Shown in pieces: positions 1 to 41,325 of a stretch of 41,325 nucleotides of DNA. The stretch is from contig JBCCUP010000040.1 of the NCBI GenBank assembly GCA_039196715.1, positions 1 to 41,325 of the forward strand. The letters run 5' to 3'. The stretch is from Pseudomonadota bacterium (GTDB taxonomy: Bacteria > Pseudomonadota > Gammaproteobacteria > CALCKW01). Each line of letters begins with the position of its first letter. Position 1 is the first letter of the stretch. The translations under genes were made by a program, and so were the position numbers. The notes beneath the pieces are model-generated. The model was not told where the DNA came from, ran no database searches, and was given only the letters and a program-made list of their open reading frames with translations.

Positions 1-183
1 GTGAGACGCAAGAGCCGGTACCGGGCTGACCTTGCGTAGACCGCAAGCCACGTTCCTCTTGGGCGTGGCACTTGAACAACCTGCAGTATCGAACGAGCTG
101 GTCGGGTGCGCAACGTACCAAAGGAACGCGTTTCGGCCGGTTGCGGGCTCGGTGTCGTCTGAGCCCGCCGTGGCACCCGGCGA
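1..183. other. non-coding left edge with two hairpins
   Basis: No convincing gene is visible here; the stretch lies downstream of the minus-strand GAPDH gene. Two inverted repeats are present: CTTGCG (31-36) with CGCAAG (42-47), and an 8-bp GC-rich stem at 143-150 paired with 161-168 around a 10-base loop. The second could help end GAPDH transcription, but no T-run follows it on the minus strand, so it does not look like a standard intrinsic terminator. Confidence 0.4.
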
Positions 184-1623
184 TCAGGCTGAGGGCAGCA
201 CCGGCATGTCGAGGCCGACCACCTGCTGCATCACGCGCACCACCTGGCTGCTGTAGCCGGCTTCATTGTCGTACCAGACGTACAAGACAACCCGGTCACC
301 GTCGACGATGGTCGCCGCCGAGTCGACCACACCTGCGTCGTGCGAACCGACGAGGTCGGTCGAGACCAGCTCGGTGGACGAGGTGTAGCCGATCTGGCCC
401 TGCAGTGTGTGCAACGCCTGATCGCGCAGGAAGGTGTTCAGCGCGTCTGCGTCGGTTGCTTCATCGAGGTTGAGGTTCATGACCGCGAGGGACACGTTCG
501 GCGTCGGCACCCGGATGGCGTTGCCGGTCAGTTTGCCCGCGAGCTCGGGCAACGCCTTGGCCACGGCCTTCGCCGCGCCGGTCGAGGTGATCACCATGTT
601 CATCGGCGCGCTGCGGCCGCGGCGCTCGGCCTTGTGCATGTTGTCGACCAGGTTCTGGTCGTTGGTGTAGCTGTGCACGGTTTCGATGTGGCCGCTGCGG
701 ATGCCGAAACGGTCGTTGACCACCTTCAGCACCGGCACGATGGCGTTGGTGGTGCACGAGGCCGCACACAGAATGGTGTCGTCGGCGTCGATCTCGTCGC
801 TGTTGACGCCGTAGACGATGTTCTTGATGTCGCCCTTGGCGGGTGCGGTGAGCAGCACCTTGCTCGCGCCCTTGGATTTCAAATGCAAGCCGAGTCCGTC
901 GCGGTCTTTCCAGATCCCGGTGTTGTCGACGATCAGCGCGTTGTCGATGCCGTAGGCGGTGTAGTCGACCTCGTCCGGGCTGTTGGCGTAGATCATCTGG
1001 ATCAGGCTGCCGTTGGCGATGATCGCCTTCTGCTCTTCGTCGACCGTGATCGAGCCGTTGAACGGCCCGTGAATCGAATCCCGGCGCAGCAGGCTGGCGC
1101 GCTTTTCGAGGTCGTCGCCCTTGCCGCGAACCACGATGGCACGCAGGCGCATGTTGTAGCCACTGCCGGTGCGCTCGATCAGCAGTCGGGCGAGCAGGCG
1201 CCCGATGCGACCGAAGCCGTAGAGGACAACGTCCTTGGGTTCACCGCGGTCGGCCTGTCGGCCGGCGACCACGCCGAGCTGCTCGGCGAGGTAGTCCTCG
1301 AGCGGGGGCGCCGGGTCGAGTGCGGTGTACTGGCTGGCAAGCTTGCCGAGATCGAGTCGCGCCGGCGCGAGGTCCATCGCGACGATCTTCTCGAGCATGG
1401 CGTAGCTCGAGGCGATGTCGAGTTCCTGACCCACCATCGAGCGTCCGAAGCGGTGTGCCTTGATGATGTCGACAGTGTTGGTGTTGATCAGCCGGCGGCC
1501 GAACACCTTGACGGCGACGCCGTTCTCTCGGTAGAGCTGGCCGACCAACGGGATCATTTTCTCAGCGAGGTGCTGACGGGATTTCCATTGGTCGAGGATT
1601 TCATCACTGGCGGTGCGGGTCAT
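184..1623 (-). CDS. gap: long-form glyceraldehyde-3-phosphate dehydrogenase
   Basis: This 479-residue protein oxidises glyceraldehyde 3-phosphate to 1,3-bisphosphoglycerate with NAD(P) in cytosolic glycolysis or gluconeogenesis. The dinucleotide-binding motif GFGRIGRLLARLL lies near residue 136. The catalytic motif ASCTTN places the nucleophilic cysteine at residue 290, followed by HSYTNDQNLVDNMHKAERRG, and the C-terminal WYDNEAGYS motif is intact. It exceeds the usual length of about 335 because of an N-terminal extension of roughly 130 residues, as in the long GAPDH of Pseudomonas and relatives. The ATG at 1623 has an AGGA-like ribosome site just upstream. It is separated by 115 bases from the upstream sirtuin gene on the same strand. 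The family call is secure; whether it works in the glycolytic or gluconeogenic direction cannot be read from the sequence. Confidence 0.95.
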   Translation of the reverse strand: MTRTASDEILDQWKSRQHLAEKMIPLVGQLYRENGVAVKVFGRRLINTNTVDIIKAHRFGRSMVGQELDIASSYAMLEKIVAMDLAPARLDLGKLASQYTALDPAPPLEDYLAEQLGVVAGRQADRGEPKDVVLYGFGRIGRLLARLLIERTGSGYNMRLRAIVVRGKGDDLEKRASLLRRDSIHGPFNGSITVDEEQKAIIANGSLIQMIYANSPDEVDYTAYGIDNALIVDNTGIWKDRDGLGLHLKSKGASKVLLTAPAKGDIKNIVYGVNSDEIDADDTILCAASCTTNAIVPVLKVVNDRFGIRSGHIETVHSYTNDQNLVDNMHKAERRGRSAPMNMVITSTGAAKAVAKALPELAGKLTGNAIRVPTPNVSLAVMNLNLDEATDADALNTFLRDQALHTLQGQIGYTSSTELVSTDLVGSHDAGVVDSAATIVDGDRVVLYVWYDNEAGYSSQVVRVMQQVVGLDMPVLPSA

Positions 1624-1738
1624 GTGGGGTCCTGGTCACGGTGCAGTAGGGGGATGCTGCAGGGTATAGCGGCAACGAATCGCTGTAGTTCAATCGCGCG
1701 GTCGACTACAACCCGCTAGTTTACCAGCCCGTGACCGG

Positions 1739-2593
1739 TCAGACGGTGGGCAGCACCGTTTGTGCGTCGACGGCCAGACGCACGTCGGCGAGTGGGTCGG
1801 CCCGCGTCACCCCGGGGTTGACGAGCACGGTCGGAAAGCCCGATTCGGCGGCCCAGCGCGCGACACGGTAGCCCGAGTAGACACTCAGTGAGCTGCCGAT
1901 CACCAACAGGGCGCCGGCCGTATCGAGCGCGGCCTTCACGGCGTCGACGCGGGCGCGGGGCACGGTGTCGCCGTAGAACACCACATCGGGTTTCAACCGG
2001 CCGCCGCAGCGCTCGCAGGCCGGCAAGCGGAAGTCGGCGTCGACGGTGTCAACGCCGGTGTCGCCGTCGGGCTTGACCACGCGTGCCAACGGCGTGACCC
2101 GGTCGGGGTTGGCCGCTTCCAAACGGTCCTGCATTGCGCTGCGTGGGCTCTCTGCCTGGCAATCGAGGCAGACGACGGTGTCCAGTCTGCCGTGCAAGTC
2201 GAGCACGTCTATGCTACCCGCGCGTTGGTGCAGGGCGTCGACGTTCTGGGTGACGATCAGGCCGATGCGCTCGGCGTGCTGCCAGCGCGCGAGTGAGCGG
2301 TGCACCGGGCTTGGCGCGGCGGCCGAGAACGCGCGCCAACCGAGCATGGCGCGCGACCAGTAGCGCCGGCGGGCGGCGTCCGACCCGAGGAAATCGCGGT
2401 GCTGCATCGGTTGCGCGTGCTGCCACTGGCCGGTGGCGTCGCGGTAGGCCGGCAGGCCGGCGGCGACGCTGATGCCTGCGCCGGTGAGCACCAGGGGGCG
2501 GTGGTCCAACAGAAAACGCCGCAGCCTTTCGGTTGCGGCGTCGGGGTCGTCGACCTGTTCGCGCGGCGGGCCGACGCGACGGAGGTCCTGCAC
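1739..2593 (-). CDS. Sir2-family NAD-dependent protein deacylase
   Basis: The 284-residue sirtuin removes acyl groups from lysines, consuming NAD and releasing nicotinamide and O-acyl-ADP-ribose. The NAD-binding motif GAGISVAAGLPAYRD begins near residue 38. TQNVDALHQRAG and the HGRL motif with the catalytic histidine follow. Two CxxC pairs (CLDC and CERC) supply the structural zinc site, and the C-terminal GSSLSV motif completes the fold. The size fits bacterial CobB-like or SIRT4-like class II enzymes. It starts 7 bases after the stop of dsbA and is probably cotranscribed with it. The acyl preference (acetyl, succinyl, lipoyl) is not determinable by eye. No adjacent acyl-CoA synthetase is present to suggest the classic acetyl-CoA synthetase partnership. 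Confidence 0.93.
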   Translation of the reverse strand: MQDLRRVGPPREQVDDPDAATERLRRFLLDHRPLVLTGAGISVAAGLPAYRDATGQWQHAQPMQHRDFLGSDAARRRYWSRAMLGWRAFSAAAPSPVHRSLARWQHAERIGLIVTQNVDALHQRAGSIDVLDLHGRLDTVVCLDCQAESPRSAMQDRLEAANPDRVTPLARVVKPDGDTGVDTVDADFRLPACERCGGRLKPDVVFYGDTVPRARVDAVKAALDTAGALLVIGSSLSVYSGYRVARWAAESGFPTVLVNPGVTRADPLADVRLAVDAQTVLPTV

Positions 2594-2600
2594 CGGGGGC

Positions 2601-3215
2601 TTAGCTGCCGGTGACGTCAGCGGCGAGTGACCCGACCACCTCCATCATGCGGGGGTAGGAGCCGGCAATGGAGCCGCCGGTCTTGTAGCGCCCGTCGACG
2701 ATAACCGTCGGCACGCCGGTGAGGCGAAACTTCTGTGCGAGCTTCATCGAGTTCTGGATCTTGCCCTGTACCGCAAAGGATTTCATGGTGCTCATGAATT
2801 TCTTGCTGTCGATGCCGAGCGTCTCGACGAAGTCGCCGATGTCGGACGGGCGTCGCATCCGGTTCTTGTTCTGGTGGATCTCGTTGAAGAATGCGTCGTG
2901 GAATTCGTCCAGCACGCCCATGAGCTGGGCGGCGTAGAAGGCCTGCGAATGGACGGTCCAGCCCTGGTTCAAGGGCGGTGCTTCGCGGCGAAAGATCACG
3001 TTGTCAGGCTTCTCGTCCACCCAGCTGTTGACGGTGGGTTCCGCCGCGTAGCAGTGCGGGCAGCCGTACCAGAAGAATTTGATCACTTCGACCTTGCCGT
3101 CAGAGCGCTGATCACCCGCGAGCGGCAGGGTCTCGTAGCCGTCCATCGCGTGGGCGCCACCGGCGAGCAGCAGAAAGAGCGCGGCGAGGCTGGCGCGAAA
3201 GGCGTTCAGGATCAT
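2601..3215 (-). CDS. dsbA: periplasmic thiol:disulfide interchange protein DsbA
   Basis: DsbA introduces disulfide bonds into exported proteins in the periplasm. The 204-residue product starts with a signal peptide (hydrophobic residues about 8-20, probable cleavage after AHA at 21-23). The thioredoxin-fold active site is C52-P-H-C55 in FFWYGCPHC, the canonical DsbA motif, and the cis-proline loop appears as GVPTVIV. Length matches the family. It lies between the cytochrome c maturation genes and the sirtuin. A dithiol oxidase next to CcsA/ResB and cytochrome c4 makes sense, because apocytochrome cysteines are oxidised and then re-reduced before haem attachment. The DsbB partner is not in the window. 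Confidence 0.95.
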   Translation of the reverse strand: MILNAFRASLAALFLLLAGGAHAMDGYETLPLAGDQRSDGKVEVIKFFWYGCPHCYAAEPTVNSWVDEKPDNVIFRREAPPLNQGWTVHSQAFYAAQLMGVLDEFHDAFFNEIHQNKNRMRRPSDIGDFVETLGIDSKKFMSTMKSFAVQGKIQNSMKLAQKFRLTGVPTVIVDGRYKTGGSIAGSYPRMMEVVGSLAADVTGS

Positions 3216-3341
3216 GTGGGTCTCCAGGTGGCGGTGGTCCGAGCTCAGATCGGGCCCGGTTCGAATGGTTCAAATGCGAGATTTGTTCCGAGTCGGCCGC
3301 CCGACAGCGCCCCGACCCCTGTCGCGGACGCTGGCCCGTGG

Positions 3342-4508
3342 CTAGAGCTCGCCGTAGGAGTGCAGGCCGCCGAGGAACATGTTCACGCCGAGGAAGGCAA
3401 ACAGGGTGATGAAGAACCCGGCGATCGACCACCAGGCCATGTGCGCGCCGCGCCAGCCCTTGGTCAGGCGCAAATGCAACCAGCCGGCGTAGTTGAGCCA
3501 GACGATCAGCGCCCAGGTTTCCTTCGGGTCCCAGGACCAGTAGCCGCCCCAGGCCTCGGCGGCCCACATCGCGCCGAGCACGGTGGCGATGGTGAAGAAC
3601 GCGAAGCCGAGCGCGATTGCCTTGTAGGTGATGTCGTCGAGCAGCTCGGCCTCGGGCAATCGGCTGGGTTTGCCGGCGCGGTCCCGGCGGTCGCGGAACA
3701 GCCAGGCCACCGACAGCATGGCCGCGAGCGAGAAGGCGCCGTAGCCGACGAAGTTGGCCGGCACGTGGATCTTCATCCAGTAGCTTTGCAGCGCGGGCAC
3801 CAGCGGCTGGATCTCGTGGGCGCCTCGGTCGAAGGTGTACCAGAGAATGAAGCCCACGGCCGCGCTGATCACGGCCAGGGCAAAACCGCCCGCGCGACGG
3901 GTGCCGCTCTTCTGTTCGTAGTAGAGGTACAGCAGCGCCGTGATGATGCAGAACAGGATGAAGACTTCGTAGAGGTTGCTGACCGGGATGTGGCCGAAAT
4001 CCGGGTGCACGAGGTAGGACTCGCGCCAGCGCACGAAGAGGCCGGTGAAGCCGAAGGCGGTGGCCGACCAGGTGAGCGCGGTGCCCACCCTGTCGGCAAA
4101 GTCGGAGTTGGCTGCAAGGCCGAAGAAGTAGCTCGCCGTCGCCAGCACGTAGAGCGCGCTCATCCACATCACGGCCTGCTGGCTCGCGATCAGGTACTTC
4201 AGGAAGAAATTCGTTTCCGCTGGCGCGAGCGAGTCGCCGTAGAGCCAGATCGCGAAGAGGCTCATGGCCGCCACCACGATCGAGAGCACGGCCATCGGTC
4301 GCCACACCCAGCCGAGCCAGACCAGCGACAGCGCCGAGCCGATGGTGATGCCGATTTCATAGCCATCCATGACCCCGCCGTAGAGGCTCAGGGTGTTCCA
4401 AGACAGCACCGCCAACGCGACGGCCCAGAGCCAGTCGACCGCCCCGAGGCGGCGCAGCAGCGGCTTGCGGTCGAATTCCGCGAGCAGCGTGTCTTGAGAG
4501 GTGTTCAT
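3342..4508 (-). CDS. ccsA: cytochrome c maturation protein CcsA/ResC (System II)
   Basis: This is the haem-handling integral membrane subunit of System II cytochrome c biogenesis, which works with ResB to deliver haem to apocytochrome CxxCH motifs outside the cytoplasmic membrane. The 388-residue protein has many hydrophobic segments and the diagnostic tryptophan-rich motif WGGYWSWDPKETWA near residue 325, followed by a His-containing helix (WLHLRLTKGW). Its ATG at 4508 overlaps the resB stop in an ATGA quadruplet, so the two are translationally coupled. Length fits CcsA proteins with about eight transmembrane helices. Confidence 0.95.
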   Translation of the reverse strand: MNTSQDTLLAEFDRKPLLRRLGAVDWLWAVALAVLSWNTLSLYGGVMDGYEIGITIGSALSLVWLGWVWRPMAVLSIVVAAMSLFAIWLYGDSLAPAETNFFLKYLIASQQAVMWMSALYVLATASYFFGLAANSDFADRVGTALTWSATAFGFTGLFVRWRESYLVHPDFGHIPVSNLYEVFILFCIITALLYLYYEQKSGTRRAGGFALAVISAAVGFILWYTFDRGAHEIQPLVPALQSYWMKIHVPANFVGYGAFSLAAMLSVAWLFRDRRDRAGKPSRLPEAELLDDITYKAIALGFAFFTIATVLGAMWAAEAWGGYWSWDPKETWALIVWLNYAGWLHLRLTKGWRGAHMAWWSIAGFFITLFAFLGVNMFLGGLHSYGEL

Positions 4509-6505
4509 CGCGCTTCTCCTGACGCGCTCTCACGCGTCGTGTTGGCTTCCAGCCCCGCTGCCAGGACGGCAAATTCCCGGTCGAACTCCGTGCGCGCCCG
4601 CTCGGGCACACCGGCGAAGACCACATGCTGCGCGCCGTCTTCGCCGCGTTGCACGGACAGCCACAACCGCCGCTGTTGCACATAAAACAGCAAAAAGACC
4701 CCGATCATCAACAGGGTTGACCCGAAATAGACAATCGCCTTCCCCGGTGACTTCGCAATTTGGAGGCCGGTCGACTCGCGGTGTTCGAATTGTGTCATTT
4801 GCACGTAGAACGGCGAGCCGTACACCGAGAGTCCGTTCAGGGCGTTGATCGCGTTCTCGAGCCAGGCCTCATCGAATGCGTCGGGCGCGAAGGTGCCCTC
4901 GCCGGCGAGTATCTCGAGGTAGCTGATGGTCAGGATGCGTTGAAAGACCCGGAGGTAGGCTTCGCGCACGGTGTCCCGCTGCGCTTCGGGCACACGTGAC
5001 TCGATGTCGGCCTCGACGCCTGCGAAGCCGCGCTCGATGAACAGGGGCACCAGCGAGCCCATCGCGTCAGCCAAGCCGAGTTGCTCTTCGGAGGCCTGCT
5101 CCGCCTGCTCGCCGAGCACGGCCACGCGGACGATGCGCGTCATGGTGTCGGGGTTCTGCAGTGTGTCGACATACTGCAGAAAGCGCGTGGCGGTGCCCTT
5201 CTTGTCAGCCGGGATGTGCAGGTACTCGAACTCGTCGCCGATGCTGGTCCGTCGGCCGCTCAGCACCGTCATGGTGCCGTTGATCATCACTGGCGACATG
5301 TAATTGAAGAACTCGATCGCCTGCCCATTGCTTTCGCGCACCTTGAATTGCAAGGCCGGACCGAAGTTGCGTTGATCGACCTCTCCGTCGTCGTCGAGCA
5401 CGGGGTTGATGTTGAACAGACGGAAGTCGTCCAGCTCCAGTGTGCGCATGCCGTCCGCGGCGGGAACCTGCAAGGTGCGCTTGACTGTGCCCTGTACGCC
5501 CTCCTGGGTGGGTGTCACGCCGTCGAGCGGCCAGACGTTCAGCGCCACGCGGGTGCCGCCGTCGCCGAAACTCGATTGGTAGATCGTGTAGCCGCGGTGC
5601 GACAGTGGGTGGTTGACCTCGATCGTCTGGCGCAACGGCGCGTCGAGGGTGTCGTCGTGGATGATCAGATCACTCTCGAACGATTTGGGTTGCCCGGTGA
5701 TGTGGTGCTCGACCCGGAAGGCTTCGACCTCAATGGTGAACGGCAGGTCCTGGACCAGGTAGCCGTCGCGCAGCGGCACGAACGCGAGGTTGGCGCTCGA
5801 GCCCTCGGGGATTTCGACGTTGCCGCGGAAGCCCGGGTTCCACAGCGGCAGGCGACTGACCGGCGGCACCTGCGAGGCCGGGATGTTGCGCGTCTCGGGT
5901 TCGAGGCGCCCGAGCAGTTCGGCGAAACGCCAGCCGAGCGAGCTGTCGAGCAGGGCGCCGACGCAGATGATCACGATGGCGCTGTGGGTGGAGAGGTACC
6001 CCACGCGGTTCCAGTTGCCGCGCTTCGCGCTCAACAGGGCGCGGCCATCGTCGCCGCTGACCCGGGTGCTGTAGCCGCGGGCGCGCAGCAGGCGCTGCGC
6101 GGTCTCAGTGACCGTCAGCGGTGCTGCGGTGCTCTGCCAGTCCGCGTTGTGGGACATGGCGCGCAGCGAGCGGTGCTGCACGCGGTCGCGCCAGTTGCGC
6201 ATCTCGCGCTGCATTGCCGGCCAGTTCCGTGCAATGCACGTGCTCGTCGACACCAGCAGCGCCAGCAGAATCAGCATGAACCAGACGCTGCCGTACACGT
6301 TGAAGAGCTCGACGCGGCGGAACACGTCGAACCAGAACGGCCCGAACTTGATGATGTAGTCGTTCCACGGCTGGTTCTGCTGCAGCACCGTGCCGATCAC
6401 CGACGCCAGCGACAGCACCACGAGCAGCGTGATCGCGAAGCTCATCGAGCCGAGGAAGGCCCAGATCGAATCCGTGGCAGGCCGTCGTTGTGCTGAAGTG
6501 CTCAT
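4505..6505 (-). CDS. resB: cytochrome c maturation protein ResB/CcsB (System II)
   Basis: ResB is the large membrane partner of CcsA. About 666 residues are predicted from the ATG at 6505; a GTG at 6520 would add five, and neither has a clear ribosome site. Hydrophobic segments near residues 18-36, 70-90 and 160-180 flank a short cytoplasmic loop. They are followed by a large periplasmic domain of about 400 residues, and a final transmembrane helix (VYFGSTLLMIGVFLLFYV) precedes a short tail. The N-terminal sequence SFAITLLVVLSLASVIGTVL with downstream QNQP is typical of ResB. It directly precedes and overlaps ccsA. Cytochrome c4 lies just upstream on the same strand and is an obvious client. 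Confidence 0.94.
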   Translation of the reverse strand: MSTSAQRRPATDSIWAFLGSMSFAITLLVVLSLASVIGTVLQQNQPWNDYIIKFGPFWFDVFRRVELFNVYGSVWFMLILLALLVSTSTCIARNWPAMQREMRNWRDRVQHRSLRAMSHNADWQSTAAPLTVTETAQRLLRARGYSTRVSGDDGRALLSAKRGNWNRVGYLSTHSAIVIICVGALLDSSLGWRFAELLGRLEPETRNIPASQVPPVSRLPLWNPGFRGNVEIPEGSSANLAFVPLRDGYLVQDLPFTIEVEAFRVEHHITGQPKSFESDLIIHDDTLDAPLRQTIEVNHPLSHRGYTIYQSSFGDGGTRVALNVWPLDGVTPTQEGVQGTVKRTLQVPAADGMRTLELDDFRLFNINPVLDDDGEVDQRNFGPALQFKVRESNGQAIEFFNYMSPVMINGTMTVLSGRRTSIGDEFEYLHIPADKKGTATRFLQYVDTLQNPDTMTRIVRVAVLGEQAEQASEEQLGLADAMGSLVPLFIERGFAGVEADIESRVPEAQRDTVREAYLRVFQRILTISYLEILAGEGTFAPDAFDEAWLENAINALNGLSVYGSPFYVQMTQFEHRESTGLQIAKSPGKAIVYFGSTLLMIGVFLLFYVQQRRLWLSVQRGEDGAQHVVFAGVPERARTEFDREFAVLAAGLEANTTRESASGEAR

Positions 6506-6627
6506 GGCGGTGTCAGGCACACAAAAAGGGCGTCAGCACCCGCGCGGGCGACGCTCCGTGAAACAGTCCAGAAGGTAGATGGCGGCAAACCGGATTGGTT
6601 CGTCGCCACCGCGCACCGGTGGGTGAT

Positions 6628-7236
6628 TCAGTAGAGGCCCTGGATGTAGGCCGCTACCGCGTCGATTTCGGCGTCGGTCATGCGCTTGGTTGCGGTGCGC
6701 ATCACGCCGTTCGGATCGGAGTTGCGGCTGCCATCGCGGTAGGCGCGCAACTGCGCTACCGTGTAGTCCGCGTGCTGGCCACTCAGCATTGGAAAGCCGG
6801 CGCCGGGCACGCCCGCGCCGTTCGGCCCGTGGCAGCTGGCACACGCCGGTGTGCTCGAGCCGGGGATGCCGGCGCGGTAGATTGTCTCACCGAGCGGCAC
6901 GGCACCCTCACCGGCCACGCCGACCGAACCGGTCTGTTCGGCGTAGAAGGCCGCAAGGTCGGCCATGTCCTGGTCGCTCAGGCCCGCGGCCTGCGGCATC
7001 ATGACGGCGTTGGCACGCGCGCCGGATTTGAACGCCGCGAGCTGCTTGATCGTGTAGTCCGCGTGCTGGCCGGCGAGTTTGGGGAAGGTCGGGGTTGTCG
7101 CGTTGCCGTCAGCGCCGTGACAGGCCGCACAGACCATGGCTTTGCCCTGGCCCGCCGCGGCGTCCCCAGTGGCGAGCGCCGAGCCGTTGACCGCCAGAGC
7201 AGCGCCGCAGATGAGGGATACCAGAAACTTTTTCAT
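6628..7236 (-). CDS. dihaem cytochrome c4
   Basis: This 202-residue exported electron carrier has a signal peptide (MKKFLVSLICGAALAV, probable cleavage near residue 22). Two similar c-type domains each carry a haem-binding CxxCH: C36-A-A-C39-H40 and C132-A-S-C135-H136. Both halves share the motif GQHADYT, indicating internal duplication, and each has downstream methionines suitable as the sixth ligand. Cytochrome c4 passes electrons to terminal oxidases in many proteobacteria. The neighbourhood engB / cytochrome c4 / dsbA is like that of pseudomonads, and resB/ccsA directly downstream could mature it. Confidence 0.95.
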   Translation of the reverse strand: MKKFLVSLICGAALAVNGSALATGDAAAGQGKAMVCAACHGADGNATTPTFPKLAGQHADYTIKQLAAFKSGARANAVMMPQAAGLSDQDMADLAAFYAEQTGSVGVAGEGAVPLGETIYRAGIPGSSTPACASCHGPNGAGVPGAGFPMLSGQHADYTVAQLRAYRDGSRNSDPNGVMRTATKRMTDAEIDAVAAYIQGLY

Positions 7237-7472
7237 GTTGGGTCCGACAGATAAACAGGTCCACAGAGCGCCGTGCCGCGCCGTGCGCAGGCTCAGCAGG
7301 CGATGGTAGCAAAGGCCGTGCTATGTTGCAGTGCGTGTGCTTGGCCTGTCGCCCTCGGCACGGCGGCAGCGTTGCCGTGAAATTGACACCCTGACCGGCC
7401 GCCGGCACCGCCGGCAGGACGGCCCGTTGTCCCTGACCTGACCCGCCCGGACGGGTAACCGACGAGAAGCCC
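7237..7472. promoter_or_regulatory. divergent intergenic region cytochrome c4 / engB
   Basis: These 236 bases separate the divergent cytochrome c4 (minus) and engB (plus) genes and must hold both 5' regions. I could not pick sigma-70 boxes with confidence. The DNA is GC-rich with no obvious long inverted repeat or riboswitch-like structure. Confidence 0.4.
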
Positions 7473-8096
7473 GTGAACCCCCTCTATTTCCAAGCGCAGT
7501 TCGCCACCAGTGCCGACGCCTTGCGGCAGCTGCCGGGCGACGCCGTCGTCGAGGTGGCGTTCGCCGGGCGGTCGAATGCGGGCAAATCCAGTGCGCTGAA
7601 CGGCATCACGCGCAACCGCAAACTGGCGCGCACCTCGAAGACACCGGGGCGCACACAGCTCATCAACTATTTTCAGCTTGGCGACGCCACCGGGCACTAC
7701 CTGGTCGACTTGCCGGGCTACGGCTACGCCAAGGTGTCGCGCGACAAGCGCGCGCACTGGCAGCGCGTGCTGGGCGACTACCTGGTCGAACGGGTGCCGT
7801 TGAAGTGCCTGGTCATGTTGACCGACGTGCGCCACCCGCTGACCGACGTCGACTGGCAGCTGCTGGATTTTGTTCTCGGTCGGCGACAGGGGCCGCCGCT
7901 CGACCTGCACATCCTCCTGACCAAGGCTGACAAACTCAGCCGAAACAAGGCGCACGCGGCCCTGCACGCCTGCGTGCGTGAACTCGAGGACGCCGGTGTC
8001 GAGGCCACCCTGCAGCTGTTCTCCGCATTGAAAGGCGACGGCGTGAAGGACGTGCACAGCGTGCTCGATGGCTATTTCACGCCGGATGGCAGCTAG
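7473..8096 (+). CDS. engB: ribosome-biogenesis GTPase EngB (YihA/YsxC)
   Basis: EngB is an essential small GTPase needed for large ribosomal subunit assembly and cell division. All five G motifs are visible in the 207-residue protein: G1 GRSNAGKSS (residues 32-40), the G2 threonine in KTPGRTQ, G3 DLPGYG, G4 TKAD and G5 SALKG. Length is normal. Translation starts at a GTG (7473) preceded by a GAGAAG-like ribosome site. It ends 10 bases before the stop of the convergent ThDP-enzyme gene, leaving little room for separate terminators. Confidence 0.96.
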   Translation: MNPLYFQAQFATSADALRQLPGDAVVEVAFAGRSNAGKSSALNGITRNRKLARTSKTPGRTQLINYFQLGDATGHYLVDLPGYGYAKVSRDKRAHWQRVLGDYLVERVPLKCLVMLTDVRHPLTDVDWQLLDFVLGRRQGPPLDLHILLTKADKLSRNKAHAALHACVRELEDAGVEATLQLFSALKGDGVKDVHSVLDGYFTPDGS

Positions 8097-8106
8097 CGGA
8101 CAGGCG

Positions 8107-9723
8107 TCAGGTTGTGGCCGGGGCTGCAACACTCTCTATGGCCGTGTCGACGCACAGCGGCGTTGACACCCGGCGGGCGAGGGCCTCGGTGAGCGCGGCA
8201 ACCGTGCTCACGCGCTCGCCGCAGGCGCCGAGGCCGCGCGCCACCGCCGCGTAGTCGGCCTCGCCCAGTTCGCAGCCGACCAGTCGATCGATGCCGTAGT
8301 CGCGCAGCTGAATCTGGTGTTCGGCGTTCCAGCGGCGGTCGTTGCCGATGACCAGGTGAAAGCGCGCGCCGACGCGCACGGCTGTGTCGAGCTCCAGCAG
8401 GTGAAAGCCGGCGCTGCCGTCGCCCATCAGCACGACGATGTCCGCCGTCGGGTCGGCGAGGCTGGCAGCCACCGCCGCCGGAATCGCGCCGCCGATGCTG
8501 CCGGCGACGCCATTGACAACGCGGCGTGGTGCGCGACAACACGCCTGCGCCCACTGACCGAACTCACCGCCGTCGGTGATCAGGATTGCATTGCTGCTGC
8601 GGTTGAGCGCGTCCTGCACGGCACGGCACACGGTGGCCGGGTGCAAGCTGCCCGCGACGGTTGCCGTCCCCGTGGCATTTAGCGGTGCCAGCCACACGTC
8701 GCAGCGGGTGCGCCAGGCTGGCACGGCGGCACGCGGGCCGGTCTCGGCGAGGCGCCGGGCGAAACCGATCGGGTCGGCCTGGATGCCACTGTGCGGCGTT
8801 GCTGCCAGGTTGGTTGCCGCCTGCTGCAGCACGGCGGCGTCGGCGTGCACGAGTGTCCAGTGGCTGTCGGGTGCCGCCATACCCCCGAAACCCAGGCTGA
8901 AGTCGCAGGGCTTGCCGAGCAGCACCACCGTGTCCGCGTTGCTGATCGTAGAGCCAAGGTTGGCATAAGTCGGGTCCTTGAGGCCGCGCGGGCTCTCGGC
9001 CACGACGGTGGGCGCGCCGGTTGCGCGCTCCAGCGCGTCGACCAACCCCGGCTGACGTGTGGCGTTGAGCGTGGGGCCGAGCACGATCAACGGCTGCGTT
9101 GCCCTTGCCAGAGTGGCAGCGACCTCGGCCACGTCGGTCGATGCAACCGCGGCAGCGGCGTCGGGATCGCCAGGCGTAGCGCCGGTGTCCGATTCACACG
9201 GCTGGGCCAACACATCCGCCGGCAGCGCGAGGTGCACAGGCCCCGGGTGGCTACCGATCGCAATCCGGCAGGCTGTGTCAAGGTCTGCCGCCACGGCGGC
9301 CGCGGAGGTCGGTCGCGCGCAAAAGCGCGTGACGGCCCGGGTCAGGGTCGCCTGATCCAGTTCCTGAAACGCGCCGTGGCCGTCCTGCGCTTGCGGCGAA
9401 TCACCGGAGAGCAACAGCACCGGCGTCTCGGAGGTGAGCGCGCAGTACAGCGGGCCGACCGCGTTGCCGAGCCCCACGCCGGCCGTGACCAGCGCCACAC
9501 CGAGCTCGCCGGTGAGCTGCGCGTGCGCCTCGGCCATGTACACACAGGCCGCCTCGTGCCGGGTGTGCACGATCTCGAGCCCGGCGTCGAGGCACGCGTC
9601 GAACAGCGGCATGATCTGGTTGCCCGACAGCGCAAACACGCGGCTGACGCCGCGCCCGCAGAGCGTGCGCACCAGCGCGTCGGCGACGCGACGCGGTTTG
9701 ACTGGGGTGGTCGATGAATTCAT
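8107..9723 (-). CDS. thiamine-diphosphate-dependent acetolactate-synthase-like enzyme
   Basis: The 538-residue protein has the three-domain architecture of the acetohydroxyacid synthase / 2-oxoacid decarboxylase superfamily. The N-terminal Pyr domain has the catalytic glutamate at residue 57 in RHEAAC. The C-terminal PP domain carries the Mg/ThDP motif starting GDGS at residues 434-437 and closing at N461. It is the last gene of the eight-gene operon and begins 18 bases after the hydratase beta subunit. No acetolactate synthase small subunit and no valine-pathway genes are nearby, so a biosynthetic role is unlikely. Context suggests it decarboxylates, or carboligates, a 2-oxoacid made downstream of the dehydrogenase and hydratase. 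The exact substrate cannot be inferred; sulfopyruvate, phosphonopyruvate or guanidino-oxoacid decarboxylase-like functions remain open. Confidence 0.85.
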   Translation of the reverse strand: MNSSTTPVKPRRVADALVRTLCGRGVSRVFALSGNQIMPLFDACLDAGLEIVHTRHEAACVYMAEAHAQLTGELGVALVTAGVGLGNAVGPLYCALTSETPVLLLSGDSPQAQDGHGAFQELDQATLTRAVTRFCARPTSAAAVAADLDTACRIAIGSHPGPVHLALPADVLAQPCESDTGATPGDPDAAAAVASTDVAEVAATLARATQPLIVLGPTLNATRQPGLVDALERATGAPTVVAESPRGLKDPTYANLGSTISNADTVVLLGKPCDFSLGFGGMAAPDSHWTLVHADAAVLQQAATNLAATPHSGIQADPIGFARRLAETGPRAAVPAWRTRCDVWLAPLNATGTATVAGSLHPATVCRAVQDALNRSSNAILITDGGEFGQWAQACCRAPRRVVNGVAGSIGGAIPAAVAASLADPTADIVVLMGDGSAGFHLLELDTAVRVGARFHLVIGNDRRWNAEHQIQLRDYGIDRLVGCELGEADYAAVARGLGACGERVSTVAALTEALARRVSTPLCVDTAIESVAAPATT

Positions 9724-9741
9724 GCGCTGTCGGCGACGGGG

Positions 9742-10419
9742 TCAGATGAGTTCATCGGACCGGTCGTCGGTTTCGCCGAAGCGCTTGAGCACCGCCGGGC
9801 GGGTGCCGGCGTAGACGGCGTCGAGTCCGGCGCTGATCTTGGCGTTTTCGCGCTCGAACAGGCAGTTGCCTTCGAGGTCCGAGGCGACGATGAACGGGCC
9901 CATGCCGCGGGCTCGGATGACCCACATGGCTTGCGCGAGGCCGAGCTCGGCGTGCCAGTGCACGGCTTCGACCTTCTCGATGCCACGCCCGAGCAGCGCA
10001 CCCGTGCCGTAGCCCACGGTCGAAAGATACACCGCGCCGTTCGGCACGAAATGGTCCCGGTAGTCCTGCGACGACATCCCACCCTTGCCAATGATCAGTT
10101 TGGCGCCGGACTTGTCAAACCACTCTGGCAGCCACTTGGCGAAACGGAATGATGCGGTGGCCGTCACGGCGCCCATGTCGAAGCTGCCGTCAGCGCGGAT
10201 GCTGGCCGCGGGCGAGCAGTGAAAATTGGCTGCACTCTCGGCGGGCAGTTCCATCGGGATGTTGGCGCCCTCTTCGAGCGCACGCATGTACACCCCTTCC
10301 CGCGCAGTGTAGATCAAGCCGTCGAGCATGACGATGTCGCCGAGTTGCAGTTCGGCGAGCGCCTCGGGTGTCGGGGTGGTGCTCAGGCGCACCTCGCGCG
10401 GTTTGGCTAGGCCGTCCAT
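9742..10419 (-). CDS. class I fumarase / L-tartrate dehydratase family, beta subunit
   Basis: This is the beta (C-terminal domain) half of a two-subunit iron-sulfur hydro-lyase that adds water to fumarate-like acids or removes it from hydroxyacids. From the ATG at 10419 it is 225 residues, close to TtdB or the FumA C-terminal domain. Family hallmarks are GDIVMLDGLIYTAREG, the IGKGGMSS motif, NGAVYLSTVGYGTGALL, and an ELGLAQAMWV-type segment. The start overlaps the alpha-subunit stop by 13 bases, so the pair is translationally coupled. A longer open frame continues upstream of 10419, but it lies inside the alpha gene and is not credible. Substrate could be fumarate, mesaconate, tartrate or a substituted malate. 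Confidence 0.9.
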   Translation of the reverse strand: MDGLAKPREVRLSTTPTPEALAELQLGDIVMLDGLIYTAREGVYMRALEEGANIPMELPAESAANFHCSPAASIRADGSFDMGAVTATASFRFAKWLPEWFDKSGAKLIIGKGGMSSQDYRDHFVPNGAVYLSTVGYGTGALLGRGIEKVEAVHWHAELGLAQAMWVIRARGMGPFIVASDLEGNCLFERENAKISAGLDAVYAGTRPAVLKRFGETDDRSDELI

Positions 10420-11345
10420 TCGACTGTCTCCCGTCGTTGGTAGTCGGTGAACCAGTCCGGGTCTGTGCGGTGTTCCACACGGCCATCGGGGTACAGCCGG
10501 GCGACCGCACGACGCGAGGACAGGCAGAAAGCGTGCACGCTCATCTGCATGCCACCGGTGTGGCAGTAGCCGACCTCGATGTGGCAATCGACCACCATGT
10601 TCTTGCCGACAAAACCCATCGCGCCCATGCCGATCGAGTTGCCGAGTTCCTTGAACTCGGCTTCGAGCTCGGCGATTTTCGGGTCGGGGTTGACACTGCC
10701 GACGGTGCGCAGGCAGGCGGCCCGCTTGCCGAGCACCATGCAGGTGTCCTTGCAGCCACCGAGGCCGATGCCGATGATGGCTGGCTGGCAGGCGAGGCCG
10801 CGCTTGCCGAACGCCACGAGGCTGTCGAGGTAGAAGCGCTTGATGCCCTCGATGCCGTCGGAGGGGAACAGCATGCGGTAGTCGGTGCCGAACAGGCCGC
10901 CCTTGTGCACCGTGATCAGGTCGAGCCAATCGCCCTCGGGTTCGAAGGCGTACTCGATCTCCGGCGCGCCGATGCCGACGTTGTTGTTGTGGTCGGTACG
11001 CCACAGGGGGTGCACGCGGTTCGGTCGCAGTGGCACCTCGGTGGTCGCGCTTGCCGTGGCGCGTCGCAGGGCGGCCTCGAGCGCGATCGGGCCGCCCTCG
11101 ATGCGCGCCTCGTTGCCTATCTTCACGTACCAGCGTGGCGTGCCGGTGTCGCCACACATTGCACACCGGTCGAGTTTGGCTGCGGCGTAGTTGTCGAGCA
11201 TCGCGTTCAGCACGTAGTTGGCGAGTGGCCCGGTCTCGGTCCTGGCGGCCTGTTTCAGGCCACTGTGGTAGTCATCGGGGATCTCGATGGCCGCCTTTGC
11301 CATCAGTGCCCCTGCCGTTTCTTCTATTTGCGTGATCGGAATCAT
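10407..11345 (-). CDS. class I fumarase / L-tartrate dehydratase family, alpha subunit
   Basis: This is the alpha half of the hydratase and holds the [4Fe-4S] cluster. The 312-residue product starts at the ATG at 11345, which overlaps the flavoprotein stop as ATGA. Cluster-type cysteines sit in CAMCGDTGTPRWYV near residue 60, IGLGGCKDTC in the middle, and the CHIEVGYCHTGG segment, all in the order seen in TtdA and the FumA N-terminal domain. TtdA is about 303 residues, so the length is right. Coupling to an SDH-like flavoprotein suggests the hydratase acts on the unsaturated product of that dehydrogenase. Fumarate itself is the simplest substrate, but a dedicated operon with its own regulator suggests a substituted one. 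These enzymes are usually oxygen-sensitive. Confidence 0.92.
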   Translation of the reverse strand: MIPITQIEETAGALMAKAAIEIPDDYHSGLKQAARTETGPLANYVLNAMLDNYAAAKLDRCAMCGDTGTPRWYVKIGNEARIEGGPIALEAALRRATASATTEVPLRPNRVHPLWRTDHNNNVGIGAPEIEYAFEPEGDWLDLITVHKGGLFGTDYRMLFPSDGIEGIKRFYLDSLVAFGKRGLACQPAIIGIGLGGCKDTCMVLGKRAACLRTVGSVNPDPKIAELEAEFKELGNSIGMGAMGFVGKNMVVDCHIEVGYCHTGGMQMSVHAFCLSSRRAVARLYPDGRVEHRTDPDWFTDYQRRETVEWTA

Positions 11346-13087
11346 GGTTGGGCCACCAGGGTGTCGGGCTCGTCGGCGGACAGGATCGACTCGCCCGGGC
11401 GCACGAGGGTGAACTGGACCGGCTCCCGCGTGACCTGCAAGGTGTCGCCGTGCTGCTGCACCACGGTGAAGTAGGACGTGTCGAGGTCGCCTTCGTCCGG
11501 GAAGTCGTCGCGGTAGTGGGCGCCGCGCGAATTTTCCCGCGCGAGGGCCGCGTGGGTGATGGCGCGGCCGACGTCGCACAGGGATTTCACGTTCAGCCAG
11601 TCGTGCCAACTCAGGTTGAATGCGAGTGCAGCGTCGTCGACGCCGGTCGTCGCGAGCTCGGCCTCGATCTCGTCCAGCGCGGCCAGGCCGCGCCGGAGGC
11701 CCGCGGCGTTGCGGATCACGCCGACCTCGTCCCACATGCGCTCCTGCAGACGTTGCCGCAACGGCGCCACTGAAGCCGGGGCCGGGCCGAACGGCGCCCG
11801 GGCGCGGGCGACCTCGGCGTCCAGCACGGTCGGATCAGGTTCGTGCAGGCCGGAGCGGCTGCGGATGTCGGCCGCCATGACATCGCCGGCGATGCCGCCG
11901 AAGACCGTGGAGTTCGCCACGCCGTTGCCGCCGAGCCGGTTCGAGCCGTGTGCGCCACCGGCGTCTTCGCCGGCGACGTAGAGGCCGTCGAGCGCAGTGC
12001 GGGTGTCGACGTCGACGACCACGCCGCCCATCAGGTAGTGCGCGGTCGGCACCACCTCGACGAGCCCGCCAGCAAGGTCGAAGCCGCAGTCGGCGCAGCG
12101 CTTGACCATGCCCTTGAATTGTTGTGCGACCGCCTCCGGCCCGAGGTGGCTCATGCGGATGAACACGCCCTCCTGGTCGGGGTGGTTGTTCTTGAGCATC
12201 TCGGCGTAAATACCGCGGCTGACCACATCGCGTGTGGCCCGCTCGCCGCGTGAGTCGTAGTCGAACATGAAGCGCTGCTCGTGGTGGTTGAGCAGGTGGC
12301 CGCCGGCCCCGCGCAACCCCTCCTCGAGCACGGTGCCTGTCATGCGCGTGTGGCTGCCTGCGAGCAGGCCCGTGGGGTGGAACTGCACCATCTCCATGTC
12401 GCGCAGTGGCAGGCCGACACGCAGCGCCATGGCGAGCCCGTCGAGGCTCTTGTCGCCCGACGGTGTGTTGTATTTATACAAGGTTGGCCCGCCGCCCGTC
12501 GCCATCAACACGGCTTTTGCCCGCACCAGTCGAAAGCCTCCAGTGCGCATGTCGATGAAGAGCACGCCGGCCAGCGCGTCGCCGGCGCGGTTCGGGATGA
12601 GGCCGACGGCGCGGTGTTCCTCGAGGCGCTCGATCGGGCGTGCGAGCACCTGTTCCATCAGGCGGCTGATGATCTCGATGCCGGTGAGGTCGCCCTTGTG
12701 CACCGTTCGGTCGGCGGTCTGGCCGGCGAAGGCCTTGTGGTGCAGTGTGCCGTCGGGGTTGCGGTCGAAGAAGCAGCCGATCTCGTTCTCGAGTTCGCGC
12801 ACGCGCTCCACGGCGTCCTCGCACAACCGCCAGGCCATGTCCTGGTTCGGTAGCCACTTGCCGCCGCGGATCGTGTCCATGAAGTGCCGTTCGACGGTGT
12901 CGCCGGGGCCGAGTGACACGTTGTACCCACCTTGCACCATGCGCGTACAGCCGCATTTGCCGAGCAGGCCTTTCACCGCGATGGTGATCCGCGTGCCGAC
13001 CGGCGCGGACTGCTGCGCGTGTAGCGCGGCAAAGAGGCCGGCGCCGCCGCTGCCGATGATCAGGATGTCGGTGTCGTGTCGCTCCAT
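11342..13087 (-). CDS. succinate dehydrogenase / fumarate reductase-type flavoprotein subunit
   Basis: The 581-residue FAD protein starts at the ATG at 13087. It has the Rossmann motif ILIIGSGGAGLFAALHA (residues about 8-24), HPTGLLAGS in the substrate loop, EEGLRGAGG, the arginine-containing RDVVSRGIY, HYLMGGV and GGAHGSNRLGGN, which together mark the SdhA/FrdA family. At the place where SdhA has SHTVAAQGG with the histidine that links FAD covalently, this protein reads GCTRMVQGG, with Cys47 replacing His. FAD is therefore probably non-covalent, or attached differently. It follows the LysE gene by 5 bases and overlaps the hydratase alpha gene. With the iron-sulfur and membrane subunits of the same operon it should form a quinone-linked dehydrogenase for a succinate-like acid. 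An open frame extends upstream of 13087 but lies inside lysE. Confidence 0.9.
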   Translation of the reverse strand: MERHDTDILIIGSGGAGLFAALHAQQSAPVGTRITIAVKGLLGKCGCTRMVQGGYNVSLGPGDTVERHFMDTIRGGKWLPNQDMAWRLCEDAVERVRELENEIGCFFDRNPDGTLHHKAFAGQTADRTVHKGDLTGIEIISRLMEQVLARPIERLEEHRAVGLIPNRAGDALAGVLFIDMRTGGFRLVRAKAVLMATGGGPTLYKYNTPSGDKSLDGLAMALRVGLPLRDMEMVQFHPTGLLAGSHTRMTGTVLEEGLRGAGGHLLNHHEQRFMFDYDSRGERATRDVVSRGIYAEMLKNNHPDQEGVFIRMSHLGPEAVAQQFKGMVKRCADCGFDLAGGLVEVVPTAHYLMGGVVVDVDTRTALDGLYVAGEDAGGAHGSNRLGGNGVANSTVFGGIAGDVMAADIRSRSGLHEPDPTVLDAEVARARAPFGPAPASVAPLRQRLQERMWDEVGVIRNAAGLRRGLAALDEIEAELATTGVDDAALAFNLSWHDWLNVKSLCDVGRAITHAALARENSRGAHYRDDFPDEGDLDTSYFTVVQQHGDTLQVTREPVQFTLVRPGESILSADEPDTLVAQP

Positions 13088-13092
13088 GGCGG

Positions 13093-13713
13093 CTACCGTG
13101 TGCTGACGCTCAACGCCCCGGCCGCACCGAGGAACAGACCGCCGGTGACCCGGTTGATTGTCGTGAGCGTGCGGCTGCGCGCGCCCAACAGGTGGCGCGC
13201 CGCGCTGGCGTAGGCCATCACCCAGAGCAGGTCGATGGCGGCCATGGTCGGGCAGAGAATGAGCATCTGGGCAAGCAGGGGCTCGCTCGGGTCGATGAAC
13301 TGTGGAAAAAAAGCGGTGAAGAACACGATCGCCTTGGGGTTTCCCGCAGCCACGGTGAAGCCGGTGACAAAACAGCGTGTGCGCGACAACTGACGCGCGG
13401 ACGGTGTGTCCGCGCGCGGCTGGCGCTCGGGCTGTGACAGCAGCAGCTTGAGCCCGAGGTAGGCGAGTGTGGCAACGCCGAACCACTTGATGACCTGAAA
13501 GGCGAGTTCCGAGCTTGCAATGACAGCACCGAGGCCAACCGCCACCAACACCATCTGCAGGCCGTTGGCGCTGATGTCACCGAGTGCGGTGAACAGCGCG
13601 CGCCCGCAACCCAGGTGCAGCGCGTGCACCGACGCGATCAACACGCTCGGGCCCGGGCTCATGGTCAGCACGAGCGAGGCGGCGACGAAAGCAAGCCAGG
13701 TGTCGAGTGTCAT
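13093..13713 (-). CDS. LysE/RhtB-family exporter within the dehydrogenase operon
   Basis: The 206-residue protein has about six hydrophobic helices and the family signature SPGPSVLIASVHAL near residue 19, with GNPKAIVFFTAFFPQF near residue 123. RhtB/LysE proteins export amino acids and related small zwitterions across the inner membrane. The gene sits between the membrane anchor (ends 13723) and the flavoprotein (starts 13087), so it must be cotranscribed with a complex in which it has no known place. It may remove an amino-acid-like intermediate or substrate analogue. Only remote similarity is visible to the second LysE protein at 18782-19393, so recent duplication is unlikely. Confidence 0.9.
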   Translation of the reverse strand: MTLDTWLAFVAASLVLTMSPGPSVLIASVHALHLGCGRALFTALGDISANGLQMVLVAVGLGAVIASSELAFQVIKWFGVATLAYLGLKLLLSQPERQPRADTPSARQLSRTRCFVTGFTVAAGNPKAIVFFTAFFPQFIDPSEPLLAQMLILCPTMAAIDLLWVMAYASAARHLLGARSRTLTTINRVTGGLFLGAAGALSVSTR

Positions 13714-13722
13714 GGGTGGCTC

Positions 13723-14067
13723 CTAGCGTGTCGCGCTGATCAGGAAGAGCGTGGCGAGGCCGGCCGCGGCCAGGCAACCGACCGTGAACACGCGTTTCTG
13801 CGACCCGGTCCAGCCGAGTGTCTCCAGCGCGAGCAGACGCAGGCCGCCAATGAGGTGCAACGCGAGCAGTCCGACCAGACCGGTTTCGGCCAGTTTGACC
13901 AGCGGGTGTTCGGCAAAGGCGATGGCCTGCTCGAAGGCGGCCGGGTCAGTCAGTGCAAGCGACAGCACCCAGAGGTGCAGCGGCAGAAACACCGCAAGCG
14001 CGACGCCGGACAACCGGTGCACCCAGTGTGCCCAGTGCAGCGCGTGTCTGGGTCGCGATGTGCTCAC
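13723..14067 (-). CDS. SdhC-like cytochrome b556 membrane anchor
   Basis: This 114-residue protein has three hydrophobic helices. Helix 1 contains the SdhC hallmark HRLSG and the segment FLPLHLWVLSLAL. Helix 2 has H71-L-I-G-G-L-R, matching the haem-ligand HxxxGLR pattern of SDH/FRD anchors. It should anchor the complex, bind haem b with the other anchor and help form the quinone site. The GTG at 14067 overlaps the stop of the preceding anchor as GTGA, which is why I prefer it to the open frame extending further upstream. Confidence 0.85.
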   Translation of the reverse strand: MSTSRPRHALHWAHWVHRLSGVALAVFLPLHLWVLSLALTDPAAFEQAIAFAEHPLVKLAETGLVGLLALHLIGGLRLLALETLGWTGSQKRVFTVGCLAAAGLATLFLISATR

Positions 14068-14396
14068 AGCGCGGTCACCGCCATGACCGCGCGCGCGCCG
14101 AGGAAGACGAGCAGGAGGCCGCTGAGCCAGGTCAGCGCTGCGAGGCCGGTGCCGGTCAGGCCGAGCCACTCGCGTGCCACGCTGCGCAGACCGATTGCCG
14201 CGTGCACGCCTGCGGCCAGCACGAAGGTGCCGTAGAAGCCGAGCCAGAACACGCTGCCGCGCGTGCGCTCGAGAATCTCGGCGGCTGTCAGGCCACCGTG
14301 CACGGCGTAGACCATGACCGCCAGGTGGCCGATCACCAGCGGCACCATGACCACGGCACTCAGGCGTTGGGCGAGGTAGAGCCTGGCGTCAAGCAT
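14064..14396 (-). CDS. second SDH/FRD-type membrane anchor
   Basis: The 110-residue, three-helix hydrophobic protein starts 8 bases before the iron-sulfur subunit stop. Helix 1 carries AQRLSAVVMVPLVIGHL, with the Arg-Ser pair typical of the quinone-site helix. Helix 2 contains H65-A-A-I-G-L-R, the same HxxxGLR haem-ligand pattern as the partner anchor. Two anchors, each with one candidate histidine, match a single haem b held between subunits as in proteobacterial SDH. It is shorter than some SdhD proteins but complete. SdhD-like or FrdD-like would be equally fair names. Confidence 0.82.
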   Translation of the reverse strand: MLDARLYLAQRLSAVVMVPLVIGHLAVMVYAVHGGLTAAEILERTRGSVFWLGFYGTFVLAAGVHAAIGLRSVAREWLGLTGTGLAALTWLSGLLLVFLGARAVMAVTAL

Positions 14397-15123
14397 GCGG
14401 CAGCCCCTTGCCGAGCGCCTGGCGCACCACCTGCCGCTTCAGGCCCGCGAGCGCGTCGAGCGGTCGCAGTTCCACCGGACAGCGCTCGGAGCAGCTGCCA
14501 ATGCTGTGGCAGTTCAGGCAGCCGTCGTCGCCGGTCACGGCGGCGAAGGTGCGCTCCGGCGCGCTGTGGCGTTCGTCGTTGATCAGGGTCCAGGCGCGCT
14601 GCAGTGCGGCCGGGCCGAGGTAGTCGGGGTTGCCGGTGACGGTGTCGCAGGCGGCGTAACACACTGCACAGTTGATGCATTCGATCGCCGCGTCAGCGGC
14701 GCGCCGGGTCGGGCCGGCCGGGTCGACCTCGGGCACGGGCTCATGGCGTGTGCGGGTCGGCCGGTGAACGGCGTCGGCGGCGACCCACTTGTCGAAGAAG
14801 GGTGCCATGTCGGCGACGAGGTCGTTGATCACCGGCAGGTTGCGCAGCGGCGCGAGGTGCAACGCGTCGCCGTCGAGCACGGCGTTGACGTGGGTGCGAC
14901 AGGTCCAGCGCGGTTCGTCGTTGACCATCATCGCGCAGCTGCCGCACATGCCGACGCGACAGGCGAAGCGGTAGCTCAGGGTCGGGTCCGCGTGCTGCTG
15001 CACCCAGGTGACGACGTCGAGCACCGTCTGGTTGGCGTGCTGCGGCACCGCGAAGGTCTCGCTGTAGCGTGCGTCGGGACGGCCACGCTCGACCGTGACC
15101 TGCAGCGTGGGGCGCGCCGTCAT
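14389..15123 (-). CDS. succinate dehydrogenase / fumarate reductase-type iron-sulfur subunit
   Basis: The 244-residue subunit carries electrons from the flavoprotein to the membrane quinone. The N-terminal ferredoxin domain binds [2Fe-2S] through CRVGMCGSC near residue 56 and a further cysteine in WTCRTH. The C-terminal domain holds CINCAVCYAAC and CLNCHSIGSCSERCPVEL, the cysteine sets for the [4Fe-4S] and [3Fe-4S] clusters. The gene leads the operon, with its ATG at 15123 facing the divergent LysR gene. Having the iron-sulfur gene first and the flavoprotein gene fifth is unlike the usual sdhCDAB or frdABCD order, which argues that this is an accessory complex. Confidence 0.93.
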   Translation of the reverse strand: MTARPTLQVTVERGRPDARYSETFAVPQHANQTVLDVVTWVQQHADPTLSYRFACRVGMCGSCAMMVNDEPRWTCRTHVNAVLDGDALHLAPLRNLPVINDLVADMAPFFDKWVAADAVHRPTRTRHEPVPEVDPAGPTRRAADAAIECINCAVCYAACDTVTGNPDYLGPAALQRAWTLINDERHSAPERTFAAVTGDDGCLNCHSIGSCSERCPVELRPLDALAGLKRQVVRQALGKGLPHA

Positions 15124-15265
15124 GGGGGCTCCGAAAAAGGCACCAACATAAGTTTATCGGCTCTAAAAGCCGATAGAGTGCTATTTTCTTGCACTTAGTA
15201 TTAGAAATACTTCAGTTATCGGGCGGCTGGCCCGGTTTCGCCCCGAGTGCCGGTTGGAGGCCGTC
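15124..15265. promoter_or_regulatory. divergent control region with two perfect inverted repeats
   Basis: This is an AT-rich island in GC-rich surroundings between the divergent dehydrogenase operon and LysR gene. TATCGGCT (15155-15162) pairs perfectly with AGCCGATA (15168-15175) around five bases. AGTATT (15197-15202) pairs with AATACT (15206-15211) around AGA. The centres are about 39 bases apart. LysR proteins typically bind paired dyads in the divergent region, so these are likely operators. Promoter hexamers could not be assigned securely. Confidence 0.6.
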
Positions 15266-16153
15266 GTGTCGATCGCCATGTTGCGCACCCTGTTGGCCGT
15301 ACACGACCTCGGGTCGTTCAGTGCGGCTGCCGATGCGGTCAACGTCACGCAGGCTGCAGTCAGCCAGCAGATGCGCGTGCTCGAGCGTCAGTGGGCTGTG
15401 GCGTTGTTCGACCGCTCGCGCAGGCCACCCGAGATGACGCCAATGGGTCGTGTCATCGCACAGCGGGCCCGCGACGTGGTCGCAGGCTACGACGCGCTGG
15501 TGCCGTCTGCTGTCGTCGACGGCGGCGTTGTGGGCGAGTGCCGTCTGGGTGCGGTACCCACCAGCCTGGCGGGTCTGGTGCCGCTGGCTGCGCAGGCGTT
15601 GAGCCACGATGAACCTCGGTTGCGACTGAGCATCGTGTCGGGTCTCACCCACAAACTGATCACCGAGGTGCGCCATGGGCGGCTCGATCTCGCGTTGGTC
15701 TCCAGGCCGCGGGTGCTCGACGACGGACTGGGCTGGCACCCGGTCGCGGACGAGACACTCGAACTCATCGCGCCACCCGAGTGCGCGGGCGAATCGGTCG
15801 CCACCTTGCTGCGCGACCGGTCGTTCATCCGCTTCGCCCGCGACGCCATCGTGGGTGAGCTCACCGAGGCATGGCTGCAAACCCACGGCATCGTGGTGCG
15901 GGAGCGGATGGTTGTCGAGGAGCTCCAAGCCACCGTTCACCTGGTGTTCAGCACGCGCAGTGTGGCCATCGTGCCACGGCAATGTGTCGAGACACTCCAT
16001 CCCGTGCCGGTCTGCCGACTGGCGCTGGGTGCCGATGCACCGGTGCGTCAATTGGGGCTGGTCAGCTCGGCGGCGTGCCCGGATGCGCTGGTTGCGGCGG
16101 TGTCGCGTGCGATGCACCATGCCGTCGGCATCGGCCATTTCGATGCCAGCTAG
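15266..16153 (+). CDS. LysR-family transcriptional regulator
   Basis: The 295-residue LysR protein has an N-terminal winged helix-turn-helix (LGSFSAAADAVNVTQAAVSQ) followed by the long linker helix and a substrate-binding domain beginning near residue 90. I chose the GTG at 15266 because GGAGG lies at 15256-15260, five bases upstream; a TTG at 15254 and an ATG at 15278 are alternatives. It diverges from the eight-gene dehydrogenase/hydratase operon, so it is very likely that operon's activator, sensing the substrate or an intermediate, and probably represses itself. The inducer is unknown. Confidence 0.92.
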   Translation: MSIAMLRTLLAVHDLGSFSAAADAVNVTQAAVSQQMRVLERQWAVALFDRSRRPPEMTPMGRVIAQRARDVVAGYDALVPSAVVDGGVVGECRLGAVPTSLAGLVPLAAQALSHDEPRLRLSIVSGLTHKLITEVRHGRLDLALVSRPRVLDDGLGWHPVADETLELIAPPECAGESVATLLRDRSFIRFARDAIVGELTEAWLQTHGIVVRERMVVEELQATVHLVFSTRSVAIVPRQCVETLHPVPVCRLALGADAPVRQLGLVSSAACPDALVAAVSRAMHHAVGIGHFDAS

Positions 16154-16276
16154 CAGGCCATGGCGCACGCGGCAGACGCGAACCCGAGTGCGGCAGCGTT
16201 CGCCTACACTCTACCAACGCTGTGCCCGACAACACCGAGCGGTGCAGCAACGCCGACTTCTCACAAGGCTGTCACC

Positions 16277-16789
16277 ATGACAACACTCGTCTCCCTCGCC
16301 GTGCGCGTATTCAGCTGGTTGAGCGTGCTCTGGATCGCGCGCGTGTTCCTGACCTCGATCCCCTACAAGTTCACGCAAAGCCCGGACACGCAACACATCT
16401 TTGGCACCATCGGGACCTGGCTCGGCGGCTTCTTCGGCGAGGGCCTGGGTTCGGCCTTTTCGCAGTTCGGGCCCTATGTGATCGGCAGTGCAGAGATTCT
16501 CGCGTCGGCGATCCTCTTGTTGCCCGGTCTGCTCTGGATCGGCTCCAAGCTCAACCTGTGCCGGGCGCTCGACGCGTCGCCGTTTCACGCGCTGGGTGGG
16601 CTGTTCGCCTCGGCCATCATGTCCGGCGCGGTGTTCTTCCACCTGTTCTCGCCGCTCGGCATCGAAGTCCTGCACAACGGCGAGGGCGACGGCGGGTCGC
16701 TCTTCTACGCGGCGGTGTCGATCCTGGTACTCGGCGTGGTGTTGTTCCTGATCAACGGCCGGCGTCTGCGCAACCCGTTCAGCGCCTGA
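16277..16789 (+). CDS. DoxX-like small membrane protein
   Basis: The 170-residue protein has four hydrophobic segments (about residues 5-25, 70-90, 105-125 and 143-160) and the DoxX-type sequence YKFTQSPDTQHIF after helix 1. The second helix pair carries ILASAILLLPG and GGLFASAIMSGAVFFHLF. DoxX relatives are linked to redox or oxidative-stress functions in several bacteria, but no activity can be assigned here. The ATG at 16277 is the first sensible start. It stands alone between the LysR gene and a convergent operon, and its stop codon lies inside a strong hairpin shared with that operon's last gene. Confidence 0.7.
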   Translation: MTTLVSLAVRVFSWLSVLWIARVFLTSIPYKFTQSPDTQHIFGTIGTWLGGFFGEGLGSAFSQFGPYVIGSAEILASAILLLPGLLWIGSKLNLCRALDASPFHALGGLFASAIMSGAVFFHLFSPLGIEVLHNGEGDGGSLFYAAVSILVLGVVLFLINGRRLRNPFSA

Positions 16790-16818
16790 CCCCGACGCTG
16801 TGCAGTCGGGTCAGGCGC
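16782..16818. terminator. bidirectional hairpin shared by convergent genes
   Basis: GCGCCTGAC (16782-16790) and its continuation CCCGAC pair with GTCGGGTCAGGCGC (16805-16818), with one bulged base and an 8-base loop. The stop of the DoxX-like gene (16787-16789) and the stop of the convergent membrane-protein gene (16811-16813) both lie in the stem. No T-run follows on either side, so termination efficiency is uncertain, although hairpins between convergent genes commonly protect both 3' ends. Confidence 0.6.
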
Positions 16819-17662
16819 GCAGCAGCACACGCCCCAGGCTGAACAGTCCGTAGAGAAACAACAGCGGCAGCACCACCGACTGCAGCAGGAACACCACGAT
16901 CAGGTCGAGGGTGCTCTGCGCGGCGTCGGTCGCGGCCTGCTCGTAGGCCACGAGGCTGTCCTGCCAGTTGCCGAGCGAACGCGCGGCGTTGCCGAGTTGC
17001 GACAGCAATCCGGTGTCATCGTCGGTGGTCTGCAAGTCGTCGTTCAACGAGCTGATGCGGTCGCGGGTCGCCTCGAGGTCGGCCTGAGCGGCCGCGTACT
17101 GGGGTGCAAGGAACTGCCGGTACGCCAGCTCACCCATCAACACGGTGACTGGCACGGCAAAGCGCAGCACCAGCATCACCAACAGCAGCCGTTTCAACCA
17201 GAACGCGAAGCGCGGCCGCCGCCACCAGCCGAAGGCCACGCCGGCGACGGCCGCCAGCAAGGTGCCGGCGAGCAACGCAGTGGTCAGCCACCACGCACTC
17301 ATGCTCAGCAGCGCTTTCTGCATGCCGAGTGAGCTGCTGGCCGCGAGCATGACCCAGGCGAAGCGTTCGACCATGTCGTTGATCGGGTCCAATACCTGGC
17401 CCGGGGCAAAGTTGACGCCGATACCGGCCGGCTCGAGCGCGAACTCGGTCCCCTGTGCCACCGAGACCACCCCGTTCAAGGCGCGTGCGACCGCGAAGGC
17501 CACCAGCGCGCGCTGCAAGGCGCCGTCGATGTGGCCGGCGCTGGTGTCGTCGAGCCACCGCGACTGCGCGAGTGCGATCACGAGGGCCGCCACGCCGGCG
17601 GCGGTCAGCACCCACCGGAGCGGCGACGAGATGCGCTGCGCGGCGAGCCACGCTTTCAACAC
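16811..17662 (-). CDS. membrane protein of unknown function
   Basis: I do not recognise this 283-residue protein. It has a hydrophobic helix near residues 16-33, a weakly hydrophobic middle region, strong helices near 119-142 and 160-180, and a final pair or long helix near 250-280. Between residues about 190 and 245 lies a polar, Ala/Asp/Gln-rich stretch likely to form a helical or coiled-coil domain. The GTG start at 17662 overlaps the stop of the aldehyde-dehydrogenase-like gene by 7 bases, so it is the last gene of the trpS operon. It has no visible signal peptide cleavage site or catalytic motif. Confidence 0.7.
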   Translation of the reverse strand: MLKAWLAAQRISSPLRWVLTAAGVAALVIALAQSRWLDDTSAGHIDGALQRALVAFAVARALNGVVSVAQGTEFALEPAGIGVNFAPGQVLDPINDMVERFAWVMLAASSSLGMQKALLSMSAWWLTTALLAGTLLAAVAGVAFGWWRRPRFAFWLKRLLLVMLVLRFAVPVTVLMGELAYRQFLAPQYAAAQADLEATRDRISSLNDDLQTTDDDTGLLSQLGNAARSLGNWQDSLVAYEQAATDAAQSTLDLIVVFLLQSVVLPLLFLYGLFSLGRVLLRA

Positions 17663-18780
17663 GGGTGCTCCGCGTGCTCGCTATGGCGCCGTGGCACGAG
17701 CCAGGTGTGCCAGGCCTGCGGATCCAGTTCGAGCGCTGACGACGGCACCGTGTTGATGCAGATCCGGTCGGCGAGGCCGGCGTGCTGTTTGATGTGGTGC
17801 AGTTCCCGTTGGTCGATGCTGAACACGCTGAAGCAGCGCACGACGCGGTCGATCGCCGGCACGGTGTCGGTCGCGCGCACGGTGATGGCGCCGTGTTCGG
17901 CTGCCGCCGTGTCGGCGGTGTCGGCGTGTACGTGGGGTCGGGGCAGGTGGTCGGGCCACGCGCAGGTGGGCTCGCAGGGGTCGCCGCCGCGGCACTGTGC
18001 GAGTGCGTCCGTCAGTCGGTGTGTGATCTCCCAGTGCAGCGCGTGGTCGACCATCACGTCGCACACACTGAACGCACCTCTGCCGTTTTGCCAGCACACG
18101 GCCTCGGCAAGCTGGGTGACCGTGTGCTCGACCGGCGCGGAAGGCGCGACCCAAACCGCGTGAGACCCGGGGGTACCGGTGACCGGCGCCCCGTCGGGGT
18201 CGAGTCGCAGGCTCGCAGCCGCTGCGGTGTCGGCTGCCTGGGCCCGCTGCCAGAGCGACGCCAGGGTGCGGGCGAGCAGCATCCACGGTGCCTGGGGTTG
18301 CCAGCGGACCGTGCAGCCCACGTAGAGCGCGGACGCGAGCTGCGCGAACGCATCGGCGAGGCCGTCACCCGGGCGGCCTGCCACGCCAACGTCGCCGCGA
18401 GGGCGCCAGGTTGTCTCAGCCGTTTCCGCCGGCCACTGGAGGCGCTGGGAGACCTCGGCAAAGTGCGCCGCGCCGGCTGCGACGCTGCGCTCGCATTGCG
18501 TGAGCGGGTAGCCGGTCTCGAGGCAGTGCGCGTGTGCGAGCGGTCCGGCGTGGGCGGTGATCAGCGCGGCAAAGCGGTCCAGGGCACGGTGTCGCTCGCT
18601 GCGGCCGCGCCGGGCCCAGTCGCCGGCGGCGCCGGCGTCGTGTTCGGCAACCGGGGCAGTGGGTGACACCAACAGTGTGTCGTCGACAGGCGCGGGATGG
18701 CCGGGCGCGTGCGGGTCCGCGTCGATACCGAGGGCGTCGAGGGTGCGGCGCCAGTCGGCGGCGGCGGGTGCGCGGACCAC
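17656..18780 (-). CDS. degenerate aldehyde-dehydrogenase-like protein
   Basis: The 374-residue protein is best seen as a remnant or divergent member of the aldehyde dehydrogenase superfamily. Residues about 45-110 resemble the ALDH N-domain (SERHRALDRFAALI, then LETGYPL and AAGAAHFAEV). Residues about 217-250 resemble the segment around the catalytic cysteine, but read N232-G-R-G-A-F instead of NxGQxC. The PWN and KPSE coenzyme motifs are also missing (PGDGL and QPQA stand in similar places). It is about 100 residues shorter than normal. It is probably not an active dehydrogenase, yet it is an intact reading frame in a tight operon. I chose the GTG at 18780, one base beyond the LysE stop; an open frame extends 63 bases further upstream. 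Confidence 0.55.
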   Translation of the reverse strand: MVRAPAAADWRRTLDALGIDADPHAPGHPAPVDDTLLVSPTAPVAEHDAGAAGDWARRGRSERHRALDRFAALITAHAGPLAHAHCLETGYPLTQCERSVAAGAAHFAEVSQRLQWPAETAETTWRPRGDVGVAGRPGDGLADAFAQLASALYVGCTVRWQPQAPWMLLARTLASLWQRAQAADTAAAASLRLDPDGAPVTGTPGSHAVWVAPSAPVEHTVTQLAEAVCWQNGRGAFSVCDVMVDHALHWEITHRLTDALAQCRGGDPCEPTCAWPDHLPRPHVHADTADTAAAEHGAITVRATDTVPAIDRVVRCFSVFSIDQRELHHIKQHAGLADRICINTVPSSALELDPQAWHTWLVPRRHSEHAEHPC

Positions 18781-18781
18781 G

Positions 18782-19393
18782 TCAGCGCACCAACAAGGCC
18801 CAGAGGCCGGCGCCGCACAGCAGGCCGCCGCCGCCCAGCGCAAGCGGGCGGGTGGAGCGGGGCGACGTCAGCCAGGGCCGGGCTTGCGCAGCCAGCAACG
18901 CGAAGGCCGCCGCGTTGATCGCCGCCAGGACCACGAAGGTCGCGCCGAGCACGGCGAACTGGGGTGCCGCCGCAGTGGTGGGGTCGACGAACTGCGGCAT
19001 GAACGCAAGAAAGAAGGTGATGCCCTTGGGGTTGGTTGCGGTGACCAACCAGGTGTGGAACGCCATGCGGCGGAGCGGGGCCGAGCCGGTGTCCGGCAAG
19101 CGCGGTGTGAGCCCCTCACGCATCATCGTCACGCCAAGCCAGATCAGGTAGCCGGCGCCGAGCACCTTGACCACAAGAAAGGCCGTCGAGGAGGCCTGCA
19201 ACAGCAGGCCGAGGCCAAACAGGGACAGCAGCAGGGCCGTGGCGTCGCCCGCCGCGACCGCGAGGGCGAGCGGCAACGCCATGCGTCGCCCGTGTCGAAT
19301 CGACCAGGCGACGACAGTCAGCACCGTCGGGCCCGGGATCATCTGGATCACGATGCAGGCGAGGGCGAATCCCAACCAGACGCTGAGCGTCAC
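18782..19393 (-). CDS. LysE/RhtB-family exporter in the trpS operon
   Basis: The 203-residue amino-acid exporter family protein has about six hydrophobic helices and the signature MIPGPTVLTVVAWSIRHG near residue 18, with TNPKGITFFLAFMPQFVDP near residue 117. Its GTG start (19393) overlaps the asparaginase stop as GTGA. Coupling to an asparaginase-like hydrolase makes aspartate, threonine, homoserine or another small amino acid a possible cargo, but this is inference; family members vary widely in substrate. Confidence 0.9.
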   Translation of the reverse strand: MTLSVWLGFALACIVIQMIPGPTVLTVVAWSIRHGRRMALPLALAVAAGDATALLLSLFGLGLLLQASSTAFLVVKVLGAGYLIWLGVTMMREGLTPRLPDTGSAPLRRMAFHTWLVTATNPKGITFFLAFMPQFVDPTTAAAPQFAVLGATFVVLAAINAAAFALLAAQARPWLTSPRSTRPLALGGGGLLCGAGLWALLVR

Positions 19394-20421
19394 GACACAC
19401 CTCCATTTCGCAAGGTTGACACCAAGCCCTCAGGCGCCCGCATCTCGCCGACCCGCTGGCCGCGCGAGTTTCGCACGTCGGGGGTCAGGATGTCGGCGAG
19501 GGCGTCGCGCTGCGGGCCGTCGAGCAGACCGAGAGCGTCGAGGGCGGCGCCGAGGGCCACTTCGCTGCCGCGCCGAGCGCCGTCGTCGATCTTGAGCGCG
19601 AAGCCGATACCGAGCGACGGTACACCACCGGCGAACACGCCTTCGGCGCCGGTCTTGACCAGCGTCACCGTGTCGAGGTCCGCCATCACGCGGGTGCAGG
19701 CGCGGCCGGTGCCGGCGACCATGTGCGGGTGGGCGTTGCAGGCGGTGACGATGCGCTCGGCGGCGGCGGCGCGCTCGCCGGTCAGGCTACCCGGCGTCAC
19801 CAGCCGGGCGAAGCCGCGTGCCAGCGCCGTCAACGGGAAGGCGAGTGCCGGCAAGCCGCAGCCGTCGTAGTCCCAGGCGCAGCGCTCGGTGTCGACCCCA
19901 CAGAGATCGCCCATGACCTGGCGCCAGTGGCGCTGGCTCGGGTGTTCGAAGGCCTGGTAGTCAGCGTGCGCGTGCCCGGCGTGCCGGCACAGCGTCAGCA
20001 TGCCGGTGTGCTTGCCGGAACAGTTGTGGTACGCCCGGTTGGGTGTGCGCTGCGCGCGGTGAAACTCGGCCAGCAGCGCGGGCTCCATTGGTGTGTCCAC
20101 GCCGCAGGCGAGGGCGTTCTCGTCAAGATCGAGTTCGGCGAGCCAGGCTTGCACACGGTCGTGGTGGCACGCTTCGCCGTTGTGCGAGGCACAGGCGAGG
20201 GCGACGTCGCTGTCGCTGAGCCCGTAGGCTTCTGCAGCGCCGCTTTCGACCAGCGCGAGCGTCTGGATCGGTTTGTAGGCCGAGCGTGGAAAGACCGGCC
20301 GGTCCACGTCGCCCAGCGCGAAGCGCACCGTGCCCTCGGCGTCGACTGCCACCAGCGCACCGGTATGGTAACTCTCCACCAGGCCGCCGCGGGTGATCTC
20401 CGCGAGCACGGGACGGGTCAC
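19390..20421 (-). CDS. asparaginase (Rhizobium etli type, asparaginase II family)
   Basis: The 343-residue protein belongs to the family represented by the inducible L-asparaginase of Rhizobium etli, unrelated in fold to E. coli AnsA/AnsB. Known catalytic features are visible: the SxxK tetrad S47-A-Y-K50 in [10 protein letters not shown]79 in ACASHNGE, and the CSGKHTGML loop. The conserved [15 protein letters not shown] segment supports the zinc/cysteine region. It should hydrolyse asparagine, or a related amide, to aspartate and ammonia in the cytosol. The GTG start (20421) overlaps the trpS stop as GTGA, and its own stop overlaps the next gene. There is no signal peptide. Confidence 0.9.
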
Positions 20422-21425
20422 GAGCGGATCAACCCGACAGCGTGGCGCAGTTGCTCAACGTAGGGGCCGCTCTCGGCGCGAGCGCGCGCCGCACCCGCCT
20501 GCAGGATCGCCTCGACCTCGGCCGGGTTGGCCATGAGCGCGTTGTAGCGCTCGCGCGGCTCGGCCAGGATGCCGTTCAGCTTTTCGAACAGCTTCTGTTT
20601 CATGTCACCCCAGCCGATCCCGTCGGCGAACCACTGGGCGGCCTCTTCGGTTTCCGCCTGGGTGGCGAAGGCGCGCCAGATCTCGAACAGCGAACTGCCC
20701 TCGGTGTCTTTCGGTTCGCCGGGTTCGAGCGAGTTGGTGACGATGCGCATGACGGCCTTGCGCAGCTTCTTTTCGGTCTCGAACAGCGGGATCGTGTTGT
20801 TGTAGCTCTTGCTCATCTTGCGGCCGTCGAGGCCGGTCAGCGTCGAGCCTTCCTCGGGCACCACCACATCGGGCAAAACCAGCAACTCGCCGTAGTGGTG
20901 GTTGAAGCGCTGCGCGATGTCGCGGGTCATTTCGAGGTGCTGGATCTGGTCCCGGCCAACCGGCACGTGGGTCGCCTTGAAGATCAGGATGTCGGCGGCC
21001 ATCAGCACGGGGTAGCTGAACAGGCCCATGCTGATGCCCTTGTCGGGGTCGGCACTGCCGGCGTCCTCGTTCTCCTGCACCACCGCTTTATATGCATGCG
21101 CACGATTCATCAGGCCCTTCGCGGTCATGCAGGTCAGCATCCAGGTCAGTTCCATGACTTCGGGGATGTCTGACTGGCGGTAGAACACGCAGCGGTCCGG
21201 GTCCAGGCCGAGGGCCAGCCAGGTGGCGGCGATCTCGAGCCGCGAGCGCGCCACGACTGCGGGGTCGTGGCATTTGATCAGCGCGTGGTAGTCGGCCAGG
21301 AAGTAGTAGTTCTCGGTGTCGGGCCGTCTGGACGCCTCGATCGCCGGGCGAATCGCGCCCACGTAATTGCCGAGGTGCGGGGTGCCGGACGTGGTAATAC
21401 CGGTCAGGTAGCGCTGGGTAGCCAT
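20418..21425 (-). CDS. trpS: tryptophanyl-tRNA synthetase
   Basis: TrpS charges tRNA-Trp with tryptophan. The 335-residue class I synthetase has the HIGH-like signature as PHLGN (residues 16-20) and the KMSKS loop intact. The tryptophan-pocket region ([14 protein letters not shown]) and [19 protein letters not shown] are typical. The ATG at 21425 gives normal length; an open frame upstream encodes nothing familial. It leads a five-gene operon with overlapping starts and stops, so an essential housekeeping gene drives four accessory ones. A 227-base divergent spacer separates it from the L,D-transpeptidase gene. Confidence 0.97.
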
Positions 21426-21652
21426 GAGCTCGCTGTGCGGGGTGTGAATGGCGGTCAGTCTACCGTGGCAGCGGCGCCAAGGGGTGTGTCCCGGGGCACA
21501 CACCGGGCCTCTCGGCGCGGCGGTGAACCCGGGAGGCCAGTCCCTGGGATGCCAAAAAATACTACACCTTCGCGTGGTGGTGCCGCCACAGAGTGGGCAA
21601 GCCCACAACCCATCGAGAGAGCCGGCGCAAAGACCGGCACCAAGCCCATACC
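21426..21652. promoter_or_regulatory. divergent spacer trpS / L,D-transpeptidase
   Basis: The 227-base region should carry the trpS-operon promoter (minus) and the transpeptidase promoter (plus). I see no tandem Trp codons with an attenuator and no T-box-like structure. No sigma-70 pair could be assigned with confidence. Confidence 0.35.
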
Positions 21653-23083
21653 ATGCAAATCGTTAACGTTTCGCTGCCGCACGCAGGACGTGTGCACAAG
21701 CATCTTCTTAACGGTGTTGCACTCGTTGTATTAGTGTCGACGCCACGGCTCGGGGTCTGTCTGTCATCGGTTCTGCCACTGTCGCAGGCCGAGGCCGCAA
21801 TCGCCCTCAGCACGGATCACCTTACGACGCGGGCTGACCCGCACGTCCCCGCGGCGGTGTTCTTCGAGGACGGTCCTGTCGGATTCCACCCTGCCGACGG
21901 GGAGACAGCGCAGCCGGCGCCCGCGCGCCGCTCCTACCTCGTCGAGCCGAGGGTGCCGCGGGTGGTTGACCCCGCGGCCCACGCCCGCGAATTTCAGCAC
22001 CACCGCATGGCGGACCTCGACGCCCCGGCCACTGTGCGTCGCCTGCGCGGTCTGCAGGCGCGCTACCAGCGTCTGGTGGACGCGGGTGGCTGGACTTCGA
22101 TTCCGGCCGGTCCTGATGTCGCCCCTGGCGCGTTCGATGACCGACTGACGGCGGTGCGAGCGCGCCTTGCACTCACCGGCGACATCGCCTCGCCCGACGG
22201 CGAGCCGGTGCTGGACCGTGCGCTGGTGGACGGCCTGGCCCACTTCCAGCGCCGCGTCCAGTTGCCGCCGACCGGCGCGTTGGATGCCGCCACGCTCGCC
22301 GCGCTCAACGTCCCGGCCGAGCGTCGCCTGATGTCGATCGCGCTCAGCCTGTCGCGCACCGTGGCTCTGCCGCGGGATGCCGAGCAGGACTTCGTGCTGA
22401 TCAACATCGCCGGCTACGACGCCACCTACCAACGCGGTGATCGCGTGCTGTGGTCCGGCAAAACCATGGTCGGCACAACCCGGACCCGCACGCCGCAGCT
22501 CGAAAGTGCGATCGACCGGCTGGTGTTCAACCCGACCTGGATCGTGCCCAACGGGATCGCGACGCGCAGCGTGTTGCCGGCGGTGATCAAGGACCCGGGC
22601 TACCTCGCGCGCAAGAACCTGCGGGTCTTTGACATGAAATGGCAACCCGTCGACCCGAACACGGTCGACTGGCGCGCGGTCAAGGCGAGCCGCAACCGGG
22701 ATATCTACATCCGGCAGGACGCCGGCGACGACAACGCGCTGGGCAAGGTGAAGTTCATGTTTCCCAACAAGCACAGCGTCTACCTGCACGACACGCCGAG
22801 CAAGCACCTCTTCGACGAGGGCGTGCGCGCGTTCAGCAACGGCTGCGTGCGACTCGAGAACCCGATGGCGCTGGCCTCGGCGATGCTCGATCTGCAGGGA
22901 CTGAACGGCGACGCCCTGCGGGCGCACGCCGAGGCGACGACGCAGCCCGAGGTGATTCGATTCGAGCGGCCGGTGCCGGTGCACATGGTGTATCTGACGG
23001 CCGAGCTCGGTGAAAAAGGCGAGGCGGTGTTCCACGCCGACGTCTACGACGAGGACACCGAGCAGGCGATGGCGAGTCTCTGA
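21653..23083 (+). CDS. periplasmic L,D-transpeptidase with peptidoglycan-binding domain (YcbB/LdtD type)
   Basis: The exported enzyme forms 3-3 peptide cross-links in peptidoglycan. About 476 residues are predicted from the ATG at 21653. The N-terminal hydrophobic segment ([11 protein letters not shown]) is a signal peptide or anchor. A GTG at 21692 with AGGA just upstream would give a tidier signal peptide and is a real alternative start. A peptidoglycan-binding motif ([20 protein letters not shown]) lies near residue 185. The YkuD catalytic domain follows, with its His in YLHDTPSK and the nucleophile Cys398 in FSNGCVRL. The layout matches YcbB-type enzymes but is shorter than the 615-residue E. 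coli LdtD. Confidence 0.9.
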
Positions 23084-23139
23084 AAACGCTGTCGGGAGGA
23101 CGGTGCCGACAGATGGGGTGCGGCGGCCGTCACCTGACC

Positions 23140-23157
23140 GGGGCCAGGGTGGGCCCC
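23140..23157. terminator. GC hairpin between convergent genes
   Basis: GGGGCC (23140-23145) pairs with GGCCCC (23152-23157) around six bases in the 104-base gap between the convergent transpeptidase and moaA genes. A second stem, CTGTCGG (23089-23095) with CCGACAG (23106-23112), follows the transpeptidase stop directly. Neither has a clear T-run, so both are only terminator-like. Confidence 0.45.
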
Positions 23158-23187
23158 GTGCCGCGTCGCCGAACACATCCGCGTGAC

Positions 23188-24204
23188 TCAACCGCCGATG
23201 TAGGACATCTCGACTTTCTTGATCGGCGTGCCGGCGAGCGAGGCGCGGACTTCGGAGTAGCGGTCTGACCGGTGCGTCCAGATGGCATCCAGGCGGTCGC
23301 GCAGCGCGTCGTCGTCGGCGCCGTCGCGCAGCAAGCCACGGAAATCGTGACCCAGGCTTGCAAACAAGCAGGTGTAGAGCTGACCGACTGCGGACAGCCT
23401 CGCGCGGTGGCAATCGCCGCAGAAGGGTTGCGACACTGACGCGATCACGCCAATCTCGCCACCGCCGTCGCGGTAGCGCCAGCGCTTCGCCACCTCGCCC
23501 GTGTAATTTGGTTCGACCGGTTCAAGTGGCAGTGCGGCGTCGACGGTTTCGACGATGTCGGTGGCGCTGAAGACGGCGTCGGGCTGCCAGCCGTTGGCGT
23601 TGCCGACGTCCATGAATTCGATGAACCGCAGGATGTGCCCGGTGCCGTGGAAGTACTGCGCCATCGGCAACACGTCGTCGTGGTTCATGCCCCGTTTGAC
23701 GACCATGTTGACCTTGATCTTCTCGAATCCGGCGTCGTGGCAGTGCGCGATGCCGTCGAGCACGGTTTGCACCGAGATGTTGACGTCGTTGACGGCCTTG
23801 AAGGTGTCGTCGTCGAGCGCATCCAGGCTCACGTTGACGCGGTCAAGGCCGGCGTTGCGCAAGTTGCGTGCGCGCGTCGGGGTGATCAGCGACGCGTTGG
23901 TGGTGATAGCGATGTCTTCAACGCCAGGCACCCGCTTGAGCCGCTCGATCAAGCGTTCGAGGTCGCTGCGCACCAGCGGCTCCCCGCCGGTGAGCCGAAG
24001 CTTGCGGACGCCGCGCTCGGCAAAGACGCGGACCAGCCGCTCGATTTCCTCGAACGACAACAGTTCGCGACGGGGCAGAAACAGGTGATTCTTGTCGAAC
24101 ACCTCGCGCGGCATACAGTAGACACAGCGGAAGTTGCATCGGTCGGTGACCGAGATGCGCAAGTCGCGCAGCGGCCGTCCGAGGGTGTCTGTCAAGGCAA
24201 ACAC
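23188..24204 (-). CDS. moaA: GTP 3',8-cyclase MoaA
   Basis: MoaA is the radical-SAM enzyme for the first step of molybdenum cofactor synthesis, converting GTP to 3',8-cyclo-GTP. The N-terminal radical-SAM cluster motif CNFRCVYC supplies three cysteines, and the C-terminal [4Fe-4S] site appears in CGDCHRARLSAVG with a further cysteine in YTCLF. The protein ends in Gly-Gly, required for activity in characterised MoaA. I chose the GTG at 24204 (338 residues) because AAGG sits six bases upstream; the TTG at 24210 is less likely. No other moa genes are adjacent, although an XdhC-like molybdoenzyme chaperone gene lies 2.4 kb away. Confidence 0.95.
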   Translation of the reverse strand: MFALTDTLGRPLRDLRISVTDRCNFRCVYCMPREVFDKNHLFLPRRELLSFEEIERLVRVFAERGVRKLRLTGGEPLVRSDLERLIERLKRVPGVEDIAITTNASLITPTRARNLRNAGLDRVNVSLDALDDDTFKAVNDVNISVQTVLDGIAHCHDAGFEKIKVNMVVKRGMNHDDVLPMAQYFHGTGHILRFIEFMDVGNANGWQPDAVFSATDIVETVDAALPLEPVEPNYTGEVAKRWRYRDGGGEIGVIASVSQPFCGDCHRARLSAVGQLYTCLFASLGHDFRGLLRDGADDDALRDRLDAIWTHRSDRYSEVRASLAGTPIKKVEMSYIGG

Positions 24205-24431
24205 GGGCAACCTTCAGGTAGGCAAAACGGGCTGTGAGCCTGCCACAACTGCCTTGGGACCGCCACTGAGTGGATCACAGGACCCGCCACAGACGACCAT
24301 CAAACGCCGCAAGGCACTCTCAAAATCCGCTAGGCATTTGAAAACCCTTGGGGTTTTGGCCGCTGGCGTGCGTGGACCGACACGCACAGGGGGCGCTATG
24401 ATGTGCGGCTGACCACACGAGCGCGAGCACC
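24205..24431. promoter_or_regulatory. divergent spacer moaA / hydroxyacid dehydrogenase with hairpin
   Basis: This 227-base non-coding region contains AAAACCC (24341-24347) paired with GGGTTTT (24351-24357) around TTG, flanked by lower-GC sequence. On either strand the hairpin ends in a short T-run and could act as a small terminator or attenuator. I see no conserved molybdenum-cofactor riboswitch core here, but cannot exclude one by eye. Confidence 0.4.
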
Positions 24432-25580
24432 ATGGCACCAGTTTGCGAGATAGCCGACCTCAAACGCATGGCACAGCGGCGTGTGCCGCGCATGTTTTTC
24501 GGCTACGCCGACTCGGGGTCCTGGACGGAGTCCACCTACCGCGCGAACGAGGCGGATTACCAACGGATCAAGCTGCGTCAGCGCGTGGCTGTCGACATGA
24601 CCGGTCGCAGCATGGCCAGCCAGATGGTGGGCCAGTCGGTCTCAATGCCGGTGGCGATCGCGCCGACCGGCGCGACCGGCATGCAACACCCGGACGGGGA
24701 GATTCTCGCTGCCAGGGCCGCCGAGGCCTTTGGTGTGCCGTTCACCCTCTCGACCATGAGCATCTGCTCGCTGGAGGCGGTGGCCGAGGCGGTCAGCAGC
24801 CCGATCTGGTTTCAGCTCTATGTCATGCGCGACCGCGGCTTCGTCCACGACCTGATCGCGCGCGCCCAGGCCGCGCAGTGCTCGGCGCTGATGATCACAC
24901 TCGACCTGCAGATCCTCGGTCAGCGCCACAAGGACATCCGCAACGGGCTCTCCGCGCCACCGAAATTCAACCTCAACACCGCCCTGCAGCTCGCCACACG
25001 ACCGCGTTGGTGCCTCGGCATGTTGGGCACGAAGCACCGCGAGTTCGGCAACATCGTCGGGCGGGTCAAGGGCGTAGACGATGTCACGTCCCTGACGCAG
25101 TGGGCGGCACAGCAGTTCGACCCCAAGCTCGATTGGGACGAGGTTGCACGGCTGGCCGAGTTGTGGGGGGGCAAGGTGATTCTCAAAGGCATCCTGGATG
25201 CCGAGGACGCTCGTCGGGCGGCAGACCTCGGCGTGGACGCCATCGTTGTGTCCAACCACGGCGGACGTCAGCTCGACGGCGCACCCTCGACCATTGAGGT
25301 CTTGCCGTCGATCGTCGAGGCGGTCGGTGACCGCGTCGAAGTGCACGTCGACGGCGGGATCTATTCGGGTCAGGATGTGTTCAAGGCCTTGGCGCTCGGC
25401 GCCAAGGGCACCTACATCGGCCGCGCGATGCTCTACGGCCTCGGCGCGATGGGTCAGGCCGGCGTCAGCAAGGCGCTCGAGATCATCCATAACGAACTCG
25501 ACATGACGACGGCGCTGTGCGGCGAGCAGACCATCGACGGTATCGGACCGCACAACCTCTACACCCCGGCCGGTCGCTGA
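24432..25580 (+). CDS. FMN-dependent L-2-hydroxyacid dehydrogenase (LldD-like)
   Basis: The 382-residue TIM-barrel flavoprotein oxidises an L-2-hydroxyacid such as L-lactate or mandelate to the 2-oxoacid. The catalytic histidine is H276 in SNHGGRQLDGAPS, and the FMN phosphate region is DGGIYSGQDVFKALALGA followed by IGRAMLYGLGAMG. Length and motifs fit the LldD / glycolate oxidase family. It is a single gene between divergent moaA and convergent eamA, with no lactate permease or regulator next to it. Lactate is the commonest substrate of the family, but mandelate- and other-acid enzymes look the same at this level. Confidence 0.9.
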   Translation: MAPVCEIADLKRMAQRRVPRMFFGYADSGSWTESTYRANEADYQRIKLRQRVAVDMTGRSMASQMVGQSVSMPVAIAPTGATGMQHPDGEILAARAAEAFGVPFTLSTMSICSLEAVAEAVSSPIWFQLYVMRDRGFVHDLIARAQAAQCSALMITLDLQILGQRHKDIRNGLSAPPKFNLNTALQLATRPRWCLGMLGTKHREFGNIVGRVKGVDDVTSLTQWAAQQFDPKLDWDEVARLAELWGGKVILKGILDAEDARRAADLGVDAIVVSNHGGRQLDGAPSTIEVLPSIVEAVGDRVEVHVDGGIYSGQDVFKALALGAKGTYIGRAMLYGLGAMGQAGVSKALEIIHNELDMTTALCGEQTIDGIGPHNLYTPAGR

Positions 25581-25603
25581 CGGCGCGTGGCGTGCGCGGG
25601 CAA

Positions 25604-26479
25604 TCAGGCCCGGTGCGCCGCGGCCGACTCGCGCAGGATGGCGTAGACGCCGGTGGCGGCGACGATCGCGGTGCCGATCAGCGTGACCGCGTCCGGCACC
25701 TCCTCGAGCACGAGCCAGCCGAGGCCGATTGCCCAGAGCATGACCGTGTAGCGAAACGGCGAGACGAAGCTCAGGTCGCCGCAGCGCACGCTGGTCACAC
25801 TGCTGAGGTAGCCGATCAGAATGAAGACGGCTGCGCCCATGAGCCAGCCGACGTCGCTCGCCTGCATGGGCGTCCAGGGCGTCACCGTGCAGACCGCCGC
25901 GGCCATCAGCGTCACGGCCGCCGCGGTGCTGAAGGCGACGAACAGCGAGGAAACGGACGTCGACATACGGCGCGTGATGAGGTCGCGCACGACCACGCCG
26001 ACCATCGCGGCGAGCCCGTAGAGCGCATAGATATTGAAACTGCCGCCGACCGGTTTGACGATCAGCATGACGCCGATGAAGCCGACCGCGATCGCGCTGT
26101 AGCGTCGCCAGCCGACGCGCTCGCCGAGCAGCAGCGCTGCGGCTAGCGTGATCGCCAACGGGGTGAACTGCAGGATGGCAGTGACCGTCGCCAGCGGCAC
26201 GTGCAGCAGGGCCGTGAGGAAGAGCACCGTGATCACGATTTCGGTGACGATGCGCACGGCGAGCAGGCGGCGGTCTCGGGCGCTCTCGGGCAAGCGCACC
26301 TGCCGCTGCCAGAGCGCCACCGCCCCCAACAGCACCGTCGCGGCCGCGCCGCGCACCAGAATCGCCTGGTACAGCCCGATGTCCTGCGCCGTGAATTTGA
26401 TCAGTACGTCGTTGCAGGCGTAGCCCGCCATCGCCGCCATCATCATCAGCGCGCCTCGGGTGTTGTCGGTCAGGGCCAT
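25604..26479 (-). CDS. EamA/DMT-family transporter
   Basis: The 291-residue inner-membrane protein has about ten hydrophobic helices in two EamA repeats. The N-terminal GALMMMAAMAGYACNDVLIKF and internal GERVGWRRYSAIAVGFIGVM are typical of the 10-TMS drug/metabolite transporter superfamily. I prefer the ATG at 26479; a GTG one codon earlier also exists. Family members export amino acids, nucleosides or other metabolites; the substrate is unknown. It is convergent with the hydroxyacid dehydrogenase gene and divergent from the XdhC-like gene. Confidence 0.88.
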   Translation of the reverse strand: MALTDNTRGALMMMAAMAGYACNDVLIKFTAQDIGLYQAILVRGAAATVLLGAVALWQRQVRLPESARDRRLLAVRIVTEIVITVLFLTALLHVPLATVTAILQFTPLAITLAAALLLGERVGWRRYSAIAVGFIGVMLIVKPVGGSFNIYALYGLAAMVGVVVRDLITRRMSTSVSSLFVAFSTAAAVTLMAAAVCTVTPWTPMQASDVGWLMGAAVFILIGYLSSVTSVRCGDLSFVSPFRYTVMLWAIGLGWLVLEEVPDAVTLIGTAIVAATGVYAILRESAAAHRA

Positions 26480-26585
26480 CACGGGGCTGGCGCCTCTGGC
26501 GAGCGGGTCAACGGGTCGGGCTCCGCGTGTTGGTGGTGTGCCACACTACAGTGAGAGGTGTAGCAGGACATCGGGGTGGTCAAGG

Positions 26586-27530
26586 ATGCACGTCGACACC
26601 GAAAAGGTCGCGCGCCGCGCGCACGCATGGTACCGGGCCGGCATTCCGACGTGGTGGGTCACGGTGCTCACGACGTTTGGGTCCTCGCCGGCGCCGGTGG
26701 GCTCTACTCTAGCGGTCAATGAGTCCGAAGCGTGTGTGGGCGGCATCGGTATGCCCAATATTGATCAGGCCGTAATCCGCCGGGTGTTGGCGCACACGCC
26801 GAGCGAGCCGGTGGTCTGGTCGCTCGGCGACCAGATGGACAGCGCAGGGGCGCTCGGCCTGCCGGTTGGCGCAGACCCGGTGGTGGTCCAGGTCGAGCCG
26901 CTGACCGACGCCCGCGCCGACGGGCTCGCCGTGCTCGCCGACATGCTGAGCCAGCGCCAGAGTGCCGAACGCCGTGTGGATTCCGGTGAGGTGGTCAGTG
27001 CGACACCGTTCGCGCCGGTGATCGACCGCGACCACAACACGGTGGTGCACCACCCGCCCTGGCGGCTGGTCATGACCAGTGTGACCCCGCTGACCGTTGA
27101 GCTCTGCGAGCGCACCGCGAGCCTTGGCTTCGACTGCGTCGTGCTCGAGCCTCGCGAGGCTTTTCACGCGCTCTGGCCACGCCAGAGTGTGCTCGCTCAC
27201 TGCCGCGTCCACACCGGCGCGGTGCCGGACGCGGTGGCGGCGACGGCACTCGACGCGCGCACCGCGGCACTGGCGCTTGCACACGACCCCGCGCTTGACG
27301 ACCCGCTGTTGCTCGCATCGCTGGACGCACCGGTCTTTCTGATCGGCGCCCTCGGCTCGCGCGCCAACCACGCCGGTCGGCTCGGCCGGCTGACGGACGC
27401 CGGCGCCGACCCCGACCGCTTGCCGCGGATTCAAGGGCCGGTGGGTGTGGACATCGGCAGCAAGACCCCCGCCGAGATCGCGGTCTCCGTGCTTGGCAGC
27501 CTGATCGCAGCGCGCAGCGCGCTGGGCTGA
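26586..27530 (+). CDS. XdhC/CoxF-family molybdoenzyme accessory protein
   Basis: The 314-residue protein has the XdhC N-terminal domain (VTVLTTFGSSPAPVGSTLAV) and a C-terminal Rossmann domain (FLIGALGSRANHAGRLGRL and GVDIGSKTPAEIAVSVLGSL). XdhC proteins bind molybdenum cofactor and insert it, often in sulfurated form, into xanthine dehydrogenase-type hydroxylases. The usual SGGCVE motif is altered to ACVGG near residue 47, keeping a cysteine. No xdhA/B or cox structural genes are in the window, so its client is elsewhere. It ends 7 bases before the convergent choline sulfatase stop. Confidence 0.85.
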   Translation: MHVDTEKVARRAHAWYRAGIPTWWVTVLTTFGSSPAPVGSTLAVNESEACVGGIGMPNIDQAVIRRVLAHTPSEPVVWSLGDQMDSAGALGLPVGADPVVVQVEPLTDARADGLAVLADMLSQRQSAERRVDSGEVVSATPFAPVIDRDHNTVVHHPPWRLVMTSVTPLTVELCERTASLGFDCVVLEPREAFHALWPRQSVLAHCRVHTGAVPDAVAATALDARTAALALAHDPALDDPLLLASLDAPVFLIGALGSRANHAGRLGRLTDAGADPDRLPRIQGPVGVDIGSKTPAEIAVSVLGSLIAARSALG

Positions 27531-27537
27531 CGAATCC

Positions 27538-29079
27538 TTAGCCGCGCGCGGTGCCGCCGATCGGCGGAAAGCGTGTGCGCGCGGCTGCCTCGGTCCAATC
27601 CATGTGGTTGCGTACGTACTCCTGGCTTGCGTCGCGCGGTGGCGTGTAGTCCCAGTGCGGCAGGATGCCGGCTTGCATTGCGGCGTGCACGGCGCGGCGC
27701 TGGTGCTGTGTGGCGATGATCTGCTCGCGCAAGGCGGCCGAGTCCCAGCGCGCGGTGGCCTCCGCTCGGAAGGCGGCTGCCGTGTCAGCGTGCGCCGGGT
27801 CGTCGGCGAGGTTGGTGAGCTCGTCCGGGTCGGTGTCGAGGTTGTAGAGTTGTGCCGGGTCGGCGTCGCAGTGGATGTACTTCCACGGGCCACGGCGGAT
27901 CATGAACACCGGGTGCGAGGCCATCTCGGCGCAATATTCGCCGATCGCTTCCGACACCGGGTCGGCCTCCCCGCGCGCGGCGGGCAAGAGCGAGCGGCCA
28001 TCGATCGGCTGGCCGAGCGCGGGCTTGTCCTGGCCGGTGCTCGCGGCGATGTCGAGCAGGGTTGGCAGGATATCGACGAGGGAGCAGGCGTTGTCGACCG
28101 TGCCGTTGGCGATACCGGGGCCCGCCATGATCAGCGGCACACGCGCCGAGTGCTCGAAGTGCGACATCTTGTACCACAGTCCGCGTTCGCCAAGCATGTC
28201 CCCGTGGTCGGCGGTGACGATGACGATGGTGTTGTCGAGCTGGCCGTTGTCCTCGAGGCACTGCAACAGCTCACCCACCTTGCTGTCGAAGTAGGACGTG
28301 TTGGCGTAGTAGGCGCGGCGCGCGTTACGCACCTCCTGTTCGGTCACGGCCACCGTGCTGGCCTCGATGCCGTCCATCAGGCGCTGGCTGAACGGGTCCT
28401 GCTGTTCACGCGACAGCACGTGCTTCGGCATGTCGATGTCGGCGTCGTTGTACAGGTTCCAGAAGCGGGGCAGGGCGACGTACGGGTCGTGCGGGTGGAT
28501 GAAGCTCGCCACCATGCAGAAGGGCGCGGTGTTGTCGCGCGCGTAGTCGAGCAGTTTGCGCTTGGCGAAGAACGCCACCTCCTCGTCGTAGTCGATCTGG
28601 AAGGTGCCGACCCCCTCGCCCGCTTCGCGCACCGAATCCATGTTGTGGTACCACTTGTCGATGCGTTCGTCCGGCGCTTCCCAGTTGGGCGTCCAGGCGA
28701 AATCCGAGGGGTAGATATCGGTGGTGATGCGCTCGTCGAACCCGTGCAACTGGTCGGGCCCGACGAAGTGCATCTTGCCCGACAGGCAGGTGCGGTAACC
28801 CATGGCCCGCAGGTAGTGCGCGAAGGTCGGGATGGTCGCCGGAAACTCGCTCGCGTTGTCGTAGGCGGCGATGCGGGTCACCAGTTGGCCCGCCATGAAC
28901 GAAAAGCGCGAGGGCGCGCACAACGGGGAGTTGCAATAAGCCGCGTCGAAGCGTGCGCCGCGCGCTGCGAGCGCGCTCATCGACGGCGTCTGTACTACCG
29001 GGTGGCCGTAGGTGCCGGTGAACTGCGGCGCGAGCTGGTCCGCCATGATCAGGACGATGTTAGGTGGTGTGGTGGCCAT
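27538..29079 (-). CDS. betC: choline sulfatase
   Basis: BetC hydrolyses choline-O-sulfate to choline and sulfate. The 513-residue protein starts at the ATG at 29079; an open frame extends upstream but has no family resemblance. The sulfatase signature C54-A-P-S-R58 provides the cysteine matured to formylglycine, and the metal site residues appear as MADQ (residues 12-15) and TADHGDMLGE. The segments LSGKMHFVGPDQLHGF and TTDIYP match choline sulfatases closely, rather than generic arylsulfatases, and C54 is the numbering used for the rhizobial enzyme. Usual partners betA, betB and betI are absent here. It sits beside a carnitine/betaine catabolic cluster that could use the resulting betaine. 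Confidence 0.92.
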   Translation of the reverse strand: MATTPPNIVLIMADQLAPQFTGTYGHPVVQTPSMSALAARGARFDAAYCNSPLCAPSRFSFMAGQLVTRIAAYDNASEFPATIPTFAHYLRAMGYRTCLSGKMHFVGPDQLHGFDERITTDIYPSDFAWTPNWEAPDERIDKWYHNMDSVREAGEGVGTFQIDYDEEVAFFAKRKLLDYARDNTAPFCMVASFIHPHDPYVALPRFWNLYNDADIDMPKHVLSREQQDPFSQRLMDGIEASTVAVTEQEVRNARRAYYANTSYFDSKVGELLQCLEDNGQLDNTIVIVTADHGDMLGERGLWYKMSHFEHSARVPLIMAGPGIANGTVDNACSLVDILPTLLDIAASTGQDKPALGQPIDGRSLLPAARGEADPVSEAIGEYCAEMASHPVFMIRRGPWKYIHCDADPAQLYNLDTDPDELTNLADDPAHADTAAAFRAEATARWDSAALREQIIATQHQRRAVHAAMQAGILPHWDYTPPRDASQEYVRNHMDWTEAAARTRFPPIGGTARG

Positions 29080-29251
29080 GCGGTGTTCCCCTCGGCGGCG
29101 CGGTGAGTGCGGAGCAACGCTACCAGATCGCCTTGTGCCGCAAAGACGCGCGAGCGACACCCGATGACGTTCGTGGTGTGGGCAACACGAAGCCGACCCG
29201 CGCGCCGCGAATGCAGTAGGCTCTCGGCTGACACCGCCCGGAGCCCCACCC

Positions 29252-29467
29252 GTGAACCGCATCAACCCGAACAAGCTGCTGCACAGCAAGTGGACCGCGG
29301 TGCAGCCTGTCGGCAAGGCCGTGCACTTCATGGTGGTCGAGCTAGAGCGGGATGCGGACGGGGCCGTGACGCGCTGCCTGCTCGACGCTGTCGTGGCCGG
29401 CCAGTCGTCCTGGGTCGACTGGCGTGCGCTGAAAGACGCCGGTGCCTGGCGGCACGGCTGGCGTTGA
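29252..29467 (+). CDS. small Trp-rich protein (TIGR02450 family)
   Basis: The 71-residue protein matches the conserved small tryptophan-rich family: NRINPNKLLHSKWTAV at the N-terminus, a central HFMVVELERD, and the C-terminal WVDWRALKD and WRHGW. Function is unknown. The GTG at 29252 has GGAG eight bases upstream. Its stop (29465-29467) is one base before the GTG of the following SDR gene, so the two form a translationally coupled pair. Confidence 0.85.
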   Translation: MNRINPNKLLHSKWTAVQPVGKAVHFMVVELERDADGAVTRCLLDAVVAGQSSWVDWRALKDAGAWRHGWR

Positions 29468-29468
29468 C

Positions 29469-30188
29469 GTGGCGCGCGCCCGACGCTCCGTGGTTGTGGG
29501 TGCGACGTCCGGTATTGGCCGGGCGGTGGCCGAGGCGCTTGCCGATCGGGGCGACGAGGTGGGCGTCACCGGCCGGCGCACCGCGCTGCTCGAGGCGCTG
29601 GTGCAATCGCTGCCGTCGCCAAGCCACGGTCGGGCCTTCGACGTGTGCCAGGCCGACGCACGGGCGCAGTTGCAAGCGCTGTTTGACGAGATGGGCGGCG
29701 TGGATCTCGTCGTGGTCTGCGCCGGGACGGGGTTCACCAATCCCACGGTCGACTGGTCACTCGACCGTGACACACTCGAGACCAACGTCGTCGGCTTTGC
29801 GGCGATGTGCAACGTCGCCTGGCACCACTTCGTGCAACGGGGCGGTGGTCACCTCGTTGGCATTTCCTCGGTGCTCGCGGTGCGTGGCATGCGCTCGGCG
29901 TCCTACGCCGCCTCCAAGGCTTTCGTGTCGCACTTTCTCGCGGGCCTGCGGTGCCGCGCCGTGACCGACCGGCACGCCATCACCGTCACCGACATCAAGC
30001 CGGGCTTCGTTCGGACGGCGATGGCCAAGGCGGACGACGCGTTCTGGATGGCCTCGCCCGAGGTCGCGGCCCGACAGATTGTCGAGGCCATCGAGGCCCG
30101 GCGATCGCACGCCTACGTGACCCGCCGCTGGCGCGTGATTGCGTGGCTGTTGAAAGCGGCCCCTGAGTGGTTGATTGCGCGACTCTAG
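29469..30188 (+). CDS. short-chain dehydrogenase/reductase
   Basis: The 239-residue classical SDR has the cofactor motif GATSGIGRAVA near residue 11, the NAG-type motif as VCAGTG, the catalytic serine in GISSVLAV, and the catalytic YAASK. The C-terminal sequence KPGFVRTAM is typical. Its substrate is unknown; the family covers many alcohols and ketones. I chose the GTG at 29469 right after the stop of the Trp-rich gene; a GTG at 29442 would overlap that gene. It is convergent with the carnitine dehydrogenase gene and divergent from betC, so its tie to either is only positional. Confidence 0.88.
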   Translation: MARARRSVVVGATSGIGRAVAEALADRGDEVGVTGRRTALLEALVQSLPSPSHGRAFDVCQADARAQLQALFDEMGGVDLVVVCAGTGFTNPTVDWSLDRDTLETNVVGFAAMCNVAWHHFVQRGGGHLVGISSVLAVRGMRSASYAASKAFVSHFLAGLRCRAVTDRHAITVTDIKPGFVRTAMAKADDAFWMASPEVAARQIVEAIEARRSHAYVTRRWRVIAWLLKAAPEWLIARL

Positions 30189-30203
30189 CGCGGCTGTGCA
30201 GGC

Positions 30204-31130
30204 TCAGTCGCGCAGCGTGCGGGTGTGCTTGAGCATGGCCTCGATCAGCGCGTCACGCCGTGCAATGTCGGTGTCGTGGCCCCGGTCGAAATCGGCAATG
30301 CCGTCGCGCAAGGTTGCGATGGTCTCTTCGGTCAGTTTCGCGTCGCCGAGATCGTCCCACCAGCGGTGGAAGCTCGGGCCGTAGCGGTTGCAGAACTCGG
30401 CCAGGCCGCCTTCACCCGCGCCGAGGTGAAAGAGCTGGTGCGGGCCCATCGCGGCCCAGCGCAGGCCCGGTCCGGCCCAGACGGCAGTGTCGACATCTTC
30501 AACGGTCGCGACGCCCTCGGCGACGAGGTGGATGGCCTCTCGCCAGAGCGCGGCCTGCAGGCGGTTGGCGACGTGCGCGCTCACTTCCTTCTTGACCCGG
30601 ATGGTCACCTTGCCGCAGTCGCGGTAGAAGGCTTCGGCGACATCGACGGCGTCGGGGTCGGTGTGGTCGTTGCTGACCAGCTCGACCAGGGGAATCAGAT
30701 GCGGCGGGTTGAACGGGTGGCCCAAGAGGAAGCGCGCGGGGTTGCGCCACCCGGTTTGCATCTCTGACACCATCAGGCCGGAGGCGCTTGAGGCGACCAC
30801 GGCGTGCGGCGCGAGCACCGGCTCGATCTCGCGAAACAACGCGTGCTTGATGTCGATGCGCTCGGGCACGTTCTCTTGGACAAAATCCGCGGCGTCGACC
30901 GCTTCCGGGGCGCTGGCCGCGAACCGCACCGTGTCCGGGTCGCCGCGTTCGGCCATGCCGAGCGATTCGAGTGTGGGCCAGACAGCTTCGATGCGTTTGC
31001 GGGTGGCGGCCTCGAAATCCGCTGCAGGGTCGTAGACCGTGACCGTCTTGCCGGCGGCGAGAAACAGCGCGGCCCAACTCGAGCCGATGACGCCGGAGCC
31101 AATGATAGCGGTGTTCTGGAGGGTTGTCAT
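30204..31130 (-). CDS. lcdH: L-carnitine 3-dehydrogenase
   Basis: This enzyme (also called CdhA) oxidises L-carnitine to 3-dehydrocarnitine with NAD. The 308-residue protein has the Rossmann motif GSGVIGSSW near residue 11, the 3-hydroxyacyl-CoA-dehydrogenase-like HPFNPPHLIPLVE and the carnitine-type segments WAGPGLRWAAMGPHQLFHL and YGPSFHRWW. These C-terminal features separate it from 3-hydroxybutyryl-CoA dehydrogenases of similar size. A dehydrocarnitine-cleaving BKACE gene 2.4 kb upstream on the same strand supports the assignment, as in the Pseudomonas aeruginosa cdh genes. It is the last gene of the minus-strand series. Confidence 0.88.
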   Translation of the reverse strand: MTTLQNTAIIGSGVIGSSWAALFLAAGKTVTVYDPAADFEAATRKRIEAVWPTLESLGMAERGDPDTVRFAASAPEAVDAADFVQENVPERIDIKHALFREIEPVLAPHAVVASSASGLMVSEMQTGWRNPARFLLGHPFNPPHLIPLVELVSNDHTDPDAVDVAEAFYRDCGKVTIRVKKEVSAHVANRLQAALWREAIHLVAEGVATVEDVDTAVWAGPGLRWAAMGPHQLFHLGAGEGGLAEFCNRYGPSFHRWWDDLGDAKLTEETIATLRDGIADFDRGHDTDIARRDALIEAMLKHTRTLRD

Positions 31131-31209
31131 GGTGTCTGTCCATGCCTGTCACCGCGCTGCACGGGCCACCCGTGAGGCGCGACAACGCTGTGAGGGAACC
31201 TACTCAAAA

Positions 31210-31962
31210 TCAATACAACCCCGGATTGAGTGGCGACGCCGCCGTCATGCCGCCGTCGACCGTGAACAACTGGCCGTTGGCAAAAGCCGCGTCGTCGCAC
31301 GCGAGCCAGGCTGCCATGTTGGCGACGTCGTCGGGCTGACCAAATCGGCCGACCGGGTGGCGCGCCAGGGCATCCCGCTTGGCGGCAGCGGGGTCTGTCG
31401 CCACCGCGAACGCCGCGTCGGCCATACCGGTCAGGATCCAGCCCGGGCAGATCGCGTTGCAGCGCACGGTGTCGCCGTGGTCGACGGCGATCGAGCGGGT
31501 CAGGCCGTGCACGAAGGCCTTGGAGGCGTTGTACAGCGCCATGCCGGGGTCTGCCACGGTGCCGGAGATCGAACCGATGTTGATGACGCTGCCTCCGGCG
31601 CGCATCTGTGGGATGAAGGCGCGGCAGCAGTTGAAGACCCCGCGCGCGTTGGCACCGACGACGGCGTCCCAGTCGGCGTCAGAGCTGTCAACCACGCTTT
31701 TCTCGATCTGGACGCCGGCGTTGTTCACCAGGACGTCGATCGCACCAAGGGTCCCGGCCAGGGCGTTGACCGCGTCGGGGTCGCTGACATCGCAGGGGTG
31801 CCAGGTGCAGTCGCCTGGCCAGTCGTCCGGCTTCGCGCTGCGCCCGCACCCGACGACGTCTGCGCCGTCGGCCAGGAAGCGTTCGACGATCGCGCGGCCG
31901 ATGCCCTGGCGTGCGCCGGTGACGAGCGCGCGTTTGTTGGCCAGCTTGCCTTCAGTTGCCAT
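31210..31962 (-). CDS. short-chain dehydrogenase/reductase (carnitine cluster, first copy)
   Basis: The 250-residue classical SDR has TGARQGIGRAI for cofactor binding, NNAGVQIEKS, catalytic serine in NIGSISGTV, catalytic YNASK, and the C-terminal GGMTA. It shares the unusual motif AGVxIEK and the ending GQLF(I/T)(V/I)DGG with the SDR at 34764-35543, so the two are paralogues. A role in reducing acetoacetate (released when dehydrocarnitine is cleaved) or in oxidising a hydroxylated intermediate is possible but unproven. It lies 79 bases upstream of lcdH. Confidence 0.88.
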   Translation of the reverse strand: MATEGKLANKRALVTGARQGIGRAIVERFLADGADVVGCGRSAKPDDWPGDCTWHPCDVSDPDAVNALAGTLGAIDVLVNNAGVQIEKSVVDSSDADWDAVVGANARGVFNCCRAFIPQMRAGGSVINIGSISGTVADPGMALYNASKAFVHGLTRSIAVDHGDTVRCNAICPGWILTGMADAAFAVATDPAAAKRDALARHPVGRFGQPDDVANMAAWLACDDAAFANGQLFTVDGGMTAASPLNPGLY

Positions 31963-32093
31963 CTATCCGCGCCATCGTGCTGTGCAAGGTGGTCCGTCAC
32001 ACGGTGGCCGTCCCACACGTTTTGTACCGTGTGTCGACTGTGGGAGGGCACACTCGGCGTGAACCGACCCGCGCGAATCGCTGGCGCACCTCA
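31963..32093. promoter_or_regulatory. intergenic region with nested inverted repeats
   Basis: CACACGGT (31998-32005) pairs with ACCGTGTG (32026-32033), and CCCACA (32012-32017) with TGTGGG (32039-32044). The two pairings overlap and cannot form together, suggesting either an operator or an alternative RNA structure between the aldehyde dehydrogenase and SDR genes. Confidence 0.4.
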
Positions 32094-33512
32094 TCAATGC
32101 GCCACCATCACGTGGCGGATTGCGGTGTACGCGTCGAGAGCGTAGACCGACATGTCGCAGCCGTTGCCGGAGCCTTTCATCGCAGCCCAGGGCATCTCGG
32201 GTGTGCCGACCCCGTGCGTGTTGACCCAGGTGAAGCCGTAGCGCAGTTGACTGCACAGCTGCATCGCAAGCCCGACGTTCTGGGTCCAGACGCTGGACGC
32301 GAGCCCGTAGCGGCTGGCGTTGGCCGCCGCGACCGCGTCGGCGACGTCGTCGAAACGGGACACCGTGACCACCGGCCCAAACACCTCATCGCAGGCGATC
32401 TCGGCGTCGTTGTCGACGTTCGCGACCACGGTGGCCGGGTAGAAGAAGCCGGGTCCGTCGGGCATCTTGCCGCCGACGACCACCTCGCACGTGGCCCTGG
32501 CCCGCTCGACGAAACCGGCCACGCGCTCGCGTTGGGCCGCCGAGATCAGCGGTCCCATTTCGACGCCGTCCTCGCGCTGGCTACCGGTCTTGATCGTCGC
32601 CACACTCGATTGCAAGGCCGACACCAAAGGATCGTAGACCGCGCTGTGCGCCATGATCCGGCAGGGCTGGGCACAGTCCTGACCGGCGTTGAAATAGCTG
32701 CCGCCGCGGATGGTCTCGACCACCGCATCGATGTCGGCGTCGGCGCACACGATCACCGGCGCCTTGCCGCCGAGCTCCAGGTGCACGTGCCGGATCTGCT
32801 CGCTGCCCGCGCGCATCGCGGCCATGCCGGTCGCCGGCGACCCGGTCACGGTGATCGCCTCGGTTGCAGGGTGGTTGATCAGCTGGTCACCGACCGACGC
32901 ACCGGCGCCGTGCACGATGTTGACCACCCCGGGGGGCAGACAATCGGCCAGGGCGTCGGCGAAGGCGAGGGTGGACAGCGGTGTCAGCTCCGAGGGCTTG
33001 AGCGTCACGGTGCAACCGGCGGCGAGCGGCGCGGCGAGTTTCCAGGAGGCCATCATCAGCGGGTAGTTCCACGGCGCAATCGCCGCCACCGGGCCAACCG
33101 GGTCGCGTCGGATCATCGAGGTGTGGCCGGCCACGTACTCGCCGGCAGCGCTGCCGGTCTGGGTGCGCGCCGCGCCGGCCATGAAACGGAACACGTCGAT
33201 CGTCAACGGCATCTCGTCGGCGCGCGCGCTGTCGAGCGGCTTGCCGCAGTCGATCGACTCGAGTTCACCGAGGGCGTCGGAGGCGGCCTCCATGCGGTCG
33301 GCGAGCGCGAGCAGGGCAGCGGCCCGCTCGACCGGCGGCGTGCGAGACCAGGTGTCGAACGCCCCCTCGGCAGCCCGCGCAGCGGCGTCGACCTGGTCGG
33401 CGGAGGCGGCGTTGACCGTGGTCACGGCAGCGCCGGTGGCCGGGTCGATGACGTCGATGGCGTCACCGGCGCCCTGGACGCGTTCGCCGTTGATGAGCAG
33501 TCGGGTTTCCAT
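32094..33512 (-). CDS. patD: PatD/YdcW-like aminobutyraldehyde dehydrogenase
   Basis: The 472-residue NAD-dependent aldehyde dehydrogenase resembles E. coli YdcW (gamma-aminobutyraldehyde dehydrogenase, 474 residues) along its whole length. Examples are AGEYVAGHTSMIRRDP, APWNYPLMMASWKLA, HLELGGKAPVIV and the ending TAIRHVMVAH. The nucleophile is Cys280 in NAGQDC, the same number as in YdcW. The ATG at 33512 has GAGG eight bases upstream; the open frame upstream is not needed. Between carnitine genes, the likely substrate is 4-trimethylammoniobutyraldehyde (giving gamma-butyrobetaine), betaine aldehyde or malic semialdehyde, rather than putrescine-derived aminobutyraldehyde. That substrate choice is inference. 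Confidence 0.88.
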   Translation of the reverse strand: METRLLINGERVQGAGDAIDVIDPATGAAVTTVNAASADQVDAAARAAEGAFDTWSRTPPVERAAALLALADRMEAASDALGELESIDCGKPLDSARADEMPLTIDVFRFMAGAARTQTGSAAGEYVAGHTSMIRRDPVGPVAAIAPWNYPLMMASWKLAAPLAAGCTVTLKPSELTPLSTLAFADALADCLPPGVVNIVHGAGASVGDQLINHPATEAITVTGSPATGMAAMRAGSEQIRHVHLELGGKAPVIVCADADIDAVVETIRGGSYFNAGQDCAQPCRIMAHSAVYDPLVSALQSSVATIKTGSQREDGVEMGPLISAAQRERVAGFVERARATCEVVVGGKMPDGPGFFYPATVVANVDNDAEIACDEVFGPVVTVSRFDDVADAVAAANASRYGLASSVWTQNVGLAMQLCSQLRYGFTWVNTHGVGTPEMPWAAMKGSGNGCDMSVYALDAYTAIRHVMVAH

Positions 33513-33534
33513 GGCGTTCACCTCGGGTTGGAAT

Positions 33535-34461
33535 TCAGAAGGAGACGGCGTTGCCGCCTTTGAGGCCGAGTCGTGCACGGGCCTCCTCGGGGGTGGCCAC
33601 GCGGTGGCCGAGCGCTTCGACGATGCCGCGGATCTTCTCGACCTGCTGTGCGTTGGAGGTCGCGAGTTCGCCCTTGCCGATGTACAGGCTGTCCTCTAGG
33701 CCGACCCGCACGTTGCCTCCGAGCATCGCCGCCTGGGTTGCGAAGGGCATCTGGTGCTTGCCGGCGGCCAGCACCGACCACTCGTAGGCGTCACCGAAGA
33801 GCTTCTGCGCGATCGTGTGCATGTGCATGAGGTTGTCGGGGTCGGCGCCGGCGCCGCCGAGGATGCCGTAGATCAGTTGGATGAAGAACGGCGGTTTGAC
33901 CAGCCCCTTGTCGACGAAATACGCGAGGTTGTAGAGGTGGCCGAGGTCGTAGCATTCGAATTCGAAGCGCGTGCCGTGGGCCTCGCCGAGTTCGCGCAAG
34001 CCGTACTCGATGGTCTTGAAGGTGTTCGGGAAGATGAAGTCGCGGGTCATCTCCAGGAAGGGCTTCTCCCAGTCGTGCTGAAATTCGCTGTACTTGTCCG
34101 CCATCGGAAAGATGCCGAAGTTCAGCGAGCCCATGTTCATCGACGCCATTTCGGGGCTCGCGGTCAGCGCCGCCGCCAAACGCTCATCGATCGTCATGCC
34201 GAGGCCACCACCGGTCGAGATGTTGACCACCGCGTCGGTCTGCTGCTTGATGCGCGGCAGAAACTGCATGAAGGTGTCGGGCCGGTGGTCGGGTTTGCCG
34301 GTCTCGGGGTGCCGGGCATGCAAATGCAGGATGCTGGCGCCAGCCTCGGCCGCACCGACCGCCGCCTCGGTGATCTGGTCTGGCGTGATCGGCAGGTGCG
34401 GGGACATGGTTGGGGTGTGGATGCCACCGGTGACCGCGCAGGTGATGATGATGGGTTTCAT
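33535..34461 (-). CDS. cdhC: BKACE-family 3-dehydrocarnitine cleavage enzyme
   Basis: BKACE enzymes condense a beta-keto acid with acetyl-CoA and cleave it. CdhC converts 3-dehydrocarnitine and acetyl-CoA to betainyl-CoA and acetoacetate. The 308-residue TIM barrel starts with IIITCAVTGG, carries the zinc-binding HLHARHP near residue 46, the substrate region NISTGGG, and a C-terminal GNVRVGLEDSLYIGKG. All are typical of the family (formerly DUF849). The dehydrocarnitine call rests on the nearby lcdH gene and the CdhR-like regulator; other BKACE substrates (3-keto-5-aminohexanoate and similar) look alike. The ATG at 34461 has GAGGAA upstream. The aldehyde dehydrogenase gene starts 22 bases after its stop. 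Confidence 0.83.
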   Translation of the reverse strand: MKPIIITCAVTGGIHTPTMSPHLPITPDQITEAAVGAAEAGASILHLHARHPETGKPDHRPDTFMQFLPRIKQQTDAVVNISTGGGLGMTIDERLAAALTASPEMASMNMGSLNFGIFPMADKYSEFQHDWEKPFLEMTRDFIFPNTFKTIEYGLRELGEAHGTRFEFECYDLGHLYNLAYFVDKGLVKPPFFIQLIYGILGGAGADPDNLMHMHTIAQKLFGDAYEWSVLAAGKHQMPFATQAAMLGGNVRVGLEDSLYIGKGELATSNAQQVEKIRGIVEALGHRVATPEEARARLGLKGGNAVSF

Positions 34462-34763
34462 GGGGTGTTCCTCTATCTGTCAGCTGCGCAGGCCCCATGC
34501 GCTGGCGCACGGCGTGGGGCATGCGCCGGGACTCGCCCCGGCCAGCGAGTCACTTTTTTGTGCGCACAAAAAAGTGACGAAAAAAAGCGCCCCCCGTTGC
34601 TGGCCCACTGCGTGGGTCCGCTGCGTTGCTCGTTGCCGCGGGGCGCCGTGGAATTCGCTTCGCTCAAACAGCCACAGCGCTCGGACCCGCGCCAACTGCG
34701 CGACTCGCCCAGCGCCAAGGGGGAGAGGCAATTGACTTGGGTGTCCGCGGGTGCTGTGCTGGC
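34462..34763. repeat. non-coding repeat-like element with 30-bp palindrome
   Basis: This 302-base gap interrupts the carnitine operon. It holds a perfect 30-base palindrome at 34549-34578: GTCAC, six T, GTGC, GCAC, six A, GTGAC, with no loop. Further A-runs and a GC-rich tract follow. Short open frames on both strands translate to the CAHKK/CAQKS-type peptides often seen as spurious predictions from dispersed repeats in proteobacteria. I therefore read it as a dispersed repeat element, not a gene. Confidence 0.6.
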
Positions 34764-35543
34764 TCACAGTTTCATCTGCTGGACCTGGGCGCTCAGGCCG
34801 CCGTCGATGATGAAGAGCTGGCCGCTGGCGTAGCGGGCTTCGTGGCCGGCGAGCCAGTTGACCATGTTGGCGATGTCTTCGGGTTCACCGTAGCGTTGGA
34901 TGGGGTGGACATCGCGCACGGCTTTTTCCAGGCTGGCAATGTCACCGCTGTTGCCGAAGAAGCTCTGCAGCATAGGCGTGTTGACGTAGCCGGGGCAGAC
35001 GGCGTTGACGCGGATGTTCTCCGGTCCGTGGTCGCAGGCCATGGCGCGCGTGAGCGCGTGCACGGCGCCCTTGCTGGCACAGTACACAGCGAGTTGCGGG
35101 TCGGCGATGAAACCGTCGTAGGAGCCGAAGTTGATGATGCTGCCGGCGCCGGCCTTGCGCATCAGGGCGACCGCGCGGCGGCTGGTGAGGAACATGCCGG
35201 TGACATTCACCGCCATCACGTGGTTCCACTCGGCGAGGCTGGTGTCCTCGATCGTCTTTTCGATTTCGACGCCCGCGGCATTGACGAGAATGTCGAGCTG
35301 ACCGTGGTCGGTTCCGATCTGTTCGAAGAGTGCGTCGACGCTGTCCTCGGATGTCACATCGAGGTCGACGTCGATGCCGAAGCCGTGCGAACGCGAGCCG
35401 GCAATGTCGGCGCAGTAGACCGTTGCGCCCTCGCGGACGAAGCGCGCGCAAATGGCGTGGCCGATGCCGCCGCGCCCACCGGTGACCACCGCTACCTTGT
35501 CGGCGAGGTAGTGCGCCGGCACGGCGCTGGCACGCTCAGACAC
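34764..35543 (-). CDS. short-chain dehydrogenase/reductase (carnitine cluster, second copy)
   Basis: The 259-residue classical SDR has TGGRGGIGHAI, NAAGVEIEKT, catalytic YCASK and the ending GQLFIIDGG. I prefer the GTG at 35543, which overlaps the Rieske oxygenase stop by 8 bases; an ATG at 35567 would lengthen the overlap to 32 bases. Coupling to the oxygenase suggests it processes that enzyme's product, for example a semialdehyde or hydroxyacid from C-N bond cleavage. It is paralogous to the SDR at 31210-31962. Substrate and direction are unknown. Confidence 0.86.
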   Translation of the reverse strand: MSERASAVPAHYLADKVAVVTGGRGGIGHAICARFVREGATVYCADIAGSRSHGFGIDVDLDVTSEDSVDALFEQIGTDHGQLDILVNAAGVEIEKTIEDTSLAEWNHVMAVNVTGMFLTSRRAVALMRKAGAGSIINFGSYDGFIADPQLAVYCASKGAVHALTRAMACDHGPENIRVNAVCPGYVNTPMLQSFFGNSGDIASLEKAVRDVHPIQRYGEPEDIANMVNWLAGHEARYASGQLFIIDGGLSAQVQQMKL

Positions 35544-36681
35544 GGTCGATACCCCGGCGGTACGCATCGAGTACCAGGCTGTGAAAGTGGTGCACGGCGT
35601 GCTCGCTCAAACCCGAGAGTTCGGCATCGACCAGGTACCGGCCCTGGCGAAAAGCCGGGGTGTGCATGCCACGTTGCACACTCTCGACCAGGCCAATGTC
35701 TTCGGGCTGCAAGACATCGTCGATGAACCGGATGGCCTCCTGTTCCTGGTCGTTCGGAGTCGCGGTCTCGAAGAAAAAATCGAACTCTTCGTAGCAGTGT
35801 TCGGGTCCGTCGGGGTGGAAACGCCACACCATGAAGTTGCCACGGCCGGGGTAGCGCATCAGCGCGGTGTTGGGCCAGAGGTACCACACGGCATGGTCGG
35901 TGACGCTCGCGCCTTCGACATTGTATGCCGCGTTCTCCAGTTTGCCGGCGAGTGCCATGTGGCTCGAGTAGATACCGTGCGTTTTGACCTCGTAGGTCGT
36001 CATGTCAACCAGGGTGCAAAAGTCCTTGTGTGCTACCGGGCAGTGGTAGCACTCAAGAAAATTGTCGACCACGGCCTTCCAGTTTGCGTTGATGCGGTAG
36101 GTCAATCGGTGCGAAAACGTCAGGTCAGCGATGTCTGGTGCGTAGTCGGTGATTTCGGAGGCGAGGTTCTCGGATTGTGTCGCGAGTGGTGCGGCATCGG
36201 GGTCGAGGTTGATGAAGACGAGATGGCAGAACACCTCAACCCGGATCTCCGTGAGTTTGAAATCCGACGGGTCGAAATCCGCCAGATGCTCGGAGCGTCG
36301 CGCGACCTTGAGGTGGCCGTCTGTGTTGTATCCCCAGGCGTGGTAGGGGCACACGATGACCCGGGTGCGGCCTTCGCCGTCGAGCAGCTCGTGACCGCGG
36401 TGTTTACACACGTTGTAGAAGGCCCGCAACGTCCCGTCTGCACCACGCACGGCGACAACGCTCTGACCCTGCACGCGCATCGTCATGTAGCGGCCGGGTT
36501 CGCGCAGCTTTTCCTCGTGACACAGGAACTGCCAACTGCGGTGAAAGATCTCGTTGCGCTCGAGCTCGAGAAAACGGGGGTCGATGTAGCAACGGGTGTT
36601 GATCGACCAGGACCGGTGGGGTTCGGGTGCAAACCCGTCACCGATGCTGGCCAGGTCATCCGAGGTCAGTGGTGCTTGCAT
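35536..36681 (-). CDS. CntA/Stc2-like Rieske oxygenase for quaternary ammonium compounds
   Basis: The 381-residue alpha-subunit oxygenase has a Rieske [2Fe-2S] site, CKHRGH and CPYHAW (residues about 90-115). The mononuclear iron site is DNFLECYHCPVAH, with His213 and His218. Glu210 stands where most ring-hydroxylating oxygenases have the bridging Asp; a Glu there is known in carnitine oxygenase CntA (E205). The C-terminal QPEDIGLVESVQRG and LSEHAVHHFHSLV resemble E. coli YeaW/CntA, which splits carnitine into trimethylamine and malic semialdehyde. Glycine betaine or stachydrine demethylation is the main alternative. The ATG at 36681 has GGAGG five bases upstream. No reductase partner gene is adjacent. 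Confidence 0.86.
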   Translation of the reverse strand: MQAPLTSDDLASIGDGFAPEPHRSWSINTRCYIDPRFLELERNEIFHRSWQFLCHEEKLREPGRYMTMRVQGQSVVAVRGADGTLRAFYNVCKHRGHELLDGEGRTRVIVCPYHAWGYNTDGHLKVARRSEHLADFDPSDFKLTEIRVEVFCHLVFINLDPDAAPLATQSENLASEITDYAPDIADLTFSHRLTYRINANWKAVVDNFLECYHCPVAHKDFCTLVDMTTYEVKTHGIYSSHMALAGKLENAAYNVEGASVTDHAVWYLWPNTALMRYPGRGNFMVWRFHPDGPEHCYEEFDFFFETATPNDQEQEAIRFIDDVLQPEDIGLVESVQRGMHTPAFRQGRYLVDAELSGLSEHAVHHFHSLVLDAYRRGIDRV

Positions 36682-36820
36682 GTCAGCCTCCGCACGGCAC
36701 GGACCGTCAACTTAGCGTCCGGCTTTCCTCACGATATGATATATATCGACAATAAAATGATAAAAATCGCCATTTTCGGCTGACCTTGTTGTCTCCTGTC
36801 GCCGCAAGTGCCTCTCAGCC
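36682..36820. promoter_or_regulatory. divergent control region oxygenase / AraC regulator
   Basis: The 139-base spacer has a sharply AT-rich core around 36732-36775, including CGATAT (36732-36737) paired with ATATCG (36743-36748) around five bases. The core contains TATGAT at 36735-36740, a good -10 match for the plus strand, though no convincing -35 was found. Regulator and oxygenase promoters, and the regulator's operator, are expected here. Confidence 0.5.
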
Positions 36821-37786
36821 ATGACCAGATCCATCGATGTGCTGTTGTTGCCCGACTTCAACAGCGCGGCGTGCCATGCGTTTCTCGACCCGCTGCGTGC
36901 GGCGAATTACATCGACGGCAGCCGACACTACAGCTGGCGGTTTCTCGGCACCGGAAGCGAGCCCGTGCGGGCCAGCAACGGGCTGATTGTTCAACCCGAG
37001 GCGGTGTTCAGCGGCGACGCCTGCGACTGGCTGGTGGTCAACGCCAGTTGGGCACCAGAGCGGTTCAGGCACCGCACGTTGCAGCAGAGATTGCGGCGTG
37101 TCGCGCGCTCGGGCGCCGCTGTTTTCGCGTTGGACACGGGCGCCTTCGTGTTGGGTTGGGCCGGGTTGCTCGAGGGCGAGATCGCCTGTGTGCACCCCGA
37201 GCACGCCGCCGCGTTCCGCGACACTTTTCCCCACATCGAGCTGCGAGATCAGCTCTACACACAGGGTCGCGGCCGGGTGTGCTGTTGTGGCGGCATCGCC
37301 GCGGCCGACCTCGCCATCGAGATCGTCAAACGCGATGTTGGCCTGCCGCTCGCGGAAGCGGCACGCCGTTATGTCTTTCACCCGGGCGCGCGCGGTGGAC
37401 ACGCACCCCAACAGTCCGAGCCGTCGACCGCCGTCGACAGCAACCTGCCGCCGGTGATCCGTGATGCCCTCGTCCTGATGTCCCGCAACCTCGAGGAACC
37501 CCTGGCGATGGCGGACGTGGCGCACTACGTCGGCTGCTCGCAGCGGCAGCTCGAGCGGCTCTTCCGACGCCACACCGGCCGCACGCCCGTGCGGCACTAC
37601 CTCGAGTTGCGCCTGCAGCACGCGCGCGCGCTGCTGACCCAAACCAACCGCAGCGTGTCCGACATCGCGAGCGACTGTGGCTTTGGTCGAAGCGATGCGT
37701 TTGCGCGCGCCTACCGTCGTCACTTCAACATCGCCCCCCGCGACGACCGTCGCCTCGGCCGCGTGCCGTTCGAGTTTCGCCGCTGA
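36821..37786 (+). CDS. GATase1/AraC-family regulator (CdhR/GbdR-like)
   Basis: The 321-residue regulator joins an N-terminal DJ-1/PfpI (class I amidotransferase-like) sensing domain (residues about 5-170) to a C-terminal AraC-type DNA-binding domain with two helix-turn-helices (MADVAHYVGCSQRQLERLFR and SVSDIASDCGFGRSDAFARA). The sensor reads FALDTGAFVLG where active amidotransferases have a catalytic cysteine, so it is a binding domain. GbdR (glycine betaine) and CdhR (carnitine) share this architecture. Divergent orientation from the oxygenase gene implies control of the carnitine cluster, probably as activator in the presence of carnitine or dehydrocarnitine. Confidence 0.9.
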   Translation: MTRSIDVLLLPDFNSAACHAFLDPLRAANYIDGSRHYSWRFLGTGSEPVRASNGLIVQPEAVFSGDACDWLVVNASWAPERFRHRTLQQRLRRVARSGAAVFALDTGAFVLGWAGLLEGEIACVHPEHAAAFRDTFPHIELRDQLYTQGRGRVCCCGGIAAADLAIEIVKRDVGLPLAEAARRYVFHPGARGGHAPQQSEPSTAVDSNLPPVIRDALVLMSRNLEEPLAMADVAHYVGCSQRQLERLFRRHTGRTPVRHYLELRLQHARALLTQTNRSVSDIASDCGFGRSDAFARAYRRHFNIAPRDDRRLGRVPFEFRR

Positions 37787-38062
37787 CCCGACTGTCCCGG
37801 CGTGCCGAATGCCTGCGTTTGCATCACGCTCGGTCTCGCACGTCGTTGATTTGTGCACGTGCAACAATCCCGACGGGTTGAAACGCGTTAATTAATCCAA
37901 GCCCGGGTCGATAGCGTGGTGGACTGTGCACCAGGTTTGCCGTTCGCGGTCGCGCAACGGCAGATGTTGCCGCTTCGTCCCGAAACGGTACGGCGGCGAG
38001 GTGCACACAACCGACAACAACGACAGCAACAGGCATGTTGCGACGCGAACGAGGGCACAGGC
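37787..38062. other. intergenic region upstream of the chemoreceptor
   Basis: This 276-base stretch has no convincing gene. An AT-rich patch with TTAATTAA lies near 37888-37895 and may be part of the chemoreceptor promoter. An open frame continuous with the chemoreceptor extends into it but shows no conserved domain. Confidence 0.4.
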
Positions 38063-40336
38063 ATGGCCGCAGAGTCGAGCAAAACCACTTCAGACACCTG
38101 CAACGTTGTAACCCCGTGGCAGAACGCCACCAGCATGGTGGCCGCACTGGACACGGCTCAGGCGATCATTGAATTCGATCTGGTGGGCAACATCGTCCAC
38201 GCAAACGACAACTTCCTGGTGACGCTCGGCTACTCGCTCGACGAGATCGTCGGACAGCATCACCGCATTTTCTGCGAGCCGGCGTACGCCGAATCGGACG
38301 ACTACAAGGCGTTCTGGGCGGCACTTGGCAACGGCGAACGCGCTGCTGCGGAGTTCAAGCGCCTGGCCAAGGACGGCAGCGAAATCTGGATCAACGCGTC
38401 CTACAACCCCTTGCACAACGCCGACGGCGAGTTGGTCGGGGTGGTGAAGTTTGCCACCAACGTGACCGAGCAAAAGGCCAACACCGCCAGGCTCGAGAGC
38501 AAGTACAGCGCGATCGACGGCGCCCAGGCGGTGATCGAGTTCGACCCCGACGGCACCATCCGCACGGCGAACGCGAATTTTCTCGCCGCCACGGGCTACG
38601 CGCTGGACGAAATCGCCGGCCAACACCACCGGATCTTCTGTGAGCCGGGCTACGCCAACTCGGTGGAGTACGGTGCCTTCTGGAAAAACCTGGCCGCGGG
38701 CGAGCGCGTTGCCGACGTGTTCAAGCGTCTGACGAAAGACGGCAGCGAGATCTGGATCAACGCGTCCTACAACCCACTGTACGACGCCGATGGCCGCGTG
38801 CAGGGTGTGGTGAAGTTTGCCACCGATGTCACCGAGGAGCGGGTGACGTCGTCGGAGAACGAGAGCAAGCTCAATGCAGTCGAAGCCGCGCAGGCGCGCA
38901 TCGAGTTCACCCTCGACGGCCAGATTCTCGATGCCAACGACAATTTCCTCGCGACGGTGGGCTACTCCCTGGCCGAAATCCAGGGCAAGCACCACCGCAT
39001 GTTCTGTGATCCTGAATACGCTGGCACGCAGGAGTACCGCGATTTTTGGGACACCTTGCGCGAGGGCCAGTTGGTTGCGGGTGTGTTCAAGCGTGTCTCA
39101 GCCAAAGGCGACGACATCTGGATCAACGCTTCTTACAACCCGGTGCTGAACCCCGAGGGCGAGGTGGTCAAGGTCGTGAAGTTCGCGACCGACGTGACCG
39201 AGGAGCGCCAGCGCAACGCGGACAACGAGGGCAAGCTCAACGCGCTCGACCGCAGCCGTGCGATCATCGAATTCGACCTCGAAGGCAACGTGCTCACCGC
39301 AAACGAGGCGTTCCTCGGGGAGATGAAATACCGCCTGGCGGACATCGTCGGCAAACACCACAGTCTGTTCTGCGACGCCGAGTACGCGGCGTCGCCGGCC
39401 TACAACCAGTTCTGGGCGAAACTGCGCAGCGGTGAGTTCGACACGGGCCGGTACAAGCGCGTGGCACGCGACGGCAGCGCCGTGTGGATCGAGGCCTCGT
39501 ACAACCCGATCTTCGACGCTGACGGGCGCCTCTACAAGGTCGTCAAATTCGCCTCGAACATCACCACACAGGTCGAGGTCGAGGCCGATGTGCGCAATCT
39601 CGCACAGGAGTTCACCGACGCCTCCAGCCAGATCGCCGAGCGCTCCGACAACGTGGCCAATACCGCGCAGTCACTCGGTGCGAACACCGAAGAGATGAAC
39701 GCCGCAGTCGAGGAACTCACGGCGTCGATCGACTCGATCGCATCGAACAGCAAGAACGCCGACCAGCTCGCGCAGTCGACACAGCGTGCCGCCGAGGTCG
39801 GTTCGACGGCGATCAACGATTCGATCGAAGCGATGAAACTGATCAACAAGTCTTCCGAGGACATCAGCGAGATCGTCAAGGTGATCAGCGAAATCGCCAG
39901 CCAGACCAACCTGCTGGCATTGAACGCCGCGATCGAGGCCGCCCGTGCCGGTGAACACGGCCTGGGCTTCTCGGTGGTCGCCGACGAGGTGCGCAAGCTC
40001 GCCGAGCGCTCTTCGCAAGCCACCAAGGAAATCACCCAGCTTATCAGTGAATCTGTGAAAAACGTCAACCAGGGCAGTCAGACCTCGCGAGACGCGGTGC
40101 GCTCGTTCAACGACATCGTCTCCGGGGTGCACGACACCACGCGCGCCATCGCCGAGATCTCCTGCGCCGCTGAAGAGCAGCTCATCGCCGCGCGCGAAGT
40201 GAGCAGCTCCATTCAGCAGATCTCCGAGGCCACCGAGAAGTCGGCGCACGCGTCGGAGGGCATTGCCAAGGCCACGCTCGACCTCACCCGCGGTGCCGAG
40301 CACCTCATGGAGAGCGCGAACAAGTTCGCTGTCTAG
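38063..40336 (+). CDS. soluble methyl-accepting chemotaxis protein with four tandem PAS domains
   Basis: The 757-residue protein starts at the ATG at 38063. Four PAS units follow one another, each with IEF-type strands, a HHRIFC-like motif and IWINASYNP (IWIEASYNP in the fourth). The glutamates of the IEF motif are E37, E159, E281 and E403, exactly 122 residues apart. After residue about 510 comes a cytoplasmic signalling domain with the hairpin tip [20 protein letters not shown]. No transmembrane segment is present, so it is a cytosolic receptor. PAS-PAS-MCP proteins such as BdlA sense redox or haem and control biofilm dispersal; the ligand here is unknown. It lacks a C-terminal NWETF-like CheR-binding pentapeptide. 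Confidence 0.93.
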
Positions 40337-40376
40337 GCGGGCGTCGAGTCAGACCCCGTCTCGCTTTGACATGGAT

Positions 40377-40400
40377 CGGTGCGGCCACCCTGCCGCACCG
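40377..40400. other. hairpin between chemoreceptor and cheR
   Basis: CGGTGCGGC (40377-40385) pairs perfectly with GCCGCACCG (40392-40400) around six bases. It lies in the 96-base gap between two same-strand genes. No T-run follows, so it may reduce read-through or protect the upstream message rather than fully terminate transcription. Confidence 0.45.
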
Positions 40401-40432
40401 CGTTGGACACTGATACACGGAGACCCTTGATC

Positions 40433-41242
40433 GTGAGCGCTCTGAAGAAGTCGCACGAAGATCTACCGGGTGTCTGCGCGCTGCCACAGGCCACACAGCA
40501 ACGCGTGATTGACACCATTTACCAGCAATCCGGCCTTCACCTCGGCGAGCTGACCTGTCAGTTCGTCGAGACCCGACTCAAACGGCGCCTGCGCGCTGTC
40601 GACATGGACGACGCGGCGGCATACCTGGATCTGGTCGACCGCGACGCGGACGAACGTGAACGCCTTGTCAACGCGTTCACCACCAACGAGACGGCGTTCT
40701 TTCGGACACGGCCATTGTGGCGCTACCTCGAGAACACCTTTTTTCCAGCCCTGGTTGAGCGGCGTCCCACCGGGCTGTTGCGTTTCTGGTCGGCCGCGTG
40801 CTCGACCGGTGAAGAAGCCTACTCGCTGGCGATGTTGAGTGAACACGTGCTCGGCCCGCTGAACGTGAAACCGAAGGCGCAGATCCTGGCGACAGACATC
40901 TGCACGGATGTGCTGAAGCAAGCGCGTCTCGGTGAGTACGACGGGCGCAACATCAACCGCTTGCGCATGAGCCGACCGGAGATGCTCGACACCTACTTCA
41001 GTTCGGAGGCGGGTCGGTACACCGTTGCGCCGCATGTCCGCAAACGGGTGCAGTTTGCCAAGCACAACCTCATGCAAGACAACGGACAACGCGACACCTA
41101 CGACCTGGTCATGCTGCGCAACGTGTTGATCTATTTCTCGCAGGACGACCAGATCAGCATTGTGTCGAAGATCGTGTCCGCGCTGCGTCCCGGTGGCGTG
41201 TTGACCATCGGCGAATCGGAGTCGTGGGGGGTTTTTTTTTAG
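40433..41242 (+). CDS. cheR: chemotaxis methyltransferase CheR, 3' end doubtful
   Basis: CheR methylates glutamates of chemoreceptors with S-adenosylmethionine. The GTG at 40433 has GGAG about ten bases upstream and gives 269 residues. The N-terminal helical domain has GLHLGELTCQFVETRLKRRL, then FTTNETAFFR. The SAM site is FWSAACSTGEEAYSLAM. The motifs ILATDICTDVLKQA and VMLRNVLIYF follow. The frame ends as GESESWGVFF inside a run of six G and nine T, where family members usually continue for another 20 or so residues. I suspect the true 3' end is lost to sequence error or contig truncation. It likely serves the adjacent four-PAS receptor. Confidence 0.85.
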   Translation: MSALKKSHEDLPGVCALPQATQQRVIDTIYQQSGLHLGELTCQFVETRLKRRLRAVDMDDAAAYLDLVDRDADERERLVNAFTTNETAFFRTRPLWRYLENTFFPALVERRPTGLLRFWSAACSTGEEAYSLAMLSEHVLGPLNVKPKAQILATDICTDVLKQARLGEYDGRNINRLRMSRPEMLDTYFSSEAGRYTVAPHVRKRVQFAKHNLMQDNGQRDTYDLVMLRNVLIYFSQDDQISIVSKIVSALRPGGVLTIGESESWGVFF

Positions 41243-41325
41243 GGGCGGGGGTAAGTTGAGCCCAGCAAAAAAAAGAAACCCGCGTGCATAGGCAGTAAAA
41301 GGTGGTTGTTGGACCCCACGGGCAA
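41243..41325. other. low-complexity right edge, probably unreliable sequence
   Basis: After the G6T9 run the last 83 bases contain a five-G tract, an eight-A tract and sequence of different character from the dense coding DNA before it. No gene or recognised element is visible. This looks like a poor contig end, but a real non-coding end cannot be excluded. Confidence 0.4.

Follow-up and report, generated by a model that had tools for sequence, protein, structure and literature searches.

A conserved operon pairing a complex II paralogue with a class I hydro-lyase, a candidate for organosulfonate catabolism

Organization of the locus

The window analyzed here, a stretch of 41,325 nucleotides (contig JBCCUP010000040.1) from a gammaproteobacterium, carries on its minus strand, between positions 8107 and 15123, eight closely packed genes confirmed by open reading frame calls, each of which overlaps its neighbour by 4-13 bases or lies 5-18 bases from it. 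All eight genes described in a preliminary description of this DNA were recovered, as was its divergent LysR gene, and Pfam and NCBIfam concur with the family names it had assigned. The features of the locus are the following:

15254-16153, plus strand: divergent LysR-type regulator (open reading frame call and Pfam)
15155-15175, no strand: perfect palindrome TATCGGCT-N5-AGCCGATA in the intergenic space between the LysR and iron-sulfur subunit genes
14389-15123, minus strand: iron-sulfur subunit of a complex II paralogue, 244 amino acids (dhsB TIGR00384 over cut-off; Fer2_3)
14064-14396, minus strand: membrane anchor 1, Sdh_cyt family, haem-b type (PF01127, 27.1 bits, barely above the cut-off of 25.8)
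13723-14067, minus strand, GTG start: membrane anchor 2, cytochrome b556 type (TIGR02970 over cut-off, and Pfam)
13093-13713, minus strand: LysE/RhtB-type exporter (NCBIfam and Pfam)
11342-13087, minus strand: flavoprotein of the complex II/NadB superfamily (NCBIfam and residue alignment)
10407-11345, minus strand: class I (Fe-S) hydro-lyase, alpha subunit (NCBIfam, Pfam and residue alignment)
9742-10419, minus strand: class I hydro-lyase, beta subunit (NCBIfam, Pfam and residue alignment)
8107-9723, minus strand: ThDP-dependent enzyme (NCBIfam, below every curated cut-off)

The iron-sulfur subunit contains 2Fe-2S, 4Fe-4S and 3Fe-4S cysteine motifs, as in the iron-sulfur subunits of complex II, and each anchor has a His-bearing helix; anchor 1, despite its low score, is syntenic at other loci. 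Regarding the palindrome, none was expected by chance (100 shuffles) and none is present in the sister locus; it is a candidate operator or hairpin.

Relation to complex II and to class I hydro-lyases

By family membership, these genes could be the housekeeping succinate dehydrogenase (SDH) and fumarase of the organism, located in an odd operon. However, a search for a second copy of each, whose absence the preliminary description would have taken as decisive against it, revealed a separate full-score SdhA on contig C15 (960.8 bits) and, on contig C63, another class I fumarase in fused form, and the operon enzymes are therefore not the housekeeping copies. Indeed, the flavoprotein and the hydratase alpha subunit share only 32% and 25% identity with the SdhA and fumarase of the same genome, and the cluster is patchily distributed (31 of the 84 genomes of the Roseovarius group carry it). 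This explanation, which retains almost no probability, was rejected.

The complex II paralogue resembles SDH and fumarate reductase (SdhABCD/FrdABCD) in its four subunits encoded in one operon, i.e., a flavoprotein, a three-cluster iron-sulfur protein and two haem-b anchors, and in its catalytic His/Glu/Arg/His/Arg set. The residues His237, Glu256, Arg286, His350 and Arg384 are retained, and the corresponding positions (His232, Glu245, Arg287, His355 and Arg390 in FrdA numbering) are invariant in 83 of 83 sequences of the flavoprotein family. In contrast, the flavoprotein, which is 30-32% identical to E. coli SdhA and FrdA and scores under the SdhA/FrdA equivalog cut-offs (403 vs 567, 324 vs 727 and 297 vs 933 bits), has a basic six-residue insertion (R248), a cysteine (Cys47) replacing the FAD-linking histidine and a glutamate (Glu255) in place of FrdA Thr244, the two substitutions being found in all 83 family members. 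Thr244 binds the carboxylate of the substrate in FrdA; a glutamate at this position is odd for a di-acid substrate and counts against the reading that we favor below. The cysteine weighs against it as well: E. coli FrdA devoid of the FAD-attaching histidine is impaired in succinate oxidation, and a low-potential flavin may therefore be better suited to the oxidation of hydroxy or amino acids. L-aspartate oxidase (NadB) and thiol:fumarate reductase (TfrA) likewise lack the FAD-linking histidine, TfrA being the best NCBIfam match of the flavoprotein (470 against a cut-off of 718; NadB, 339 against 453). Unlike them, the operon flavoprotein shows the Thr/Glu difference and is accompanied by an iron-sulfur protein and haem anchors, which argues that it is quinone-linked; this iron-sulfur protein also lacks the CCG domains of TfrB.

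The alpha and beta subunits (PF05681 and PF05683) share with class I fumarase, L(+)-tartrate dehydratase (TtdAB) and mesaconase the two-subunit Fe-S hydro-lyase organization and the active-site residues (three Cys, Asp, Arg, His, Thr, Arg and Lys). The three cluster cysteines of alpha (64, 186 and 274) are invariant in the family, and Thr88, Arg92 and Lys112 of beta are retained. These subunits differ from the known enzymes, in essentially all members, by the replacement of Gln by Gly or Ala in the CQDTG motif of alpha (CG/ADTG) and by the conversion of the GPTTxxRM motif of beta into TATASFRF. Catalytic residues are invariant in both enzymes of the operon, and substrate-side residues depart from those of SDH/FRD/NadB and FumA/TtdAB.

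Alpha and beta are about equally similar to TtdA and TtdB (30-32% identity). This similarity speaks for the proposal of the preliminary description that the substrate is a succinate analogue devoid of sulfonate, namely methylsuccinate/mesaconate, tartrate or some substituted succinate, in which case the TauE homologue found at most loci (see below) would export an organic anion and not sulfite.

Conservation of the core and optional members

The genes of the iron-sulfur protein, the two haem anchors, the flavoprotein and the two hydratase subunits form a six-gene syntenic unit present in nearly all of 85 loci, which are spread over Roseobacters (Rhodobacterales), Paracoccus, SAR116, Rhizobiales and Granulosicoccaceae. 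Most long loci (20 kb or more, 54 of the 85) have a LysR homologue alongside the cluster, and TauE, LysR and an importer belong with the six core genes to the conserved unit. Related genomes thus keep the core gene set, whose absence from them would have refuted the preliminary proposal, but the eight-gene set proposed at first was too strong a claim, the ThDP gene being optional and the LysE gene not shared. LysE is found at that position neither in the sister genome (L013) nor in any other locus compared, which rules it out as a conserved partner; it is an insertion peculiar to the window genome, perhaps with a role in sulfonate or amino-acid export.

The ThDP gene is present in 18 of 34 cluster-bearing genomes. 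Its product is nearest to 2-hydroxyacyl-CoA lyase, acetolactate-synthase and oxalyl-CoA-decarboxylase-like proteins, with a best score of 269, below the equivalog cut-off of 600, when tested against 2-hydroxyacyl-CoA lyase, acetolactate synthase and Xsc. Xsc occurs in 11 of the 18 ThDP-positive and in 12 of the 16 ThDP-negative genomes. Since the ThDP gene is missing from half of the cluster-bearing genomes and does not follow Xsc in its occurrence, the ThDP-dependent step "after oxidation" initially suggested is not supported, and a step feeding Xsc was rejected as a rule.

Other members are confined to some loci, such as an MR/MLE enzyme and, between alpha and beta, a CoA-transferase of family III, akin to the transferases for mesaconate and glutarate. 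The latter, together with a tartrate dehydrogenase gene located at a distance of several kb in L009, a distant relative, would favor a non-sulfonated substrate.

Sulfonate-linked neighbourhood

A TauE homologue (PF01925; the TauE/SafE family is broad) is encoded in 59 of the 85 loci and in 50 of the 54 long ones, usually directly after beta, and a member of the YeiH sulfate/sulfite-exporter family in 10 loci. A SorA/SorT-like sulfite dehydrogenase lies between beta and the ThDP gene in two loci (L089 and L091), and an SsuA-family binding protein with a sulfonate/taurine-type ATPase is found in 10, the SorA-like and SsuA-like scores being below curated cut-offs. CuyA is present in L041 (544.5 against an equivalog cut-off of 450) and a CuyA-like gene adjoins L010. 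Finally, few loci contain HpsNOP-like genes (HisD-domain, SDR and Zn-ADH, four Paracoccus loci) or SSADH-family dehydrogenases (five loci); the substrate of SSADH is the compound in which a carboxylate takes the place of the sulfonate of 3-sulfopropanal. As a point against a sulfonate role, the operon has no sulfite gene next to it in the window; elsewhere the genome encodes Xsc (954 bits), CuyA (493 bits, over the cut-off) and, on another contig, a TauE homologue.

Class III aminotransferases recur upstream of the cluster in several Roseobacters. As they match only the uninformative PRK07483 family or score below cut-offs, they were not taken as evidence, and a homotaurine transaminase was not retained.

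The clusters for C2/C3 organosulfonate dissimilation (Xsc, SuyAB, CuyA, SlcCD/ComC and HpsNOP with TauE) are inducible catabolic clusters and, like the present one, have a LysR regulator, a TTT or SsuA-type importer and a TauE homologue, and several of their known genes adjoin the core in some genomes. The core enzymes described here, in contrast, match no described sulfonate pathway. A non-sulfonated substrate would leave the TauE, YeiH, SorA-like, CuyA, SsuA and HpsNOP-like signals unexplained, as well as the induction on a sulfosugar reported below, and we regard it as improbable. Because of these sulfonate neighbours, itaconate, methylsuccinate and tartrate were dropped as first choices. 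The preliminary list of candidate diacids did include sulfosuccinate; the neighbours at other loci are not visible from one sequence.

In Paracoccus wurundjeri Merri, proteomics revealed that MDP0926751-761 (11 genes, "fumarate and tartrate", TauE being 757) rises on sulfofucose (PMC12421959). The cluster of this strain (L021) has exactly 11 genes from the iron-sulfur protein to an ATPase, with TauE as the seventh, and in our mapping matches MDP0926751-761 by gene number and TauE position. Growth of Merri on sulfofucose involves sulfolactate as intermediate (PMC12421959). Sulfofucose is known to yield this compound and not 3-sulfopropanoate, a point against 3-sulfopropanoate as substrate, and induction in this setting would be consistent with sulfolactate being the substrate. 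The flavoprotein would then be a sulfolactate:quinone dehydrogenase (via the sulfopyruvate enol), alpha/beta a sulfo-lyase for one enantiomer, in parallel to SuyAB, and the ThDP enzyme would decarboxylate sulfopyruvate. A hydroxy acid suits a non-covalent FAD, and the HpsNOP-like genes adjoining the cluster in Paracoccus are sulfolactate-making. However, the ThDP gene is distributed independently of Xsc, Merri already possesses SuyAB, SlcC and ComC, all induced, and we know of no precedent for a class I hydro-lyase acting as a sulfo-lyase, so that sulfolactate appears unlikely.

Proposed pathway

On the gene content, conservation, catalytic residues and sulfonate-linked neighbourhood observed here, and in view of the published rise on a sulfosugar of the Merri cluster that our mapping equates with L021, we give an even chance to the operon being a LysR-regulated cluster for organosulfonate catabolism whose substrate is most likely 3-sulfopropanoate, i.e., succinate with a sulfonate for one carboxylate. 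The substrate, the order of the steps and the fate of the products, which we infer, would be as follows. The quinone-linked complex II paralogue would take two hydrogens off the saturated succinate-like sulfo-acid, converting 3-sulfopropanoate into sulfoacrylate, and the alpha/beta hydro-lyase would add water across the new double bond. Hydration beside the carboxylate would give 3-sulfolactate, to be desulfonated by the known Xsc, SuyAB or CuyA branches; water added instead at the carbon bearing the sulfonate would yield a hydroxysulfonate too unstable to last, collapsing into malonate semialdehyde and sulfite. Sulfite would leave the cell by TauE or YeiH, or be oxidized by the SorA-like enzyme where present, the ThDP enzyme, or elsewhere the family III CoA-transferase, constituting an optional downstream branch. 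Of the first proposal, a regulated and non-housekeeping route in which a succinate-like acid undergoes dehydrogenation and then hydration fits the conserved core and its kept catalytic residues; the eight-gene set, the ThDP step and LysE do not.

A precedent for such a route has been reported for Roseovarius nubinhibens, in which, according to a thesis cited in PMC11489063, homotaurine is converted into 3-sulfopropanoate, sulfoacrylate and then sulfolactate. The 3-sulfopropanoate route needs exactly one dehydrogenase and one hydratase, as the core offers; the account in PMC11489063 does not name the genes, and we infer the tie to the present cluster, against which stands the presence of the cluster in no more than 31 of the 84 genomes of the Roseovarius group. 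Our literature search found no genes for the use of 3-sulfopropanoate or sulfosuccinate, nor the homotaurine genes of R. nubinhibens, nor anything of use on the active-site structure of class I fumarase.

SuyB-type proteins, Xsc and CuyA are all lacking in two of the 34 cluster-bearing genomes, the window genome having Xsc and CuyA; SuyB-type proteins were counted by a rough split of PF04295 matches by open-frame length (about 394-462 amino acids, SuyB-like; more than 500, sugar-acid dehydratases). These two, Celeribacter halophilus (L019) and Pseudorhodobacter aquimaris (L086), have the cluster, TauE and YeiH with no detectable SuyB-type, Xsc, CuyA or ThDP orthologue, which suggests that C-S cleavage may be carried out by the cluster's own enzymes. 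We consider it tentative, and rather doubtful, that the complex II paralogue and the hydro-lyase alone do so, by desaturation, hydration at the sulfonate carbon and a collapse that would release sulfite together with an oxo acid, either malonate semialdehyde or oxaloacetate.

The same genomes speak for sulfosuccinate as substrate: the complex II paralogue would turn it into sulfofumarate, which, hydrated at the sulfonate carbon by the hydratase, would give 2-hydroxy-2-sulfosuccinate, the bisulfite adduct of oxaloacetate, and then oxaloacetate and sulfite. The whole pathway would consist of two enzymes and TauE, with no need for a malate dehydrogenase, which the operon lacks; the optional MR/MLE enzyme could racemize the chiral substrate, and the hydratase pocket has smaller residues (Gln to Gly/Ala, Thr to Ala). 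Nevertheless, the SSADH, Hps-like and CuyA neighbours favor C3 over C4 sulfonates, genome drafts may be incomplete, and the wide occurrence of the cluster in marine bacteria fits poorly with a compound for which we know of no abundant natural source. Sulfosuccinate is thus a distinctly unlikely substrate.

Significance

The sulfonates made by algae and plants constitute a large organic sulfur pool, and Roseobacters play a prominent part in the cycling of organosulfur in the sea. The cluster puts forward a concrete set of genes, from strains that can be cultured, for the missing step of 3-sulfopropanoate (or sulfosuccinate) use, and an alternative reading for the sulfofucose-induced proteins of Merri formerly put down to the Krebs cycle. 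If true, C-S cleavage by the complex II paralogue and the hydro-lyase would add a novel mechanism of desulfonation, serving genomes that have no Xsc, SuyAB or CuyA. More broadly, the cluster would illustrate how a pair of Krebs-cycle enzymes was recruited jointly to a new purpose and handed on from class to class.

An operon of complex II and fumarase paralogues

The operon at 8107-15123 is real. All eight of its genes, which run on the minus strand, and a divergent LysR gene are found on the window where the preliminary description had placed them, the operon genes being joined by overlaps of 4-13 bases or separated by gaps of 5-18 bases.

Operon genes (8107-15123) and their families
FeS subunit, minus strand, dhsB profile, above cut-off
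Anchors 1 and 2, minus strand, Sdh_cyt
LysE gene, minus strand, LysE family
Flavoprotein, minus strand, FAD_binding_2 and Succ_DH_flav_C
Hydratase alpha, minus strand, Fumerase
Hydratase beta, minus strand, Fumerase_C
ThDP gene, minus strand, TPP enzyme

Between the LysR and FeS genes, a perfect palindrome, its 8-base arms separated by 5 bases (15155-15175), adjoins the motif CTTATGTT, which is found again at the homologous locus of the sister genome (L013), from which the palindrome is absent.

These are not the housekeeping copies. The genome (4.95 Mb in 169 contigs, the window being the entire contig C40) also encodes a full-score SdhA (960.8 bits, contig C15) and a fused class I fumarase (contig C63) and, given these separate proteins and their identities of 32% to the window flavoprotein and 25% to alpha, respectively, the operon SDH-like and fumarase-like proteins are paralogues with another job.

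Elsewhere in the window, genes at 30204-36681 (3-hydroxyacyl-CoA-dehydrogenase type, SDR, aldehyde dehydrogenase, beta-keto acid cleavage enzyme (BKACE) and Rieske oxygenase) look like a carnitine or quaternary-amine catabolic cluster. A sulfatase bearing a choline-sulfatase C-terminal domain is encoded at 27538-29331, and an L-asparaginase II gene (19390-20421) is followed immediately by the gene of a second LysE-type exporter (18782-19393).

Distribution and synteny

Of 369 same-class genomes searched, 6 contain alpha. A scan of the GTDB species genomes, based on an alignment of alpha sequences, yielded 520 candidate relatives, from which 80 loci were retained, mostly from Roseobacteraceae, Paracoccaceae, Rhizobiales, SAR116 and Granulosicoccaceae. 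The expected co-occurrence of all eight genes held for a six-gene core, whose order FeS-anchor 1-anchor 2-flavoprotein-alpha-beta is preserved in nearly all of the 85 loci examined, but not for the other two: ThDP orthologues occur in 18/34 cluster-bearing genomes and, among all loci compared, LysE holds its operon position in the window genome only, being missing even from the sister genome.

Occurrence is patchy within a genus (31/84 genomes around Roseovarius mucosus). In the alpha and flavoprotein tree the window joins two Granulosicoccaceae MAGs (support 93), two other Granulosicoccaceae are nested in Roseobacteraceae, and one Brucella in Paracoccus; the cluster therefore appears to move horizontally, like accessory catabolic clusters.

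Some loci depart from this layout. L061, from a SAR116 MAG, lacks the complex II genes but has alpha and beta; beside these are encoded a TauD-family dioxygenase, a CoA-transferase and an FAD protein, and the same hydratase may here be fed by another first step. In loci such as L030, L089 and their relatives, the genes near the cluster include one for a family III CoA-transferase (17 loci, often separating alpha from beta) or one for an MR/MLE enolase-superfamily protein (12 loci). L009, a distant relative, carries a tartrate-dehydrogenase (TTC) homologue at 3574-4689, several kb from the cluster, and this distant branch may thus use another substrate.

Neighbours suggesting sulfonates and sulfite

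An exporter of the TauE/SafE family (PF01925) is the neighbour that recurs, usually adjoining beta ahead of LysR and present at 59/85 loci, or 50 of the 54 of at least 20 kb, a tally over loci that are related by ancestry, hence not independent, and that cover several orders. Since the window genome holds a single homologue (E <= 1e-15) in 4.95 Mb, the chance rate is, as a rough yardstick, well under 2% per 20 kb. Tripartite tricarboxylate transporter genes lie near the cluster at 41 loci, or else an SsuA-family importer at 10, which scores under cut-off (TIGR01728, 82 bits against 163.5) and whose ATPase is closest to nitrate and taurine types. A YeiH-family putative sulfate exporter is likewise a neighbour at 10 loci. 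CuyA adjoins the cluster in L041 (544.5 bits, cut-off 450), CuyA-like genes lie beside it in L010 and L059, and in two Marivita loci beta and ThDP flank the gene of a SorA/SorT-like sulfite dehydrogenase. Furthermore, SSADH-family dehydrogenases adjoin the cluster in five loci, and a trio of HisD-domain, SDR and Zn-ADH genes resembling HpsN/O/P in four Paracoccus loci; in Roseobacters, DHPS is converted to sulfolactate by HpsN/O/P and a GabD homologue (PMC11131964). Mostly weak singly, these signals jointly point to sulfonates and sulfite.

When Paracoccus wurundjeri strain Merri grows on sulfofucose, nine proteins encoded in 'cluster 3' (MDP0926751-0926761, labelled 'fumarate and tartrate metabolism') increase; MDP0926757 of this cluster is a TauE homologue. 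The authors suggested a Krebs cycle link (PMC12421959). Our locus L021, from 'Paracoccus onubensis strain Merri 1-1', comprises eleven genes (FeS, anchor 1, anchor 2, flavoprotein, alpha, beta, TauE, LysR, SsuA-like binding protein, permease and ATPase), matching 'cluster 3' exactly in gene count and in TauE being seventh. On these two grounds, we strongly infer that they are the same cluster.

Candidate substrate and reactions

Homotaurine serving Roseovarius nubinhibens ISM as carbon source is reported, in an account that cites a Konstanz thesis and names no genes, to be metabolised by way of 3-sulfopropanoate, sulfoacrylate and sulfolactate in turn (PMC11489063). An SDH-like enzyme would desaturate 3-sulfopropanoate, a succinate analogue bearing a sulfonate for one carboxylate, to sulfoacrylate, which a fumarase-like enzyme would hydrate to sulfolactate. 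It is mainly because the reported desaturation and hydration suit these two enzyme types that 3-sulfopropanoate is our first choice. In the literature searched, no gene set for such organosulfonate dissimilation is described.

Across 83 sequences, the flavoprotein keeps the equivalents of FrdA His232, Glu245, Arg287, His355 and Arg390 invariant, whereas it has Cys for the FAD-linking His, Glu for Thr244 and, ahead of the latter position, an insertion of six residues, one of them invariably basic (Arg or Lys). The hydratase keeps its three cluster cysteines invariant, along with Asp, Arg, His, Arg, Thr, Arg and Lys at the class I fumarase catalytic positions, as numbered in the Leishmania enzyme; unlike class I fumarases, it has Gly or Ala for the Gln of CQDTG, and TATASFRF for GPTTxxRM. 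Judged by sequence, both enzymes look catalytically intact with an altered substrate pocket. The missing covalent FAD, lost with the FAD-linking His, argues more strongly than anything else against the flavoprotein oxidising a saturated acid, and keeps alive a sulfolactate-centred route in its place.

Regarding sulfite release, Xsc is found in 23/34 cluster-bearing genomes, a SuyB-sized protein in 9/34 and CuyA above cut-off in 19/34; the window genome encodes Xsc, CuyA and a TauE homologue outside the operon. In Celeribacter halophilus (L019) and Pseudorhodobacter aquimaris (L086), no Xsc, SuyB-sized protein, CuyA or ThDP orthologue was detected, and the cluster is present with TauE and YeiH. 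Either these draft genomes are missing genes or the cluster itself breaks the C-S bond, an outcome expected if water were added to the carbon bearing the sulfonate.

The substrate of the operon is thus very probably a sulfonate. Dehydrogenation followed by hydration, the order proposed in the preliminary description for a succinate analogue, is the likely one, and the foremost single candidate for the substrate, if a tentative one, is 3-sulfopropanoate.
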